A program made the translations under genes and the position numbers. The notes beneath the pieces were generated by a model. The model ran no database searches. It had not been told where the DNA came from and worked only from the letters and a program-made list of their open reading frames with translations. Source: Hyphomicrobium sp. 99 (GTDB lineage Bacteria > Pseudomonadota > Alphaproteobacteria > Rhizobiales > Hyphomicrobiaceae). Taken from it: DNA of 64,000 nt. Within the stretch, counting starts at the first letter, position 1; each line of letters starts with the position of its first letter. Shown one piece after another: positions 1 to 64,000 of the stretch. The DNA lies in the NCBI RefSeq assembly GCF_000384335.2, contig NZ_KQ031382.1, positions 1,054,001 through 1,118,000 on the forward strand. Direction: 5' to 3'.

Positions 1-83
1 TATTCGTCGTAACGTTGCTGCCGATCCTCGCGGCCTACTATCTGACGCGAGAAGGCGAGCACACCGGCGGTTCTTCAAAGTAA
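1..83 (+). CDS. C-terminal end of a probable ABC transporter permease (partial)
   Basis: An open frame enters from the left edge and ends at the TAA at 81-83. The last 26 residues are a hydrophobic stretch (FVVTLLPILAAYYLT) followed by a short charged tail (REGEHTGGSSK). This is how inner-membrane ABC permeases of the polyamine (PotB/PotC) type often end. The next gene, 24 bp downstream on the same strand, is an aminoaldehyde dehydrogenase, which fits a polyamine-type transporter. Any polytopic membrane protein could look like this, so the call rests on one helix and context. Confidence 0.4.
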   Translation, partial: FVVTLLPILAAYYLTREGEHTGGSSK

Positions 84-107
84 CGGGACTTGATACTGGA
101 GGATAAG

Positions 108-1535
108 ATGCTCGACACGAATATGCTGATCGGCTCTGAGTTCGTCGCCGGAACAGACGCGCCGGAACCCATCGTCAATCCGAAGACGGAAGACGTCATC
201 ACCAATCTGCCGGATGCATCCGCCGCGCAGGTCGATGCTGCGGTCATAGCCGCCGATAAGGCTTTCAAGGCTTGGTCGCAGACGACGGTCGCCGAACGTT
301 CAACACTCCTCTTGAAGCTCGCCGACGCGATCGAGCGCGACGCCGAAAGCTTCGCGACGCTCGAAGCGCTGAACACCGGAAAGCCGCGCATCCGCGTCCT
401 GCAGGATGAAATGCCGGCGATCGTCGATTGTTTCCGCTTCTTCGCCGGTGCCGTTCGCAATATGCATGGCCCCGTCGCTGGTGAATACATGGCCGGCCAT
501 ACATCGATGATCCGCCGCGATCCAGTCGGCGTCATCGGCTCCATCGCACCCTGGAACTATCCGTTGATGATGGCGGCATGGAAGCTCGCCCCGGCGCTCG
601 CTGGCGGAAACACCATTGTTCTGAAGCCTTCCGAACAGACACCGCTGACGCTCCTGAAGCTTGGCAAGATCATTGCCGATATTTTCCCTGAAGGCGTCGT
701 CAACATCGTCGTCGGTAAGGGCGCAACGACTGGCTCCGCGCTGATCAATCATCCGAAGGTCGCGATGGTGTCGCTCACGGGCAGCATCGGAACCGGTCAG
801 AAGGTGCTCCAAGCAGCCGCGACCAACATCAAGCGCACGCATCTTGAACTCGGCGGCAAAGCGCCAGTCATCGTATTCGACGATGCGGACATCTCGGCCG
901 TCGTCGAGGGCGTGAAGATTTTTGGCTACTACAACGCTGGTCAGGACTGCACTGCCGCGTGCCGCATCTACGCGGGCAAGAAAGTCTACGACAATCTCGT
1001 TGCCGATCTCTCGAGTGCCGTGAAGAGCCTGAAGTACAACCAGGCCAACGACGATGAGAACGACCTCGGCCCGTTGATCTCTTCCGCGCAGAAATCCCGC
1101 GTACAGTCCTTCGTCGAACGGGCAAGCCTGCAAAACCACATCACGATGGCAGCCGGCGGTAAGCCCGCAGAAGGCAAAGGCTTCTTCTTCGAGCCGACGC
1201 TGCTGGCAGGCGCCACGCAGAACGATGAGATCGTGCGTAAGGAAGTGTTCGGCCCCGTCGTCTCGATCACGCCGTTCGACGATGCCGATGAAGCAATCGC
1301 CTGGGCCAACGACAGCGATTATGGATTGGCGTCTTCCGTTTGGACGCAAGACATCGCGAAGGGCATGAAGGTTGCGTCGCAGCTGCAGTACGGCTGCACC
1401 TGGGTCAACACCCATTTCATGCTGGTCAGCGAGATGCCGCATGGCGGCGTGAAAATGTCGGGCTACGGCAAGGATCTCTCGATGTACGCGCTCGAAGATT
1501 ACACCGTCCCGCGTCACGTGATGGTGAAGCTGTAG
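108..1535 (+). CDS. Aldehyde dehydrogenase, gamma-aminobutyraldehyde dehydrogenase-like
   Basis: NAD(P)-dependent aldehyde dehydrogenase of 475 residues, closest by eye to PatD/Prr-type gamma-aminobutyraldehyde dehydrogenases, which oxidise 4-aminobutanal from putrescine breakdown. The catalytic Glu247 (LELGGK) and Cys281 (NAGQDCTAA) are both present; the NAGQDCTA context is typical of the aminoaldehyde subgroup. The start is the ATG at 108, which has a GGAGGA ribosome site 4-5 bp upstream; a TTG at 90 in the same frame lacks one. It follows a permease fragment and precedes a kinase and an AraC regulator on the same strand, and faces a polyamine-type ABC importer. That context favours an aminoaldehyde substrate (4-aminobutanal or 3-aminopropanal). 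The family is certain, the substrate inferred. Confidence 0.88.
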
Positions 1536-1695
1536 TTCGCTTTCGCAGAGCAGCAGCAAAATGCCCGGCTCACGCTGTCAACTGACGCGGCGGCGAGGTC
1601 AAGTTCGCTTTCCCGTCGCCCCGTAGTGTTTTCAAAAATCGAGAAGCGGTCGCAAGGCCGCTCCTCAATGAAGCGCTTGGGAGCCAAAGCCGGGT

Positions 1696-2757
1696 ATGAC
1701 GGGCACTGATGAGCTGACACACGAAGAACTGCTGCAGCGATTGCAGGTCCTGGCTGAGCGCGCAGTGAGGCGCTACGGTCTTGCCGATGACTGCACGGTC
1801 AAGCTGATCAACGTCTCCGAGAATGCAACCTACCGCGTCGAAACCGGTGCGGGACAAAAGTGGGCGCTGCGCGTCCATCGCGACGGCTATCATTCGCGAA
1901 CCGGCATTGCTTCGGAACTCGCGTGGCTGTCCGCCCTTCGCGAAAATGGTGGCGTTGCAGCCCCGACGGCGGTGAGGGGCCTCGACGGCGAATTTATCCA
2001 GACAGTGGCGGCCGAAGGTCTGCCGAACGCGCGCAACGTCGTGCTGTTTCAGTGGGAGAACGGATCCGAGCCGGCGCAGTCCGACGTCGCCGGTTTCGAA
2101 TTGCTCGGTGAGACCGCGGCGCGCATGCATGCGCATGTTCGCAAGTGGCAGCGGCCCCCGTGGTTCGAACGCTTCTCCTGGGACTTCGAGACCAGTCTCG
2201 GCAGTCGTCCCCATTGGGGCTCCTGGAAAGACGGTATGGGAATGACGCCGGAAGCGCTTGCGGCCATCACCGAAACCGTCGCGCTGATCAAGCAGCGGCT
2301 CGAGAATTTCGGCCAGTCACCCGATCGCTTCAATCTCGTGCACGGCGATATGCGCTTGGCCAATCTGCTGATGGATGGCTCGACCGTTAAGGTCATCGAT
2401 TTCGACGACTGCGGCTTCTCCTGGCTTCTTTACGACTGCGCGACCACCGTTTCATTCTTCGAGCACGAGCCCGAGGTGCCGGAGCTCCTGAAAGCCTGGG
2501 TGCGCGGCTATCGCCGTGTCGGAACCCTGAGCGAAGTGGAAGAAAACGAGATCGCGACGTTTGTCATGCTCCGCAGACTTCTGCTCGTCGCGTGGATCGG
2601 GTCGCATTCGGAAACGGAGCTCGCCAAATCGATGGGCGTCGCATACACGGCGAGTTCGATCCCGCTTTGCGAGCAATACCTCTCCCGCTATGGCAATCCC
2701 GCCAAAGACACCGCCGCACCCCCCAAGAAGGGCATTCTGGGTCGTCTCTTTGGCTGA
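1696..2757 (+). CDS. APH/homoserine-kinase-type phosphotransferase
   Basis: Soluble small-molecule kinase of 353 residues in the aminoglycoside phosphotransferase/choline kinase superfamily. The catalytic loop HGDMRLANLL and the metal-binding segment VIDFDDCG with following LYD are intact, as in SrkA- and homoserine-kinase-II-like proteins. It lies in a plus-strand group with an aminoaldehyde dehydrogenase (160 bp upstream) and an AraC regulator. A class III aminotransferase of the ethanolamine-phosphate phospho-lyase type lies 10 kb away in the same cluster. Kinase and phospho-lyase pairs are known for amino-alcohol breakdown (hydroxylysine, aminopropanol), so an amino-alcohol kinase is possible. 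The substrate cannot be read from the sequence. No strong ribosome site precedes the ATG at 1696. Confidence 0.72.
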   Translation: MTGTDELTHEELLQRLQVLAERAVRRYGLADDCTVKLINVSENATYRVETGAGQKWALRVHRDGYHSRTGIASELAWLSALRENGGVAAPTAVRGLDGEFIQTVAAEGLPNARNVVLFQWENGSEPAQSDVAGFELLGETAARMHAHVRKWQRPPWFERFSWDFETSLGSRPHWGSWKDGMGMTPEALAAITETVALIKQRLENFGQSPDRFNLVHGDMRLANLLMDGSTVKVIDFDDCGFSWLLYDCATTVSFFEHEPEVPELLKAWVRGYRRVGTLSEVEENEIATFVMLRRLLLVAWIGSHSETELAKSMGVAYTASSIPLCEQYLSRYGNPAKDTAAPPKKGILGRLFG

Positions 2758-2886
2758 ATGCTGCACCGCAAATATGCAGTCTCGGCCGTTAATTGCCGAA
2801 TAATTCACCGCGCATGACGGTTGACCCGCGAGCCGCTTCTGCTAGCCTTTTTCTCTGGGATATTGGCACCTGCTCACCAGGAAACG

Positions 2887-3966
2887 ATGGGACTCGGCAT
2901 TATCGACTTCGCAGCGAGTGGCGCCGCTTCCCCCATCGGGAAGGGGGCGGATCCGTCCGTGCTGGCTTCTGCCGCGACCGGTTTAGTCAAGTTCATCGAG
3001 CGCCAGCGTGGCGACGTCGATAGAATTTTCGGCAGCGCCGGCATTTCACCTGAGATGGCCGGCTCACCGACGCTGCAGTTGAGCCTCAACTCCTACTGCC
3101 GCCTGTTCGAAGAAAGCGCGCGGATCACGCGCAACGATAACTTCGGCCTCTGGTTCGGCAACGCCTTCGATCCGCGAGACCTCGGCCTCTGGGGATATGC
3201 CTCGCTTTCGGCTCCGTCCCTCGGCGTTGCACTCGAAACGCTCGTCGAACTCTTTCCGCTGCACCAGCAGTCGTCGTCGATGGCGCTGAATACGTCGCCC
3301 GAAGGCTTGGTCAGGCTCGAATATCGCATCGACGCGCCACAAATCGTCGAACGCCGGCAGGACGCGGAATTGTCGCTCGGCATGTTCCTCAATCTCATTC
3401 GCGAAGCGATGGGCCAGAGCTGGGCGCCCGAGGAAGTTCACTTCGAGCATCCGAAGCCCGAAGGTTGGCGTGAGCACGAACGCGCCTTCGCAGCTCCCGC
3501 GTTTTTCTCGCAGCCGACGAATGCAATCGTCTTCCGCCCACAAATCCTGAAGCAGGTTATGCCGGCAGCCGATCCGCGGCTCATGTCCGCAATGAAGCTG
3601 TGCCTCGAACGGCTTTCGGAACGTCGCGACGTCCGCTCCAGCATCACCGATCGTGTTCGCAGCGCCGTCCGCTCGAGGCTTCCCGAAGGCTTTCCGCAAA
3701 TCGAGTGCGTTGCCGCCGAGCTGCGTCTGCCTCTCTCGACCATTCAGCGCGAGCTTCACTACGACGGCCTGAGCTACAGCACGCTCGTCGAGAACACGCG
3801 GCGAGACCTGGCGCTGTCATACGTGCGCCAGCGCCAACTCTCTTTCTCTGAAATCGCGTTCCTCGTCGGCTATTCCGAACTCTCGGCCTTTAGCCGCGCC
3901 GTCCGCCGATGGACGGGACTCTCTCCGCGCGCATTGCGCGCGGAGGTTTTACGCAGCCAAATCTAA
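2887..3966 (+). CDS. AraC family transcriptional regulator
   Basis: Transcription factor of 359 residues. The N-terminal two thirds resemble the arabinose-binding-like ligand domain (PF12625 type) found in OruR/ArgR-like AraC proteins. The C-terminal 90 residues form the double helix-turn-helix, with the characteristic SFSEIAFLVGYSELSAF helix pair followed by RAVRRWTG-SPRALR. The ATG at 2887 is chosen because AGGA lies 6-9 bp upstream; a TTG further upstream (2821) lacks a site. The gene sits between the kinase and the convergent SDR, inside the amine/diol catabolic region, so it is the obvious candidate regulator of that region. Repeated motifs near 9076 and 12661 could be its targets (inference). 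Confidence 0.85.
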   Translation: MGLGIIDFAASGAASPIGKGADPSVLASAATGLVKFIERQRGDVDRIFGSAGISPEMAGSPTLQLSLNSYCRLFEESARITRNDNFGLWFGNAFDPRDLGLWGYASLSAPSLGVALETLVELFPLHQQSSSMALNTSPEGLVRLEYRIDAPQIVERRQDAELSLGMFLNLIREAMGQSWAPEEVHFEHPKPEGWREHERAFAAPAFFSQPTNAIVFRPQILKQVMPAADPRLMSAMKLCLERLSERRDVRSSITDRVRSAVRSRLPEGFPQIECVAAELRLPLSTIQRELHYDGLSYSTLVENTRRDLALSYVRQRQLSFSEIAFLVGYSELSAFSRAVRRWTGLSPRALRAEVLRSQI

Positions 3967-3995
3967 TCGACTTCTCGAAGACCTGACGCAATGCG

Positions 3996-4775
3996 CTAGG
4001 CCTGCGCGATCGCATCCATGCTCTCGGGCAGGATCTGACCGCCGTCGACGATGATCGTCTGCCCGGTGATGTAGGCGGCTTCTTTGGAAGCAAAAAACAG
4101 CGCCGCGTAGCCGATGTCTTCGACCTTTCCAAGCTTCTGCAGTGGAATGGAAGCCGCCGCCGATTTCTCATACTCAGGTCCGAGGGCCGCGAGACCTTCC
4201 GTTGCGATATTGCCCGGGAGAACAGCGTTGACGGTAATGCCGTACTTCGCGAACTCCATGCAGGCCGTACGCATGAAGCCGAGCTGTCCGGCCTTCGTCG
4301 CACCGTAGTGAGCCCAGCCCGGAAAAGCCGTGATAGGACCGGTAATCGACGACGTGATGACGATGCGGCCCTGATCCGATTTCTTCAGATACGGCAGGCA
4401 GGCCTTGACCGACAGAAACGTTCCCTTGAGGTTCGTGTCGGAAACGAAATCCCAGTCTTCCGGCGACAGCTCCTCGATCTTGGTCTGCGGAAAGATGCCG
4501 GCGTTGGCGCAGAGGATATCGATGCCGCCGTAAGCTCTGGCGGTCGCCTCAGCGAGCACCTGCAAGTCGCCCATGCTCGTGATGTCGGCGGCGAAACCCA
4601 TCGCCGTGCCGCCGGCCGCGCGCAACTCTTCCGCCGTAGCTTCAGCTTCGGCGAGCTTACGCGAGACGACGACGACCTTGGCACCGCTCTTTGCGAAAAC
4701 GCGGGCGATACCCTTGCCAATGCCCTTGCTCCCACCCGTGACGATGACGGAGCGGCCTGCGATAGACGTGAGCAT
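3996..4775 (-). CDS. SDR family oxidoreductase (FabG-like)
   Basis: Classical short-chain dehydrogenase/reductase of 259 residues. The cofactor motif TGGSKGIG lies near the N-terminus, followed by the NAG motif (CANAG) and the catalytic Ser-Tyr-Lys set (SSITG, then YGATK). The C-terminus carries the usual ITGQTIIVDGG. It would interconvert an alcohol and a carbonyl with NAD(P)H. The start is the ATG at 4775, with AGGAG about 8 bp upstream; a TTG two codons earlier is less likely. It lies 64 bp downstream of the last gene of the polyamine-type ABC importer on the same strand and is probably the last gene of that transcript, suggesting a role on the imported compound. The substrate is unknown. 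Confidence 0.82.
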   Translation of the reverse strand: MLTSIAGRSVIVTGGSKGIGKGIARVFAKSGAKVVVVSRKLAEAEATAEELRAAGGTAMGFAADITSMGDLQVLAEATARAYGGIDILCANAGIFPQTKIEELSPEDWDFVSDTNLKGTFLSVKACLPYLKKSDQGRIVITSSITGPITAFPGWAHYGATKAGQLGFMRTACMEFAKYGITVNAVLPGNIATEGLAALGPEYEKSAAASIPLQKLGKVEDIGYAALFFASKEAAYITGQTIIVDGGQILPESMDAIAQA

Positions 4776-4839
4776 GAACAAATCTCCTCAGGGACGTGTT
4801 GTTGGTCTTGTTAAAGTCTCAGCTATTGAGAGCTCATCT

Positions 4840-5649
4840 CTAAGCCGCGGATTTGCGGTTGCGCGTGAGCAGGAGCATCGCCGCGTAACCTCCGAAAAGA
4901 ACGATTGCAGCGGCCGCGGTCGAGATCGTTCCGAGCACGGGCACACCGGGCGTATAGCCGGCGACCATCTTTGCGTAGAGATACTTGGGCAGCGTGTTGT
5001 CGGCGCCCGTCGTAAATAGCGACAGGGGGAAGTTGCCCCATGACAGCAGGAAAGCGAACAGGCTGCCCGAGAAAATTCCAGGCATGAGAACCGGCAGCGT
5101 CACCTCGCGGAAGGTCTGCCACCGCGAAGCGCCGAGATCTGTCGCCGCTTCTTCCAACGATGGGTCGAAAGAGTAGACCTGGATCGCCATCACCAGCGTG
5201 ACCACAGGGGCAATCCAAACGAGGTGCGCAAGCACCGCGGTCTTCCACGACAACGTAAAGCCCATGGCGTTGAACCACAGTAGCAGAGCGAGGCCGAGAA
5301 CCGATTGCGGAAAGAAGATCGGGAGAAGGATGAACTTCTGATAGAGCTTCCGTCCGCGCCAATCGTAGCGGGCAAACGCGAGCGCGCCGAAGAAGCCGAG
5401 CACGACCGCGAGGACGGTTACGACCGCTGCTATCGACAAAGACGTGTAGGCGAGCGACCTCACTTCAAGTGAGTTGAGGGTTTTTGTCCACCAGTCGAAG
5501 CCGAAAGCCGAGATCGGGAATGTGAAGTAGCGGCTGGCCGTCATTGAAGCGAGCAAGATCGTCGCGCTCGGAAGAAACACGAAGAGCAAAACCGCGGCGG
5601 TCCAGACGCCGATCAGAATGTGACGAACGCTGTAATTGCTGTCGGACAT
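4840..5649 (-). CDS. potC: ABC importer permease, spermidine/putrescine PotC type
   Basis: Inner-membrane permease of 269 residues with about six hydrophobic segments and the cytoplasmic EAA loop that docks the ATPase (EEAATDLGASRWQTFREVTLP). The sequence type is that of PotC/PotI/YdcV. It pairs with the permease encoded just upstream and the ATPase and binding protein beyond it. The start is the ATG at 5649, just after the upstream stop codon (TAA at 5656-5654); an in-frame start six codons earlier would overlap the upstream gene. Polyamine and related amine or opine-like compounds are usual for the family; here the link to a diol dehydratase suggests a hydroxylated amine. Confidence 0.85.
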   Translation of the reverse strand: MSDSNYSVRHILIGVWTAAVLLFVFLPSATILLASMTASRYFTFPISAFGFDWWTKTLNSLEVRSLAYTSLSIAAVVTVLAVVLGFFGALAFARYDWRGRKLYQKFILLPIFFPQSVLGLALLLWFNAMGFTLSWKTAVLAHLVWIAPVVTLVMAIQVYSFDPSLEEAATDLGASRWQTFREVTLPVLMPGIFSGSLFAFLLSWGNFPLSLFTTGADNTLPKYLYAKMVAGYTPGVPVLGTISTAAAAIVLFGGYAAMLLLTRNRKSAA

Positions 5650-5653
5650 CGCG

Positions 5654-6514
5654 TTACCGCTTTCCAAGAATTTGATCGAGATCGAAGCGCCTCAGCACGA
5701 TGAGGACGAGCACGCTGACGACCAGCATCAGCAGCACTGCGAGCGCAGCGCCCAGTGGCCAATTCTGTGCGTACGTGAAGGCAATCTCGATATCGTGTGT
5801 GATGGGGATGATGCGCTGGCCGCCGAGAACCTTTGCCTCGGCAATCGCGCCGACCGCGAGCACGAAGGTCAGAAGCGAGCCAATCATCAAGCCCGGCGTG
5901 GATAGCGGCAGTTCGACTTCGCGAAAAACCTGCCACCGCGTAGCGCCGAGATCGCGTGCAGCTTCGCGCATCTGGTTCGGAACCATCGCGATGCCGAGCG
6001 TCATGGGAAACAGCATGAACGGCAGGTAGACGTAGACCATGCCGAACAGGACCGCCGCCGGAGTAAAGAGAAAATCTCCCATCTCCACGCCGAAGAGCGC
6101 TTTCAACGTGCCTGGAAGCACGCCGCCCTTGATGAAGAACAAAACCCAACCATAGAGACGAATGTTTTCCGAAACGATGAGAGGGATGGTGAAGAGCAGC
6201 GTCAGCGCCGTCGACCAGCGGCCGAACACGCGGACGAGACCGTAAGCAACGGGGTAGCAGATGAGCGCGAGCAGAACGACCGTCGCCGATGCGAGGCCGA
6301 GCGACCACAACAGCGAGACGTAGGTGTTGTCGGTGAAGATCTTCTCGTAATTTTCGAGAGTGGGCTCGTGCCAGAGCCCGAAGGTTCTGGGCGGCATGAA
6401 GCTGAAGCCGACGACAGCGAGAAGCGGCGCAATGAATCCGAGCAGCAGCAAAACCACGATCGGCAAGGCCGCACGGCGCCCAGGCTGGGCAAGAAACGAA
6501 TTGGTGCCGCTCAT
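5654..6514 (-). CDS. potB: ABC importer permease, spermidine/putrescine PotB type
   Basis: Inner-membrane permease of 286 residues with six predicted helices and an EAA loop (REAARDLGATRWQVFREVELP). It resembles PotB/PotH. Its ATG overlaps the stop of the ATPase gene by four bases (ATGA), and it is followed at once by the PotC-type permease, so the three are co-translated. The N-terminal tail (SFLAQPGRRAALP) is typical of PotB homologues. Together with PotC it forms the membrane channel of the importer. Confidence 0.86.
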   Translation of the reverse strand: MSGTNSFLAQPGRRAALPIVVLLLLGFIAPLLAVVGFSFMPPRTFGLWHEPTLENYEKIFTDNTYVSLLWSLGLASATVVLLALICYPVAYGLVRVFGRWSTALTLLFTIPLIVSENIRLYGWVLFFIKGGVLPGTLKALFGVEMGDFLFTPAAVLFGMVYVYLPFMLFPMTLGIAMVPNQMREAARDLGATRWQVFREVELPLSTPGLMIGSLLTFVLAVGAIAEAKVLGGQRIIPITHDIEIAFTYAQNWPLGAALAVLLMLVVSVLVLIVLRRFDLDQILGKR

Positions 6515-7575
6515 TCGTCAGCCACCAGAATAGCGTTTTCCGGATCCCATCCGATCAGGACTTCGTCGTCGAGCGAGCCCTTGAACGGCTGCTGACGCAG
6601 CTTCTCGACAAGGAATACTTTTTCGCCGACACGCACCTGATACTGGATGCGCGAGCCGAGTGCGTACTCGTTGTAGAGTATTCCCTTGAGGCAATTCTGC
6701 GCGTCATTTGGAGTGTCGAGGAAGCGCAGGAATTCTGGCCGAACGACAAGGCACTGTGCTTTGGCTTCGATCGAATTCGGCGGAACCTTGAAGCTCGCGC
6801 CGAGCGATTGCGAATGCACAGAGCCCGCACCGTTGGCTTCAACAGGAATGACGTTGACGTCACCCATGAACTCGGAGACGAAACGCGAGCGCGGCGTCGA
6901 ATAAATTTCATTCGGCGAGCCGACTTGAATGAGCTTGCCGCGGCGCATGACGCCGATCCGGTCGCTCATCACCATCGCTTCTTCGAGGCTATGCGTGATG
7001 TAGACGAACGTCTTGCCGGTTTGGCGGTGAATGTCCTTGAGCTCTTTCTCGAGCGTCTTGCGGAGCTTGTAATCGATCGCGGACAACGGCTCGTCGAAGA
7101 ACAGGATTTGCGGGTCGAACGCGAGCGCCCGGGCAAGCGCCACGCGCTGACGCTCACCGCCTGAGCACAGTGTGACGTTCTTCCCGTAATAGTCGGCGGG
7201 AAGCTGCAGCTGCTGCATCAGCTCGCGGGCGCGCTTCTCGCGAACGGCCGGATCGACATTCCGGATCTTGAGCGCGAATTCGATGTTCTGCCCCACCGTC
7301 CGGTGTGGGAAGAGAGCGAGCGATTGGAACACCATGCAGGTCGGCCGCTCGTTGGCCGGGGTGTCGTTGATGCGCTTGTCGTGAAGCAGAATGTCGCCCG
7401 AGGTCGGCTTTTCCATTCCGGCGAGCATGCGGATCAAGGTGGTCTTGCCGCTGCCGGAGGGGCCGACGATCGTGAAGAATTCGCCTTCGCCGATGGAGAG
7501 ATTGACGTCATCGACGGCGGCGAGACTGCCGAACGCTTTACGGACGTTCTTCAATTGCAGGATGGGCTTTGACAT
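6511..7575 (-). CDS. potA: ABC importer ATP-binding protein, PotA type
   Basis: ATPase of 354 residues. The Walker A (GPSGSGKTT), Q-loop (MVFQSLALFPH), signature (CSGGERQRVALARAL), Walker B (ILFFDEPLSAID) and switch His (THSLEEA) are all intact. A C-terminal TOBE-like domain (from about residue 240) is typical of PotA/MalK-type importers. The ATG at 7575 (MSKPILQLKNV) matches family N-termini; in-frame codons further upstream lack homology. The gene lies 132 bp downstream of the binding-protein gene and overlaps potB by four bases. The signature begins C-SGG rather than the usual L-SGG, a minor variation. Confidence 0.9.
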   Translation of the reverse strand: MSKPILQLKNVRKAFGSLAAVDDVNLSIGEGEFFTIVGPSGSGKTTLIRMLAGMEKPTSGDILLHDKRINDTPANERPTCMVFQSLALFPHRTVGQNIEFALKIRNVDPAVREKRARELMQQLQLPADYYGKNVTLCSGGERQRVALARALAFDPQILFFDEPLSAIDYKLRKTLEKELKDIHRQTGKTFVYITHSLEEAMVMSDRIGVMRRGKLIQVGSPNEIYSTPRSRFVSEFMGDVNVIPVEANGAGSVHSQSLGASFKVPPNSIEAKAQCLVVRPEFLRFLDTPNDAQNCLKGILYNEYALGSRIQYQVRVGEKVFLVEKLRQQPFKGSLDDEVLIGWDPENAILVADE

Positions 7576-7707
7576 TGCGGTCAACGTAGGAGTTCCAACT
7601 TTAAGCAAGCCGATGAGAAATGCTTTGGGCCTTCCGCTCATCAACGGCGGAAGGCCCATGCGATATGTTATACGCCACGCGCAGAGGTAACGACGCGGCG
7701 CACTAGC

Positions 7708-8862
7708 TCAGCTCTTCTTCGCTGCGTTCCAGATGTCGAGCAACTTGTCGTAATCGGGAACGATGTCGTACTCGACGGATCCGGCCATTTCCTCTTCGAG
7801 GCTATCCCACTGGATGGCGTCGAGCTGCTCCTTCGAGAAGAGCTTGAAGCACTCGGGATTACCCATTTGGGTGACCGGGTTGAAGGTGCCCTCGGCAAAC
7901 GCAACGGTGTGAGCGACGACAGGATCCTGCACGTATTCGAGGAAGGCTTCGGCGAGCGGTGAGCTCTCCGGATTATTGACGACCGACGTGATTTCGATCC
8001 ACGCGATGCCGCCCTTGCCGCCGGCGAGAGGTCCCTTCTTCGGCGTGATGCCGCGAAGGTTCAAGTGACCGTCAGCACGTGCCGGAGACACGGAGTACGA
8101 TCCGCCCGTCAGGTGGCAATCGATTTCGCCGGACACCAGCGCCTGGTTCATCGTCGCGATGTCGCCGACAACCTTCTTGTTCTTCAGAACGCGCTTCGCA
8201 GTTTCCTCGAACTTTGCAACTTCTTCAGCAGAGTGCGGCTTGTACGGATTGAAGCCGGCGATGCAGCAGATGCCGAACACGTTCCAGTCGTCGGATTCGA
8301 GAATGCCGAAGCGGCCCGCGAGCTTCGGGTCGTTGAAGAGATCCCAGCCCTGATCCTCGGCTGTCGCCCGGCTGATCTTGTCGGTGTTGACGACGAAAGA
8401 GTATGGCCCGAAGCGCTGCGCCATGCCGAGCAATTCCTTGCCCGAGTCGTCCATCGCCCATTTGTACGGCGGCTTGAACTGCGGCAGCATCTTTTCGAAG
8501 TATGGCTCGAACTTCGCGCGATCCAGCGGCTTGATCAGCTTCTCGGGCAACATGACTTTGCGTGCCCAGGGATTATTGACGTTGATGAGATCCCAAACGT
8601 TGATCTCACCGGCGCGCAGGCGGTTGATCATCGTCGGATCGTTGGTCAGGCTTTCTGCCTTGACCGTCGCGCCCTTGGAGGAGCGGAACGGATCGAGCAC
8701 CTGAGCCGAGTTATAGCCTTCCCAACAAAGGATATTGAGTTCCTTGTCACGGGCCGCGAATGCGGGCCGTGAGAATGGACCCATCTGGCTGGCGGCCAGC
8801 GTCGCCGCGACAGACGCGGACGTTTTCATAAAGTTCCGGCGCGTGAGGTTGCTGTCAAACAT
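7708..8862 (-). CDS. potD: ABC importer periplasmic substrate-binding protein, PotD/PotF type
   Basis: Extracytoplasmic solute-binding protein of 384 residues. The N-terminus carries a twin-arginine signal (TRRNFMKT, then SVAATLAAS), so export by the Tat route is likely, and the mature part starts near ARDKELNILCWEGY. The LNILCWEGYNSAQVL opening and the later segments are typical of spermidine/putrescine-binding proteins (PF13416 type). The ATG at 8862 has AGGAG 8 bp upstream. The gene heads the potDABC run. The preceding 230 bp contains no gene but holds a motif shared with the divergent promoter at 12.5-12.7 kb. The ligand is probably an amine. Confidence 0.85.
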   Translation of the reverse strand: MFDSNLTRRNFMKTSASVAATLAASQMGPFSRPAFAARDKELNILCWEGYNSAQVLDPFRSSKGATVKAESLTNDPTMINRLRAGEINVWDLINVNNPWARKVMLPEKLIKPLDRAKFEPYFEKMLPQFKPPYKWAMDDSGKELLGMAQRFGPYSFVVNTDKISRATAEDQGWDLFNDPKLAGRFGILESDDWNVFGICCIAGFNPYKPHSAEEVAKFEETAKRVLKNKKVVGDIATMNQALVSGEIDCHLTGGSYSVSPARADGHLNLRGITPKKGPLAGGKGGIAWIEITSVVNNPESSPLAEAFLEYVQDPVVAHTVAFAEGTFNPVTQMGNPECFKLFSKEQLDAIQWDSLEEEMAGSVEYDIVPDYDKLLDIWNAAKKS

Positions 8863-9094
8863 GCCTGTCACTCCTGGTGGGCGAAAGATGATGTTGTTGC
8901 CCAAAAAACGGGCCCGAACGAAAGCGATCGAAGGGGGCTCGCCAATGGACGAGCACGAGTCGGAAGGAGCGTTTCAACAGTCGATCACGTCATATTCAGT
9001 TCCCCCTATGACAAAATCACTGTAGGCGCGCAGCCGCCAAGTTGATTTGACTTTCGTCTACGGAAACTTGACCCTCTGAGCCGAGTCAAGCCGT
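8863..9094 (-). promoter_or_regulatory. Intergenic region upstream of potD with candidate regulator motif
   Basis: No gene is seen here. At 9067-9090 an inverted repeat CTTGAC-N12-GTCAAG is present, and 9076-9096 reads CTGAGCCG-AGTCAAGCCGTTT. The elements CTGAGCCG and GTCAAGCCGTT recur at 12661-12668 and 12675-12685 in the divergent promoter region of the same cluster. A binding site for the AraC regulator is a reasonable guess, not shown. Confidence 0.35.
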
Positions 9095-9790
9095 TTAGGT
9101 TAGCTTCATCAGAGCGTTGAGATCCGAACTCGACATGACGTGGCAATAGATCATGTTCATGATTTCGAGTTCTTTGTGATGAAGCTCGTCGGAACCCGCA
9201 GCGCAGCAATCTTCGACCACGACGACCGAGAAGCTCTCGTCGGCCAGACTGCGGACGGTTGAAGACACGCACTGGTCGGTAAAAATTCCGCAGCACACAA
9301 CGGTTTTGATGCCGAGGTTGGTCAGGATCAGCCGCAAGTTGGTTCCGGTCAGCGCACTGTCGGTCGTCTTCGTGACGACGATCTCGTCGCCCACCGGGGC
9401 AAGCTCCGGCACGATCTGCGACGGCGCCTCGTCTTTGGGCAAGAGCAGGTTGTTCCAGCCCGGCATCTTTTGCGACAGCGACCGGTCGCGGCCATCCTTG
9501 GTGTGGCAGGCGATGCGGGCAAACAGGCATTCGATGCCGTTCTTCCGGAATCTTTCCAGCAGCTCCTGCGTCCGCGGCAGAACGATATTGTGCATGCGGT
9601 CGTGGAACGGCGTCCAGGCATCGTACCGCCGCTGATCTTCCGCTGAAAGTGATGCGCGGTCCGGCCGGGCGAGATAGGTGTTTTGAACGTCGATTATGAG
9701 GAGGGCCGTGGTTTCCTTGGAGAGATCCGGATCATCTGGCTCCGGCGCGCCGTCGTAATAGATGGATCGATAGGCTGTCTTCCAGCTCAT
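9095..9790 (-). CDS. Isochorismatase-family cysteine hydrolase
   Basis: Cytosolic hydrolase of 231 residues in the isochorismatase/nicotinamidase superfamily. The catalytic triad is visible: Asp in LLIIDVQNTY, Lys in VVTKTTDSA, and Cys in GIFTDQCVSSTVR, preceded by the family's cis-peptide region. Members cleave amides or carbamoyl groups (nicotinamide, N-carbamoylsarcosine, ureidoacrylate, biuret), or vinyl ethers. The gene starts 10 bp after the diol dehydratase gamma subunit, with AGGGG as ribosome site, so it is the third gene of the dehydratase operon. That points to an amide or carbamoyl bond in the imported compound or an intermediate. The exact substrate is unknown. Confidence 0.83.
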   Translation of the reverse strand: MSWKTAYRSIYYDGAPEPDDPDLSKETTALLIIDVQNTYLARPDRASLSAEDQRRYDAWTPFHDRMHNIVLPRTQELLERFRKNGIECLFARIACHTKDGRDRSLSQKMPGWNNLLLPKDEAPSQIVPELAPVGDEIVVTKTTDSALTGTNLRLILTNLGIKTVVCCGIFTDQCVSSTVRSLADESFSVVVVEDCCAAGSDELHHKELEIMNMIYCHVMSSSDLNALMKLT

Positions 9791-9800
9791 GCCCGCCCCT

Positions 9801-10229
9801 TTAGAAACGCTTTTTGTAGAGAGAGCGGCGTTCGTAGACGTCCGCTGCCTCTTCGATGAAAGCCGCGACGCCCTCAGCGCCGTAGGTCTCGCGAAGTTCC
9901 CGCGCGGCCGCGACGAGTTCTTGCCTGGAGCTTGCCCGTCCCGGACGCAGCAGCTCGTAGATCCGCATGATCACATCCTGAGGCACGTCCACGAGTTCGG
10001 CGCCGCGCTCGAAGTTGGCGGCAAGTGTCGGCCGCCCCGCAGCCGTCGCGATTTCCGCCTGCTGGCGAAGCGCCCGGTCCGTGATCCGAAGATCTTCGAG
10101 TTTCACGCGGTCGGAGATCACGGCATCAAGGGTGATGTCGTCCAGCTTCTTGCCGGCCTTCGTTTCGACGACGTCGGGCCGGTTCTCGGCGAGCGGATAG
10201 TCGGCAACCGTCAGAGGCTTCCCGGTCAT
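9801..10229 (-). CDS. B12-dependent diol/glycerol dehydratase, small (gamma) subunit
   Basis: Small subunit of an adenosylcobalamin-dependent diol dehydratase, 142 residues. It matches PduE/DhaB3 throughout its length: YPLAE near the start, the TLDAVISDRV and LRITDRALRQQAEIA blocks, LAANFERGAEL, and RIYELLRP. The gene overlaps the large-subunit stop codon by four bases (ATGA). It lacks the longer N-terminal extension that, in Klebsiella and Salmonella PduE, helps with low solubility and microcompartment targeting. That agrees with the absence of shell-protein genes in this window. Confidence 0.93.
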   Translation of the reverse strand: MTGKPLTVADYPLAENRPDVVETKAGKKLDDITLDAVISDRVKLEDLRITDRALRQQAEIATAAGRPTLAANFERGAELVDVPQDVIMRIYELLRPGRASSRQELVAAARELRETYGAEGVAAFIEEAADVYERRSLYKKRF

Positions 10230-12508
10230 GCGGCGGCTCCGATGAAAGTCACGTCGATCTCTTCTGGCTCCGCGCCTTCCGACGTCATTTCCGTCTCGAT
10301 CGCGTAGATGAGCGAAACCCGCGCATGGTAACGCGAGCCCATCGCTTCGCCCCGCGTCGGCACGATGACAGGCTCGGGCATTTCGCCGAGCGCGTAGGCG
10401 GCCGCGTTGAGCCCCATGCGCTTGTAATGTTCGAGCTTCGTGATCGGCGAATTCGAGAACAGCTCGAGATTGTTGTGCGGCAGCCGGTCTTTCTGATGGA
10501 TGACGGCAGTGCCCTTCGCCTGAATGCCGATCCCGATCCCCGAGCCTGCGAGCCTTGCCGCGCTGAGCCCCAGGAACGAGGTATCGGCCGTATGGCGCAT
10601 GCGAACGACGCGAGCCGTGCCTCCGCCTTCCGTAATGCCCGCGATCAGCACACGCAGAATGGCAGAGAGCGGATGCCCCGCAACCGTTTGGAAAAGCTTC
10701 ACACCGAAGGCAGGACTGATGCCGATCACCACCTCCCGCTCATTGCGCGTCGTGGCGGCGGGGCCGACCGGTTTGTAGGCAATCCGCGTGACTTCCGCGG
10801 GCCTGAAGGTCGCCTCGACCCTCAGCACCTCTTGCCGTGTCAGCACATCTCGAATGGCGACGATTTCATCGCGTCGCTCATCTGTCAGACGGTAGCCCGT
10901 GCCCGGACCCTGATAATCGTTGGGATTGTTGACCGCGCTGACGATGCGCCCATCGCGAACGACCGCCGAGGTTTGCAGATAGTCGCCGGAGACGCGGAGC
11001 CGCACGAGCTTTAAAAGATTTTCGGCTTCCTCAGTAAATCCCCGCGCTGCGAGCGCTTTGATAACGTCGATGACCGTAATCGATCGCGCAAAGATGGCTT
11101 CGCTGATCATCGCCACGTCTCGGCCCGAGAACGTCCGCGTTTCGTCCGAGCCCGACGCCGCGACGACGCTCTGCTTCATGTCCTTCGTGGGCTTCGCTAG
11201 TTGAAGCTCCTCGAGGACGGCGCTGATCGCATCGACGGCCCGAGCCCTGAGTTCCATGACGCGCGTCTCGCCGACCGGAGTGAGCCCGCCATCGGCCTCG
11301 AAGTCGCGCTGCAGAACCAGATAATCCTCGAGTTCCTCGCCGTTGAGCAGCGAGGCATTGAACGAATTGTCGTACTTCAGGATCGAACCGAAACCGGAAC
11401 AGATGAGATCCGACCCGGCAATGAGATACGGCAGGATCTTCGCGCCGACCCGGATCTCCGATTCCGTCGCGCGTGCATCGTTGCCGGACGCGCATTCGAG
11501 ATCGAGCCAGACGGCGATAAGGTTTTCCGCCATCAATTCGCGCATGCCGCCGGGAACGGTGCAGGTGACGGGCGCACCGTCGATGCCGCCGTTCTGCGTG
11601 CCCTGCGCGCCCATTGCGCGCTGGAGGCAAAGGCAGCGCGCTTCGAGATAGAGCAACGATTTGCGATCGTGAAATCCCATCAGCAACTCTGAGCCGGCGC
11701 CCGATGTGCACCGCATCTTGATGCCGCGCGAAGCGTAAGCTGCCGCGAGAAACGCCTTGGACCAGGGCGTGTCGTCGCCATCGATGAAGCTCTTCTCGGT
11801 GCCGTAGACCGAGACCGTCTCGGCATAGGACGTAAACCCCGCCATGCCGATCTTGAGCTCTTCAGCCTCTTCGCTGGAGCACTGAAAGAGCGTACCCCAA
11901 CGTCCGACGGCGGCCCCAACCGCACAAGCAACGGCGTTTGACCACGAGTTGCGAGCGACCCGCATCGTCGTCTCGATTTCGTCGAAGCCGAATGCTACGG
12001 CGGTTGCCGCGTCCGCCGCCATCTGCAACGGATCGTCCTTCGCGTTCGTCACGTGCGCCTGGTTGCCGGGCGTCTGGCGAGCCCGCATTTTGCTGTAGGC
12101 AAACGCGATCTCGAGCGACGACAGGTGACCGACCACCTCCGCCAGCTTCGCAGGCGTCATACCGCGCGCCAAGCGCACGAGCGTCGTGCGCGGCACGTTC
12201 ATATCGACGAGCATGCGCGCGACTTCGAGCGACGGCATCGCCATCGCTTCCGGCGCAATTTCAGGATCGAGGTGATATCGCGCGATGAAAAAGTCGATCA
12301 TATCGAAATCGCGGGACGCGATGCCGTCCATCGATTCAACGACCCCCGCGGCAAGCGAAAACCCGGGTTTCGGATCGAAAGGACTCTTGAACGCCGCAAA
12401 GCCGTTAGCGGCATCCTCCGCCGCGAACTTGTCGAGCCGGAGCGGGCGTTCATCCCAATCGGAAAACCGCTTCCAGCGATTTGGCCGTGCGTGCGATTCA
12501 TCCGTCAT
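10226..12508 (-). CDS. B12-dependent diol dehydratase, fused large (alpha) and medium (beta) subunits
   Basis: AdoCbl-dependent dehydratase of 760 residues that turns a 1,2-diol into an aldehyde by radical rearrangement. Residues 1 to about 560 are the alpha (PduC/DhaB1) TIM barrel. From about 590 to the end is the beta (PduD/DhaB2) subunit, with VIGISPAFG and GIQAKGTAVIHQ, which bind the cobalamin. Against the Klebsiella enzyme (recalled from memory) the alpha part aligns with a constant offset of 9. All listed catalytic residues are kept: Gln150, His152, Glu179, Glu214, Glu230, Gln305, Asp344, Ser371. Positions equal to Ser301 and Gln336 are Asp310 and Ala345, suggesting an altered, possibly amine-bearing substrate. 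The ATG at 12508 fits family N-termini. It is the first gene of the minus-strand operon. No reactivase gene is nearby. Confidence 0.94.
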   Translation of the reverse strand: MTDESHARPNRWKRFSDWDERPLRLDKFAAEDAANGFAAFKSPFDPKPGFSLAAGVVESMDGIASRDFDMIDFFIARYHLDPEIAPEAMAMPSLEVARMLVDMNVPRTTLVRLARGMTPAKLAEVVGHLSSLEIAFAYSKMRARQTPGNQAHVTNAKDDPLQMAADAATAVAFGFDEIETTMRVARNSWSNAVACAVGAAVGRWGTLFQCSSEEAEELKIGMAGFTSYAETVSVYGTEKSFIDGDDTPWSKAFLAAAYASRGIKMRCTSGAGSELLMGFHDRKSLLYLEARCLCLQRAMGAQGTQNGGIDGAPVTCTVPGGMRELMAENLIAVWLDLECASGNDARATESEIRVGAKILPYLIAGSDLICSGFGSILKYDNSFNASLLNGEELEDYLVLQRDFEADGGLTPVGETRVMELRARAVDAISAVLEELQLAKPTKDMKQSVVAASGSDETRTFSGRDVAMISEAIFARSITVIDVIKALAARGFTEEAENLLKLVRLRVSGDYLQTSAVVRDGRIVSAVNNPNDYQGPGTGYRLTDERRDEIVAIRDVLTRQEVLRVEATFRPAEVTRIAYKPVGPAATTRNEREVVIGISPAFGVKLFQTVAGHPLSAILRVLIAGITEGGGTARVVRMRHTADTSFLGLSAARLAGSGIGIGIQAKGTAVIHQKDRLPHNNLELFSNSPITKLEHYKRMGLNAAAYALGEMPEPVIVPTRGEAMGSRYHARVSLIYAIETEMTSEGAEPEEIDVTFIGAAA

Positions 12509-12763
12509 GGCTGCGTTCTCAACGATGGGTGATGCGATTGCAATCAAGTGACGATAGCCTGAGCCCTGTCAGGGGATTTGACCAGAGCCGCCTCGAAGTT
12601 GACGTGTCTCCGGGCTCAAGACCACGACCGGCCGTGCCGCTCAAGCGCAAACTGAACAGACTGAGCCGCGAAGGGTCAAGCCGTTGTCGGCCGCGTACCC
12701 TATATTAAACGAAATCGATGCGAATACGCAGCGCAGGATCAAGGAGCTTGCCCAAGGGGCGTT
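12509..12763. promoter_or_regulatory. Divergent promoter region between diol dehydratase and aminotransferase operons
   Basis: A gene-free stretch that must hold both promoters of the divergent catabolic operons. It contains repeated elements: TTGACCAGAGCCG at 12578-12590, CTGAGCCG at 12661-12668 and GTCAAGCCGTT at 12675-12685. Related copies lie upstream of potD (9068-9096). The AT-rich run TATATTAAACGAAAT (from about 12700) may be part of the plus-strand promoter. No convincing sigma-70 pair can be assigned. Confidence 0.4.
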
Positions 12764-14101
12764 ATGGAAGCTACGCGAAAAATTCTCGACCTCAACGCCT
12801 TCGACATGAACGCGGCCGACACGCTCGCGCCCGAGGTGACAGAGCTCGTCAAGCGCCGGAAACAGACATTCGGCCCGACCTCGATGCTGTTTTACCAACG
12901 CCCATTGAATCTCGTCAGGGGCGAGGGGGTCTGGCTCTACGACGCCGACGGCACCCGCTATCTCGACGCCTATAACAACGTGCCGTCCGTCGGGCATTGC
13001 CACCCGCGCGTCGTCGAAGCCGTATCGCGCCAGCTCGGCACACTGAACACGCACACGCGCTATCTCTACGACAACATTTACACTTACGCCGAACGGCTGC
13101 TCGGCTCCATGCCAGAGCCCGTCTCGAACATCGTCTTCACCTGCACTGGCAGTGAAAGCGGCGATCTCGCCCTGCGCATTGCCCGCGCAGTCACCGGCGG
13201 CACCGGTTTCATCGTCACCGATAATGCCTATCACGGCAACACCACCTCGATGACGGAGATATCGCCGTCATCCGCCAGCGCCGAGCCGAGACCGCCCTAT
13301 GTGTTCCTCGTGCCGGCGCCGGACACATATCGCTACGGCAGCGATGCCATCGGATCGAAATTTGCCGCGGACGTTCGCGCGGCCATTGCGGCAATGGAGA
13401 AAGCGGGCATTCGCCTCGCCGCGTTCATGGCCGATAGCATCTTTTCGAGCGATGGCGTTTTTCCGGGCGAGCCGGGCTTCCTGGCCGAAGCAGTCGCGGC
13501 GGTTCGTGACGGTGGAGGCGTCTACATCGCCGACGAAGTGCAGCCCGGCTTCGGCCGTACGGGCGAGAAGATGTGGGGCTTCCAGCGCCACGGACTGGTG
13601 CCCGATATGGTCGTGATGGGTAAGCCGATGGGCAACGGGTTCCCGATGGGCGGCGTCGCGGTCAAACCCGCCATGCTCGAGTCGTTCGGCTCGAGGTCCG
13701 GTTACTTCAACACATTCGGCGGCAATCCAGTCGCGGCCGCTGCGGGATTGGCTGTCTTGGATGTCCTAAAAGACGAAGGCCTGCAGGAGAATAGCTTTGA
13801 GACCGGCGCCTATCTGCGCTCGGAGCTACGCATCGCCGGAGCCGACGGCGACCGCATCGGCGATGTCCGAGGCTCCGGACTTTATATCGGCGTCGAGGTC
13901 GTCACTGATAAGGCATCAGCCAAGCCCGACCGCGCGCTTGCCGAGAAAATCGTCAATGGCATGCGTGCGCGCAATGTCCTTATCGGAACGGCCGGGGGGC
14001 ACGGCAACGTCTTGAAGATTCGCCCGCCGCTCTGCTTTACTCGCGAGCACGCCGACATCTTCATCGAGGCGTTCAAAGGCGCGTTGGCCGAGGCATCTTA
14101 A
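12764..14101 (+). CDS. Class III PLP-dependent aminotransferase (or phospho-lyase)
   Basis: PLP enzyme of 445 residues in the omega-aminotransferase fold. Asp257 ([13 protein letters not shown]) should bind the pyridine nitrogen and Lys287 ([14 protein letters not shown]) form the Schiff base. The stretch [14 protein letters not shown] with [16 protein letters not shown] resembles ethanolamine-phosphate and phosphohydroxylysine phospho-lyases as well as omega-transaminases, so either activity is possible. The ATG at 12764 has AAGGGGC upstream. It is divergent from the diol dehydratase operon and 33 bp upstream of an aldehyde dehydrogenase with which it should form an operon. It could deaminate beta-alanine or an amino alcohol, or, with the kinase at 1696, eliminate phosphate and ammonia. 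Confidence 0.85.
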
Positions 14102-14134
14102 AACCGCTATCGAACGCATTCAGCTGGAGCCGAG

Positions 14135-15613
14135 ATGGAATCGAAGCTTTTCATCGACGGAAAGTGGTGCGACGCGCTGGGCGGGGGCACCCTCGATGTC
14201 GTCAACCCGGCGAACGAGCGGATCTTCCATTGCTGCGCCGCTGGAACTGCAGCGGACGTCGACGCGGCGGTCGCCGCCGCGAAGGCGGCAATGGCAGGTC
14301 CATGGTCGCGCACGACCGGCCGGGATCGGGCAGTATTCCTTCGCGCGATCGGCGCGGCGATTGAAGAGCAAAAGCAGGCGCTCGCCGAAATCGAGGTGAA
14401 GGATAACGGCAAGCCGCTGCCCGAAGCCCTTTGGGATATCGGCGACGCCGCGTATTGTTTCAATCTCTATGCGACCTATGCCGAAGAATTGGACGGACGC
14501 CAGGGCGAGATCATCGCGGTGCCCGACGCGCGCTTTCAATCGCGCGTCAAATACATGCCCTCAGGCGTCGCCGGTCTCATCGTGCCGTGGAATTACCCGC
14601 TGTTGATGGCCACGTGGAAGGTCGCGCCAGCCATCGCAGCAGGCTGCGCGGTCGTTCTGAAGCCGTCGGAATATACGCCGCTTACCGCACTCGAACTCGC
14701 ACGCATCGCCGCCGAAGCCGGTCTGCCGAACGGCGTGTTGAATGTCGTGACGGGATATGGCGCGGACGCGGGCGCTCGTCTCGCATCGCATCCCGATGTC
14801 CGCAAGCTCGCCTTCACAGGCTCAGTGCCGACGGGCATCGCGGTCGCATCCGCCGCCGCACGCGACGTCAAAAGCATCAGCCTCGAACTCGGCGGCAAAT
14901 CGCCGATCGTGATCTTCGACGATGCCGACATCGAGCAGGCCGTCGAATGGGTGATGTTCGGGATTTTCTGGAACCAGGGGCAGGTCTGCTCTGCCACATC
15001 GCGGATGATCGTTGAGAAGGGCATCGCGCCGAAGCTCATCGACCGGCTATCGGCGGAAGCCAAGAAGATCAAGATCGGCGACGGCATGGCAGCCGGTACA
15101 CTCCTCGGACCGCTTGTCAGCAAAACGCAATATGAAAAGGTGCTGGGCTTCATCGACGCCGGAAAGAACGAGGCGACGCTTGTGACCGGCGGCGGTCGCC
15201 CCTCGCATCTCAACGAAGGCTATTTCCTGGAGCCGACAATCTTTGCCGATGTGACGCCGTCAGCGCGCATTTGGCGCGAAGAAATCTTTGGTCCCGTCCT
15301 CGCGGTGACGACGTTCGATACGGAGGCCGAGGCCGTGGCGTTGGCGAACGACAGCGAATTCGGTCTCGCCGCGGCGGTTATGTCCGGCGATCTGAAGCGC
15401 GCAGAACGTGTCGCCGATGCATTTGAAGCGGGCGTCGTCTGGATCAATTGCTCGCAGCCGAACTTCCTCGAACCCCCGTGGGGCGGCGTTAAGAAAAGCG
15501 GCGTCGGGCGTGAACTCGGAACGTGGGGCCTGAACAACTTCCTCGAGCCGAAGCAGATCACCGCCTACACAACCCAGGAGCCATGGGGCTGGTATTTGAA
15601 GGGCGCCGAATGA
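14135..15613 (+). CDS. Aldehyde dehydrogenase, betaine/aminoaldehyde dehydrogenase-like
   Basis: NAD(P)-dependent aldehyde dehydrogenase of 492 residues with catalytic Glu251 (LELGGK) and Cys285 (WNQGQVCSATSR). The FxNQGQVCSATSR context is typical of betaine-aldehyde and other aminoaldehyde dehydrogenases. The ATG at 14135 has GGAG 8-10 bp upstream. It lies directly behind the class III aminotransferase and is likely co-transcribed with it. Its probable role is oxidation of the aldehyde made by the diol dehydratase or by the PLP enzyme. It is only distantly related to the first dehydrogenase at 108, so it is not a recent duplicate. Confidence 0.87.
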   Translation: MESKLFIDGKWCDALGGGTLDVVNPANERIFHCCAAGTAADVDAAVAAAKAAMAGPWSRTTGRDRAVFLRAIGAAIEEQKQALAEIEVKDNGKPLPEALWDIGDAAYCFNLYATYAEELDGRQGEIIAVPDARFQSRVKYMPSGVAGLIVPWNYPLLMATWKVAPAIAAGCAVVLKPSEYTPLTALELARIAAEAGLPNGVLNVVTGYGADAGARLASHPDVRKLAFTGSVPTGIAVASAAARDVKSISLELGGKSPIVIFDDADIEQAVEWVMFGIFWNQGQVCSATSRMIVEKGIAPKLIDRLSAEAKKIKIGDGMAAGTLLGPLVSKTQYEKVLGFIDAGKNEATLVTGGGRPSHLNEGYFLEPTIFADVTPSARIWREEIFGPVLAVTTFDTEAEAVALANDSEFGLAAAVMSGDLKRAERVADAFEAGVVWINCSQPNFLEPPWGGVKKSGVGRELGTWGLNNFLEPKQITAYTTQEPWGWYLKGAE

Positions 15614-15622
15614 GAGCGGCCG

Positions 15623-16384
15623 TCAGGCTTTGAGGCGGTAGCCCGTCCTGAAGATCCACCAGGCGATGGCCATACAGACCGCAAGGAACACGAACGTCAT
15701 CAGCAGGCTCACGCCGACATTGACGTCGGAGATCTCAAAGAAGCTCCAGCGAAATCCGCTGATCAAATAGACGACAGGATTGAAGAGCGTCACGGTTTGC
15801 CAAAACGGCGGTAACATCTTCACCGAATAGAAAGTACCGCCGAGAAACGTCAGGGGCGTGATGACGAGAAGCGGGATGATCTGAAGCTTCTCGAACCCGT
15901 CAGCCCAGATCCCGATGATAAATCCGAGCATGCTGAAAGTTAGCGCTGTAAGCAGCAAGAATAGGATCATCCAAAAGGGATGCGCGATGCGAAGCGGCAC
16001 GAAGAGGCTTGCCGTGACCAGGACGAGCAGCCCGAGGATGACTGATTTCGTCGCCGCGGCGCCAACATATCCGAGAACGATCTCGAATGCGGAGACCGGA
16101 GCTGAGAGATGCTCGTAAATGGTCCCGGTAAAGCGTGGGAAGTAAATGCCGAACGAGGCGTTGAGCGTGCTCTGCGTCAAGAGCAGCATCATCACGAGGC
16201 CGGGAACGATGAACGCCCCGTAGTCGACACCATCGACCTGCGAAATGCGCGAACCGATCGCTGAGCCGAAGACGATAAAATAAAGACACGTCGAGAGCAC
16301 AGGCGAAACGATGCTCTGCATCAAGGTGCGTCCCCAGCGGGACATCTCGAAACCGTAGATTGCGCGGACAGCCTCGATGTTCAT
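15623..16384 (-). CDS. ABC-2 type exporter permease
   Basis: Integral membrane protein of 253 residues with six hydrophobic segments and the ABC-2 layout of NodJ/YadH-type exporters ([16 protein letters not shown] near the N-terminus, [16 protein letters not shown] before the last pair of helices). It forms the channel of an export system with the ATPase encoded upstream, whose stop overlaps this start by four bases. Such systems export drugs, lipids or glycans; nothing here identifies the cargo. It converges with the aldehyde dehydrogenase with only 9 bp between them. Confidence 0.85.
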
Positions 16385-17307
16385 CGCTTTTGCCTTACGA
16401 GATCGACGAAAATGTCTTCGAGCGAGCTTTGTATCGTCGCGAGATCCTTGAATGACACCCCGGCCGCGCGCATGTCGTTCAAAAGCGCGGTGATGCCGGT
16501 GCGTTCAGCTCGGGTGTCATAGGTGTAGGTCAGTTCGTTGCCATCGGCGCCGAGATGCAAATTGTAGGCGCTGAGGCCGGCGGGTACTTCTGTTAGCGGC
16601 GATGACAATTGAAGCACGAGCTGCTTTTTGCCGAGCTTGCGCATCAGCTCGTTCTTTTCTTCAACGAGAATGATCTCGCCCTTGGCGATGACGCCGACAC
16701 GGTCGGCCATCTCTTCCGCTTCTTCGATATAATGCGTCGTCAAAATGATCGTCACGCCTTCCGCGCGCAGATCCCGGACGACGCCCCACATCTCGCGGCG
16801 AAGCTCGACATCGACGCCCGCCGTCGGCTCGTCGAGGAACAGAATGCGCGGCTCGTGCGCGAGCGCCTTGGCGATAAGCAGACGCCGCTTCATTCCGCCC
16901 GAAAGCGTCATGATGCGGCTGTCCTTCTTGTCCCACAAAGAAAGCGCGCGCAGCACTTTCTCGACGTAAGCATAATTCCGCGGCTTGCCGAACAATCCCC
17001 GGCTGAAGTTCACCGTCGCCCACGGCGTTTCGAACATATCAGTCGATAGTTCCTGCGGCACCAGACCGATCATCGCGCGCACGGCGCGATAGTCGGCGGC
17101 GACGTCCATGCCGTCGACGCTGATTGTGCCGCTCGTGGGATTGACGATCCCGCAGATGGCACTGATCAGCGTCGTCTTGCCTGCGCCGTTAGGGCCGAGA
17201 AGGGCGAAGATCTCGCCCCTTTTGACTTCGAGATTGATATCTTTGAGCGCCGTAAATCCCGAAGCGTACGTCTTGGAAAGATGTTCGACACGGATAACTG
17301 GCTGCAT
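16381..17307 (-). CDS. ABC-2 exporter ATP-binding protein
   Basis: ATPase of 308 residues with intact Walker A (GPNGAGKTT), signature ([15 protein letters not shown]), Walker B ([12 protein letters not shown]) and switch His (TTHYIEEAE). The C-terminal 80 residues are the extension common to drug/lipid exporter ATPases of the CcmA/NodI class. The ATG at 17307 ([14 protein letters not shown]) matches family starts; the in-frame extension upstream shows no homology. It forms a two-gene unit with the permease. Confidence 0.87.
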
Positions 17308-17369
17308 CGATGGGCTCTCTGCAATGGCGTGCTTTAATCGAGCACGCATCGCAGCGTCACCCATGGTTG

Positions 17370-18119
17370 TCAACGGGACCCGCCCGAAACAGCCAGTCTT
17401 TCGCCGGTAACCCAGCCCGATTGATCAGACGCCAGGAACACCGCGACCTTGGCGATATCATCCGGCTGCCCGACGCGTCCAAGCGGCGTTTCAGCGACCA
17501 CTGTATTCGCGAAATCGGAGCCCAAAATGCCCTGCGCGTGCACGCCTTCCGTTTCGACCAGACCCGGAGCAAGCGTGTTGACGCGAATTTTCTTCGGGCC
17601 CAGTTCCGCCGCTAGAACACGCGTAACCTCATCAACGGCGGCTTTCGTGCTCGCGTAGACGACGGATCCTGGTATCGAAGCTTGGCTGGCGACCGAGCTC
17701 ACATTGATGATGCTGCCACCGTCGGGGCCAAAATACTTAGCCGCTTCCTGCGCAGCAAGAATGGTCCCAAGAACGTTTGTGTCGAACTGGCGGTGAAACT
17801 CCTCTTCCGTCACGCTCTCGAGCGGCTGGAATAAATAGACGCCGGCGTTGTTGACGAGGATGTCGACCGAGCCGAACGCCTTCTTCGTCTCAGCGAAGAT
17901 GTTTTTGATGTCTTCACCATTGGCAACGCTGCCTTTGACGGAAATGGCTTTGCCGCCTTTGCTCTTGATATCGGCGACGACGCGATCGGCACCTTCTTTG
18001 CTCGAGGCGTAGTTCACGGTGACGGCTGCGCCGGCTTCCGCGAGAGCCCTGGCGATTTCGGCGCCGATGCCTTTTGAGGCGCCGGTGACGACTGCGACTT
18101 TGCCTTTGAGATCGGTCAT
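17370..18119 (-). CDS. SDR family oxidoreductase
   Basis: Classical short-chain dehydrogenase of 249 residues, resembling glucose-1-dehydrogenase/FabG-like proteins. The motifs are [18 protein letters not shown] and YASTK, all intact, and the C-terminus ends [13 protein letters not shown]. The ATG at 18119 is preferred because GGAG lies 9 bp upstream; an ATG five codons earlier lacks a site. It lies between the RND permease gene (53 bp upstream, same strand) and the ABC-2 exporter. It may be read through from the efflux operon, but no functional link is evident. Confidence 0.8.
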
Positions 18120-18172
18120 TGGCTTTTTCTCCATGAGGTTGGGGGAGGGGGGAGCGTTAAGTTTCGGCCGCG

Positions 18173-21100
18173 TTATTCCGCGGGCGTTGGTGACAAGTGG
18201 CCATGCGATCCAGGGGCGCCAGCGACTGGTGCAACAACCTCACCGGTATGCTTCAAAGGTTTGTTGCCGCTGAGCTTGCGCAGGATCACGTAGAACACCG
18301 GCGTCAGGAAGATGCCGAAGAACGTGACGCCGATCATTCCCGAGAAAACGGCAATGCCCATTGCACGCCGCATCTCGGCACCGGCTCCAATCGAGGTCAC
18401 GAGCGGGACGACGCCCATGATGAACGCCATCGACGTCATCAGGATCGGACGAAGACGCAAGCGGCTCGCTTCGATCGCCGCCTGCACGGGATTTCGCCCG
18501 GCGAGTTCAAGCTCGCGCGCAAACTCCACGATTAGAATGGCGTTTTTCGCCGAGAGCCCGACGAGAACGATCAAACCGATCTGCGTGAAGACGTTGTTGT
18601 CGCCGTGCGAGAGATAGACGCCCGTGATTGCGGCGAGCAGTCCCATGGGCACGATCATGATGATCGACAGCGGCAAAACGAGACTTTCGTACTGTGCCGC
18701 GAGCACCAGGAAGACGAGGAGGATCGACAGCGGGAAAACCCAGACGCCGGAATTGCCGGCAAGGATTTCCTGATACGTCAGCTCCGTCCATTCAAAGCCG
18801 ATGCCCTTCGGCAAGACTTGCGCTGCGATACGTTCGACCGCTGCCTTCGCTTGACCCGATGAGTAGCCCGGCGCCGCGCCGCCGTTGACGTCGGCAGTGA
18901 GGAAGCCGTTGTAGCGCATCGCACGTTCCGGACCCGCAACCTGCTTCACGTTGAGAAGCGCCGAAAGCTGGATCATCGCGCCCGTGTTTGAGCGAACTTT
19001 CAACAGACCGATGTCCTCAGGCCGCGCGCGATACTTCGCATCGGCCTGAACGCGAACCGAATACGTGCGGCCGAATTTGTTGAAGTCGTTGACGTAGAGC
19101 GATCCAAGATAGATTTGCATCGTCTCGAACACGTCCGTCACCGCGACGCCAAGCTGCCGCGCCTTCGTCCGGTCGATTGCAGCATAGAGCTGCGGGACGT
19201 TCACCTGATAAGAGGTAAAAACACCGGCAAGCTCGGGCGCCTTGTAGAGCGCGCCTGTGAAAGCCTGCATCGCATCGCTCAAGGCGTCATAGCCAAGCCC
19301 GGCACGGTCCTCGACCTGCAGTTTGAAGCCGCCGATGGTTCCAAGCCCCTGAACGGGCGGCGGCGGAAACATCACGATGAACGCATCTTTGATGCCGGCA
19401 TATTGCTGATTGAGCTTCATCGCGATTGCTGGGCCGCTGAGTTCCGGCGAGCGCCGCTCTTCAAACGACTTCAAACCGGCGAAAACAATTCCGGAGTTGG
19501 AGCTGTTGGTGAAGCCGTTGATCGACAAGCCCGGGAACTGCACCGCGTCCTGGACGCCCGGCGTTTTCAGCATGATATCGCCCATGCGCCGAATGACCTC
19601 TTCGGTTCGGTCGAGCGTGGCGCCGTCCGGAAGCTGCGCAAAACCGACGAGATATTGCTTGTCTTGGCCCGGCACGAATCCGCCAGGAACCGCTTTGAAC
19701 ATCGCGCCGGCAGCTCCGATCAGAAGCAGATAGATGAGAAACGCCGCTGCCTTGTGCGACAGGATGCGCTTGACACCGCCGCTGTAGGCATTCGATCCCT
19801 TGGTGAACGCCCGATTGAAGCCCCTGAAGAACCAGCCGAAAGCGAAGTCCATCGCCCGTGTCAGCCGATCCTTCGGCGCGTCATGGCCTTTGAGCAGAAC
19901 GGCGGCAAGCGCGGGCGACAGCGTCAGCGAGTTGACGGCCGAGATCACCGTCGAAATCGCGATTGTGAGCGCGAACTGTTTGTAGAACTGACCGGTCAAC
20001 CCGGTGATGAGCGCGAGCGGCACGAAGACCGCGACCAGCACGAGCGCGATCGCGATGATGGGACCCGAAACCTCGCGCATCGCTTGAATGGTCGCCTCGC
20101 GCGGAGCCAAGCCGTTTTCGATGTTGCGCTCGACGTTCTCGACGACGACGATCGCGTCATCGACCACGATGCCGATCGCGAGCACCAGCCCGAAGAGCGT
20201 CAGCGCGTTGATCGAGAATCCGAAAACATGCATCACCGCAAACGTGCCGATGATCGAAACGGGAACTGCGATCAGCGGAATGATCGACGCGCGCCACGTT
20301 TGAAGGAAGACGATGACGACGAGCACGACGAGCGCAACGGCTTCGAGCAGCGTGTGGATGACGGCTTCGATCGAAGCGCGCACGAACTGCGTCGGATCGT
20401 AGACGATGCTGTAATCGACGCCTTCTGGCATGTATTGCTTCAGCTCAGCCATCGTCGCGCGGACGTTGTCTGAGATTTCGATCGCGTTCGATCCGGGAGA
20501 CTGGAAGATCGGAATCGCAACCGCCTGCTTGTTGTTGAGCAGAGAACGCAGCGAATAGTCGGCCGCGCCGAGTTCGATCCGCGCGACATCACGCAACCGC
20601 GTGACTTGATTGTTCGCACCAGCCTTGACGACGATGTCGCCAAATTCCTCTTCGCTCGCGAGACGGCCTTGCGCGTTGACGGAAAGCTGGAAATCGAGGT
20701 TCGGTAGCGACGGAGACGATCCGACGACGCCGACTGCGGCTTGGACGTTTTCGGCGCGAACCGCATTGACGATGTCGCTCGCCGAAAGCCCGAGTTCGGC
20801 CGCCTTCGCCGGATCAACCCAGACCCGCATCGAATAGTCGCCTGATCCGAAGATCTGGACGTCGCCGACGCCGTTAATGCGCGCAAGCCGGTCTTTGACG
20901 TTGATCACCGCATAATTGCGCAGGTACGTCATGTCATAGCGGTCGTTCGGCGACAGCAAATGCACGACCATCGTGAGGTCAGGTGAACTCTTGACGGTCG
21001 TGATGCCAAGCGCGCGGACGTCCTCGGGAAGGCGCGGCTCTGCCTGCGAGACGCGGTTCTGTACGAGCTGCTGCGCCTTGTCCGGATCTGTCCCGAGTCG

Positions 21101-21388
21101 GAAGGTAACGGTCAGCGTCATCAAACCGTCGGTCGTCGCCTGGCTGCTCATGTAGAGCATGCCCTCGACGCCGTTGATCTGCTCCTCGATGGGTGTCGCG
21201 ACCGTCTCGGCGATGACTTTCGGATTGGCGCCCGGATAGTTTGCACGGACGACGACTTGCGGCGGCACGACTTCCGGATATTCCGAAATCGGCATCGCAG
21301 GCAAAGCCAACAGGCCACCAAGGAAGATCAGTGTTGAAAGCACGCCTGCGAAGATCGGGCGATCGATGAAGAACTTGGAGATATTCAT
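18173..21388 (-). CDS. RND multidrug efflux permease, AcrB/MexB (HAE1) type
   Basis: Inner-membrane proton-driven efflux pump of 1071 residues, the usual length. It starts with the standard NISKFFIDRPIFAGVL segment. It has twelve predicted helices, two large periplasmic loops, and the helix-4 region with the paired acidic residues needed for proton transfer (LAIGIVVDDAIVVVENVE). It works as a trimer with the adaptor encoded just upstream and an outer-membrane channel. No TolC-type gene is in the window, so the channel must be borrowed. The operon is probably repressed by the divergent TetR protein through the palindrome at 22994. Confidence 0.93.
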   Translation of the reverse strand: MNISKFFIDRPIFAGVLSTLIFLGGLLALPAMPISEYPEVVPPQVVVRANYPGANPKVIAETVATPIEEQINGVEGMLYMSSQATTDGLMTLTVTFRLGTDPDKAQQLVQNRVSQAEPRLPEDVRALGITTVKSSPDLTMVVHLLSPNDRYDMTYLRNYAVINVKDRLARINGVGDVQIFGSGDYSMRVWVDPAKAAELGLSASDIVNAVRAENVQAAVGVVGSSPSLPNLDFQLSVNAQGRLASEEEFGDIVVKAGANNQVTRLRDVARIELGAADYSLRSLLNNKQAVAIPIFQSPGSNAIEISDNVRATMAELKQYMPEGVDYSIVYDPTQFVRASIEAVIHTLLEAVALVVLVVIVFLQTWRASIIPLIAVPVSIIGTFAVMHVFGFSINALTLFGLVLAIGIVVDDAIVVVENVERNIENGLAPREATIQAMREVSGPIIAIALVLVAVFVPLALITGLTGQFYKQFALTIAISTVISAVNSLTLSPALAAVLLKGHDAPKDRLTRAMDFAFGWFFRGFNRAFTKGSNAYSGGVKRILSHKAAAFLIYLLLIGAAGAMFKAVPGGFVPGQDKQYLVGFAQLPDGATLDRTEEVIRRMGDIMLKTPGVQDAVQFPGLSINGFTNSSNSGIVFAGLKSFEERRSPELSGPAIAMKLNQQYAGIKDAFIVMFPPPPVQGLGTIGGFKLQVEDRAGLGYDALSDAMQAFTGALYKAPELAGVFTSYQVNVPQLYAAIDRTKARQLGVAVTDVFETMQIYLGSLYVNDFNKFGRTYSVRVQADAKYRARPEDIGLLKVRSNTGAMIQLSALLNVKQVAGPERAMRYNGFLTADVNGGAAPGYSSGQAKAAVERIAAQVLPKGIGFEWTELTYQEILAGNSGVWVFPLSILLVFLVLAAQYESLVLPLSIIMIVPMGLLAAITGVYLSHGDNNVFTQIGLIVLVGLSAKNAILIVEFARELELAGRNPVQAAIEASRLRLRPILMTSMAFIMGVVPLVTSIGAGAEMRRAMGIAVFSGMIGVTFFGIFLTPVFYVILRKLSGNKPLKHTGEVVAPVAGAPGSHGHLSPTPAE

Positions 21389-21421
21389 GGCAGGCGCGCC
21401 CTATTGGCTTTGCTTCAATAT

Positions 21422-22630
21422 CTATTGCTGTGCGGTGGCAGATGTTTTGTCTGCCGCCGCGTGTTCTTCCGACAACGGACGCCCATCCATCGCGACGGGT
21501 TCCGGCGCGACTTCGACGCCCGGCTTCACGTGCTGCAAGCCAGCGACGATGATGCGGTCACCGGCCGCAAGGCCGCTCGTGATGATCCGAAGATCGTCAG
21601 CCATCCCGCCGAGTTTCACTTCGCGATAGGCGGTCTTGTTATCGCTGCCGACAACCATGACGTACTTTTTGTCTTGATCGGTTCCGATGGCGCGCTCGGA
21701 GATCGCAATGATCGGTGCGCTGCGCGGTTTCGCCATCCGCACGCGGACGAACTGCCCGGCGATGAGCAGCCCGTCGGCATTTTCGAAAGTCGCGCGAAGC
21801 CGCACCGTGCCGCTCGCCACGTCGACCTTGTTGTCGATCAGCTGGAGCGAGCCGCGGCGCCACTTGCCTTCATTCGCTGCGGTCGACATCGACACTGGGA
21901 TTTGTTCGATACGAGCCGTTGCGTTCGCTTCAGGCGAAAGCGTAGCCAGTGCGCGGGAAACGACGTTCTCATCCGCATTGAAGCTCGCGTAAATCGGATT
22001 GACCGATACGATCGTCGTCAGCACCGGCGCGTTGGAGCCGCCTTCGACAAGGTTGCCGACGGTGATTTCGTGCCGGCCGACGCGCCCCGATACCGGCGCT
22101 CGCACTTCTGTCCACGAAAGATTGAGCTTGGCGGTTTGAAGTGCAGCCTGCGCGCTCTTCAGGTTGGCGACCGCCGCGTCATAAGCGTTCGCGCGGGTAT
22201 CAAGCTCTCGTTCCGAAAGCGCATTGCCGATGATCTGGCGCGCGCGTGCCACGTCCGCCTTCGTGAATACCACTTGCGCCTGCGCAGCTGCGACGAGGCC
22301 CTCCAAGCGTTCCACTTCGGCGGCGTAGGGGGCTGGATCGATCGTCACCAGCGAGTCGCCCGCCTTCACCAGCGCGCCTTCGCGGAAATGAATGGCAACG
22401 ATCTGACCGGCAACACGAGGACGAAGGTCGACACGCTCGACCGCTTCGAGCCGGCCCGAGAATTCATCCCAGGTATCGACTTCGTGCGGCTCGACGGTCG
22501 CGACGGAAACCGGTATCGCCCCACGTTCCTGGGCTAGGGCAACGCCAGCGTGCCCCGTCACAAGAAGTGACGCGATGGCGGCCGTTGTCATTAGGCCCCT
22601 GAAAGACTGGGATGGTGCGCGAAGTCTCAT
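21422..22630 (-). CDS. RND efflux periplasmic adaptor, AcrA/MexA type
   Basis: Periplasmic membrane-fusion protein of 402 residues with an N-terminal signal sequence (helix, then GVALAQE). It has the barrel-sandwich, alpha-helical hairpin and beta-barrel layout: VDLRPRVAGQIVAIHFREGALVKAG at the lipoyl half, a helical hairpin, then the second lipoyl half (WTEVRAPVSGRVGRHEI). The ATG at 22630 has GAGGGA upstream. It links the RND permease to an outer-membrane channel and is followed 33 bp later by the permease gene. The protein is not a lipoprotein, since the signal lacks a Cys. Confidence 0.9.
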   Translation of the reverse strand: MRLRAPSQSFRGLMTTAAIASLLVTGHAGVALAQERGAIPVSVATVEPHEVDTWDEFSGRLEAVERVDLRPRVAGQIVAIHFREGALVKAGDSLVTIDPAPYAAEVERLEGLVAAAQAQVVFTKADVARARQIIGNALSERELDTRANAYDAAVANLKSAQAALQTAKLNLSWTEVRAPVSGRVGRHEITVGNLVEGGSNAPVLTTIVSVNPIYASFNADENVVSRALATLSPEANATARIEQIPVSMSTAANEGKWRRGSLQLIDNKVDVASGTVRLRATFENADGLLIAGQFVRVRMAKPRSAPIIAISERAIGTDQDKKYVMVVGSDNKTAYREVKLGGMADDLRIITSGLAAGDRIIVAGLQHVKPGVEVAPEPVAMDGRPLSEEHAAADKTSATAQQ

Positions 22631-22753
22631 GATCAATCCCTCGAATGTTCGCGCCTGACGCGCGTCGTTTCGCCAGAAGCGATCCGGCGGAGATGGCTGA
22701 GAGTGGAGTGAGAGCGGCGAGCGTGACGCGGACGGTTGCCGCTGTGCTCGTTG

Positions 22754-22981
22754 TTAGGAGAAGTTGTCGACGTTGAGCCCGGGAGGCCAGCGGTCGCGCA
22801 GGGCGTCGAACTGCCCCGTCTTTTCCACGGAATCTCCTTCGTCCCGAGATTGATATCCGCAGGCGGATACGACGAACGGGACACGGGGGGCATCGTCGTA
22901 CATTTGACTGGAGGTACGTCCTGAGACCCAACCCGCAAATCCCCGGAGGATCGCAGTCGCGCTAGTGAAAGAGCTTTTCAT
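22754..22981 (-). CDS. Small hypothetical protein, possible leader of the efflux operon
   Basis: An open frame of 75 codons begins at an ATG just inside the transcript expected from the operator region at 22994-23027 and ends 123 bp before the adaptor gene. Within it, a GTG at 22828 has a near-perfect ribosome site (GAAGGAG, 5 bp spacing) and would give a 24-residue peptide (VEKTGQFDALRDRWPPGLNV, then DNFS). I recognise no family. Either form could be a small protein or a regulatory leader peptide for the pump genes. The start cannot be decided from sequence alone. Confidence 0.4.
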   Translation of the reverse strand: MKSSFTSATAILRGFAGWVSGRTSSQMYDDAPRVPFVVSACGYQSRDEGDSVEKTGQFDALRDRWPPGLNVDNFS

Positions 22982-22993
22982 CGTGCGCAGTTT

Positions 22994-23027
22994 CCCTATA
23001 TATGTACCAAGCGGTACCGATATAGGG
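22994..23027. promoter_or_regulatory. 34-bp palindromic operator of the RND/TetR divergent promoter
   Basis: An interrupted perfect palindrome: CCCTATAT-AT-GTACC-AAGC-GGTAC-CG-ATATAGGG. Both the outer 8-bp and inner 5-bp arms match exactly. It lies between the divergent efflux operon and the tetR gene, 12 bp upstream of the leader ORF. Its size and symmetry are typical for TetR/AcrR-family dimers. The AT-rich arms may overlap the promoter -10 regions, consistent with repression. Confidence 0.8.
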
Positions 23028-23100
23028 CGACGACGGAACGTGTCAACCACTATTTGTATCGATGAGTATGAAAATGTATAGGTGTAAAACGAATAAGACA

Positions 23101-23718
23101 ATGACCGGGAGCGAAGCGGTGCAAAAAGGCCGCCCAAGGGAATTCGACAAGGAAGAGGTGCTGGATAAGGCCCTCCACGTGTTCTGGGAGCGCGGATACG
23201 AAGGAACGTCGCTTTCCGACCTGACGGAAGCGATGGGCATTAACCGTCCGAGCCTCTACGCGGCGTTTGGAAATAAGGAAGAGCTCTTCAAGCTCGCTCT
23301 CGATCGCTACGTCGAGAAGGGCCCGGGTTCCGTGCATCGCGATTCACTCGCGCAGCCGACTGCAAGATTGGTCGTGCAGAACCTTCTCACATCCCTCGCA
23401 ACGTCTTTGACTGACCCGTCAAATCCCCCCGGTTGTCTCGCAGTCCAGGGCGCGCTGTCATGCGGTTCGGCCGCTGACTCAATCAAGCAGGAACTTTGCC
23501 GGCGCCGATCAACGGGCGAGCAAAATCTCTGCCAGCGTTTCGAGCGCGCGAAGGCTGAGGGCGACCTTGCGCAGGATGCCGATCCAGCGGGCCTTGCCCG
23601 CTACGTCATGACGGTTGCGCAAGGCATGGCAGTACAAGCAACGGGCGGAGCGTCGCGTGCCGATCTCCTGGCAGTTGTGGACATGGCAATGAAAGCGTGG
23701 TCGGCTTCCAAGGACTAG
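23101..23718 (+). CDS. TetR family transcriptional regulator
   Basis: DNA-binding repressor of about 205 residues. The N-terminal helix-turn-helix is clear (RPREFDKEEVLDKALHVF, then LSDLTEAMGINRPSLYAAFGNKEELF), followed by a variable helical ligand domain of the TetR_C_16/YxaF-like type. The ATG at 23101 is chosen since family members begin about ten residues before GRPREFD; in-frame ATGs at 23062 and 23068 would add 11-13 residues. It is divergent from the RND efflux operon with a 34-bp palindrome between them, so it very likely represses the pump and itself and is released by a pump substrate. Confidence 0.88.
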   Translation: MTGSEAVQKGRPREFDKEEVLDKALHVFWERGYEGTSLSDLTEAMGINRPSLYAAFGNKEELFKLALDRYVEKGPGSVHRDSLAQPTARLVVQNLLTSLATSLTDPSNPPGCLAVQGALSCGSAADSIKQELCRRRSTGEQNLCQRFERAKAEGDLAQDADPAGLARYVMTVAQGMAVQATGGASRADLLAVVDMAMKAWSASKD

Positions 23719-23848
23719 TCCACCAGACGGGCTTGTCCATGGTCCCGAGGTCTTGTAGCCCGCGTCGCAAGCGGCCCTAGAAACGCTTTGGGTGATCCTG
23801 CTTTCAACGCGCGATCGATTAGCTAAAATTCATCTGCGGAGTTCTTCA

Positions 23849-25165
23849 ATGTCCCTCTGGCTCGGCGTCGGCATGAGAACAATCCGCGTGTCGATGGTGA
23901 CGTCTATCCTGTGGTTTGCTTTCAGCGCCCTGACGCCGTTGTCGATGTCAGGTGCCGCCCTAGCGGCGGAGGAGCAATCTTGCAACGCGAACGCCGGCAT
24001 CACCTTGCCGAAGGGCTTCTGCGCAACGATTTTTGCAGACCACGTCGGCGCCCCGCGTCATCTGGCCGTGGGCTCTGACGGAACTGTCTACGTCAACAAT
24101 CGCCACCGCAAACCGACTCCTGGCGGCTCATTGCTCGCCTTGAAAGACAGCAAAGGCGACGGCCACGCCGATATCATCCAACGGTTCGGACCGGCTGACG
24201 GTGGCGGAACCGGCATCGCAATCTATAAGAATGGCCTCTTCGTAGACATCGGCGACAAAATCATTCGCTACGACCTCGCGCCCGGCGACATCGCGCCCAA
24301 GGGCAAGCCCGAAACGGTCGTGTCCGGCATCCCGCAAAACGGCGATCACAAATCCCGGCCGTTCTCGATCGATCCCAAAGGCAACCTTTTCCTCGACATG
24401 GGCTCGGCGACGAACTCCTGCCAGAAAGACAATCGGGCGGACGAATCGCCAGGCATCAATCCCTGCGTCGAACTCGAAACGAACGCCGGAATTTGGCGCT
24501 TCGACGCCAACAAAACGGGGCAGGTGTTTTCACCCGCCGGACGCTACGCGACCGGCCTTCGCAACGCCGAAGGCATTGACTTCGATGACGCTGGCCGGAT
24601 CTTCGCGACCCAACACGGCCGCGATCAGCTCTACGAGAACTGGCCGAAGCTCTATTCCTCGCAGCAAGGTACGGATCAGCCGGCGGAAGTCCTGGTCGAG
24701 CTTCGTGAAGGCGGCGACTACGGTTGGCCGTACTGCTATTACGACGGCATTCAGCAGAAAAACGTTCTCGCGCCCGAGTACGGCGGCGACGGCGGCAAAG
24801 CCGTCGGACGCTGCGCCGATAAACTTCCTCCGGTCGCCGCGTATCCCGGTCATTGGGCGCCGAATGACCTCAAAATCTACAGAGGAAAGGCCTTTCCGGA
24901 GAAGTATCGCGGCGGAGCCTTTATCGCGTTTCATGGATCTTGGAATCGGTCCTCCGGTCCCCAGCAAGGCTACAATGTGGTGTTTCAGCCGCTTGCAGAC
25001 GGCAAAGCCTCGGGCCCTTACTCCGTCTTCGCCGATGGTTTCAGGAACGGAGACGCAGCAGGAACTGAGCACCGTCCAACAGGGCTTGCGGTCGGACCCG
25101 ACGGTGCGCTTTACGTCAGCGACGACGCGGCCGGCCGTATCTGGCGCATCGTCTTCAAAGGGTGA
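23849..25165 (+). CDS. Secreted sorbosone/sugar dehydrogenase-like beta-propeller protein
   Basis: Periplasmic protein of 438 residues with an N-terminal signal sequence (hydrophobic stretch ending GAALAAEE). It belongs to the L-sorbosone/soluble glucose dehydrogenase family of six-bladed beta-propellers, many of which bind PQQ. Typical segments are HLAVGSDGTVYVNNR, GIDFDDAGRIFATQHGRDQL, EGGDYGWPYCYYD and FIAFHGSWNRS. The ATG at 23849 has GGAG 7 bp upstream; an in-frame ATG at 23792 lacks one. The gene stands alone, 33 bp before the hopanoid locus on the same strand. A second PQQ enzyme is encoded at 49.2 kb, so the cell makes or takes up PQQ. The sugar substrate is unknown. Confidence 0.8.
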   Translation: MSLWLGVGMRTIRVSMVTSILWFAFSALTPLSMSGAALAAEEQSCNANAGITLPKGFCATIFADHVGAPRHLAVGSDGTVYVNNRHRKPTPGGSLLALKDSKGDGHADIIQRFGPADGGGTGIAIYKNGLFVDIGDKIIRYDLAPGDIAPKGKPETVVSGIPQNGDHKSRPFSIDPKGNLFLDMGSATNSCQKDNRADESPGINPCVELETNAGIWRFDANKTGQVFSPAGRYATGLRNAEGIDFDDAGRIFATQHGRDQLYENWPKLYSSQQGTDQPAEVLVELREGGDYGWPYCYYDGIQQKNVLAPEYGGDGGKAVGRCADKLPPVAAYPGHWAPNDLKIYRGKAFPEKYRGGAFIAFHGSWNRSSGPQQGYNVVFQPLADGKASGPYSVFADGFRNGDAAGTEHRPTGLAVGPDGALYVSDDAAGRIWRIVFKG

Positions 25166-25198
25166 CATGACTTTCGACGCGTTGGGGGCTCGAGAAAA

Positions 25199-26200
25199 TT
25201 GGCGGCAAAAGATATCGCGTTTTTGACGGGCGCCTCGGGCTTCGTAGGCTCCGCCGTTGCGCGTCGCCTCATCGAGGAAGGATTTGCCGTCCGTGCGCTG
25301 GTTCGGCGGACCAGCAATCGCGCCAACCTCAAAGATGCCGGCCTCGAGATCGTTGAGGGCGATATTCGCGACGCAAACCTCGTCGCCAACGCGGTGCAGG
25401 GCGCGCGCTACGTTTTCCACGTTGCCGCCGACTACCGCCTTTGGGCGCCGGATCCGGAAGAGATCGTCGCAACCAATACGGAAGGCACGCGTGCAGTTAT
25501 GTCCGCCGCTCTGAAGGCGGGTGTCGAACGCGTCGTCTATACGTCGAGCGTCGCGACGCTGAGACTAAGGGGCGATGGTTCGCCTTCGAATGAGACCATG
25601 CCGCTCGATGCGGCGGATGCCATCGGCGCCTACAAGCGAAGCAAGGTACTCGCCGAACGTGTGGTCGAGCAGATGGTCGCGGAAGAAGGATTGCAGGCCG
25701 TCATCGTCAATCCTTCGACACCGATAGGTCCGCGCGATGTCCGCCCGACGCCGACCGGACGCATCGTGGTCGAGGCTGCATCGGGAAGAATGCCCGCCTA
25801 CGTTGAGACGGGATTGAATCTCGTGCATGTCGATGACGTCGCGGATGGCCACGTTGCTGCCTTGAAGCACGGGCGAATTGGCGAACGTTATATTCTGGGG
25901 GGACAGGACATGACGCTCGGAGAAATGCTCGCCGAGATTGCGCGTCTCGCGGGTCGAAGGCCGCCGGCAATCAAGCTGCCGCGCCAGATCATCTATCCGA
26001 TTGCCTACGGCGCTGAAGCGATGGCGCGTATCACGGGACGCGAACCCTTCGCTACCGTCGATGGTTTGCGCATGGCCAAATACAAAATGTTCTTTTCCTC
26101 CGCCAAAGCCGAGCGCGAGCTTTCATATCGCGCGCGTCCCGCCACGGAAGCATTGGCGGAAGCCTACCGCTGGTTTCGCGAAGCGGGGTATCTGAAGTGA
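25199..26200 (+). CDS. hpnA: Hopanoid-associated sugar epimerase HpnA
   Basis: NAD-dependent epimerase/dehydratase (extended SDR) of 333 residues. The Rossmann motif TGASGFVGSAVARRL and the active-site pair in GAYKRSKVLAER are present. The sequence matches HpnA, the first gene of hopanoid operons; its exact reaction is still unsettled. The start is a TTG at 25199, the only one that keeps the conserved first strand; an overlapping ATG at 25167 is in another frame. It overlaps hpnB by four bases (GTGA) and opens a run of seven plus-strand hopanoid genes. Confidence 0.92.
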   Translation: MAAKDIAFLTGASGFVGSAVARRLIEEGFAVRALVRRTSNRANLKDAGLEIVEGDIRDANLVANAVQGARYVFHVAADYRLWAPDPEEIVATNTEGTRAVMSAALKAGVERVVYTSSVATLRLRGDGSPSNETMPLDAADAIGAYKRSKVLAERVVEQMVAEEGLQAVIVNPSTPIGPRDVRPTPTGRIVVEAASGRMPAYVETGLNLVHVDDVADGHVAALKHGRIGERYILGGQDMTLGEMLAEIARLAGRRPPAIKLPRQIIYPIAYGAEAMARITGREPFATVDGLRMAKYKMFFSSAKAERELSYRARPATEALAEAYRWFREAGYLK

Positions 26201-27354
26201 CCGCCATCGATCTGATTGCGGCATTCAGTCTTGCGGCCTGGGCCTACCTTCTGTTCTTCAACGGCGGGTTCTGGCTGACGACCGAGCGCGAGGAATCCGA
26301 GCGAGCGAAATCATCCGTGCCCGATGCGTGGCCGCGCGTGACGGCTGTCATTCCCGCGCGAAACGAAGCCGATATGCTGCCCTTGTCCCTCACGTCTCTG
26401 GCGGCTCAGGATTATCCTGGCGAGTTCTCGATCGTTCTCGTCGATGATCAAAGCACCGACGGCACGGCCGATATCGCGCGAGCCATTGCCGCGAATGGCA
26501 CCCGAAAAATTACCATCATCAACGGCGCGCCTCTTCCCTCTGCGTGGACGGGCAAGGTGTGGGCGATGCATCAGGGCATAGCCGCCGCCTCGTCATCGAA
26601 TCCCGACTATTTGCTCCTGACGGATGCCGATATCGGATACGCGCCTGAAACCCTCCGCTCGCTCGTCATGGGATCGCGCGCCAACGGCCGCGCCATGACC
26701 TCGGTGATGGCCAAACTCAAATGCCAAAGCTTCGCTGAGCGAGCATTGGTGCCAGCGTTCATTTTTTTCTTTCAGATGCTTTATCCATTTCGATGGGTAA
26801 ACCGGAAGACCGCCGCAACTGCAGCCGCTGCGGGCGGTTGCATGTTGGTTGCTCGCAGCGCGCTGGAGCGTGCCGGCGGCATCGCCGCCATCCGAGGTGC
26901 GCTCATTGACGATTGTGCTCTCGGAAAACTGTTGAAAAGAGAGGGCCCGATTTGGCTCGGACTTTCCAACAACGTGACCAGTTTGCGGGAGTATCCCGCA
27001 TTCGAGGACATTCGCCGGATGGTTGCGCGGTCGGCCTACGCCCAACTGCGATATTCGCCCTTGCTGCTACTCGGAACAGTTGGCGGTATGGGCGCTATTT
27101 ACTTGGTGCCGCTCGTTTTTGCCGTTTTCGCCGGTTACCCGGCGAATGTGCTCGCGGGCGCAGCATATCTATTAATGATAATCGCGTTTCAGCCGACGTT
27201 GCGCTTTTACAACCGTTCGCCACTTTGGGGCCTCGCGCTACCAGTTATCGCGATGACCTATGTGGGTTTCACGTTAGATTCGGCGTATCAGCATAGACGC
27301 GGTCGCGGGGGTCTCTGGAAGGGCCGGGTACAGGCCGAAGTAGGAAAGCAATGA
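26197..27354 (+). CDS. hpnB: Hopanoid-associated glycosyltransferase HpnB
   Basis: Family 2 glycosyltransferase of 385 residues anchored by an N-terminal helix and three or four C-terminal ones. The GT-A motifs are clear: VIPARNEADML, VDDQSTDGTAD, LLTDADIGY (DxD) and the acceptor-side acidic residue in LIDDCALGKLLKREG. It starts with GTG overlapping the hpnA stop and its own stop overlaps the hpnC start (ATGA). It is a standard member of hopanoid operons, though its acceptor is not established. Confidence 0.92.
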   Translation: MTAIDLIAAFSLAAWAYLLFFNGGFWLTTEREESERAKSSVPDAWPRVTAVIPARNEADMLPLSLTSLAAQDYPGEFSIVLVDDQSTDGTADIARAIAANGTRKITIINGAPLPSAWTGKVWAMHQGIAAASSSNPDYLLLTDADIGYAPETLRSLVMGSRANGRAMTSVMAKLKCQSFAERALVPAFIFFFQMLYPFRWVNRKTAATAAAAGGCMLVARSALERAGGIAAIRGALIDDCALGKLLKREGPIWLGLSNNVTSLREYPAFEDIRRMVARSAYAQLRYSPLLLLGTVGGMGAIYLVPLVFAVFAGYPANVLAGAAYLLMIIAFQPTLRFYNRSPLWGLALPVIAMTYVGFTLDSAYQHRRGRGGLWKGRVQAEVGKQ

Positions 27355-28241
27355 CGGTCGACGGCAAGTACAAATCCGGCAAGTCGGAGCGTGACGAGAA
27401 TTTTCCTGTCGCGTCGCGCATCATTGCCTCGCGTCACCGCGCGCCGATCCTCGCGTTCTATCGCTTTGCCCGTGCCGCCGATGATGCCGCCGATCATCCG
27501 ACACTCGATGCGCAATCGAAGCTTTCGATCCTCGACGCTCTCGAAGAGACGCTGCTCGGCCGGTCCGATGCCGCAGCGGATGCACTCGCGCTCCGCGATC
27601 AGGTGCGGCTGAGAAATCTGAACCCGCAACACGCCCTCGACCTTCTCAAGGCCTTTCGTCAGGACGTTACGAAGAACCGGTACAACACGTGGGACGAGCT
27701 GCTCGATTACTGCCGCTATTCGGCGATGCCGGTCGGCCGGTTCGTGCTCGACGTTCACGGCGAGCCGACGTCGACGTGGAAGCATTCGGATGCATTGTGC
27801 ACGGCCTTGCAGATCATCAATCACCTTCAGGACTGCGCGAAGGACTATCGCAACATTGATCGGGTCTACGTCCCGCTCGACGAACTTGCATCGCATGGAG
27901 CGAGCGTTCGCGATCTGGCCGGGTCCAAAGCCTCACCGGCATTGCGCGCCTGTTTGCAAACGCTGGCTGCGAGAACGGAAAGCCTCATGCCCGAGTCGGC
28001 GCTACTGCCGTCCAGCGTCGCCGATACGCGCCTTGCCGTTGAAACGTCTGTGATCGTCGGACTAGCACGCAAGCTGATCGGGCTGCTGAAAACGCGCGAT
28101 CCGCTTTCCGAGACCGTACACCTTTCAAAACCCTACGCAGCGGTGATTGCTGCGCGCGCAGCGGCCGCCACTCTTGCGGGGCGGACATTCACACGCGCTG
28201 CGTTTACGAAGTCGTCAAGGATGATGCCGCATGAGCGCTGA
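27351..28241 (+). CDS. hpnC: Squalene synthase-like HpnC (hydroxysqualene synthase)
   Basis: Prenyl-transfer enzyme of 296 residues in the squalene/phytoene synthase family. The first aspartate-rich motif is ARAADDAADH and the second NHLQDCAKDYRNIDR. With HpnD and HpnE it replaces classical squalene synthase: HpnD makes presqualene diphosphate from farnesyl diphosphate, HpnC turns this into hydroxysqualene, and HpnE reduces it to squalene. It overlaps hpnB by four bases and hpnD by eleven, indicating tight co-translation. Confidence 0.93.
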   Translation: MTVDGKYKSGKSERDENFPVASRIIASRHRAPILAFYRFARAADDAADHPTLDAQSKLSILDALEETLLGRSDAAADALALRDQVRLRNLNPQHALDLLKAFRQDVTKNRYNTWDELLDYCRYSAMPVGRFVLDVHGEPTSTWKHSDALCTALQIINHLQDCAKDYRNIDRVYVPLDELASHGASVRDLAGSKASPALRACLQTLAARTESLMPESALLPSSVADTRLAVETSVIVGLARKLIGLLKTRDPLSETVHLSKPYAAVIAARAAAATLAGRTFTRAAFTKSSRMMPHER

Positions 28242-29073
28242 AATCAACACTCTGGTTGCTGAAGAAACGCCCGCCGCGGCAAGCAGCTCGTTTTATGCTG
28301 CCATGCGGGTTCTTCCGCGTGAGCAGCGCGAGGCGATGTATCACGTCTATGCATTTTGCAGGGCCGTGGACGACGTTGCCGATAACAGCGGCCCGAGGGA
28401 TCTCCGCCTTGCCGACCTCGTCCAATATCGCGACGACATCGAAGAACTCTACGCAACCGGCCGCCGGACACCGCGAACGCGCGACCTCGCGGGTCCGATC
28501 GCGCAATACGGCCTGCTGAAGGAGGATTTCATCGCCGTCATCGATGGCATGGAGATGGATATCGTCCGCGATCTTCGCGCGCCCGAATGGAAAGTCCTCG
28601 ATCTCTATTGCGATCGTGCCGCCTCGGCGGTCGGAAGATTGTCCGTTCGAATTTTCGGCATGGAAGAAGCGCCAGGAATTGAGCTTTCGCACAACCTAGG
28701 ACGCGCGCTGCAGCTGACGAACATTCTGCGCGATATCGATGAAGACGCGAGCATGGGCCGTCTCTATCTCCCGAAAGAGGCATTGCGCGAGAGTGGTCTT
28801 GCAGAACTTTCAATCGCCGAAATTCTCGCTGATCCGCGGCTTGATGGCGTCTGCCGCGGCATCGCCGAGAAGGCGCGGAAATACTACGACGTGTCGGAAG
28901 CCATCATGGCGCGCAGCTCACGCCGGTCGGTCAGATCGCCGCGAATGATGGCAACCGTCTATCGGGGTATCCTCGAGAAACTGATTGCACGGGGATGGCG
29001 AGCGCCGCGCGTTGATGTGCGCCGCTCCAAGCGCACCGTCCTCTGGGCGGTTCTGCGTGACGGCATTTTTTAG
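28231..29073 (+). CDS. hpnD: Presqualene diphosphate synthase HpnD
   Basis: Squalene/phytoene synthase family enzyme of 280 residues that condenses two farnesyl diphosphates to presqualene diphosphate. Both aspartate motifs are intact (FCRAVDDVADN and TNILRDIDEDASMGRLYLP), with the YCDRAASAVG helix typical of trans-prenyl synthases. The start lies inside the end of hpnC and the stop directly abuts the hpnE ATG. Confidence 0.94.
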   Translation: MSAEINTLVAEETPAAASSSFYAAMRVLPREQREAMYHVYAFCRAVDDVADNSGPRDLRLADLVQYRDDIEELYATGRRTPRTRDLAGPIAQYGLLKEDFIAVIDGMEMDIVRDLRAPEWKVLDLYCDRAASAVGRLSVRIFGMEEAPGIELSHNLGRALQLTNILRDIDEDASMGRLYLPKEALRESGLAELSIAEILADPRLDGVCRGIAEKARKYYDVSEAIMARSSRRSVRSPRMMATVYRGILEKLIARGWRAPRVDVRRSKRTVLWAVLRDGIF

Positions 29074-30327
29074 ATGAGCGACGGCACTGTTCACATCGTC
29101 GGGGCCGGTCTCGCCGGTCTTTCGGCGGCGGTCACGCTTGTCAGCCGCGGGCGCAAGGTCGTCATCCACGAGTTGGCGCGCCATGCCGGCGGACGCTGCC
29201 GCTCATATTTCGAGTCTGCGCTCGGACTGACGATCGACAACGGCAACCATTTGCTGCTGTCAGGAAATGACAGCGCGCTTCGCTACCTGAATACGATCGG
29301 CGGCAGGCATCTGCTCGACGACCCGGAGCACTCGGAATTTGCTTTTTGCGATTTCGCATCCGGCGAGCGCTGGACGCTGAGACCGAACGACGGGCCGCTG
29401 CCGTGGTGGATCTTCTCGGAGAGCCGCCGCGTGCCGAACACGCGCGCGATTGATTACCTTCGGCTCGGAAGTCTTCTCCAAGCGAAAAGTAGCGATACGA
29501 TCACGCAGCGGGTTGATTCCGGGTCGCCGGTCTTCACGCGCCTCCTGCACCCGGTGTTGCTCGCGGCGCTGAACTGCGATCCCTCCGAAGGCTCCGCAAA
29601 ACTCGCCGGCGCAGTCATTCGCGAAACACTCGCGCGCGGTGGAAAAGCCTGCCGCCCTTTGTTCGCGGCTAACGGATTGGGACCGGCGCTCGTCGATCCC
29701 GCGCTTTCGTTTCTCGGCAAACGCGGCGCGGAATTGCGATTCGACCATTCATTGAGATCGATCGAATTTGGCGCCGGTCGCGTCCGCGCGTTGCAATTCG
29801 CTGAAGGCGCCGTTGAACTCAAGGATGCCGATGATGTCGTTCTGGCAGTGCCCGCGTGGGTCGCCCGGACTCTGATTCCAGATATCGTCGTGCCGACTGA
29901 ATACCGGTCGATCTGCAACGCGCACTTTGCCATCACGCCGCCCGCGAACCTCCCGAAGATCATGGGCATCGTCAACGCGACGACGGAATGGTTGTTCGCA
30001 TTCGAAAACCGTTTGTCGGTTACCGTCAGTTCTGCAGATCGCTTCAATGAGGCAGAGAGAGAACCGCTCGCACGCCAGATCTGGACTGAGGTTGCGAAAA
30101 TCGCCCGCCTCGACGCAGAGCTTCCGCGTTGGCAGATCGTCAAAGAGCGGCGCGCGACTTTTGCCGCCACACCCGGACAGAATGCCCTGCGGCCGAAAGC
30201 GCGCACACGCTGGAAAAACCTGATTCTCGCAGGCGATTGGACTGATACCGGACTTCCGGCCACGATTGAGGGCGCGATAAGGTCAGGTGAGGGGGCCGCG
30301 AAACTGGCGATGTCGGCGCACTTCTGA
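29074..30327 (+). CDS. hpnE: Hydroxysqualene dehydroxylase HpnE
   Basis: FAD-dependent enzyme of 417 residues that removes the hydroxyl from hydroxysqualene to give squalene. The dinucleotide-binding motif VGAGLAGLSAAVTL opens the protein and the C-terminal FAD contact appears in LILAGDWTDTGLPATIEGAIRSGE. Both are typical of the phytoene desaturase/amine oxidase fold. It follows hpnD without a gap and is 30 bp upstream of the cyclase gene. Confidence 0.92.
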   Translation: MSDGTVHIVGAGLAGLSAAVTLVSRGRKVVIHELARHAGGRCRSYFESALGLTIDNGNHLLLSGNDSALRYLNTIGGRHLLDDPEHSEFAFCDFASGERWTLRPNDGPLPWWIFSESRRVPNTRAIDYLRLGSLLQAKSSDTITQRVDSGSPVFTRLLHPVLLAALNCDPSEGSAKLAGAVIRETLARGGKACRPLFAANGLGPALVDPALSFLGKRGAELRFDHSLRSIEFGAGRVRALQFAEGAVELKDADDVVLAVPAWVARTLIPDIVVPTEYRSICNAHFAITPPANLPKIMGIVNATTEWLFAFENRLSVTVSSADRFNEAEREPLARQIWTEVAKIARLDAELPRWQIVKERRATFAATPGQNALRPKARTRWKNLILAGDWTDTGLPATIEGAIRSGEGAAKLAMSAHF

Positions 30328-30357
30328 TAGGACGCTCGAACTTCTGGGAGAGCATCT

Positions 30358-32358
30358 ATGAATTTCGACTCTGCAGCGCAGTCCGCTCGGCTGGCGTCCG
30401 CCACCGCGACGCGCGAGATCTCAACGCCTGACATCGAAAACGCGATAAACAAAGCGAAGAACGCGCTTCTGTCACTACAGCGGGACGACGGTCATTTCGT
30501 GTTCGAGCTCGAGGCGGATGCGACGATCCCGGCAGAATATGTTCTGATGCGCCATTATCTGGCCGAGCCGGTGGACGCAGCCCTCGAAGCCAAGATCGCC
30601 AACTATCTCCGCCGGATTCAGTCGGAAGACGGCGGCTGGCCGCTCTTTCATGATGGTGAGTCGAATATCAGCGCGAGCGTGAAGGCATACTTCGCGCTGA
30701 AGATGATCGGCGTCGGCACCGAAGAGCCTTACATGAAGAAGGCGCGCGGCTGGATCCTGTCGCAAGGCGGCGCGTCCCACAGCAACGTGTTTACGCGCAA
30801 CCTGCTGGCGCTTTTTGGCGCCGTGCCTTGGACAGGCGTCCCAGTGATGCCCGTCGAGATCATGGTGTTGCCGCGATGGTTTCCGTTCCATCTCGACAAG
30901 ATTTCTTACTGGGCGCGCACAGTGGTGGTGCCGCTCACCGTGCTCAACGCCTTGAAGCCCAGGGCGCGGAATCCGAAAGGCGTCGGCATTCCCGAACTAT
31001 TCACGATCCCGCCGGAGGACGTCAAAGTCTGGCCGAAGGGTCCGCATCAGAAATCCCCGTGGTCGGAAATTTTTGGCGCGATCGATCGGGTGCTCCGTGC
31101 CACTCAGCCGTTCTTTCCGAAGTCGATACGCAAGCGCTCGATCGACAAGGCCGTTGCGTTCGTCGATGAGCGATTGAATGGCGAAGACGGCTTGGGCGCG
31201 ATCTTCCCCGCGATGGTCAACGCGCTGCTGGTCTACGACGCACTCGGCTATCCGCACGACCATCCGAATTACGTGACCGCTCGGGGATCGATCGAGAAGC
31301 TGCTGATCGTCAAGGATGACGAAGCTTACTGTCAGCCTTGCCTATCGCCGGTTTGGGACACCGCGCTTTCCACTCATGCGCTCTTGGAAGTGGGCGACAC
31401 CCAAGCCGAAGCAAGCGCTGAGCGTGCGCTCCAATGGCTGAAGCCGCTGCAGGTGCTCAATACCGTCGGCGACTGGGCCGCGAGCCGGCCAGGCATTCGT
31501 CCTGGCGGCTGGGCATTCCAATATGCAAATCCCCATTATCCCGATACCGACGACACCGCCGTCGTTGTGATGGCGATGGACCGCTCTTTGGGACGCGCTC
31601 CGCAAGCCGACAATTCCTATCGTGAAGCGATTGAACGCGGCCGCGAGTGGATCGTTGGCATGCAAAGCAAAAATGGCGGCTGGGGTGCTTTCGACGCCGA
31701 CAACACGTACGAATACCTCAATCAGATTCCATTTTCCGATCATGGGGCTCTGCTCGATCCGCCGACGGCCGACGTCTCCGCGCGCTGCGTCTCAATGCTG
31801 GCACAACTCGGTGAGCGCCACGGACAGAGCTATGTGCTCGACACTGCGGTGAGCTACCTCGAACGGACCCAGGAAAAGGACGGCAGCTGGTATGGCCGTT
31901 GGGGGATGAATTACATTTACGGCACATGGTCGGTGCTGTGCGCTCTGAACGCCGCCGGCGTCGACCCGAAGTCGAGCGTCGTCCGCAAGGCGGTCGGCTG
32001 GCTTCTGTCGATCCAGAATGCCGACGGTGGGTGGGGCGAGGCCGGGGATAGCTACAAGCTCGACTACAAGGCCTACGAAACGGCCCCGAGCACGGCATCG
32101 CAAACGGCATGGGCGCTGATGGGATTGATGGCAGCCGGCGAGGTCGATCATCCCGCTGTTCGGAAAGGCATCGCTTATCTAGCGACGTCCCAAGCCTCTG
32201 ACGGCTTCTGGAACGAAAAGCATTTCACGGCGACGGGCTTTCCGCGCGTCTTTTATCTCCGCTACCATGGTTATTCGAAATTCTTTCCGATGTGGGCTTT
32301 GGCCCGCTATCGCAACCTCAAGGCCTCGAATTCAAGATCAGTGACAGTTGGGATGTGA
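30358..32358 (+). CDS. shc: Squalene-hopene cyclase
   Basis: Membrane-associated cyclase of 666 residues (also named hpnF) that folds squalene into hopene/diplopterol. The protonating motif DTDDTA is at residues 396-401. Several QW repeats (for example QSEDGGWPLF, QSKNGGWGAF, QNADGGWGE) brace the alpha/alpha barrels. The ribosome site GGGAGAG is 5 bp before the ATG. Length and motifs are complete, so an active enzyme is expected. Confidence 0.96.
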   Translation: MNFDSAAQSARLASATATREISTPDIENAINKAKNALLSLQRDDGHFVFELEADATIPAEYVLMRHYLAEPVDAALEAKIANYLRRIQSEDGGWPLFHDGESNISASVKAYFALKMIGVGTEEPYMKKARGWILSQGGASHSNVFTRNLLALFGAVPWTGVPVMPVEIMVLPRWFPFHLDKISYWARTVVVPLTVLNALKPRARNPKGVGIPELFTIPPEDVKVWPKGPHQKSPWSEIFGAIDRVLRATQPFFPKSIRKRSIDKAVAFVDERLNGEDGLGAIFPAMVNALLVYDALGYPHDHPNYVTARGSIEKLLIVKDDEAYCQPCLSPVWDTALSTHALLEVGDTQAEASAERALQWLKPLQVLNTVGDWAASRPGIRPGGWAFQYANPHYPDTDDTAVVVMAMDRSLGRAPQADNSYREAIERGREWIVGMQSKNGGWGAFDADNTYEYLNQIPFSDHGALLDPPTADVSARCVSMLAQLGERHGQSYVLDTAVSYLERTQEKDGSWYGRWGMNYIYGTWSVLCALNAAGVDPKSSVVRKAVGWLLSIQNADGGWGEAGDSYKLDYKAYETAPSTASQTAWALMGLMAAGEVDHPAVRKGIAYLATSQASDGFWNEKHFTATGFPRVFYLRYHGYSKFFPMWALARYRNLKASNSRSVTVGM

Positions 32359-32405
32359 GCGGATAGTCTGGGGTCGGGGACTAATCTGAGGGATGATGTG
32401 AGGGA

Positions 32406-33086
32406 ATGAAGGGGGGAATACTCGCCGCAACGGGGCTGCGAGCGGAAGCTCGGGTCGCGCAACGATCCGGGCGCGTGAAGGCGCTTGCCTGCGGTGGCAA
32501 CGAGAAACGCCTCGTCTCCCTGATCGAGGAAACCATCCTGGGCGGTGGCATCCGCGGCATCATCAGCTTCGGCATCGCGGGAGGCCTGAGGCCGGGTTTG
32601 CCGTCGGGAACGATCGTCGTGGGTACCTCCGTCATCGCCAACGGCACGACTTACGTTGCCGACGAACGCTGGAGCGACAGCCTGTTCGAGTCGCTACCGA
32701 AAGCAGAGACAGGCGCAATCGCAGCATCGAATGCGGTCGTTTCACGCCCCGCCGAAAAGCAAGATCTCTATATGACGACCGGCGCGTTCGCAGCCGATAT
32801 GGAAAGCCACGTCGTTGCGCATTTGGCCAAACAATACGGATTGCCGTTTGCCGTGCTGCGCGTAATTGCTGATCCGGCAAGTCAAAGGGTTCCTCCGGCA
32901 GCCATCAACGGCCTTAAGCCGGACGGAACGCCGAACATTCCCGGCGTTCTCAAATCGTTGATGTCTCAGCCGGGTCAGCTCCCGGATCTGTTGCGGGCCG
33001 CCGCCGCGACCCGCCGAGCGATGCAGCGATTATTCGGCTGCCACCGGTTTCTGGGCCCGGGCCTCGGCTTCGCTGATCTCCGCTAG
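32406..33086 (+). CDS. hpnG: Hopanoid-associated phosphorylase HpnG
   Basis: Nucleoside phosphorylase-like enzyme of 226 residues that removes adenine from adenosylhopane to yield phosphoribosylhopane. The start region ILAATGLRAEARVAQ, GIRGIISFGIAGGL and the MESHVVAHLAKQYGLPFAVLRVIAD block are typical of HpnG within the PNP/MTAN fold. It closes the plus-strand operon. Its last 57 bp overlap the end of hpnH, which is encoded on the other strand. The ATG at 32406 sits very close to its GAGGGA site, so initiation may be weak. Confidence 0.9.
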   Translation: MKGGILAATGLRAEARVAQRSGRVKALACGGNEKRLVSLIEETILGGGIRGIISFGIAGGLRPGLPSGTIVVGTSVIANGTTYVADERWSDSLFESLPKAETGAIAASNAVVSRPAEKQDLYMTTGAFAADMESHVVAHLAKQYGLPFAVLRVIADPASQRVPPAAINGLKPDGTPNIPGVLKSLMSQPGQLPDLLRAAAATRRAMQRLFGCHRFLGPGLGFADLR

Positions 33087-34178
33087 CTTGTTCTCGACGT
33101 GCCGCGAGAATACGAACTCAGCCGGACGCTGCTTATCGAGCGCAATTTCGGGCGCCATCGGACCATCCGTCTTCACGCCTCTCAGCGCGACGGCGGCGAT
33201 CTTCCAGGGCTTCTTCACCGCGTCCATGACGGCCGTCGCTTCAAAGCCTGAGTGCACCATGCAGTCCGCGCACTTCTCGTAATTGCCGGTGCCGTACTTG
33301 TCCCAGTCGGTGCCTTCCATCAGCTCCTTGAAGGTCTTCGCGTAGCCTTCGCCGAGCAGGTAGCAGGGCCGCTGCCAGCCGAACACCGTGCGCGTGGGGT
33401 TGCCCCATGGCGTGCACTGATAGGTCTGGTTGCCGGCAAGGAAATCGAGGAACAAGCCCGACTGGAAGAACGGCCACGCACGACCGCCCTTTCCGAGCTT
33501 GAAGATATCGCGGAAGAGCTGCTTCGTCTTTGTGCGATTGAGGAAGTGCTGCTGATCGGGCGCGCGCTCATAGGCGTAGCCGGGTGAAATGGTGACCCCG
33601 CCGATGTCGAGCTTTTTCATCTCATCGAGGAACTTCGCGACCTGCTCGGCCTTTGCGTCGCTGAACAGCGTCGTATTGATGTTGACGCGGAAGCCCTTCG
33701 CCTTTGCGACTTTGATCGCCTCGATCGCGCGATCGTACACGCCCTTCTGGCAAACCGACCTGTCGTGCATCTCCTTGTCGCCGTCGAGATGAATCGACCA
33801 GTTGAAATTCTTGTGCGGCTTGTAGAGATGGATCTTCTTCTCGAGCAGCAGCGCGTTGGTGCAGACGGTGACGAACTTGCCCTTCTTGAGCGCGCCTTCG
33901 ACGATCTCCGGCAGCTCCTTGTGAAGCAGCGGTTCGCCGCCAGCCAGCACGACGACCGGCGCTCCGCATTCATCCATCGAATGCAGCGCGTCAGCGACCG
34001 AGATGCGCTGATTGAGGATCTTATCGGGATAGTCGATCTTTCCGCAGCCCGCACACGCGAGGTTGCAGCGGAAGAGCGGCTCGAGCATCAGCACGAGCGG
34101 ATAGCGTTTGCGGCCCCTGAGGTGCTGTCCGATGACGTAGGCACCTACCGACAAAGCTTGGTTTAATGGAATTCCCAC
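33030..34178 (-). CDS. hpnH: Adenosyl-hopene transferase HpnH (radical SAM)
   Basis: Radical SAM enzyme of 382 residues that joins adenosine to hopene, the first step of side-chain extension. The iron-sulfur motif is C38-x3-C42-x2-C45 (RCNLACAGCGKIDYP), followed by the VVLAGGEPLLH strand and a C-terminal DUF3463 region with further Cys residues (EKCADCMVHSG). It starts with GTG at 34178, with AAGGAG about 9 bp upstream. It converges on hpnG, its substrate's next enzyme, and the two coding ends overlap by 57 bp. The gene upstream on the same strand is ispH. Confidence 0.95.
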   Translation of the reverse strand: MGIPLNQALSVGAYVIGQHLRGRKRYPLVLMLEPLFRCNLACAGCGKIDYPDKILNQRISVADALHSMDECGAPVVVLAGGEPLLHKELPEIVEGALKKGKFVTVCTNALLLEKKIHLYKPHKNFNWSIHLDGDKEMHDRSVCQKGVYDRAIEAIKVAKAKGFRVNINTTLFSDAKAEQVAKFLDEMKKLDIGGVTISPGYAYERAPDQQHFLNRTKTKQLFRDIFKLGKGGRAWPFFQSGLFLDFLAGNQTYQCTPWGNPTRTVFGWQRPCYLLGEGYAKTFKELMEGTDWDKYGTGNYEKCADCMVHSGFEATAVMDAVKKPWKIAAVALRGVKTDGPMAPEIALDKQRPAEFVFSRHVENKLAEISEAEARAQKPVAAE

Positions 34179-34224
34179 CCGATAGGGCTCCTTCTAGCGG
34201 CGCTCGAACCAGTATTATCACCGA

Positions 34225-35154
34225 TCATGATGCTTCGAGCAATTCAGGCGGTAGGCGGAAAGTAATTTTCTCCTCGACGCCATCGAGTATTTCGATCTCG
34301 ATCGGCGAGATCCGTCCGATGGTGGCAAGGACATCTTCGACAAGAACATCAGGCGCCGAAGCACCTGCTGTTACGCCAACTACATTCATTCCGGCAAGCC
34401 ATGCCGGATCAACCTCGCTGCCGTCTGCGACGAGATAGCTTGGTATGCCGCATTCGGCGCCGATCTCGCGCAACCTGTTCGAGTTCGAGCTATTACTGGC
34501 GCCCACCACCAAAAGCACTTCGGCGGATTGGCAGAGGTCACGAACAGCCGTTTGCCGATTTTGCGTAGCATAACAGATGTCGCGCGTTTCCGGTCCAATG
34601 ACGTCGGTGAACCGGCTTTTCACGGCCTCGATGGTCGACCGGGTGTCGTCCACGCTCAACGTCGTCTGCGTGATGTAGGCAACCGGCGTTTCATCCGGAA
34701 GATCGAGGTTGGCGACATCCTCACGGTTCTCGACAAGGTAAACGGGTCCCGAGATGCGTCCGAGCGTGCCTTCAATCTCAGGATGTCCGGCATGCCCGAT
34801 CAGGATCACGGTACGTCCGAGCGACGAATAGCGCTGGCCCTGCTTATGGACCTTTGAAACGAGGGGACATGTCGCGTCGACGACCCTGAGGCGGCGCGAT
34901 TTCGCATCGTCCTCGATGCCGTGCGATACCCCGTGAGCGCTGAAAATCGTGACCGCGCCGTCCGGGATTTCCGCGAGATCCTCGACGAAATGCGCGCCCT
35001 TAGCCTTCAGATCCTCGACGACATGGCGGTTGTGAACGATCTCGTGGCGCACGTAGACAGGTCCGTCCCGCCGCGCGAGCGAACGCTCGACGATATCGAT
35101 CGCCCGAACTACGCCTGCGCAAAAACCCCGGGGCTGCGCCAAAATCACTTTCAT
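34225..35154 (-). CDS. ispH: 4-hydroxy-3-methylbut-2-enyl diphosphate reductase
   Basis: Last enzyme of the MEP pathway (309 residues), an iron-sulfur protein giving IPP and DMAPP. The conserved Cys residues are in [23 protein letters not shown] and [11 protein letters not shown], and the HEIVHN and SAHGVS motifs are intact. The ATG at 35154 ([14 protein letters not shown]) matches family starts. It sits 46 bp upstream of hpnH on the same strand, so precursor supply and hopanoid extension are probably co-expressed. Confidence 0.95.
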
Positions 35155-35504
35155 GCAGAAACCCCCGTTCTGCCGGCGCGCAATTGCTTTGCGCCGTGGA
35201 AGACTTAGTACGGCAATGCAGTCCGATTGATGACGTTCAACGCGCCGTGCCCCACTCGTCCCCGACATTTACGCATTATCGAGATTGATCGGCAGCCGGG
35301 GCAACGTCGCGGCTTTCATGCTGTTGACGTGACGTGTCTCAAAAGCAACACACTGGACGAGGCCACGTCATTCATCTGCTCGACAGGTTCGGCATCGTAG
35401 GTGAGCTGCTAACAGATCCATCAAAGATTATCATGAGTCCGTTCTAGAATGATCCTTCACGACCTCGATATCCAACACCATCCAAGACAACCATCGGCGG
35501 CTGC
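35155..35504. other. Gene-free divergent region between ispH and hpnN
   Basis: No gene is seen in these 350 bp. It must hold the promoters for ispH-hpnH (minus) and hpnN (plus). A weak minus-strand sigma-70-like pair is possible (TTGCCC at 35304-35299, 18 bp, GATAAT at 35280-35275). For hpnN I find no convincing promoter. Confidence 0.3.
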
Positions 35505-38114
35505 ATGATCGAGCGCTTCGTAGCTGGGACCGTTGCCATCTCTGTGCGGCAGCGCTGGCTTACCATTGTGCTTGGGCTGGCGCTCACCGCGGGCGCGATC
35601 CTTTACGTCATCAACCATTTCGCAATTACGACGGACACGAGCCAGCTCATTGCGTCCGATCTCGATTGGCGGCAGCGCGAGCGCCAGTTCGATCTCGCTT
35701 TTCCCCAGCACACCGACACGATCGATATAGTCATAGACGGCAAAACGCCCGAGCTGACTGAAGCCGCCGCAGCCAAGCTCGCGGCTGCCTTGAGCGAATC
35801 GCAGCCCGATCCTTTTCAAATTGTTCGCCGGCGTGACGGCGGTCCCTTCTTCGAAAAAAATGGCCTGCTTTATCTTTCAGTCTCCGAACTCAAGGAAACG
35901 ACCGAGGGGCTGATCAAGGCGCAACCGGTGCTCGGCACGCTTGCCGCCGATCCGACGCTCAACGGACTGGCAAAGGCGCTCTCGTTCGTCCCGCTCGGCA
36001 TCAAGGAAGAGCGCGCGAAGTGGTCGGACTTCGAAAAGCCGCTCGGCGTGTTGGCCAATGCCATTGACGATCTGATGGCGGGAAAAGAGACGAACTTTTC
36101 CTGGGGCGAGCTTTTTACGGGCGGAAGCCCCACGCCTTCTGAACTTCGCCGCTTCCTCGAGGTGAAACCCGTCCTCGACTATTCCGATCTGCAGCCCGGC
36201 GCCGATGCAACCTCCTTGATTCGCAAGACGGCCGAACGGCTTGGGCTGACCCCCGAGAACGGCGTGCGCGTGCGGCTCACGGGATCGGTCCCGATGGCGG
36301 ATGAGGAGTTTGGAACCGTTGCCGAAGGCGCGGTCATCAATACGGCCGTCACGATCGCGGCCGTTCTCTTCATTTTGTGGCTGGCCCTGAAATCGGGTCG
36401 CATCGTCTTTGCCGTTCTTGTCAGTCTTTTCGCCGGACTGGCGATGACGGGGGCGCTGGGACTTTATCTTGTCGGCGCTTTGAATCTCATCTCGATCGCG
36501 TTCGCTGTGCTGTTCGTCGGCATCGGCGTCGATTTCGGCATCCAGTTTTCGGTGAGGTATCGCCACGAGCGCTTCAGCAAGCAGGGCCTTTGCGACGCGT
36601 TGATCGCTGCGGGCAAGAACGCCGGAAAACCGCTCGCACTCGCCGCCGCCGCGACGACAGCGGGCTTCTACGCCTTTCTGCCGACCGATTATCGCGGCGT
36701 GTCCGAGCTTGGCCTCATTGCCGGCAGCGGCATGATTATCGCGTTCCTGACGAGCATCACATTTTTGCCGGCGATGCTTTCGCTGTTCAATCCTCCAGGC
36801 GAAGCACACGATGTCGGCTATCGCGCGCTCGCGCCGGTTGACCGCTTCATGGCGCGTCACCGCCACATCATCCTGGCGCTGACGGCGATCTGCGTCGTCG
36901 CCGGACTGCCGCTACTTACGAAGCTAGAGTTCGATTTCAATCCGATCAACCTGCGCAGCAATAAGGTGGAGTCCGTCGCCACCTTCAATGATCTCATGCG
37001 CGATCCGGCGACCGCTCCCAACACCATCGAAGTGCTCGCTCCGAATTTGACGGATGCGGAAGCGCTCGCAGCCAAGCTCGATAAGTTGCCGGAAGCCGCT
37101 CAAACGGTCACGCTCGCAAGCTTCGTCCCCGACCATCAGGACGAAAAGCTGGCGATTATAAGGGATGCCGCAGACTTACTCGGCCCGACGATCGAGCCCG
37201 ACGAAATCGCGGCGGCGCCGACAGACGCTGAAACGCAGACGAGGTTGCGGGACACGGCGTCGGCGTTCGAGGACGTGAGCAAACTTCCCGGCGCCCCGCC
37301 CCTTGCCGTTCACATGGCGCAAACGCTGCGCAAGCTCGCAGACGCGCCGGCAGATGTGCGTGCGAAGGTCGAGAAAGCGCTGCTCGACGGGCTGAAGTTG
37401 CGCCTCACGCAAATTCGCTCAGCTCTCAAGGCCGAGCCCATAACGCTCGAGAATTTACCGCCCGAGATCATAGCCGACTGGATCACCGCCGACGGCCGGG
37501 CACGCGTCGAAGTCGCACCGACGGGCGATGGTAACGACAACGCCAACCTCCGTCGTTTCGCAGCAGCCGTCCTCGCGGTTGCGCCCGAAGCGACCGGGGT
37601 GCCGATCCTCATTCAGGAATCGGCAAAGACGGTCGTTCGATCGTTTATCCACGCCGGTCTCTTGGCACTCGTTTCGATAACGATCATCCTGTTCGTTGCC
37701 TTGCGCCGCGTCTCAGACGTGCTGATGACCCTCGTGCCGCTATTGCTCGCAGGCGTCGTGACGCTCGAACTCTGCGTGCTGATCGGGCTGCCGCTGAACT
37801 TCGCGAACATCATAGCGCTGCCGGTCTTGCTCGGCGTCGGCGTCGCGTTCAAGATTTACTACGTGCTCGCATGGCGGGAAGGCGAAACGAGCTTGCTGGC
37901 CTCACCGCTGACCCGCGCCGTCATGTTCAGCGCCATGACGACGGCCGTCGCCTTCGGAAGCTTGTTCTTCTCCAGTCATCCCGGAACATCGAGCATGGGA
38001 GAGCTGCTGGCGCTCTCGCTCGTCACGACGCTTGCGGCCGCCGTTCTCTTCCAGCCGATCCTGATGGGTCCGCCGCGGAACGCCAAGCCCGACGACAAGG
38101 TCCAGAAAGACTGA
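35505..38114 (+). CDS. hpnN: Hopanoid transporter HpnN (RND superfamily)
   Basis: Inner-membrane RND-type protein of 869 residues, thought to move hopanoids to the outer membrane. It has an N-terminal helix, a large periplasmic loop (about 40-280), a first sterol-sensing-like bundle of helices (about 285-440, with FVGIGVDFGIQFSVRYRHERF), a second periplasmic loop and a final bundle (about 710-850). This is the MmpL-like architecture. It is shorter than drug-efflux RND pumps, as usual for HpnN. The gene stands between ispH and hpnJ. A GC-rich hairpin follows its stop. Confidence 0.92.
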   Translation: MIERFVAGTVAISVRQRWLTIVLGLALTAGAILYVINHFAITTDTSQLIASDLDWRQRERQFDLAFPQHTDTIDIVIDGKTPELTEAAAAKLAAALSESQPDPFQIVRRRDGGPFFEKNGLLYLSVSELKETTEGLIKAQPVLGTLAADPTLNGLAKALSFVPLGIKEERAKWSDFEKPLGVLANAIDDLMAGKETNFSWGELFTGGSPTPSELRRFLEVKPVLDYSDLQPGADATSLIRKTAERLGLTPENGVRVRLTGSVPMADEEFGTVAEGAVINTAVTIAAVLFILWLALKSGRIVFAVLVSLFAGLAMTGALGLYLVGALNLISIAFAVLFVGIGVDFGIQFSVRYRHERFSKQGLCDALIAAGKNAGKPLALAAAATTAGFYAFLPTDYRGVSELGLIAGSGMIIAFLTSITFLPAMLSLFNPPGEAHDVGYRALAPVDRFMARHRHIILALTAICVVAGLPLLTKLEFDFNPINLRSNKVESVATFNDLMRDPATAPNTIEVLAPNLTDAEALAAKLDKLPEAAQTVTLASFVPDHQDEKLAIIRDAADLLGPTIEPDEIAAAPTDAETQTRLRDTASAFEDVSKLPGAPPLAVHMAQTLRKLADAPADVRAKVEKALLDGLKLRLTQIRSALKAEPITLENLPPEIIADWITADGRARVEVAPTGDGNDNANLRRFAAAVLAVAPEATGVPILIQESAKTVVRSFIHAGLLALVSITIILFVALRRVSDVLMTLVPLLLAGVVTLELCVLIGLPLNFANIIALPVLLGVGVAFKIYYVLAWREGETSLLASPLTRAVMFSAMTTAVAFGSLFFSSHPGTSSMGELLALSLVTTLAAAVLFQPILMGPPRNAKPDDKVQKD

Positions 38115-38140
38115 CGGCGCCGGTTGAAATTCCGGCGCCG
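38115..38140. terminator. GC-rich hairpin between convergent hpnN and hpnJ
   Basis: CGGCGCCGG and CCGGCGCCG form a perfect 9-bp stem around an 8-nt loop (TTGAAATT), right at the hpnN stop codon. There is no T run, so it is a likely but weak bidirectional terminator. Confidence 0.5.
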
Positions 38141-38180
38141 CGTCGTGTTCTCATTCGCAATGTCTGCGTTTCTCGATGTG

Positions 38181-39605
38181 TTACGCGGCGTTGCGGCGCT
38201 CACGCAAGAACTGGAAGAATTCGACGCCCTCTCTGAGGCGCCGCTTCATCATGTCGGGCTGCGTTATCATCTCGCCGACGATCGAAGCAATCTTCGGCAC
38301 CCGGAAGTAGAACTTGCGATAGAACTCCTCGACCGAAGTGAAGATCTCGGTGTGCGACAGACCTGGATAGTGCAGCGGCGCGATTTGGATGCCGTTAGCG
38401 TTGATGAGTTCGGCATTGTCGATGTCGAGCCAGCCGTTCTCGGACGCCTGCTTGTAAAGGAATGTGCCCGGATACGGCGCGGCGAGCGAGACCTGGATCG
38501 TATGGGGGTTGATCCGCGTCGCAAACTTGATCGTCTCCTCGATCGTCTCCTTCGACTCTCCCGGAAGGCCGAGGATGAAGGTGCCGTGAATCTTGATACC
38601 GAGCTCGTGGCAGTCCTTGGTGAACTTCTCCGCGACCTCGACCCGCATGCCCTTCTTGATGTTGTGCAAGATTTGCTGGTTGCCGCTCTCGTAGCCGACG
38701 AGCAGCAGGCGCAGGCCATTGTCCTTGAGCACCTTCAGGGTCTCGCGCGGCACATTCGCCTTGGCGTTGCACGACCACGTGACGCCGAGCTTGCCGAGTT
38801 CCTTGGCGATCGCTTCCGCGCGCGGCAGGTCGTCGGTGAAGGTATCGTCGTCGAACATCAGCTCTTTCATCTGCGGGAACGCCTTGAGGATGTAACGCAC
38901 CTCCTCGATGACGTGGCCAACGGAGCGGGTCCGATAGCGATGGCCGCCGACGGTCTGCGGCCACAGGCAGAACGTGCAGCGGCTCTTGCAGCCGCGCCCC
39001 GTGTAGAACGAGATGTACGGGTGCTTCAGATAGCCGATGAAGTAATTCTCCATCACGAGGTCGCGCTTGTAGACCGGCGTAACGAAGGGCAGCGTGTCCA
39101 TGTCGTGCATCACGGCGCGGTCCTCGTTGTGCACGATGACGCCCTGCGCGTTGCGGTAAGACAGACCCTTGATGTCGCTCCAGGCCATGCCGTCGGCGAC
39201 GTCTTTGATCGTGAAGTCGAACTCGTTGCGGGCAACGAAGTCGACAATCGGCGCGTCCTTTAAGCTCTCGTTGGATTGCACCGCGACCTTGGCGCCGATC
39301 AGCCCGACCTTGAGGTTCGGGTTGGTCGCCTTCATCGCCTCGATGACCTTGACGTCAGAATCGAACGACGGCGTAGAGGTGTGCAGAACCGCGAGGTCGT
39401 AATCGCGCACTTGCGCGAGCACATCCTGCAGGCTGGTGCGGTGCGGCGGCGCGTCGATCAGCTTTGAGTTCTCGACCAGAGCGGCCGGCTGCGCCAGCCA
39501 GGTCGGGTACCAGAACGACTGAATTTCGCGACGCGCCTGATATCGAGATCCCGCACCTCCGTCGAAGCCATCGAACGAAGGAGCCTGCAAAAATAACGTG
39601 CGCAT
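38181..39605 (-). CDS. hpnJ: B12-binding radical SAM protein HpnJ (hopanoid cyclitol ether formation)
   Basis: Radical SAM protein of 474 residues with an N-terminal cobalamin-binding-like domain (residues 1 to about 170) and the iron-sulfur motif C206-x3-C210-x2-C213 (GRGCKSRCTFCLWP). HpnJ is required for turning bacteriohopanetetrol glucosamine into the cyclitol ether in Burkholderia. The family opening is MxTLFLQAPSFDGFDGGAGSR. The ATG at 39605 fits this and has AAGG 8 bp upstream; an alternative ATG at 39620 overlaps the hpnI stop (ATGA). It is downstream of hpnI on the same strand. Confidence 0.92.
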   Translation of the reverse strand: MRTLFLQAPSFDGFDGGAGSRYQARREIQSFWYPTWLAQPAALVENSKLIDAPPHRTSLQDVLAQVRDYDLAVLHTSTPSFDSDVKVIEAMKATNPNLKVGLIGAKVAVQSNESLKDAPIVDFVARNEFDFTIKDVADGMAWSDIKGLSYRNAQGVIVHNEDRAVMHDMDTLPFVTPVYKRDLVMENYFIGYLKHPYISFYTGRGCKSRCTFCLWPQTVGGHRYRTRSVGHVIEEVRYILKAFPQMKELMFDDDTFTDDLPRAEAIAKELGKLGVTWSCNAKANVPRETLKVLKDNGLRLLLVGYESGNQQILHNIKKGMRVEVAEKFTKDCHELGIKIHGTFILGLPGESKETIEETIKFATRINPHTIQVSLAAPYPGTFLYKQASENGWLDIDNAELINANGIQIAPLHYPGLSHTEIFTSVEEFYRKFYFRVPKIASIVGEMITQPDMMKRRLREGVEFFQFLRERRNAA

Positions 39606-39616
39606 GTGAGCGCCTT

Positions 39617-40750
39617 TCATATAGGCCTAACAGTCCCGTCGGCGCCGACGCTGTAGCGACGACCCCTCCAACTGACAGCTCCGGGTACATAGCTCGCGAC
39701 AAAAATCGCGAAGCTCAACATGTCGCGTAAAGGAGTGAGCAATATCGAACTCTTTCCCCCACCGGGCAGCCGCTCAACTTGTAACGGAACGAAAAGCCGA
39801 CATGCAAGCGTCCCCAGGAGGATCATCCACGCTATGGCGTTGAAGCCACTCAAAGGCAACGCTGCCAACGCAAAAGGCAACGGATGCGTTATGACGGAAC
39901 CGGCATAACCGGCGCCATCGACGAGGCGTATCGTTCGCGCCCATCGAAGCTCATGCGCGAGCAGTTCGCCGAACGTATTTTCCGAAAAAGTATGCCCGAC
40001 GGTGAAAGGTGCGATCGCAACCTTGAGGCCCTTTTTCCTCACAGCGTCGCCCATGGCGTAGTCGTCGGCCAAAGTATCGGCGAAGGCCTCGTAACCGCCG
40101 ATAGCGGCCAGCGTGCTGCGACGAATTGCGATTGTCGATCCGAAGCAGGGCTTCGCGAGGCCGAACTGAACGCCAACCAGTACACTCGGCAGAAAATGCT
40201 GATCGACCGCCGCCGCGGCAAGTCGAGACCAGAACCCACCTATCGCGCAGCCGCGATAGAGACACGTCACAAGGCCAACCTCGGGTTGCTGAAGCGTGGC
40301 GACGACATCGCGAACGTACTGAGGCTCGACACGCATGTCGCTGTCGCTGAGAATCAGAACATCGTGTTGAGCACGCGGAAAAATATTGAGGACGTTGGCA
40401 ATTTTTGGATTGCCGCCAGCTTTGCGGGCCGAAGCGACGAGTTCGATCTTCCCGGAAGAAAATCTCTCTTCAAGGTTGCGCACGACCGCTATCGCCGGGT
40501 CGGCAGGGTCCTGCACTCCGCATATCATCTGAATGTCGGCCGGGTAGTCTTGTCGAATGAACGTTTCGAGACTGGCGCCGAGGCCCGGTTCAGCGCCGTA
40601 AAGCGGCTTGATCAAAGAGACATTTTCCCCTCGCCCTAAAATCGACTTGGGCGAAGACGCAAATCGTGCCACCAATAAAGCAGCCAAAAGAGCGTAGACG
40701 CTGCCGATAACGGCGACGAGGGTGCATACAAGCCACAGACAGGACGTCAT
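39617..40750 (-). CDS. hpnI: Hopanoid glycosyltransferase HpnI
   Basis: Family 2 glycosyltransferase of 377 residues that adds N-acetylglucosamine to bacteriohopanetetrol. It has an N-terminal helix, the GT-A motifs (LIKPLYGAEPGL, ILSDSDMRVEPQYV for DxD, LADDYAMGDAV, HELRWARTIR) and C-terminal helices, as in ceramide-glucosyltransferase-like enzymes. Normally HpnK then deacetylates the sugar before HpnJ acts. No hpnK gene is present in this window, so it must lie elsewhere. hpnI and hpnJ are translationally linked. Confidence 0.93.
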   Translation of the reverse strand: MTSCLWLVCTLVAVIGSVYALLAALLVARFASSPKSILGRGENVSLIKPLYGAEPGLGASLETFIRQDYPADIQMICGVQDPADPAIAVVRNLEERFSSGKIELVASARKAGGNPKIANVLNIFPRAQHDVLILSDSDMRVEPQYVRDVVATLQQPEVGLVTCLYRGCAIGGFWSRLAAAAVDQHFLPSVLVGVQFGLAKPCFGSTIAIRRSTLAAIGGYEAFADTLADDYAMGDAVRKKGLKVAIAPFTVGHTFSENTFGELLAHELRWARTIRLVDGAGYAGSVITHPLPFALAALPLSGFNAIAWMILLGTLACRLFVPLQVERLPGGGKSSILLTPLRDMLSFAIFVASYVPGAVSWRGRRYSVGADGTVRPI

Positions 40751-40864
40751 TCTGACGTTACTTTCTGGTTTGACCTGGGGGAAAGCCTACGGGCTTCGAC
40801 GGGTAAGCTAGCGTTAAGAGCGTGGCTGCGATAGATCTGAGGTTGCTTGGCCGCAGGGCTTGGC

Positions 40865-41833
40865 ATGGGGGAATATCGGGACGTGAGATTCACTACCATC
40901 GCTAATTGGCTCGGCTGCATTTTGGCCGGTGTGGGTCTGTCGGCTTGCGCCAGCACATCTGCGCCGCAAATCGCACCACAGCACTTGGCTTCGGTCGAAA
41001 GCGACGCTGAGCCGAAATCCATCGCCGATCCTCACGAGCAATTCAATCGCTCGGTTTTCGATACCAATCAGGATTTCAATCACGACGTCCTCTATCCGGC
41101 TGCCAAGTCGTATAACGAGAACGTGCCTGAAGGCGTGCGCGATCGCATCGACGCATTCACGACCAACCTTTCCGAGCCGATGGTTTTTGCAAACAACGTT
41201 TTGCAGCTCCGTCCGGCTGCTGCGGCCACGACGCTCGGCCGCTTCGCACTCAATTCGACGCTTGGTCTCGGCGGCCTCTTCGACGTCGCGGCGACACAAG
41301 GCATGGCTCATCAGTCCGGCGACTTCGGACAGACGATGTACGTCTGGGGCTATCGGGAAAGCGCCTATCTGGTGCTGCCCATCCTCGGCCCGACGAACGT
41401 GCGAGATGCGATCGGAACTGGTGTAGAATTTGCCGCGCAAATTCCGGCAGGCACGTTTATACCGACGAAGGTCGCGACGCTGTACAGCCGGGTCAATCTT
41501 GCAGGCAGCGTGACCAGTCCGCTCACGAACCTGAGCAAAGCAGAAGATATGCAGACGCTCGAGGAAAGCTCGATCGACTTCTATTCGATGCTGCGCAGTG
41601 TGACCGATCAGAAGCGCCAGGCGGAGCTTCAGGAAGCTCTGACAACGAGCGTTTTGACGGGCGAGCCCTTACCACCCGATCCCAACGCGATCGAGCCTGT
41701 CATGGAACTCGTTTCATCACCGACGATGCTCAAGAAGCGCCAGATGACCGACGTGCCGAAAATGTCGAGCGCCGAGGATCATGGCGGTACGATCGTTGTC
41801 GTCGGTCCGCCGACGCCGGTCGAAGCGCGCTAA
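40865..41833 (+). CDS. MlaA/VacJ-family outer-membrane lipoprotein
   Basis: Lipoprotein of about 322 residues with a type II signal (hydrophobic stretch then lipobox LSAC-AS). The body has the MlaA features: EQFNRSVFDTNQDFNHDVL, the FTTNLSEPMVFANNVLQ segment, RFALNSTLGLGGLFDVA and the TMYVWGYRESAYLVLPILGPT block. MlaA takes misplaced phospholipids from the outer leaflet and works with the MlaC-like periplasmic carrier. Here the next gene, on the opposite strand, is the MlaC-like hpnM, so the pair may handle hopanoids as well. The start could be the ATG at 40865 or a GTG at 40883. Confidence 0.87.
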   Translation: MGEYRDVRFTTIANWLGCILAGVGLSACASTSAPQIAPQHLASVESDAEPKSIADPHEQFNRSVFDTNQDFNHDVLYPAAKSYNENVPEGVRDRIDAFTTNLSEPMVFANNVLQLRPAAAATTLGRFALNSTLGLGGLFDVAATQGMAHQSGDFGQTMYVWGYRESAYLVLPILGPTNVRDAIGTGVEFAAQIPAGTFIPTKVATLYSRVNLAGSVTSPLTNLSKAEDMQTLEESSIDFYSMLRSVTDQKRQAELQEALTTSVLTGEPLPPDPNAIEPVMELVSSPTMLKKRQMTDVPKMSSAEDHGGTIVVVGPPTPVEAR

Positions 41834-41975
41834 TTCGATCCGAATTTTAGCCAGGCCAGAATCAGCTGGCGCGGCGTTGCAAAACGTCCGCGCGGCTTAG
41901 CTGTTCTCTATATCAATGACGACCGTGAAGACGTCTCAGTGCGCCGTATAAGGTGCGTAGGGGCAGGAAGATCGC

Positions 41976-42003
41976 GGCCGGCTCATCGTCGACAAGGCCG
42001 GCC
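41976..42003. terminator. Inverted repeat between convergent mlaA-like gene and hpnM
   Basis: GGCCGGC and GCCGGCC form a 7-bp perfect stem with a 14-nt loop, just past the hpnM stop at 42019 (read on minus). No T run follows, so terminator function is only suggested. Confidence 0.35.
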
Positions 42004-42018
42004 ACGAATGTCGTGCAA

Positions 42019-42654
42019 TCAGCTACCCGATAGCAGCCTATCGCCCTGCTTCTTGAGCGAAGCAATCAGAGCATCGGGGCCGCCTGCTTTTAGGATCGAT
42101 GAGAACTCAGCGCGACGGCTGGCAAGTTCGCTGATGGTACCGTCGAGATAGACATCGACGATCCGCCATTGCTGTCCCGTCTTGCGCAGCAAGTAATTGA
42201 TCGCAACCGGCTTGCCGTTGCTTTGAACGATCCGGGTCTTCACCATTTTGTCAGACGGCGGCCGATCCGTAATCTCGGCGATTTCGAATGTCTCGCCGGA
42301 GAATCCGTCAAAGCGCTTCGCATAGGTCGCAATCATCATGCGAGCAAACGCATCGGTAACGGCGGCCTTCTGCTCGGGCTGGAACGTGTCCCAGCTTTGT
42401 CCGACTGCCACGCGGGACATCGATTGGATGTCGTACGTTTTCGACAGAACGGGCGCGAGAGCGTTGAAACGGCCTTGCACGCCAAGCGCCTGCGCCTGCT
42501 TCATCGTGTCGAGTAGCGTAGCGTTTAGGCCGCTAATCGTCTTTTCTGGCGCGTCGAAGGCTTGCGCGCTCGCAAGTTGAGGTGAAGCGAGAAGCGCTGT
42601 CATCAAAGCTGCGATCGAAGCCCCAAAAATACGTGATTTCTTGGCCGGGACCAT
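42019..42654 (-). CDS. hpnM: Hopanoid-associated MlaC/Ttg2D-like periplasmic protein HpnM
   Basis: Periplasmic lipid carrier-like protein of 211 residues with a cleavable signal (ending QLASAQAFD). The body is the MlaC/Tol_tol_Ttg2 fold: SMSRVAVGQSWDTFQPEQKAAVTDAF, TYAKRFDGFSGETFEI, TRIVQSNGKPVAINYLLRKTGQQWRIVDVYLDG. HpnM is the version found in hopanoid clusters. The ATG at 42654 has a strong purine-rich site (GGGAGGGG) just upstream. It probably carries lipid between inner and outer membrane in concert with HpnN or MlaA. Confidence 0.9.
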   Translation of the reverse strand: MVPAKKSRIFGASIAALMTALLASPQLASAQAFDAPEKTISGLNATLLDTMKQAQALGVQGRFNALAPVLSKTYDIQSMSRVAVGQSWDTFQPEQKAAVTDAFARMMIATYAKRFDGFSGETFEIAEITDRPPSDKMVKTRIVQSNGKPVAINYLLRKTGQQWRIVDVYLDGTISELASRRAEFSSILKAGGPDALIASLKKQGDRLLSGS

Positions 42655-42916
42655 TGCCCCTCCCTCATTGTTTTCAAATTCGGTGTGCCGCCGGCGAGTA
42701 GAATCCTCAGCGGCGGGAATGTGTCCTAGGTGGACACGGTGGCGGCATTTAGCCAACTTCCCCACTGTTGTCTGCCATTTGTGAGGCTTGGCTGCAACAC
42801 TTCCCCGTAGAGTCCGGTTCGATGTGCATGTTCCATTTTTTGCGCCGTGTCATGGGTTCATATTTGGAACAGTTACAGGGACTCGGGCTAAGGCTGTTTT
42901 GGGGGGAGTTTGGTCG

Positions 42917-44851
42917 ATGGATGTAATGGTGCCTCGGGTATCCAAAACACCGCTTTTGGACCAAGTCGATACGCCGGCCGATCTTCGGCAACTGTCCGAG
43001 AGCGAACTGCCCCAGCTTGCGTCGGAACTTCGCGCTGAACTCATCGATGCCGTATCGCAAACCGGCGGCCATCTTGGCGCTGGCCTGGGCGTCGTCGAGC
43101 TGACGGTGGCGCTCCACTATCTTTTCGAAACGCCGCGCGATCGCTTGATCTGGGACGTCAGCCACCAGTCGTATCCGCATAAGATCCTGACCGGCCGCCG
43201 TAGCCGGATAAGGACATTGCGCCAGCCCGGCGGCCTTTCCGGTTTCACGAAGCGCACCGAGAGCGAATACGATCCGTTCGGCGCTGCTCATTCATCGACG
43301 TCGATTTCCGCTGGCCTCGGCATGGCTGTGGCGCGCGAATTATCCGGCGACACGAATAACGTGGTCTGCGTCATAGGCGATGGCTCCATGAGCGCGGGCA
43401 TGGCCTACGAAGCGATGAACAACGCCGGCGCGCGGAGCGAACGGCTGATCGTCATACTGAATGACAACGATATGTCGATCGCGCCGCCGACAGGGGCGCT
43501 ATCGTCCTATCTTGCCCGGCTGACGTCGAGCGACTCGTACTTCTACGTTCGCGACATCGCCAAGCAGCTGGCGAAGGGATTGCCGAAAAGCTGGGAACGG
43601 CGCGCCGCGCGCGTCGAAGAATATACGCGTCATCTCTGGCAGGGCGGTGCCTGGTTCGAGGAACTCGGCTTCTACTACGTCGGCCCGATCGATGGTCACG
43701 ACCTCAATCAGCTATTGCCGGTCCTGAAGAATGTTCGCGACGCCGACCAGGGTCCGATCCTCGTTCACGTCGTGACGCAGAAGGGCAAAGGTTACCCGCC
43801 CGCTGAAGCATCGGCGGACAAATATCACGGCGTCGCCAAATTCAACGTCGTGACGGGCGTGCAAGCAAAGCCCGTAGCGTCGGCGCCGTCGTATACGCGC
43901 GTATTCGCGGACAGCTTGATCGCCGAAGCCAAGAAGGACGAGAAGATCGTCGCTATCACCGCGGCGATGCCCGACGGAACGGGTCTGGACATCTTTGGTC
44001 GCGAATTTCCGGATCGGACGTTCGATGTCGGCATTGCCGAGCAGCACGCGGTAACTTTCGCGGCGGGCCTTGCCACCGAAGGCATGAAGCCGTTCGCCGC
44101 GATCTATTCGACGTTCCTGCAGCGCGGCTACGATCAGGTCGTGCATGATGTCGCCCTGCAAAGCTTGCCGGTAAGATTTGCGATCGACCGCGCAGGCTTT
44201 GTCGGAGCGGACGGCGCGACGCACGCCGGAACGTTCGACCTCGCCTATCTCGGTTGCTTGCCGAATTTCGTTATCATGGCCGCGGCTGACGAGGCCGAGC
44301 TGAAACACATGGTCGCCACGGCGGCGTCGATCGACGATCGCCCGAGCGCCTTCCGTTATCCGCGCGGCGAAGGCACGGGCGTTGCCATGCCCGAAATCGG
44401 TATCCCCCTCGAAATCGGCAAGGGACGCGTTTTGCGCGAGGGATCGACAATCGCGCTCCTCTCATTCGGTACGCGCCTGCAAGAGACCTTGAAGGCTGCC
44501 GATCAGCTGGCCGCGCTCGGACTCTCTGCGACCGTCGCCGACGCTCGTTTCATGAAGCCGCTCGACACCGAGCTCATCCGGCAACTTGCCGAAAATCACG
44601 ATGTCCTCGTCACGATCGAAGAAGGCTCAGTGGGCGGCTTCGGCAGTCATGTGCTGCACTATCTTGCCGAGAACGGATTGCTGGATCGCGGGCTCAAGGT
44701 GCGCTCGAAGGTCATGCCGGATGCCTTCGTGGATCAGGACAAGCCCGAGGTTATGTATCAGCGGGCTGGGCTCTCGGCCCAAGGGATCGTTGAGACGGTC
44801 TGCAACGCGCTTCAGCTGAATAAGCCGACGGTAGCCCGCGGTCGCGCCTGA
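42917..44851 (+). CDS. dxs: 1-deoxy-D-xylulose-5-phosphate synthase
   Basis: First enzyme of the MEP pathway, 644 residues, joining pyruvate and glyceraldehyde 3-phosphate. The thiamine diphosphate motif is [18 protein letters not shown], and the [17 protein letters not shown] and [10 protein letters not shown] blocks are typical. The ATG at 42917 has GGGGGGAG 8 bp upstream; the in-frame stretch before it is not conserved. Its place beside the hopanoid genes, with ispH in the same locus, suggests coordinated precursor supply. Confidence 0.96.
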
Positions 44852-44855
44852 TAAC

Positions 44856-44902
44856 TCCAGATCATAAATCTGGATCGGATCGCGTTTCCCATGACGCGAT
44901 CC
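44856..44902. terminator. Two hairpins between dxs and convergent small gene
   Basis: The first is TCCAGAT-CATAA-ATCTGGA (44856-44874, 7-bp stem). The second is GGATCGCG-N10-CGCGATCC (44877-44902, 8-bp stem). Together they fill most of the gap between convergent dxs and the Cys-rich protein gene and probably act as a bidirectional terminator. Confidence 0.6.
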
Positions 44903-44923
44903 GCCGGTGATCGTCCGAACTAT

Positions 44924-45199
44924 TCAGCGTTTGCTGCGATCATCCTTCTTGTCCGGCGGTCCGTCGATTACCTTGCGGCATGCCGGGCTCAATTTCTTGA
45001 TATTCTTGTTGAGGCACTCAACGATCCGGTCCTCGTTCGGGATCTGCCAGAAGCAGAGACTGAGCACATCCGGAGTGCAAGCAGCTTGCTCGTCAGCTGT
45101 TCCGCTGTGAGCAAACGAGGCGCCGGTCTGCGCAAATGTGATGACCGCAGCCGCAACGCAAACGACCAGCATTTTTTCGATTAGAATTTTGCGTCGCAC
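44924..45199 (-). CDS. Small secreted cysteine-rich protein (copy 1)
   Basis: Protein of 91 residues with a signal sequence (hydrophobic stretch to SFAHSG) and a short domain with four Cys: ACTPDVLSLCFWQIPNEDRI, then VECLNKNIKKLSPACRKV. This is the GLG1-like Cys-rich repeat seen in small secreted proteins of Rhizobiales. It starts with GTG at 45199, with AAGGACAG upstream. A paralogue with the same Cys spacing is encoded 47 bp upstream. The tail is lysine- and aspartate-rich. The function is unknown; the Cys residues should form two disulfides in the periplasm. Confidence 0.72.
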   Translation of the reverse strand: MRRKILIEKMLVVCVAAAVITFAQTGASFAHSGTADEQAACTPDVLSLCFWQIPNEDRIVECLNKNIKKLSPACRKVIDGPPDKKDDRSKR

Positions 45200-45245
45200 C
45201 GGTTCTGTCCTTCGCCAGGAAATGTCGCGTCTAAAATCGTTGGAC

Positions 45246-45512
45246 TTATTGCGGACGGGTTTTTCGTGTGACCGGGGTTCCCGTCATGACCGAACGGCAA
45301 TCGGGACTGAGCTTGCTGAGATACCGGTGGAGACACGCAACGATACGGTCTTCATCAGGAATTTGTGCCGAGCAGAATCGGAAGACGTCGGGTGTGCATG
45401 CGTCTTGCTCTTCTTGCGTGCCGCTGTGAGCGTAGCCTTCAGTCGAAATCCCACAGACGAGCACAGCGCCAATTAGCGCTAACGATGCCCTGAGCGCTCC
45501 CGAATTCGTCAC
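45246..45512 (-). CDS. Small secreted cysteine-rich protein (copy 2)
   Basis: Protein of 88 residues, paralogue of the neighbouring gene: signal sequence ending GYAHSG, then ACTPDVFRFCSAQIPDEDRI and VACLHRYLSKLSPDCRSV with the same four-Cys pattern. The start is a GTG at 45512 with GGA a few bases upstream. The two genes are probably co-transcribed and arose by tandem duplication, with about half the residues of the mature domain still identical. Function unknown. Confidence 0.7.
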   Translation of the reverse strand: MTNSGALRASLALIGAVLVCGISTEGYAHSGTQEEQDACTPDVFRFCSAQIPDEDRIVACLHRYLSKLSPDCRSVMTGTPVTRKTRPQ

Positions 45513-45646
45513 TTTTCCAAGCCCTCACTGATGAAAGGGGAAGTGGCTTCGGCATATGCCCAGAACCCGTGTTGAGACTAAGGCAGCAGGCCCGGAGAAC
45601 GGCGCTCGCCGGGCATTTTACCAAGTCTCAGAAAGCGTCGGCGTAC

Positions 45647-46105
45647 TTAAGGGGCGGTTCCGGATGCCGGAGCGCTGGGCGAAGGCGTGGCGGCCGGCGG
45701 TTCCTCGGACGTCGAAGGTGTGGTCGCGGCCGGAGGTTCGGTGCTCGATGTCGTGCTCGGCGCCGACGACGGCGCAGCAGCACTTTCCTGGGTCGCTGCT
45801 GAGCGAACTTCACAAAGCGTCGACGAGTCGAGCGATGTCTTGTTCATGAAGGCCCAGTTCGCGAACGCGACGTAGCAAACCGCCACGGCTTCTCTGTTCT
45901 GCAGCGTAACGATGACGTTGTCGGTCTTCACCTTTTCGGTGACGCGCTTCGCAACATCGAGCGGTATCAGCGTTACGGATTTGACTTCGAAGCCCTTGGC
46001 GACGAGCGAAGTAAACGACGACTGCATCCGCTCGTCCGCCGAAGCTGTGACGGGAAGCAAACCCATGATGGCGGCAAATACGAGTCCGGGGCCAATGCTG
46101 CGCAT
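45647..46105 (-). CDS. Secreted hypothetical protein with Pro/Ser/Thr/Ala-rich tail
   Basis: Protein of 152 residues with a signal sequence (to VTASADE), a compact domain of about 75 residues (FTSLVAKGFEVKSVTLIPLD to TSLDSSTLCEVRSA) containing two Cys that could pair, and a low-complexity tail of about 45 residues made mostly of A, P, S, T and E. The ATG at 46105 has GAGGAT upstream. I do not recognise the domain. The tail looks like an extended surface or periplasmic spacer. Length and composition argue for a real exported protein. Confidence 0.65.
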   Translation of the reverse strand: MRSIGPGLVFAAIMGLLPVTASADERMQSSFTSLVAKGFEVKSVTLIPLDVAKRVTEKVKTDNVIVTLQNREAVAVCYVAFANWAFMNKTSLDSSTLCEVRSAATQESAAAPSSAPSTTSSTEPPAATTPSTSEEPPAATPSPSAPASGTAP

Positions 46106-46251
46106 AAGATCCTCACTGCTCCTGGGGACGTTCGCTATTCCGTAAAAACGTCACTACTACGGCGCGGCGCACCCCTCAATACGCCAACTCATGGCGCACG
46201 TTTAGACTTGGGGACAAGAATCGCTGTCCAAGCGGCAGCTAATCGCCAGCG

Positions 46252-47124
46252 CTAATTGGTGGATTCGTGAGGATAAAAAATCGCCACTGGCGCGGCATAG
46301 TCGGGCGGAGCGAGGCTAGATGGGATTTCTTCGCCGCTCTTGAGGAAATCAGGCAAAAAATGCGTATGGGCGCCGGTCGGTGATTGTTCTCCCGGCGAGG
46401 GAATCTTGGCGAAGACCTCAATGCGTGCCGCCGCACTCTCGACCACGCGGTTCGGACTGGCAGATATGATCTGCATGCCAATCGTGGCCATCACTTCGGA
46501 CCAGTGACGGCCACTTTGACCCGCCAACGAAGATGCAAAAACGTCATCGCCGGTGCGGACGCAGAACCGCGAGTTCTTGCGGCCGATGCCATAATCAAAA
46601 AGCTGCTGCCCCTGATGATCGGCATCGATCGCATCTCTGTCCGGGCCGAGCGATTGAAGGACCGACGACGAAGCGATCGTCGCGCGGGCCTTCGGGAGAC
46701 CGAGGACGATCGGGCCGCCTTCGCTAAAAGAAAAGGCCCGAACTTTGTCGCTCAGGCGCAGACGGAATGCGGCATCTGGCGCGCGTGCGATGATCGGATC
46801 CGATCCAGCTTCGACACTGATCGTGCGTGCGGCGGTACAAGGGAATTCCGCGACCGCACCCGGCGCGCCGGTCACCCACGTCCCACGTCGCGCTTCGATG
46901 GTCTCAGCCGCCCAGTCGACGAGTTCCTCGCGCGTCCAAGGCAGAAGCCGCACGCGAACGGATAGTTTGGAAAGCCGCGCAGGCAGATTCGACCAGACGG
47001 CGTCGCGCTGGCTTTCGCTCATGGCAACCCAGTCGCCGATCTCGCCGCCAGTACGGCCGCATCCGAGGCAATAGCCCGTTGCATCGTCGAGCTTGCAAAT
47101 GCCAATGCAGGGCGAGTGGCGCAT
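46252..47124 (-). CDS. DUF1289 domain protein with unknown C-terminal domain
   Basis: Protein of 290 residues. The first 50 form a DUF1289 domain with the Cys pattern of that family (SPCIGICKLDDATGYCLGCG, then WVAMSESQRDAVW), probably a small metal- or cluster-binding unit. DUF1289 proteins are usually 60-90 residues, so the remaining 220 residues are an extra part that I do not recognise. It has segments such as FPCTAARTISVEAGSDPIIA and GRKNSRFCVRTGDDVF and no membrane segment. Its neighbours (secreted proteins, cobalt transporter) give no clear hint of function. Confidence 0.7.
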   Translation of the reverse strand: MRHSPCIGICKLDDATGYCLGCGRTGGEIGDWVAMSESQRDAVWSNLPARLSKLSVRVRLLPWTREELVDWAAETIEARRGTWVTGAPGAVAEFPCTAARTISVEAGSDPIIARAPDAAFRLRLSDKVRAFSFSEGGPIVLGLPKARATIASSSVLQSLGPDRDAIDADHQGQQLFDYGIGRKNSRFCVRTGDDVFASSLAGQSGRHWSEVMATIGMQIISASPNRVVESAAARIEVFAKIPSPGEQSPTGAHTHFLPDFLKSGEEIPSSLAPPDYAAPVAIFYPHESTN

Positions 47125-47230
47125 CAGGGCGAAACGTCTTTCAAACGGATGATGAGAGGAAAATCATATTGAAATGGAGGCGGCACCCTTGGCGCGCCTC
47201 CACTTTGCGTTCTGAACATGAACACGGTCG

Positions 47231-47947
47231 TTAGCGCGCCAGTCTTTCGCGATCGCCGGCAATGAGCCAGCCGAACAGCAACCCGATCGCCGCCCAGAGA
47301 ATGAACTGGGTACCCAATGAGGCGATGCGGAAGTTCCAAAGCAGATCCGCAGGAAACTTCTCAGGCACTTCGTTGATCACCGGCAGAGCGTAGGCAGCGA
47401 TGACGACCAGCACGAGATAGACCGCAGCTCCGACGATCGATGCAGTCCAGCCGCCCAACGTATCGAAGGCTTGCCTTCCGAAGCTGATGGCGATGGCCAG
47501 CGCAAAGAGCGAGAAGACAATCATCCCGAAATAGAGTTCGGTCCGATAGCTAATCGTCTCGCCTTGTCCCACAGCCGGCGGATTTGCCGGATACTTGAGG
47601 TAAGGCACGAGATACAACACCAAAAAGCCGACTGCGGCGATCACGAGCGCCGTGCTACGCGGTGGTAGATGGAGTAGACGGCCGCTGATGAATGCGTAGG
47701 CGAGTGCAAAAAGACCGCCAAGGGCCGTCCCATATAACGCGACGCCGGTTAGAAGGCCGACGCTCGCCTGCACATCACGGCTGACGAGCTCAGGTTCCTC
47801 GGCTTCGCCTGGGGCAGGCGTATGAGCCGCTTCCTCGAACGCAATTGCGCGGTCGACCTGCGGTTCGCCGATGATCTTCGCAAACCCAAATGCCAATAGA
47901 CTAGCGATGAGCCCAGCAATCATGCCGCGCATCAGCAGAGCTCCCAT
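47231..47947 (-). CDS. cbtA: Cobalt transporter subunit CbtA
   Basis: Inner-membrane protein of 238 residues with five to six helices, matching the CbtA family of predicted cobalt importers (MRGMIAGLIASLLAFGFAK start, EPQVDRAIAFE, YLVPYLKYPANPPAVG, and the final WAAIGLLFGWLI helix). The ATG at 47947 has GGAG upstream and follows CbtB by 18 bp. Both genes are downstream of a cobalamin riboswitch, so they are shut off when B12 is plentiful. They would feed cobalt to cobalamin synthesis needed by the diol dehydratase and HpnJ. Confidence 0.9.
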   Translation of the reverse strand: MGALLMRGMIAGLIASLLAFGFAKIIGEPQVDRAIAFEEAAHTPAPGEAEEPELVSRDVQASVGLLTGVALYGTALGGLFALAYAFISGRLLHLPPRSTALVIAAVGFLVLYLVPYLKYPANPPAVGQGETISYRTELYFGMIVFSLFALAIAISFGRQAFDTLGGWTASIVGAAVYLVLVVIAAYALPVINEVPEKFPADLLWNFRIASLGTQFILWAAIGLLFGWLIAGDRERLAR

Positions 47948-47965
47948 GTCGAGGTCTCCGCAACG

Positions 47966-48178
47966 TTAATGGCAGGGGAAGCCGAGCAGATGGCGCCCGT
48001 CGTGCACGAACTCGTGCACATACATGCTATTGAAGAGTGAGGTAGCGCCTTCTTCGACGCCCACGAAGTACATGGCGAGAATGAACAGCAACCCGGCGAA
48101 AACCGCCCAGGGCAAAATCTCTTTGAGAGGGATGGGCGCGCCAATCGAGCTGCCCGAAATGATTGCAGATTGTGACAT
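47966..48178 (-). CDS. cbtB: Cobalt transporter subunit CbtB
   Basis: Small membrane protein of 70 residues with a single helix (WAVFAGLLFILAMYFVGVEEG) and a His-rich C-terminus (HEFVHDGRHLLGFPCH) that should bind cobalt outside the membrane, as is typical of CbtB. The ATG at 48178 has AAGGAGG 9 bp upstream. The gene is the first after the cobalamin riboswitch and is followed at once by cbtA. Confidence 0.92.
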   Translation of the reverse strand: MSQSAIISGSSIGAPIPLKEILPWAVFAGLLFILAMYFVGVEEGATSLFNSMYVHEFVHDGRHLLGFPCH

Positions 48179-48233
48179 AGGCAAGTGCCTCCTTGGGATT
48201 TACGCGTCCCGTTTCAAGCTGTGGCGCTAATCA

Positions 48234-48332
48234 TAGGAGGGTCTGACTTTCGATGGACGGTATGGACGTCCCCGATTACAGTGGCGCGACCGTTCCGGAA
48301 TCTCACCGGCTTCCTGCCTATGACGATGCGCC
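48234..48332 (-). ncRNA. Cobalamin riboswitch upstream of cbtBA
   Basis: On the minus strand the conserved B12-riboswitch core is plain: GGAAGCCGGTGAGATTCCGG, followed by CGGTCGCGCCACTGTAAT (the B12 box area), and closing with GAAAGTCAGACC. It lies about 55 bp before the cbtB start, with the ribosome site AAGGAGG downstream. This arrangement suits B12-dependent repression of cobalt uptake, probably by sequestering the ribosome site. Confidence 0.95.
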
Positions 48333-48336
48333 CACC

Positions 48337-48364
48337 ACCATAAGCCCGGCCGTAATTTTGTCAA
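48337..48364 (-). promoter_or_regulatory. Sigma-70-type promoter of riboswitch-cbtBA
   Basis: TTGACA (48364-48359) and TATGGT (48342-48337) are 16 bp apart on the minus strand. They place the transcript start near 48330, just before the riboswitch core. The -35 box is only 18 bp from the divergent phosphatase-like gene. Confidence 0.65.
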
Positions 48365-48382
48365 CGTAAGCAACCGGCCTGC

Positions 48383-48943
48383 ATGAAGTCGCGCCTCACA
48401 TTCATCGCCAACGCCTCGACCGCTGCCGTCAGGGCCGCCGCCTTTCCGCTAGACGAGGGGATCGACGACTTCGGCAAAAGAGATGCCGCAGCTCTCGCCA
48501 AGGAGCTGAGCCGCTCTGGCGTCGCCCTGACGAGCCCTGCCGCGCGGGCAAGGGAAACGGCCTCGGCACTCGGGTTCGATGCGACAATCGAGGATGACCT
48601 GCGAGACCTCGATCTTGGTCGCTGGGCGGGACACAAGCTTTCCGAGATCGCCGAGACCGAGCCGGAGGCTTTCCAAAGCTGGCTGTCCGATCCGGGCTCT
48701 ATCCCACACGGCGGAGAGAGCGTTGAGGCACTTGTCGCGCGCATGGGAACTTGGCTGAACGCCGTATTGCGACGCCAGGAAAATATTATCGCAATTACGC
48801 ATCCAGCCATCATGCGTGCCGCGATCATCGCGGCCCTCAACGCAGGTCCGGCATCGTTTTGGCATATTGATATAGCGCCGTTGAGCATTCTCGAACTAAG
48901 TTCCAACGGGCAACGTTGGACGCTTCGCGCACTCAAGAACTGA
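48383..48943 (+). CDS. Histidine phosphatase-like protein lacking the catalytic histidine
   Basis: Protein of 186 residues with the fold signature of the phosphoglycerate mutase/histidine phosphatase family, related to CobC-like proteins found next to cbt genes: SPAARARETASAL, DLDLGRWAG, PHGGES and the late ITHPAIMRAA (His140). The first motif, normally RHG at the first strand, reads IANAS here, with Asn10 at the place of the phosphorylated His. The classical mechanism should therefore fail. The protein may bind a phosphorylated ligand without cleaving it, or have lost function. It is divergent from cbtBA with the promoter between, which suggests a link to cobalamin metabolism. Confidence 0.78.
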   Translation: MKSRLTFIANASTAAVRAAAFPLDEGIDDFGKRDAAALAKELSRSGVALTSPAARARETASALGFDATIEDDLRDLDLGRWAGHKLSEIAETEPEAFQSWLSDPGSIPHGGESVEALVARMGTWLNAVLRRQENIIAITHPAIMRAAIIAALNAGPASFWHIDIAPLSILELSSNGQRWTLRALKN

Positions 48944-49213
48944 AGTGCCGCGAGAATTATTTCTCAAAACGGCGGACATTCGTAATCGGCAGTCCAACAC
49001 TTTCAAACACGCTGACGGACAGTTCGTTCGCAAAATTCGTCCCGGAAAGGGGCCCGCGATAACATCCCAGATACTCTAGAATATCATACCCGATTGTCGG
49101 GAAAAACTGGCACGTGCACTAATTAGACGTGAGCTGACGGAATGCTCGGCACCTATTCCACTCCCATTCCGTGTCGACGCTCGAACTGAGCCCCCCAGTT
49201 AAGCGAGGACAAT

Positions 49214-50935
49214 ATGGTCGGTATAAAAAACAGCCACGCTGGTGCGGCGCTGATGACGCTGTTCGCATGTGCTTCATTAACTCCCGCATCCGCTCAGGAA
49301 ATCGAACACCATAAGAAAGAAGCTCCGAAAGTCGAAGCACCCGCTCCAACTGTGACTCAGGAGATGCTGACGAACGCTGCGAGCGACGCCAAGCAGTTCC
49401 TGCACACGAACGCCAACTACGAGCAGACGCGCTTCTTTCCCGGCAAGCAGATCAATACCTCGAGCGTCTCGAAGCTTCGCCCCGCGTGGATCTTCCAGTT
49501 GGATGTGAAAGAGTCGCTCGCGACGACACCGATCATCGTCGGCGATGTCATGTACGTCACGACATCGTTCGATCATGTCTATGCGCTCAACGCCAAGACC
49601 GGCGAGCAGTACTGGCACTACAAGCACAAGATGGGACCGATCACGACCTACTGCTGCGGACCGAACAATCGCGGCGTCGCGGTGCTCGGTGACAAAGTTT
49701 ATTTCGCAACGCTTGACGCCAAGCTCGTCGCTCTCAACGCGAAAACGGGTAGCGTCGTCTGGGAGACGCAGCTCGCGGATCCCGAATTGGGCTACAGCGA
49801 AACGATGGCACCGACGGCTGTCAACGGCAAGATTTTGATCGGCACCAACGGCGGCGAATACGGCATCCGCGGCTTCGTTCGCGCATACGATGCCAATACC
49901 GGCAAGCAGGTCTGGAATTTCGATACGATCCCGGAAAATTCGGTGGGCGTCTGGGCCACGAAGGACGCGACCGGCAAGGATTTGCTTCGCAATATCGAGG
50001 CCGAAAAGGCGCAGCTCGCAAAAACGGGTGACCCATATAAAACGCTCGGCGGCGGCGTATGGCAGAACCCCGCAGTCGATCTCAAGCTGAACCGTGTGTA
50101 CTTCGTCGTCGGCAACCCATCGCCCGACCTAGACGGTTCGCTGCGCCCGGGCGACAACCTCTACACGGACTCGCTCGTCGCCGTCGATCTCGAGACTGGC
50201 AAGTACGTTTGCCATTTCCAGTTCATTCCGCACGACGTATGGGATCTCGACGCCGTTAGTCCGCCGGTTCTCATCGACGTCAAGGATAAGGACGGCAAGA
50301 CTGTTCCGGGCGTGCTCCACGCCGGAAAGACGGGGCACGTCTACGTCAACAAACGCGATGACTGCAGCATGATCCGCTTCTCGGAGCCGATGGTCGCTCA
50401 AGACAATATGTGGACCCTACCGACGCCGGAAGGCGCGCGCATGCTCCCCGGAGCCAACGGTGGCGTGGAATGGTCGCCAATCGCGGTCAATCAGAAGCTG
50501 AACCTCGCCTACGCCGTCAATCTTCATCAGCCCATGACGTATCAGGTGCAGAGTAGCCCCTATCCCGATGGCAAGCTGTGGCTCGGCGGCGCTTTCAAAG
50601 TCATCCCGACCGAAGAGTCATTCGGCAATGTCTCGGCGGTGAACTACAACACCGGCAAGCTCAAGTGGAAGGTGGAGACGCCGCAGCCCATGATGGGCGG
50701 CGCGCTCGCGACCGCTGGCGATCTGGTCTTCACCGGCGAAGCAAACGGCTGGTTCCGCGCCTACAACGCCGAGAGCGGAAAGATCTTGTGGTCCTTCCAG
50801 TGCGGCGCCGGCGTCAACGCGCCGCCTGCCGCCTACACGCTCGACGGCAAGGAATACATTGTTGTCGGAGCAGGCGGAAACACGCAGATCGATTTCAAGC
50901 GAGGCAACAATATCATTGCCTTCACGCTTAACTAA
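49214..50935 (+). CDS. PQQ-dependent alcohol dehydrogenase (quinoprotein), methanol/ethanol family
   Basis: Periplasmic eight-bladed quinoprotein of 573 residues with a signal sequence (to PASAQE). The vicinal disulfide Cys147-Cys148 ([10 protein letters not shown]) and metal ligands Glu215 (GGEYG) and Asn285 (VWQNPA) are visible. So are the catalytic Asp325 (LVAVDLETG) and the family tryptophan-docking repeats ([34 protein letters not shown]). Two residues after Asp325 is Glu327, where lanthanide enzymes have Asp and MxaF has Ala. GAGGA lies 4-5 bp before the ATG. A dihaem cytochrome gene follows, the likely electron acceptor. The substrate alcohol is unknown. Confidence 0.88.
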
Positions 50936-50950
50936 TCGAACGAGAAGCGC

Positions 50951-50979
50951 CCGGAAGGAGTGCCGAACGCTCCTTCCGG
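50951..50979 (+). terminator. Intercistronic hairpin between PQQ dehydrogenase and cytochrome c
   Basis: CCGGAAGGAG and CTCCTTCCGG form a perfect 10-bp stem around a 9-nt loop, 15 bp after the dehydrogenase stop. There is no T run, so partial termination or protection of the upstream mRNA 3' end is more likely than full termination. Confidence 0.6.
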
Positions 50980-51026
50980 ATTCGTTGAAGAGATCGTGAC
51001 CAATTCTGTCACTCGGAGTTCGCTCG

Positions 51027-51638
51027 ATGAAAGTGAAGCATTCTTTGCCGATCGCAATTGCGACCCTGGCCGTGGCGTTTCCGTTGACCTCGAGGATTGC
51101 GTCGGCCGCCAGCGTCGAGGAAAACGCGCAACTTTGTGCGAGCTGCCACGGCGAAAGCGGCATTCCGCAAGAGAAGACGACGCCGATCATCTGGGGGCAG
51201 AATGAAGGCTACCTCTACCTGCAACTTCGCGACTTCAAGAGCGGTGCGCGGAAGAACGATATAATGTCCGGGGTGGTCGCCGGTCTCGAGAAGGCTGATT
51301 TCAAGGCACTGGCCGCGCACTTCGCTGCGCTGAAGTGGCCCAATATCCAACAGCCTTCACCTCCGAAGGATGTCAGCAAAGCGGCACTGACGGTTATCGG
51401 CTCGATCGGGTGCACCTCGTGCCATCTCGATCAATATCAAGGTGACGGGACGACAGCGCGGCTTGCCGGGCAACAGGCGGAATACTTGCTGAAAACCATG
51501 ACGGCATTTCGCGACGGGTCGCGGGCCAACAACCCCGGAATGTCGGATCTCATGAAAGCAGCGCAACCCGCCGATCTCGGCCCCGTCGCACAGTATCTTG
51601 CGAGCCTTCAGGTCATTGGCGGCAAGGGCAACCAATAG
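51027..51638 (+). CDS. Dihaem cytochrome c (c4-like)
   Basis: Periplasmic cytochrome of 203 residues with a signal sequence (to RIASAASVEE) and two haem sites, CASCH (near residue 37) and CTSCH (near residue 131). These sit in two similar halves (ENAQLCASCHGESG, SIGCTSCHLDQYQGDG), the class I c4 layout. Each half ends with a Met-containing segment (GARKNDIMSG, NNPGMSDL) that can supply the sixth ligand. It follows the quinoprotein by 91 bp and is the probable electron acceptor from it, passing electrons to a terminal oxidase. Confidence 0.87.
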   Translation: MKVKHSLPIAIATLAVAFPLTSRIASAASVEENAQLCASCHGESGIPQEKTTPIIWGQNEGYLYLQLRDFKSGARKNDIMSGVVAGLEKADFKALAAHFAALKWPNIQQPSPPKDVSKAALTVIGSIGCTSCHLDQYQGDGTTARLAGQQAEYLLKTMTAFRDGSRANNPGMSDLMKAAQPADLGPVAQYLASLQVIGGKGNQ

Positions 51639-51640
51639 CC

Positions 51641-52570
51641 TTATCTGATCGTCAGTTTCTTGCGCAAAGCGTCATTGGTGGCAAGATCGGCTGCCGACTT
51701 GCCGGCTTTGTCGTGCAAAGTTTTGTCGGCCCCCCTGGCCAGCAATACATCGACAGCTTTGTCGTGTCCGAGCGATGCGGCAATCATCAAAGCCGTCCGT
51801 CCGAGATTATCCTGATCGTTGATGTGTGCGCCATGATCGATGAGAAGCGCGAGCACGTCCGCCACATCATTTGAGCCGGCACCATCTTCGTGTCCTGCGG
51901 CCCACATGAGCGCGGTAAGATCATTACCGTAGCGAGCGTTGACGTCGACGGCATGATCGAGAAGCAAACGCACGACATTCGGAAAGCCACGGGCAACCGC
52001 GTAGCAGATCGGCGCCTTGCCAGTCGCGTCGGCCTTTTTCGGATCCCCGCCTTTGTCGAGGAGCAGGCGAACGACCTGTTCGTTGCCGGCAAACGACGCT
52101 GTTGCGATGGGGGTAAGACCGGTTCGGCCGGGAATGTTCACGTCCGCGCCGTGGGCGATAAGAAATCGGACTGCAGAAGGATTGTCCTCCTCCGACGCCG
52201 CAAAAAGCGCGGTTCCACCATCGAGATCACGCGCGTTGATGTCCGCGCCACGCTCAAGGAAAAGCTCGACGATATCGGTGTGGCCTGTCTTTGCGGCGTG
52301 AGCGAGGGGCATCGCACCAAGCCGATCGCGTGACGAAAGCGATGCGCCATCGTCCAGCAGTCTGCGCGCGAGTTCGATACAACCCTTATCGGCCGCAGCA
52401 ACGAGCGCTGCGTTCATCTCGAGGGGGCCTGCCGCTTGCTTGATCTGAATGTACCGCTGCTCTTGTTCTTGACAGACGCGCACGTTTGCGAACGCGGCGC
52501 CTGCAAAGGTCAAGCAGCAAAAAGAGGCAACGAGGAGGGAGTATACCGAAGTGCGGAGACCATGGGGCAC
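51641..52570 (-). CDS. Secreted ankyrin-repeat protein
   Basis: Protein of 309 residues with a signal sequence (hydrophobic stretch ending GAAFANVRVC) and seven to eight ankyrin repeats from about residue 60 to the end (for example PLAHAAKTGHTDIVELFLER, PIATASFAGNEQVVRLLLDK, ALMIAASLGHDKAVDVLLAR). It is likely periplasmic, as is the AnkB type. The start is the GTG at 52570, with AAGGAG 6 bp upstream; the upstream in-frame stretch is not protein-like. It converges on the cytochrome gene with 2 bp between stops. A role in protein contacts is expected, but the partner is unknown. Confidence 0.8.
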   Translation of the reverse strand: MPHGLRTSVYSLLVASFCCLTFAGAAFANVRVCQEQEQRYIQIKQAAGPLEMNAALVAAADKGCIELARRLLDDGASLSSRDRLGAMPLAHAAKTGHTDIVELFLERGADINARDLDGGTALFAASEEDNPSAVRFLIAHGADVNIPGRTGLTPIATASFAGNEQVVRLLLDKGGDPKKADATGKAPICYAVARGFPNVVRLLLDHAVDVNARYGNDLTALMWAAGHEDGAGSNDVADVLALLIDHGAHINDQDNLGRTALMIAASLGHDKAVDVLLARGADKTLHDKAGKSAADLATNDALRKKLTIR

Positions 52571-52598
52571 GGGAGGCTCCTTTGCCGGAGCCAAATGT

Positions 52599-52889
52599 TT
52601 AGCCCCGGAACCTTTTCGATTTCCATACTTCGTAACGGATCCGCGCGAGCTTGTAAGCGTCCGGTATGGACAAGGCCCACACGAACAGGCCACCGGCGGT
52701 GCGGCCGACAAGCGACTGCTCGGGCGTTGAGAAGTGCCAGGTGAAGAGCGCCATCAGTAACGTGAAGAAAGCAAATCTTAAGCCTCTTTCCAGGAAGCCG
52801 GCCGCGATATGCCCGCCGCCAGGAAAAACCACGGCGATGGCCAGAACCAGATAAGGGTTCAAGGGTGGACGTTCAACGATGGTGCTCAT
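52599..52889 (-). CDS. Small hypothetical membrane protein
   Basis: Protein of 96 residues with two or three hydrophobic segments (YLVLAIAVVFPGGGHIAAGF, LRFAFFTLLMALFTW, AGGLFVWALSIPDAYKLARI). The PGGGHIAAGF segment resembles the TM2-like motifs of small membrane proteins, where a Pro-Gly-rich turn precedes a helix. Its ATG overlaps the stop of the upstream gene by four bases (ATGA), so the two are co-translated. Function unknown. Confidence 0.65.
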   Translation of the reverse strand: MSTIVERPPLNPYLVLAIAVVFPGGGHIAAGFLERGLRFAFFTLLMALFTWHFSTPEQSLVGRTAGGLFVWALSIPDAYKLARIRYEVWKSKRFRG

Positions 52890-53560
52890 GCGGCTTGAAC
52901 TTCTCGCGCTTTATCGATTGCGGCACTCAAATCATCGAAATCCTTGAGGCGCGCCGCGAGCGCCTCCGGAGCAACGGCAGAGTCATCAAAACGAGATTGC
53001 CGTAAAATTAAATGTTGACCTCTGTCGCCTTCGCCCGCCTGCCAAATGAGGCGAAGACCCTTGCCTGTTACGGCAACTTCTTTCATGCGCTGCTCGGCAA
53101 AGATCCGTCGAAGAACGGGCGAGAGGCTATTGAGTAGATCCTGTGAAGCCCGTCCGCCGCCTTTTACGAGGATCTCCTGCGGGAGGCCCGAAGGCGGTTC
53201 GAGTATCCGCGCGTGATCGTGTGTCAGCGAGTAGAACTCGTTACCGGTCGGTCGGGCGAGCATCGAAAATTCCGGAAGCCCTGGGCGACGCTCAATCCGC
53301 GTCAACTTCATCCAGAGCTGAGGAAGCCTGCGAATGGTCATCGTATCTGGAAGGAGTTCGACGCGGATAAAGCATCCGCTGTGAAAACCTTCAAGGCTCG
53401 GAAACCCGTCTCCGCCATGAGTGATCACGGCATCGGAAAGAAGGTTTGCGCAACCGTCGAGCAGGGGGCGCCGCGCGGCTATGACCTTCGCGTGTTCGCG
53501 CATTGCGACGAACACAGTAGTCACCACTCCGATGATGGCGAACGTCAGGGATAAGTACAT
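52886..53560 (-). CDS. Hypothetical protein with N-terminal membrane anchor
   Basis: Protein of 224 residues with one N-terminal helix (LSLTFAIIGVVTTVFVAM) and a soluble remainder with mixed strands and helices (GCFIRVELLPDTMTIRRL, KGLRLIWQAGEGDRGQ). I do not recognise the domain. It is translationally linked to the small membrane protein downstream and separated from the permease operon by a strong hairpin, so it belongs to a separate two-gene unit. Function unknown. Confidence 0.62.
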   Translation of the reverse strand: MYLSLTFAIIGVVTTVFVAMREHAKVIAARRPLLDGCANLLSDAVITHGGDGFPSLEGFHSGCFIRVELLPDTMTIRRLPQLWMKLTRIERRPGLPEFSMLARPTGNEFYSLTHDHARILEPPSGLPQEILVKGGGRASQDLLNSLSPVLRRIFAEQRMKEVAVTGKGLRLIWQAGEGDRGQHLILRQSRFDDSAVAPEALAARLKDFDDLSAAIDKAREVQAA

Positions 53561-53580
53561 CGTGTTCCCGCCGAAGGATA

Positions 53581-53613
53581 AAGAATGGCCGACGACAATC
53601 GCCGGCCATTCTT
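53581..53613 (-). terminator. Terminator of the permease operon
   Basis: AAGAATGGCCG and CGGCCATTCTT form a perfect 11-bp stem around an 11-nt loop, just after the permease stop on the minus strand. T-rich sequence (TTCTTTATCC) overlaps the far side, so this is a good rho-independent terminator. Confidence 0.75.
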
Positions 53614-53621
53614 CGTGAGGT

Positions 53622-55007
53622 TTAGTAGCCTACCGGCCGCGGCCATTGCATCGTGAACTGATCGCCACGCCGCACGTATTTGTAGCGGTGGAAATGGAAC
53701 CAGAGCGAAGCGACGACGAAGAAGATCATCATCGCGACGAGCTGCGTACCGTAACCAAGGAACACCGCAAAATACGTCGTCGAGCAGATCGTCAAGAGAA
53801 CGAGTGCAGGCAACGGGTGGAAGGGATGAATGTAGCCGCGCTTGATCACGTCGAGCGGCCACTTCTTGCGGAACATGATGACCTGGAGCGACATGTACGT
53901 GTAGCCAAGAAGTCCCGACAGGATCGAGAACGTGATAACCTGATCGAGCGGCGCGAAATACGCAAAAACGAGCGCCACGGGAACAAGAAACACGATTGAC
54001 CGGAACGGGGTTCTATTCTTGGGATGCACCGCGCCGAACCATGTAGGCAGGTAGCGGTCACGACCCATCGAGAACCATGCCCGCGATGCGTCGTTGATGC
54101 AGCCGTTCGCCGAAGCCAGCGTCGAGAACATCGTTCCAACGAACAACAACACCATGAGCGGCATCGAGTTCGTCAGGCGTGCGGCATCAAACAGCGGCGT
54201 TGTTGCCTGGCCGAGATATTCCCAGGGCATCAATCCGGTGCAGAGATACCACGTCATCGTTGCGGCGATGAGCAGGGTCATAATGCCTGTCATCGTGCCG
54301 AGCGGTAGCGACCGCGCGGGCGAACGCACCTCTTCTGCCGCCTGACACGTCCCCTCGATGCCGAGATAGTACCAAAGGCCGAAGTGCAGCGAGGCGATCA
54401 CTCCGAGCCACCCGTAAGGCAGACCGTTGAGAAGCTCACGATGGTTGAGGAGTTCGTTCGACCACGGTTTGACGGCGGCGAACAGCACGACGACCGCGAT
54501 GAACGCGATGGCCGTAAGCACGAGGTTGACCGTCAGCGTCGCATAGACGCCCCGGTAATTTAGCCACGCGAGAAACATGATCGACAAGACAATGAATGGC
54601 TTGTCATGCGCCTCCGCGAAGCCTGCCATCTGGCCGACTGTTTGAACGAGATAGCCGAGCGTGATGGCATTTGCCGCTTCGAGCATTGTGTACGCGAAGA
54701 CAAGATAGAGACCGACGTTGAACGCCATAAGCGGTCCGACGATATGTTTTGCCTGCGCGTACTGACCGCCTGCGGCCGCAACCGTCGAGGTTACCTCCGA
54801 GTCGATCATCGCGACGCAGGTATAGAGCAGGCCAGCTACCCAGCATGCGATCAGTGCCGCGATTGCGCCGCCCTTGCCGACGGCGAAGTTCCATCCCATG
54901 TACTCGCCGACAAGAACGATGCCGACGCCAAGAGCCCACACATGCGCGGGACCGAGCACGCGAAGGAGCGAGATTTTCTCGCCATGAACAACTGTAGTTT
55001 GGTTCAC
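53622..55007 (-). CDS. APC-family permease (ethanolamine/amino acid transporter-like)
   Basis: Inner-membrane transporter of 461 residues with about twelve helices, in the amino acid/polyamine/organocation superfamily. It looks nearest to ethanolamine permeases, including the LGVGIVLVGEYMGWNFAVGKG first-helix region and the GIEGTCQAAEEVRSPARSLP loop. It starts with GTG overlapping the stop of the preceding small gene (GTGA), with AAGGGGG as ribosome site. Three small membrane proteins are encoded directly upstream in the same operon, which is unusual for this family and suggests a multi-subunit transporter. The substrate is probably an amine or amino acid. Confidence 0.84.
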   Translation of the reverse strand: MNQTTVVHGEKISLLRVLGPAHVWALGVGIVLVGEYMGWNFAVGKGGAIAALIACWVAGLLYTCVAMIDSEVTSTVAAAGGQYAQAKHIVGPLMAFNVGLYLVFAYTMLEAANAITLGYLVQTVGQMAGFAEAHDKPFIVLSIMFLAWLNYRGVYATLTVNLVLTAIAFIAVVVLFAAVKPWSNELLNHRELLNGLPYGWLGVIASLHFGLWYYLGIEGTCQAAEEVRSPARSLPLGTMTGIMTLLIAATMTWYLCTGLMPWEYLGQATTPLFDAARLTNSMPLMVLLFVGTMFSTLASANGCINDASRAWFSMGRDRYLPTWFGAVHPKNRTPFRSIVFLVPVALVFAYFAPLDQVITFSILSGLLGYTYMSLQVIMFRKKWPLDVIKRGYIHPFHPLPALVLLTICSTTYFAVFLGYGTQLVAMMIFFVVASLWFHFHRYKYVRRGDQFTMQWPRPVGY

Positions 55008-55189
55008 CGGTGTCCCCCTTGATGTGTCGGGTCGATGACGAGTGCGTCGTCGATTTCGCCTTCTTTCGAGGACGTCAGCAGGTCCTCATCGTAAGCGAGA
55101 TTGGTTTTGATCATGTCGAAGAGCATCCACAGGCCGAGGACGGCAGAAATGGCCCAGGCTGCGTATTCGATGATTTCAAAGTTGTTCAT
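55004..55189 (-). CDS. Small single-helix protein of the permease operon
   Basis: Protein of 61 residues with one hydrophobic helix (IIEYAAWAISAVLGLWMLF) followed by an acidic soluble tail (YDEDLLTSSKEGEIDDALVI). Its stop overlaps the permease start (GTGA) and its own start lies 9 bp after the preceding small gene, so it is translated with them. I know no family. It could be a transporter subunit or assembly factor. Confidence 0.68.
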   Translation of the reverse strand: MNNFEIIEYAAWAISAVLGLWMLFDMIKTNLAYDEDLLTSSKEGEIDDALVIDPTHQGGHR

Positions 55190-55198
55190 TGCTGGATC

Positions 55199-55585
55199 TC
55201 ACTTTTTGCCGAAGCGTTCTTCGAGGACTTCCCGGTATTCACGTTTGGAAAACGCGAACAGCAACGCGAAATAACCGATCACGACGACTGCCGTGATGAT
55301 CAGTTCGACCACGCTGAAGCTGTAATCGAAACGTGAGGTGATCAATGGCGCCGCGGTCTCAGGCGTCATTCCCAGTTTAACCCACTGTGCCTGCTGCACG
55401 GCATTTTGGCCGAGCCCCTCCCAAGTCTTCGTGTCGGCAAGCACGAGATCGGTTTTGCCGCCGCCGGCGAGCTTGAGATAAAGTGGAGTGAAGAGCGCCG
55501 CGAATACGAGGACCAGCAAGAACAGGCTGTCGAAAAGCTGTCCGATAGCGGATTGCTTCGGAGGTTCATAATGAGGTTTGTTCAC
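55199..55585 (-). CDS. Small two-helix protein of the permease operon
   Basis: Protein of 128 residues with two helices (LFDSLFLLVLVFAALFTPLY near the N-terminus and VVELIITAVVVIGYFALLF near the C-terminus). A loop of about 50 residues between them, probably periplasmic, is rich in polar residues (GGGKTDLVLADTKTWEGLGQ). The tail is basic (SKREYREVLEERFGKK). It starts with GTG at 55585. I do not recognise a family. Its position between two other small membrane protein genes and an APC permease suggests a joint complex. Confidence 0.68.
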   Translation of the reverse strand: MNKPHYEPPKQSAIGQLFDSLFLLVLVFAALFTPLYLKLAGGGKTDLVLADTKTWEGLGQNAVQQAQWVKLGMTPETAAPLITSRFDYSFSVVELIITAVVVIGYFALLFAFSKREYREVLEERFGKK

Positions 55586-55602
55586 GATGCCACCAGATGG
55601 TT

Positions 55603-55893
55603 TCAGGAATTGCGCTTAGACAAATCGAGATAATGCAAATCGAGACCGTAGATCTCGTCGCGCTCTTCGCTGAGATGCGCGACCATCGCGAGGATCGCCG
55701 CCGTGTTGAACAGGAGCACTAGGCTGCCAGCCACGGCTAGCGCCCAAAAGACTTCCGTTGAACCGAGGTAGTCTTTGATCTTGAAGAAGACGAATGCGTA
55801 GAGAACCCAGAGAACCGCCACCGCAGTGAGCGACCAAGTTCGATCACCTGAAAATTTGCTCGCGATTCGAGGATCGGTATTTGAATGTTTCAT
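55603..55893 (-). CDS. Small two-helix protein, first gene of the permease operon
   Basis: Protein of 96 residues with two helices (WSLTAVAVLWVLYAFVFF and VFWALAVAGSLVLLFNTAAI) and a polar C-terminus (HLSEERDEIYGLDLHYLDLS). The ATG at 55893 has AGGAGG 5 bp upstream, a strong site. An in-frame extension upstream is not protein-like. It opens a four-gene run ending with the APC permease. Family unknown. Confidence 0.68.
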   Translation of the reverse strand: MKHSNTDPRIASKFSGDRTWSLTAVAVLWVLYAFVFFKIKDYLGSTEVFWALAVAGSLVLLFNTAAILAMVAHLSEERDEIYGLDLHYLDLSKRNS

Positions 55894-56251
55894 TTTCCCT
55901 CCTTCTGTGGTGGGGCGCGCACTGCCAACCGAGGCCTCTCGACCATTGATCTGGTCAATGCTGAAATCGAACCGAGATCCGCTCGCCCCGTTGGGTTGGT
56001 TTTTCCTGCGACATTTAGTGACGCAGGGAGGCTGCTCGCCGTCAACATTTTTTCGTAAGACGAAACAAATATTCGATGACGCGGCGCGAGATTCATGCTG
56101 CAAAGCAGCACGCCATTTGAATAAAATCAGGGACTTAGCGCGAGTGCGCTGCAAAGCTCCGCCGAGAGCTTAAGCCCCATGCATCATTAATGATCGGCAG
56201 AGTGATTATCGTTTGAGCTTTGGTAGGAGAATGGTTGGACGCGCTCGGTCC
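55894..56251. promoter_or_regulatory. Gene-free region upstream of the permease operon, with repeats
   Basis: No gene is seen. At 56096-56110 there is a perfect inverted repeat TGCTGC-AAA-GCAGCA. Its core GCTGCAAAGC recurs as a direct repeat at 56148-56157, 51 bp away. These could be operator half-sites for the permease operon, which is read leftward. No convincing -35/-10 pair was found. Confidence 0.4.
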
Positions 56252-58222
56252 TTATCGAAAAACGCGCGCGGCGAGCGCTGATACAACGAGATGCGGCTTG
56301 ATGTAGCCGACGGACGTAGACGCTCTGCCGGAAAAAATGAACCTTAGCAGATGCGCTTTCGAGCCCGCAGAATTTTCAAATTCAACACCAAATCCGTGTT
56401 GGGTCTTTCGCCGAATATAGGCGCCGATTGAAACGTCCGCGAACCCCACTCGAACTTGGCTCCCGAGAGGCAAGGGCGGCTCACCCAAGAGATGCATGCC
56501 GCTCACAGAAACGTCGGACGCATAGAATTCGAACGATGCTCCCTCAGTACCGAGCTTGACGGGCACGCGAACATCGAAGCGCTCTCCCTTACGGCGTTGT
56601 TGCTGCTCGCTACAGACGTAGCAGCACAGAGTGAGCACGACGATATTATACCAGCTCCAGAAGAGCGCGATGGCGCTCGATTCCGCCAATGCTCGAGATG
56701 GATCCATAAGAAAGGCGATGACGATGCCGACTGCGGTCAGCGCGAGCAGAGAGCCAAATATTCTAAGGAGCGGCCATTGAATGAATTGCTTGCTGCGATC
56801 GCCGCCCTTGGCCGTCACTTTGAACTTCTGACCTTTCGGTCGCAAAATTCCGGCGGCGACGGATTTCAAGACTTCGGTCGAGCACAGCATTTGATAGAGG
56901 TCAGACATCAGAGGCAGCACGCGCCCTTCGGTCAACCAAAGGAAGATCGAGATTTGCGCGGCGAGAAACGGCGCCAGATACCAGATTGCATCGATAACGT
57001 TGGCGTGCACGGCCTCTATGCCGAAGAGCAGGTAAAGCGCCGGCACGATGACGCCAAGCACGCGGAAAAGATGCGTCGCCGACCAGTGAAGAAACGTCTC
57101 GCAAAGCATGATGCGATCGACGAACGGCAGGCCGTTCCCGATTTTCAATGGGCCGCTCGGGCCACGGCAGATCTGCACGAAGCCGAGGCACCATCGGGCG
57201 CGTTGACCTGTGTACTCGGCGAGCCCTTCCGGCGCGAGACCGAGCGAAAGCACCTCATTCAAATAGACTGTGCCATAGCCTTTCTCACGCAGGCGAAGTG
57301 ACACGAGATAATCCTCGGTCACCGAATCCGTGGGAAAGCCACCGATGCTCTGCAGGGCATCGAATCTGATGATCGAGGAAGTGCCACAGCAAAACGCGCC
57401 TCCCCAAGCATCCTTCGACGCCATGACGATGTCGAAGAAGAAGCGCTGCTCGTCTGGCCACACGCGCGTCAGCGCCAGATTGCTTTGAATGGGATCGGGA
57501 TTGAAGAAGTGCTGCGGCGTCTGCACGACACCCACTTTGGGGTCGAGCGCCAGGGATAGTCCTCGCGTTAGGAATTCCGGAAGCGGCACGAAATCGGCGT
57601 CGAGGATCGATATGAAATCCGGCTTTTCGTCGAGCGCTGCGAGCTTCTTCAGAGCCGCATTGATGTTGCCGGCCTTGGCGTGCGCGTTGTCGCTCCGCGT
57701 CAGATAGCCGACGCCATGTCGCTCACAAAGCGCTCCCAGCCAAGACCGTCGCCCGTCGTCGCAAACCCACACACGGAAGTTCGGATAATTGATCGCAAGC
57801 GTGCCGATAATCGTGCGTTCGAGAATGGTCTCGTCTTCATTATATGTGCAGATGAGAACGTCGACTTTTGGCAACTTCGGAAGAGCCAGCAGCGCCGGTA
57901 CGTTCCGATTGGCTTCGGCGGTGCGGTTCCGTGTGCGCGTCAGAAATATTTGCGATGCCGTCGCGCCGATCATCGTTATGGCTTCGACGGCGGTGAAGAG
58001 AACGCCGACGATGAAATCGGTGGGGCTGCTGATCGAAGGAATGGTGTTGAATATCCGCCATGTCATGTAGCGCCAGCCGAGACCGAGGCAGATAGCGATG
58101 GCGCAGGTTCGCACGACGGTGTTGTTGCGATTGACCCACGGCAGGATCGCCGCCGCAAGCAAGCCGATGATGAAGGCCGGCAGCAAGGCGTCGAAATAGT
58201 TCATTCCGGAAGCGGACGTCAT
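56252..58222 (-). CDS. Membrane beta-glycan synthase with C-terminal PilZ domain (BcsA/BgsA-like)
   Basis: Processive family 2 glycosyltransferase of 656 residues. Helices flank a GT-A core with the BcsA motifs: CDDG (154-157), DAD (208-210), TED (302-304) and QRARW (340-344). The C-terminus is a PilZ domain, with RRKGER (543-548) and DVSVSG (570-575), so binding of c-di-GMP should control it. It is encoded 12 bp after a HlyD-like membrane fusion protein. This gene pair resembles bgsBA of Sinorhizobium meliloti, which makes a mixed-linkage beta-glucan under c-di-GMP. The polymer here is unproven. Confidence 0.85.
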   Translation of the reverse strand: MTSASGMNYFDALLPAFIIGLLAAAILPWVNRNNTVVRTCAIAICLGLGWRYMTWRIFNTIPSISSPTDFIVGVLFTAVEAITMIGATASQIFLTRTRNRTAEANRNVPALLALPKLPKVDVLICTYNEDETILERTIIGTLAINYPNFRVWVCDDGRRSWLGALCERHGVGYLTRSDNAHAKAGNINAALKKLAALDEKPDFISILDADFVPLPEFLTRGLSLALDPKVGVVQTPQHFFNPDPIQSNLALTRVWPDEQRFFFDIVMASKDAWGGAFCCGTSSIIRFDALQSIGGFPTDSVTEDYLVSLRLREKGYGTVYLNEVLSLGLAPEGLAEYTGQRARWCLGFVQICRGPSGPLKIGNGLPFVDRIMLCETFLHWSATHLFRVLGVIVPALYLLFGIEAVHANVIDAIWYLAPFLAAQISIFLWLTEGRVLPLMSDLYQMLCSTEVLKSVAAGILRPKGQKFKVTAKGGDRSKQFIQWPLLRIFGSLLALTAVGIVIAFLMDPSRALAESSAIALFWSWYNIVVLTLCCYVCSEQQQRRKGERFDVRVPVKLGTEGASFEFYASDVSVSGMHLLGEPPLPLGSQVRVGFADVSIGAYIRRKTQHGFGVEFENSAGSKAHLLRFIFSGRASTSVGYIKPHLVVSALAARVFR

Positions 58223-58234
58223 GCCGGCGCTCGC

Positions 58235-59701
58235 TCAATAAGTGCGGGAAAATTCGGCGGCGCTGGCGGTGTCGAACTGAACGAGCCCGGAACGCCCGAT
58301 GCGGCAGTCGGCGTGCTTCAGGAGGTCCGGAAATCTAAGAGTAACGTGATAGGGCTCGCGGCTGAGCGCGTTTTGTAGAATGGCGCTGTTGGAGGCGACT
58401 GCAGCAAGGCCGTTCAAGCTCACAACCGTGCCCGTCAAGATTTCTCCGCCGTCGCGCGGTCTGAAGGTCGCTGTCTGCCCGACAGCTAATCGTTGATAGA
58501 CGCCTTCGCTGACGCTCGCCGTGACGATCGCACTACCGCAATCGAGAAGCTTGACGAGATCTTGCCCGGCGTTGACGTGCTCGCCCGGTGCCGTCAGCAT
58601 TTCCCATACCCGCCCGTTCACCGTTGAGCGAATTGCCGCCTGCGAAAGATCATCGTGGCGCTCTTGCTCTTTGAGAATTTCGGCCTCGACGCTCGCGAGT
58701 TCGGCGCGGCTGCCGACAAGGCGCGCCTGCACATCTGAAAGCTCGAGCGAGACTTCCATCTTTCGCTGAGCCGACTGAGGTGTGTCGTTATAGCTGTCGC
58801 CGACATACGTTCCCTTTTTCGCGGCTTCGAGTTCGACGAGCATGCCCTTGCGGCGCTCGACTTGGCCCTTGACCGCCTGCTCCGTAACATGCGCTTCGCC
58901 CGCGGCCTTATCGAGAAATGCCTGGCTCACAGCGTCCGTCTTGCGCAATGTGCTCGCTCTGGCGAGCGCATCGGAAGCAACCGAATATTGCGCCTCAGCC
59001 GATGCCATATCCGTATCGGCCTGTCTCAATCTCTGCTCGAGTTGCTCGATCCGCCCGATGCGAAAGCGCTCTTGCTGCGTTGACAGCTCTTCCAGACTGG
59101 CGATGAGAAGCTGCTTCTTTCCTTCCAGCGCGCCGATGGTCGTCCGCAGCTGATTGCGATCCCTCGTCAAGTTTGCGAGGTGCGAAGAGTCGGCCCTCGG
59201 ATTGCGAACGACGAGAATGTTTTGATCAACACTGAACATGCTGCCGACATCGGTATCGGCGTTCGCCATGCTGACCTCGCCCTCGATGGGAGCCCTCAGA
59301 GTGATCACCCGCGCGTTGACGATTGCTTCGGCGCTTGTTGTTGCAAGCAATCGCTGAACCGGAAGCCAGCCGAGTGCCAGTGCAAGCGCAACGGCGATGA
59401 GAGACTTGATGATCGTCGCGGGCCGCACATTGGCGGGCAGTGCGATTGGCCGGGCTGCTTTGGCGGGTTCCTTGGCAGGTTCGGGAACCGGCGTGACCTG
59501 GGGTTCGGGAATTTCGCTGGGACGGCCATCGCGCCAGTCCTTGACCACGGATTCGAGGTAGGCGAGCTGCACGTCGGCCGTGAACTCGTTTTCGCGCACC
59601 GCCTCTAATTCTGCGGACTCCGTCGAACCCGGCAACGCCGATGCGCGCAGCCGAGGGGACCTCGATATAAAAGTCTTGCTGGATGATGAATTGGACGACA
59701 T
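58235..59701 (-). CDS. HlyD-family membrane fusion protein, partner of the glycan synthase (BgsB-like)
   Basis: Protein of 488 residues with a cytosolic, proline-rich N-terminus (about 95 residues), one membrane helix (about 97-119) and a periplasmic part. The periplasmic part has the split barrel-sandwich (LRAPIEGEVS; AIRSTVNGRVWEMLTAPGEHVNAGQDL) and a long coiled-coil hairpin (about 170-350). The long N-terminus is unlike ordinary secretion adaptors. The gene immediately precedes the synthase and should guide the polymer through the periplasm. It matches the bgsB-bgsA gene order. Confidence 0.83.
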   Translation of the reverse strand: MSSNSSSSKTFISRSPRLRASALPGSTESAELEAVRENEFTADVQLAYLESVVKDWRDGRPSEIPEPQVTPVPEPAKEPAKAARPIALPANVRPATIIKSLIAVALALALGWLPVQRLLATTSAEAIVNARVITLRAPIEGEVSMANADTDVGSMFSVDQNILVVRNPRADSSHLANLTRDRNQLRTTIGALEGKKQLLIASLEELSTQQERFRIGRIEQLEQRLRQADTDMASAEAQYSVASDALARASTLRKTDAVSQAFLDKAAGEAHVTEQAVKGQVERRKGMLVELEAAKKGTYVGDSYNDTPQSAQRKMEVSLELSDVQARLVGSRAELASVEAEILKEQERHDDLSQAAIRSTVNGRVWEMLTAPGEHVNAGQDLVKLLDCGSAIVTASVSEGVYQRLAVGQTATFRPRDGGEILTGTVVSLNGLAAVASNSAILQNALSREPYHVTLRFPDLLKHADCRIGRSGLVQFDTASAAEFSRTY

Positions 59702-60129
59702 GGGCCACGCGATCGATTGAAACGCTCCGTGTGCGCCATGGTACGTGCAATAGATAACGTAATGCTGAGGATTTGATTTAATTAGTTCTTACGGATGATC
59801 AGAAGAGGGACGTTTTCAATTCCGCTGGTCCGTCCAAGCTTAAAAATTCTTAAAAATTCACGTCGACGGGTGCTCGTCTCTGACCTGTGCATCTTATTGG
59901 GTAAGGGCCTGGAAAAGCAGTGGAGGTCCCTTCCGAAAAAGTCTTTTCATCGTTTGTTGACTATTGGTGTACACTTTCATAATGTGCTTATGCTCGATCC
60001 GTTATCGGGCCGTCTTTGCGTCCGCTTCCGGGGGAGGCTTCGCAAGGAAAAGAGGCAAGCCCGCCATTGAGCGCAGCAGCGCTCAGCCAGCCAGCCCGTA
60101 ACAATTTGTAATCACGGGGGACGTTGGGA
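59702..60129 (+). promoter_or_regulatory. Regulatory region upstream of the TonB-dependent receptor
   Basis: A gene-free stretch of about 430 bp. It holds a tandem 10-bp repeat CTTAAAAATT at 59839-59858. A good sigma-70-like promoter follows, TTGACT (59957-59962), 17 bp, TAATGT (59980-59985). A hairpin TGAGCGC-AGCA-GCGCTCA lies at 60068-60085 in the expected 5' leader, 44 bp before the receptor start. The layout suggests regulated expression, perhaps by iron; no canonical Fur box was found. Confidence 0.55.
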
Positions 60130-62427
60130 ATGGCTGTGCGTGGCTTCAGTATTTTGAATTCGAGACCGATAAGCTTCGGCGCCGGGGGGCAATCGGGGGG
60201 AACGTTCGGTAAGGCCGCACTTACGCTGACGGTTTCGGCCACCGCGCTTGTGCTGGCCGTACCGGCATTTGCGCAAGAAACACAGCTGCCGGGTATCAAC
60301 GTCCAGGGAGCGCAAGCTAAGAAGAGCAGCGCGCCGAAAGCGAAGCCAAAGCCGAAGCCCGTTCAGGCGGTGCAATCGGAGCCTGCTGCTCCAGCTGAAG
60401 CTGACGGTGGAAACCAAGCCGCGGCGGCGAGCGATGCGCCCTACAATACGCCGGCCAGCGTCAGCGTCGCTGGGCAAAGCGAGATCCAGACTTTCGGCCA
60501 GGCCGATATCCAGGACGTCTTCCGCGCCATGCCGGGTGTGTCGACCGGGAACGATCCGAATAATCCCGGCATCTCCGTCAACATCCGCGGTTTCGAAGGT
60601 CAAGGCCGCGTAAACACGATGATCGACGGCGTGCGGCAGAACTTCAGGATTACCGGGCACACCGTCGGGGGGTTCGCCTATGTCGATCCGCTGCTTCTGG
60701 CAAGCATCGAAGTGCAGCGTGGCGCGGTTTCCGGAGTCGGCGGTTCTGGCGCCCTTGCGGGTTCTGCAAATTTGCGCACGCTCGACGTGGATGACGTGTT
60801 GAAGCCCGGAAAGGATTACGGCGCGCTCACCAGCTTGACGTGGGGCAGCAACGGTCTCGGCTTTTCAGAAATGGGCGCTGGCGCTATTCGCAGTGGCGCG
60901 ATCAGCATCGTCGGTGCGATCAGCAAGCACGATCAAGACGACTACGAGAATGGTCGCGGCCAGCGTGTTCCCTATACGGATCAGGATCTGATCTCCGGAT
61001 TGGCGAAAGCCCATATCCGGATTGATTCCGCGCAGCAGGTTTCGTTCGGCACTATTCTCTACAACAACGACTTTACGGCCAATTCCTACAATCAAAACAT
61101 CGATTCGAAGATCTATACGGCCAGCTACGTTTATAATCCTGCAGCAAACGATCTCATAAATTTTCGCGCCAACTTCTCTGGTAGCGACCTCAATATGCGT
61201 TATCTTGGTGGGATAGGAAATTCAGCGACCTCAGCAGGGCGCAACATCGAAGATCTGGGCCTGGGCTTTGATGTCTCGAACACGTCGCTCTTCAATTTGG
61301 GTGGAATTGCCGTCAAGTCGACTTACGGATACGAATATTTTCACGACGACGTCGATGCCACGAACACCATCGACCCATCCAAGGGGGGCGGCACCAATCC
61401 ATCAGGAAAATCGACGACACGCGGCGCATTCTCCGAAACGACGTTCTCTAAGAACATCTTCGATTTGATCGTCGGTCTTCGGTACGATGATTTCAACCTC
61501 AATGGTCATGGCGTCGTAGACCCGCATGCCCCCAGTTTTCTTGGGCCGAACTTTCCAATTCCTCTGCCGCCGGGCATTGAGAAGGGTCCGTTCAGCGTTG
61601 ACAATTCCTACGGCGATCTCAGCGAGAAGTTCACTTTGGCGGCTAAGCCCGTCGAATGGTTCCAACCTTATGTGACGTGGTCGAATACATTCCGCGCTCC
61701 GTCGATATCAGAGACGTTAATTGACGGCACGCATCCAGGCAGTGGGTTCGAGCCGAATTTCTACCCCAATCCGTTCCTGCAGCCTGAAAAGCAGCGAGGA
61801 TGGGAATTCGGATTCAATTCAAAAGTCGATGGCCTCATCAAGCCCGGAGATTCATTTCGCTTCAAAGGTGATTACTACACGATGGACGTCAACAATTACA
61901 TTACTGCTGCGTGCGAGGTCTATAACCCGACCTTTGGGCTGACCAATTGCTGGTTCGTCAATAATCCCGGCACATCGAAAGTCGAAGGCGTCGAGTTGGA
62001 AGGCACTTATGACGCTGGCTACTTCTTCGCTGGCCTGAGCTACAGCCATAGCCACACGACTTTGCCGTCACAGATGGATGGTCTGGGTCTACATAGCTAT
62101 CTGCCGGGCGATGTCACGACGATCACAGCGGGATTGCGGTTCTTCGATGAACGCCTGACGATCGGAGCCCGTAGCTATATTACCTCGAAGAGCCAGAAGG
62201 GCGACGTCAACGTCGAACCAGGCGATCCGCTGTTTTACGATGGCTACACGACCTACGACCTCTTCTCCAACTACAAGGTCAACGACGATATCAATGTCGC
62301 TTTGACGGTCACCAACCTGACCGACCTTCCCTACACGCCCGCGCTTAGCAGTCCGGGTACAGGCAGTGGTGTGATGGATACGGGACGCGGTCGCACGTTC
62401 CTGCTGACGACACGGGCTCAGTTCTAG
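60130..62427 (+). CDS. TonB-dependent outer-membrane receptor, haem/haemoprotein type
   Basis: Outer-membrane receptor of 765 residues. An extended signal sequence ends at PAFAQE, followed by a TonB-box-like segment (QLPGINVQG), a Lys/Pro/Ala linker and the plug (NIRGFEGQGRVNTMIDGVRQ, VQRGAVSGVGGSGALAGS). A 22-stranded barrel follows, ending in Phe (RAQF). Around residues 520-550 are FRAP, a His (DGTHPG) and NPFL, the signature used by haem receptors. The ATG at 60130 is preferred over a TTG two codons earlier. The tonB gene follows on the same strand. Haem is the likeliest ligand. Confidence 0.87.
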   Translation: MAVRGFSILNSRPISFGAGGQSGGTFGKAALTLTVSATALVLAVPAFAQETQLPGINVQGAQAKKSSAPKAKPKPKPVQAVQSEPAAPAEADGGNQAAAASDAPYNTPASVSVAGQSEIQTFGQADIQDVFRAMPGVSTGNDPNNPGISVNIRGFEGQGRVNTMIDGVRQNFRITGHTVGGFAYVDPLLLASIEVQRGAVSGVGGSGALAGSANLRTLDVDDVLKPGKDYGALTSLTWGSNGLGFSEMGAGAIRSGAISIVGAISKHDQDDYENGRGQRVPYTDQDLISGLAKAHIRIDSAQQVSFGTILYNNDFTANSYNQNIDSKIYTASYVYNPAANDLINFRANFSGSDLNMRYLGGIGNSATSAGRNIEDLGLGFDVSNTSLFNLGGIAVKSTYGYEYFHDDVDATNTIDPSKGGGTNPSGKSTTRGAFSETTFSKNIFDLIVGLRYDDFNLNGHGVVDPHAPSFLGPNFPIPLPPGIEKGPFSVDNSYGDLSEKFTLAAKPVEWFQPYVTWSNTFRAPSISETLIDGTHPGSGFEPNFYPNPFLQPEKQRGWEFGFNSKVDGLIKPGDSFRFKGDYYTMDVNNYITAACEVYNPTFGLTNCWFVNNPGTSKVEGVELEGTYDAGYFFAGLSYSHSHTTLPSQMDGLGLHSYLPGDVTTITAGLRFFDERLTIGARSYITSKSQKGDVNVEPGDPLFYDGYTTYDLFSNYKVNDDINVALTVTNLTDLPYTPALSSPGTGSGVMDTGRGRTFLLTTRAQF

Positions 62428-62463
62428 TCGCTCCGCGGAAGCGAGACGTATCGAGAAAGTTCT

Positions 62464-62505
62464 GCATCGGCGGGCGTAGGTCCGCCGATGCGCTTCGAAG
62501 AAGCG
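62464..62505 (+). terminator. Two adjacent hairpins between receptor and tonB
   Basis: GCATCGGCGG-N8-CCGCCGATGC (62464-62491, perfect 10-bp stem) is followed at once by CGCTTC-GAA-GAAGCG (62491-62505). They fill the gap between receptor and tonB. Without a T run they could attenuate tonB relative to the receptor or stabilise the receptor mRNA. Confidence 0.55.
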
Positions 62506-62528
62506 AGTTACCAGGGAGACGAGCGAAA

Positions 62529-63617
62529 TTGACGTTCCTTGAACGGCATGATCGTCGGCCGCGCGAAATGCGCTCGTCGGATTCTCAATCCCGCACGTTC
62601 GAGTCTTGGCCTATCCAAGGCAACGTCGTCCCGTTTGCTTTCGATAGGGTCGCGAGCAGCGACTGGAGAACACCGCATAGAGAACGGGTCGAAGCGGCGA
62701 AGGTGGCTCCGCCATCAAACCTCACGAAAGCGGAATCGCGAAAGCTGCTTGTCGCCACGATCGTCATTTCGGCGACCATTCACGCAGCTGCGATCGCATC
62801 AGTGATGTCGGGCGACACCGGCGAACAATTCGGCATGCTCGATAGCAAGACCGATACGTTCAGCCTCGCGACGACCCAATCGGTCGTTCTTGAATCGATT
62901 TCCACCCATGACGCGCAAACGGCGTCGGCTGCTGCTGCAGCGTCTCAGGCCGGAAGCGTCGAATCCGCGGAATCGGCGCCGCAGGACATGGCGGAGGTCA
63001 AGGAACCTCTTTCCGATGACCCGCCGCCGACACCGATCAAAGTCGCCGATGTGACGCCGACAGCGGTCGCGCCAACGGAAGACCCTCTGCAGGTGATTCG
63101 TGGTGGCGGCGAACCTGACACGGTGAGCGAGATCAAAGCTGCGGAGTTTTCAGAAACGCCCGTCGAAGAAATGCCGGAAGCGGTTGAGACGAAAGATGAC
63201 GCGCCCGCAAAGGCAAAGCAGGAAGAGAAGGTCGAAAAGGAACGCAAAGTTCAGCAGGAGGAATCGCATTATCAAACAGCGGGCGGCTCGGCATCGCGTT
63301 CAAGCGCCGAGCATGCGGTGGTCGATGGTCGGGCTTCTGCTAGCCGCGGAAATGCGTTGAGCTATGCGGCGGGCGTCCGGGCTCGTGTCGAACGCAATAA
63401 GCCGTCGGGCAACGGCCTCCGCGGAACGGTCCGCGTTTCATTCGGGATCACGACGACGGGCGAATTGAGTTATGTGAAGCTTTCCGAATCCTCCGGCAGC
63501 GCCAAGCTCGACCAGGTTGCGATGGATGCTGTCCGGCAAGCCGCACCATTTGACGAACCGCCGTCCGATCTGTCGCCGTCCCAGCTTGCCTATGTGATCC
63601 CGTTCTATTTCCGCTGA
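62529..63617 (+). CDS. tonB: TonB energy transducer protein
   Basis: Inner-membrane protein of 362 residues that couples the proton gradient to outer-membrane receptors. It has a long cytosolic N-terminus (about 70 residues), one helix (LLVATIVISATIHAAAIASV, about 73-92), a long acidic and proline-containing spacer, and the TonB C-terminal domain (about 275-362: GTVRVSFGITTTGELSYVKL, then SSGSAKLDQVAMDAVRQAAP). The start appears to be a TTG at 62529; an ATG at 62568 has no ribosome site. It probably serves the adjacent haem receptor, as HasB-like TonBs do. Confidence 0.88.
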   Translation: MTFLERHDRRPREMRSSDSQSRTFESWPIQGNVVPFAFDRVASSDWRTPHRERVEAAKVAPPSNLTKAESRKLLVATIVISATIHAAAIASVMSGDTGEQFGMLDSKTDTFSLATTQSVVLESISTHDAQTASAAAAASQAGSVESAESAPQDMAEVKEPLSDDPPPTPIKVADVTPTAVAPTEDPLQVIRGGGEPDTVSEIKAAEFSETPVEEMPEAVETKDDAPAKAKQEEKVEKERKVQQEESHYQTAGGSASRSSAEHAVVDGRASASRGNALSYAAGVRARVERNKPSGNGLRGTVRVSFGITTTGELSYVKLSESSGSAKLDQVAMDAVRQAAPFDEPPSDLSPSQLAYVIPFYFR

Positions 63618-63714
63618 GGCCTTCGCGAAGCTGCACTTTAGGCAACAACGGCTCAACGCGGCTATCGCGCATTACATAAAATGCGGCCCGCCCTAAAAAC
63701 AAAACCGAAAACCA

Positions 63715-63746
63715 CGAGAGCACTCGAGTTCACACGAGTGCTCTCG
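63715..63746 (-). terminator. Rho-independent terminator
   Basis: CGAGAGCACTCG and CGAGTGCTCTCG form a perfect 12-bp stem around an 8-nt loop. On the minus strand it is followed by a T-rich run (TTTTCGGTTTTGTTTTT), so it ends the minus-strand gene that enters from the right edge, and may also stop tonB transcripts. Confidence 0.85.
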
Positions 63747-63770
63747 GTAATGATCGTTGAAGCCCGATCG

Positions 63771-64000
63771 TTAAACGAGGGCTTCTTCCTTCACTTCCGT
63801 CTCTTCCTTTAGCGGCATAGCGAGTGGACGTTCGATCTGCGTGTCGCAAACGCGAGCCACGACGCCCGGTCCAAGAGCCTGAAGCGTTATCACTCTGCCA
63901 TTCCGAAATCGGATGGCGTCGCGGTGAAATGGTCCGTCCACCTGCGTGAACGTAGCACTTTCCCGGTCCGATACATCAGCATGTTCTTGGATGAACGACG
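63771..64000 (-). CDS. C-terminal part of an unknown protein (partial)
   Basis: A minus-strand frame enters from the right edge and stops with TAA at 63773-63771, giving the last 75 residues or so. Readable parts are ATFTQVDGPFHRDAIRFRNG and VITLQALGPGVVARVCDTQI, then a Glu/Lys-rich tail (KEETEVKEEALV). The codon use is like that of its neighbours and a strong terminator follows, so it is a real gene end. I do not recognise the family. Confidence 0.55.
   Translation of the reverse strand, partial: SFIQEHADVSDRESATFTQVDGPFHRDAIRFRNGRVITLQALGPGVVARVCDTQIERPLAMPLKEETEVKEEALV

Follow-up and report, generated by a model that had tools for sequence, protein, structure and literature searches.

A clade of fused B12-dependent diol dehydratases with a recast substrate pocket, found in a shell-less alphaproteobacterial cluster that resembles RMM2 amino-alcohol loci

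Introduction

The closest described systems are the RMM2 (Rhodococcus and Mycobacterium microcompartment type 2) loci, also termed 'Aut' and serving the utilisation of amino-2-propanol or aminoacetone, which combine a kinase, a class-III PLP enzyme, an SDR, a permease and a diol dehydratase (PMC4207490, in its account of these loci). In the corresponding parts of two further papers, 'Aut' microcompartment loci are reported from Actinobacteria, Firmicutes and Proteobacteria (Ravcheev et al., PMC6620236), as are RMM2 outliers from two other groups and PDU1D loci of Proteobacteria (Sutter et al., PMC8217296). The literature has not settled what the diol dehydratase does in RMM2 loci: the RMM2 passages of Axen et al. 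(PMC4207490) read the compartment as not using this enzyme and name a bifunctional compartment as a second possibility.

In the canonical diol dehydratase, S301 hydrogen-bonds the 3-OH of glycerol in structure 3AUJ, and with adenosylcobalamin bound D335 preferentially replaces S301 in orienting the C3-OH (PMC9850924, structural passages). The sections on enzyme variants in PMC7674605 and PMC9850924 report that glycerol inactivates S301A and Q336A more slowly, and kcat/Km for propanediol is lowered for both in the tabulated values.

Results

A dehydratase operon next to amino-alcohol genes

The window is a stretch of 64,000 nucleotides from Hyphomicrobium sp. 99. Its ORF list and profile searches confirmed every gene named in an earlier sequence-only reading as an intact ORF of the family stated there. 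The fused alpha-beta and gamma parts of a B12 diol dehydratase, an isochorismatase-like hydrolase, a PotDABC-type importer and an SDR share one strand (-), and a kinase, an AraC regulator and a class-III PLP enzyme lie near this operon, all on the + strand. The features are as follows.

90..1535, +, aminobutyraldehyde-type dehydrogenase, a lineage-specific neighbour (NF010000, 794 bits, above the cut-off of 615)
1696..2757, +, APH-fold kinase, probable amino-alcohol (1-amino-2-propanol type) kinase (PF01636, 93 bits)
2821..3966, +, AraC-family regulator (NCBIfam NF049968, 308.9 bits, above the QhpR cut-off of 250)
3996..4781, -, SDR dehydrogenase, probable amino-alcohol/amino-ketone dehydrogenase (best PDB matches 6ci8 and 6ci9)
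4840..5667, -, PotC-type permease (PF00528; NF007047, 129.5 bits, below the cut-off of 326)
5654..6514, -, PotB-type permease (PF00528; NF007044, 137.5 bits, below the cut-off of 348)
6511..7659, -, PotA-type ATPase (PF00005 and TOBE_2; TIGR01187, 297.7 bits, below the cut-off of 355.6)
7708..8904, -, PotD-like binding protein with a TAT signal (PF13416; TIGR01409 above cut-off)
9095..9790, -, isochorismatase-like cysteine hydrolase, an amide/carbamoyl C-N hydrolase (PF00857, 125 bits)
9801..10229, -, diol dehydratase gamma (small) subunit (PF02287, 173 bits)
10226..12547, -, fused alpha-beta B12-dependent diol dehydratase (PF02286, 707 bits; PF02288, 94 bits; NF011979, 834.5 bits, above the cut-off of 788)
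12764..14101, +, class-III PLP enzyme of the phospho-lyase branch (best PDB matches 5g4i and 6tor)
14135..15613, +, aldehyde dehydrogenase, a lineage-specific neighbour (PF00171; TIGR01804, 525 bits, below the cut-off of 668.6)

The ORFs at 90-1535, 1696-2757 and 2821-3966 lie to the left of the interval 3996..15613 treated in the sequence-only reading. Judging from homology, the alpha-beta protein probably starts at the ATG at 12508; its reading frame overlaps that of gamma as ATGA. Rfam at gathering score gave 0 matches in the whole window, cobalamin riboswitches included.

The dehydratase keeps its catalytic residues and has a changed pocket

All three parts of the dehydratase are present (PF02286, PF02288 and PF02287), with NF011979 above its cut-off and the NCBIfam beta and gamma models below theirs. 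In the top loci the fused type is ~50% identical to the Klebsiella alpha chain. Q141, H143, E170, E221, Q296, D335 and S362, which we take to be the catalytic and metal-site residues, are kept in 387/387 aligned rows, a set that includes the window's own dehydratase and its close relatives. The enzyme shares these seven residues and the alpha, beta and gamma parts with PduCDE and DhaBCE, but differs from them in its alpha-beta fusion, its pocket and the reactivase, of which no large subunit was found in the window's genome.

The five canonical enzymes (Klebsiella, Cetobacterium and three haloarchaea) all carry S301, Q336, T337 and M373, positions held in the window by D323, A358, R359 and S395, respectively. 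Across the clade the changes are S301D, Q336A/T, T337R, M373S, Q267L and A271H. Asp occupies the S301 position in 386/387 rows and Arg the T337 position in 385/387, with Lys in two plasmid copies, while the canonical S301, Q336 and M373 remain in 0/387, 2/387 and 0/387 rows; T337R and Q267L/A271H are conserved together. The recast pocket is compatible with a diol substituted at C3, perhaps an amino-diol, and R337, as invariant as D301, could neutralise the charge of the latter. Dehydration of an amino-diol had been proposed in the sequence-only reading; the change at the reported C3-contact position (S301D) speaks for it, but propanediol or glycerol could also be the substrate.

The near-invariance of R337 would also suit a pocket in which this arginine, ion-paired with D301, binds the anionic C3 group of a diol, such as a sulfonate, phosphonate or carboxylate, and the importer genes match aminoethylphosphonate transporter models too, albeit below cut-off. 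The importers, the kinase and the PLP relatives all indicate amines, however, and the substrate contact reported in the structural passages of PMC9850924 is S301 rather than T337; we consider an anionic substrate highly unlikely.

The large reactivase subunit (PF08841) was found in 0/23 genomes with the fused type, the window's own and 22 others, and in 1/1 genome with a canonical dehydratase. In tblastn, a haloarchaeal small reactivase subunit matched 0 of the fused-type loci. An adenosyltransferase-family gene (PF02572) is present in the window's genome. Two loci (L084 and L085) have the dehydratase beside sugar-type importers and still keep D301; the pocket change is therefore not confined to loci with amine importers.

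Where an organism was given among the listed protein matches it was, to our knowledge, always alphaproteobacterial, and no actinobacterial dehydratase was among the 120 matches listed, of about 8000, in each protein search. The relatives include loci of Mesorhizobium. Homologues from Mesorhizobium loti and Mycobacterium smegmatis, likewise made of alpha with an added beta part plus gamma, are named as glycerol dehydratases and enzyme candidates in PMC7674605, citing Liu et al. 2010, in a passage that holds no analysis of pocket, reactivase or neighbourhood. Database names for the fused type also include propanediol or glycerol dehydratase, and such labels may mislead.

The dehydratase and its neighbours are conserved together

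We surveyed 80 related loci with 10-kb flanks, 51 of which have at least 6 kb on both sides, using bit-score thresholds of our own setting. The 51 fully flanked loci contain the kinase in 37, the SDR in 39, the hydrolase in 33 and the class-III PLP enzyme in 35 cases, and in 23/51 a PLP enzyme comes from a different class-III family; across all 80, an SDR of the window's type occurs in 49 and an AraC-type regulator in 27 (110-bit threshold). The order alpha-beta, gamma, hydrolase, importer, SDR recurs in loci with dehydratases 72-80% identical to that of the window. In a sample of 60 related genomes, 19 with the dehydratase and 41 others, a hydrolase copy at least 70% identical was found in 19/19 versus 1/41, and a kinase copy at least 60% identical in 18/19 versus 1/41. 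The dehydratase thus keeps conserved amine-type company across loci and relatives, as the sequence-only reading had held, and the gene set it described recurs in other genomes.

The locus might also bring together, by chance or mere operonic neighbourhood, a dehydratase and an amine module that have nothing to do with each other. The dehydratase does occur without kinase, PLP enzyme, SDR, hydrolase or shell in 3/51 loci (L071, L076 and L080) and with only one of these in five others (L014, L046, L073, L077 and L079), and the module occurs without a nearby dehydratase on Agrobacterium plasmids. Set against the shared gene order at 72-80% identity and the 19/19 versus 1/41 co-occurrence, however, we consider chance neighbourhood highly unlikely.

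The kinase, PLP enzyme and SDR resemble an RMM amino-alcohol module

The best PDB match of the kinase is 6ef6 (290.6 bits), which we take to be the mycobacterial RMM aminopropanol kinase, and those of the SDR are 6ci8 (294 bits) and 6ci9 (292.5 bits), presumably RMM aminopropanol dehydrogenase. The product of 12764-14101 is a class-III PLP enzyme of the phospho-lyase branch, its closest solved relatives being phospho-lyases: ranks 1 and 2 of 193 PDB matches are the phospholyase 5g4i (389 bits) and the ethanolamine-phosphate phospho-lyase 6tor (358 bits). K287 aligns with the PLP lysine of class-III enzymes and presumably has that role. The fused NCBIfam model PRK06149 matches the PLP enzyme (413 bits) and, weakly, the kinase (40 bits) through complementary parts. 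The hydrolase has D34, K141 and C174, which we take to be its catalytic triad. A Rhodococcus plasmid locus with shell genes encodes a kinase and a PLP enzyme 38% and 47% identical to those of the window; no SDR was seen in the 25 kb read there. Together, the three genes resemble the amino-2-propanol module of RMM.

Compared with RMM2, the window has a diol dehydratase in the locus and, by homology only, the kinase, class-III PLP enzyme and SDR; the kinase, the PLP enzyme and the shell proteins of sister loci are all homologous to the Rhodococcus locus. The window cluster differs in having no shell, a PotDABC importer and an AraC instead of a GntR regulator. Its isochorismatase-like hydrolase lies in the dehydratase operon, whereas RMM1 hydrolases are absent from RMM2, and its dehydratase is co-operonic with importer and SDR, whereas that of RMM2 is on the opposite strand (PMC4207490, in its description of RMM2 loci).

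The importer need not share a substrate with the dehydratase

The PotD-like protein scored 19.2 bits against a curated polyamine-transporter cut-off of 582, and all four components fell below the curated NCBI cut-offs for polyamine transporters; with scores this far below, no label more specific than 'PotDABC-type' is justified, and polyamine import was rejected as a firm reading. The sole PDB match of the PotD-like protein at E<=0.001 is the putrescine-binding protein 7xjm (31.9 bits).

Modules in Agrobacterium fabrum C58 (pAt) and A. tumefaciens CFBP5877 combine a kinase, PLP enzyme, SDR and PotDABC 42-75% identical to those of the window (PotDABC 57-75%). Both carry a DeoR regulator, and the 17-21 kb read around each contains no dehydratase; the hydrolase is also absent from the stretch read in CFBP5877. 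The importer probably serves amino alcohols, because it accompanies kinase, PLP enzyme and SDR without a dehydratase nearby. As PotD copies 71-75% identical occur in such modules, the importer may have a different substrate from the dehydratase, which goes against the earlier proposal that the importer feeds the dehydratase. The importer is itself exchanged, being PotDABC in 23 and APC in 17 of the 51 fully flanked loci (total 40), with at least 9 changes on the dehydratase tree when potD alone is scored as PotDABC; both types have amine or amino-acid relatives.

Shell proteins, aldehyde dehydrogenases and two possible routes to propanal

A search of the whole window genome for shell proteins (PF00936) gave 0 matches, with E. 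coli and Synechococcus as positive controls, extending genome-wide the earlier observation of no shell gene. A BMC-T match in 16/80 related loci reveals an RMM-like shell in sister loci; in one of them (L022), one BMC-H and one BMC-T are 83% and 68% identical to the Rhodococcus shell. With these shells, and with the RMM2 gene set already laid out in the relevant part of PMC4207490, the earlier suggestion of a new kind of regulon does not hold, and categorical novelty was rejected.

Nor do the flanking aminoaldehyde dehydrogenases form the core oxidation step assigned to them earlier. At a 450-bit threshold the 90-1535 type occurs in at least 6/80 loci, a lower bound since this gene falls close to where the 10-kb flanks stop, and the 14135-15613 type in 5/80; all these copies are at least 87% identical and stand beside dehydratases at least 91% identical. 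Next to the PLP gene of L002 and L012, whose dehydratases are the two nearest on the tree, the 14135-15613 type is absent. They were rejected as core parts. The locus lacks the CoA-acylating aldehyde dehydrogenase of RMM2 loci: its two aldehyde dehydrogenases gave no match above 90 bits to CoA-acylating ones and best match non-acylating families. Among the 51 loci, 14 have a CoA-acylating enzyme suited to a small aldehyde.

The cluster might alternatively encode two parallel routes to propanal, from amino-2-propanol via kinase and phospho-lyase and from 1,2-propanediol via the dehydratase, with the pocket reflecting clade drift or a defence against glycerol inactivation. A similar alternative in the sequence-only reading fits the conserved set better than the main model given there. 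RMM2 loci pair a diol dehydratase with amino-alcohol genes, and the bifunctional compartment has been offered for them (PMC4207490, RMM2 passages); the 14/51 loci with a CoA-acylating enzyme and the slower glycerol inactivation of S301A and Q336A are also consistent with such routes. The window's genome has three matches to the methylmalonyl-CoA mutase family, which would suit them, and methylmalonate-semialdehyde dehydrogenase with 1/15 matches above cut-off; as both exits are encoded, these genes do not discriminate between routes. A buried Asp facing the methyl group of propanediol would be odd, yet it is present in 386/387 rows, T337R and Q267L/A271H are co-conserved with it, and S301A and Q336A have a reduced kcat/Km for propanediol. 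We regard parallel routes as a serious but minority possibility.

Discussion

With somewhat more confidence than doubt, we interpret the cluster as an alphaproteobacterial equivalent, without a shell, of the RMM2 amino-alcohol system. In this six-step scheme, (1) the PotDABC-type importer would take up a vicinal amino alcohol, H2N-CH2-CH(OH)-R. By homology, (2) the SDR would convert amino alcohol to amino ketone and back, the kinase would phosphorylate the 2-hydroxyl, and (3) the PLP phospho-lyase would remove phosphate and ammonia to yield an aldehyde, propanal if R = CH3. (4) The fused, reactivase-free B12 dehydratase would convert a C3-substituted 1,2-diol to an aldehyde, the substrate most likely being amine-bearing (R = CH2OH, 3-amino-1,2-propanediol type). 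(5) The isochorismatase-like hydrolase may release the amine by cleaving an amide or carbamoyl precursor, and (6) a non-acylating aldehyde dehydrogenase may stand in for the shell and the CoA-acylating enzyme that sister loci have.

A more specific and rather doubtful reading makes these fused alphaproteobacterial enzymes amino-diol dehydratases, a substrate class new among B12 dehydratases. The ammonium of 3-amino-1,2-propanediol, or of an N-substituted relative, would then sit against D301, and the product would be 3-aminopropanal. The enzyme would have no reactivating factor because its substrate does not inactivate it as glycerol does, and it would supply the amine-catabolic pathway that the RMM module also feeds, enclosed by a shell in certain genera and free in the cytoplasm of the rest.

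What is new here is a dehydratase clade with its catalytic residues kept, Asp at the C3-contact position and no reactivase found. No account of the shell-less cluster, this pocket or the missing reactivase was found in the pertinent parts of open-access papers. Across many genera the dehydratase shares one operon with the probable amino-alcohol importer and the SDR, with or without a shell, which argues for joint use of the dehydratase and the amino-alcohol module and makes non-pathogenic hosts available for its study. A natural clade that does without a reactivase and has a rebuilt pocket would bear on the need of the canonical enzymes for reactivation.

Gene organisation of the diol dehydratase cluster

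The genome of Hyphomicrobium sp. 99 carrying the window comprises 4.1 Mb in three contigs. The sequence-only reading had proposed a B12-dependent catabolic regulon for an amino-diol at the left end of the window, and every gene that it named was recovered as an intact open reading frame of the family stated. A tightly packed minus-strand run (12547-3996) encodes, in order, the fused alpha-beta diol dehydratase, its gamma subunit (the two genes overlapping as ATGA), an isochorismatase-like hydrolase, a PotD-like protein, an ATPase, two permeases and a short-chain dehydrogenase (SDR). Two genes point away from this run, encoding a class-III PLP enzyme and an aldehyde dehydrogenase; a kinase, an AraC regulator and another aldehyde dehydrogenase lie at the left of the cluster. 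Three further regions of the window were recorded:

15623-22636, adjoining the cluster: ABC-2 exporter pair, SDR, large RND permease (multidrug family models) and HlyD-type adaptor
25199-32358: hopanoid-type gene run of epimerase, glycosyltransferase, squalene/phytoene synthase, amine-oxidase-type and squalene-hopene cyclase proteins
49214-50935: PQQ-dependent alcohol dehydrogenase family protein

Kinship with microcompartment loci for amino-alcohol use

Searches against solved structures returned 6ef6 as the best relative of the kinase (290.6 bits), 6ci8 and 6ci9 for the SDR (294 and 292.5 bits), and the 'phospholyase' 5g4i (389 bits) and ethanolamine-phosphate phospho-lyase 6tor (358 bits) for the PLP enzyme. 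In the PDB table 6ef6, 6ci8 and 6ci9 bear no more than generic names; we take them to be the aminopropanol kinase (6ef6) and aminopropanol dehydrogenase (6ci8, 6ci9) of the mycobacterial RMM (Rhodococcus and Mycobacterium microcompartment). The kinase paper is cited in PMC6787980. A Rhodococcus jostii plasmid locus, classed as RMM by its gene content, contains a kinase and a class-III enzyme (38% and 47% identical to those of the window), an aldehyde dehydrogenase, shell genes and an ethanolamine permease; no annotated SDR was present in the 25 kb read.

Shell genes also accompany relatives of the window's dehydratase. A BMC-T shell gene was found at the dehydratase cluster in 16 of 80 loci, and in one of these 16, L022, one BMC-H and one BMC-T protein are 83% and 68% identical to the Rhodococcus shell. 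In 4 of 23 fused-type genomes the dehydratase and shell genes share a contig at a distance of about 9-15 kb, so 10-kb flanks undercount the shells. Between the shell genes of alphaproteobacterial RMM-like loci there is also a conserved 135-aa protein of no NCBIfam family (11 loci; L022 20496-20903).

According to Axen et al. (PMC4207490), RMM1 consists of a phosphotransferase, an SDR, an amino acid permease and an aminotransferase, and RMM2 adds to this set a diol dehydratase encoded on the opposite strand; the authors concluded that the dehydratase is unused by the RMM2 compartment, or else that the compartment is bifunctional. Ravcheev et al. (PMC6620236) describe clusters of this kind ('Aut') from Actinobacteria, Firmicutes and Proteobacteria, for which they put forward a scheme based on a transaminase. 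Given the homology to the RMM-type kinase, PLP enzyme and SDR, the shells at sister loci and the published RMM2 make-up, the window's genes therefore make up a shell-less, RMM2-like set of enzymes. The set itself is of a known kind; what sets the window cluster apart from RMM2 is the missing shell, a different operon layout, its importer and its hydrolase.

Conservation of the neighbouring genes

A single scan across genome contigs yielded 140 dehydratase relatives, of which the best 80 were kept; among these, the closest (up to 97% identity) came from Hyphomicrobium and proteobacterial MAGs. The 80 loci, examined by tblastn with our own thresholds, were selected for similarity to the query and are not independent (seven are Mesorhizobium on one short branch). 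Neighbours were counted in the 51 loci whose flanks reached 6 kb or more on each side. The window-type SDR was present in 39, the kinase in 37, the isochorismatase-like hydrolase in 33, an acylating aldehyde dehydrogenase in 14 and shell proteins in 13. A class-III PLP enzyme occurred in 35 (phospho-lyase type 13, a second family 23, with both in locus L020). The importer was of the PotDABC type in 23 loci and an APC-type permease in 17; the other 11 had another importer or none.

Among 60 related genomes, 19 carry the dehydratase (the window's own counted). The hydrolase (at least 70% identity) was found in 19/19 of these versus 1/41 of the others, and the kinase (at least 60% identity) in 18/19 versus 1/41 (Fisher tests 1e-14 and 4e-13, respectively, uncorrected for shared ancestry). 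The dehydratase family occurred in six of 397 Pseudomonadota genomes in a spread sample that included the window's own; five were fused and one canonical. Two loci showed peculiarities: L028 has a 553-aa protein (12687-14348) inserted between dehydratase gamma and hydrolase, and L056, a 3.9-kb contig labelled Halieaceae (a name from the Gammaproteobacteria), has a dehydratase near-identical in the tree to that of L058, a Paracoccaceae MAG, perhaps through mis-binning.

The importer

On two Agrobacterium plasmids there are modules whose kinase, PLP enzyme, SDR and PotDABC share 42-75% identity with the window's proteins; a DeoR regulator gene lies close to each:

L083 9998-18182: Agrobacterium plasmid module
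L122 4548-12034: Agrobacterium plasmid module

No dehydratase was present in the stretches read of either module, and the isochorismatase-like hydrolase was present in one and absent from the other. The most likely role of the PotDABC importer is thus to supply the amino-alcohol arm. Mapped on the tree of dehydratases from the 51 loci, the type of importer changed a minimum of nine times, with switches between PotDABC and APC permease even within Hyphomicrobium. Two APC proteins tested matched amino-acid transporter models best and the ethanolamine permease model second and fourth, all far below cut-off. This exchange, together with the model matches, points to an amine or amino acid as the imported compound.

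The substrate pocket of the fused dehydratase

Dehydratases were aligned to the Klebsiella alpha subunit in 387 rows (81 locus copies, the window's own included, and 306 database proteins), some of them close relatives or repeats of one another; an earlier run held 201 rows. Residues Q141, H143, E170, E221, Q296, D335 and S362 were invariant (387/387), as were Leu at 267 and His at 271. In nearly all rows the pocket positions differed from those of five canonical enzymes.

Pocket residues in the 387 rows and in five canonical enzymes (Klebsiella, Cetobacterium and three haloarchaea)
Position 301: Asp 386, Gln 1 (P0054); canonical Ser
Position 336: Ala 287, Thr 89, Cys 4, Val 3, Gln 2, Ser 2; canonical Gln
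Position 337: Arg 385, Ala 1, Gln 1; canonical Thr
Position 373: Ser 370, Thr 14, Ala 3; canonical Met

According to PMC9850924 and PMC7674605, S301 contacts the 3-OH of glycerol, a role that D335 partly assumes in the adenosylcobalamin-bound enzyme. The same papers report that substitutions at S301 and Q336 shift the chain-length preference and that glycerol inactivates the S301A variant more slowly. An Asp at 301 would suit an ammonium or polar group at C3 of the substrate. R337, which is as invariant as D301, might however pair with it, and this counts against a simple reading. D301 is also kept in dehydratase copies in other gene company, among them those of L071, L076 and L080, where every module gene is missing. 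The pocket change is thus a property of the whole clade, beyond the loci with the amine module.

The PF08841 reactivase was found in 0/23 fused-type genomes versus 1/1 canonical, and a reactivase lay near all four canonical dehydratases whose neighbourhood was read. A haloarchaeal plasmid (L086 9962-21228) encodes a canonical unfused dehydratase (pocket S301/Q336) together with a reactivase; farther along lie a four-gene ABC importer and an aminotransferase. The fused form had been noticed in Mesorhizobium and Mycobacterium (PMC7674605); our search of an open-access library found, among the papers listed, no earlier report of this clade's pocket or missing reactivase.

The hydrolase and a possible replacement

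In Sinorhizobium, Rhizobium and Rhodobacter plasmid stretches (~17 kb) the isochorismatase-like hydrolase occurs without kinase, PotDABC or dehydratase, next to N-formylglutamate amidohydrolase or D-aminopeptidase genes, company consistent with a predicted hydrolysis of a C-N bond. Four loci lack the hydrolase and have at its place, 3' of gamma, a class-I glutamine-amidotransferase-like gene (family assigned from the L023 protein):

L023 12750-13487
L024 4508-5242
L026 10138-10890
L027 12747-13484

Loci L037 and L043 have both proteins. The amidotransferase-like protein is a possible non-orthologous replacement of an amide-cleaving step.

Proposed pathway

We propose that the cluster would import an amino alcohol as candidate substrate, which we regard as somewhat probable, and predict with reasonable confidence that the kinase and phospho-lyase would turn it into an aldehyde. 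That the dehydratase would act on a C3-substituted diol, and not on propanediol or glycerol, is an evenly balanced prediction; an amino-diol in particular, as originally envisaged, is a more specific and less probable candidate. The hydrolase, we tentatively suggest, would cleave an amide or carbamoyl form to set the amine free. The shell-less cluster offers a direct way to test what the RMM2 dehydratase does.
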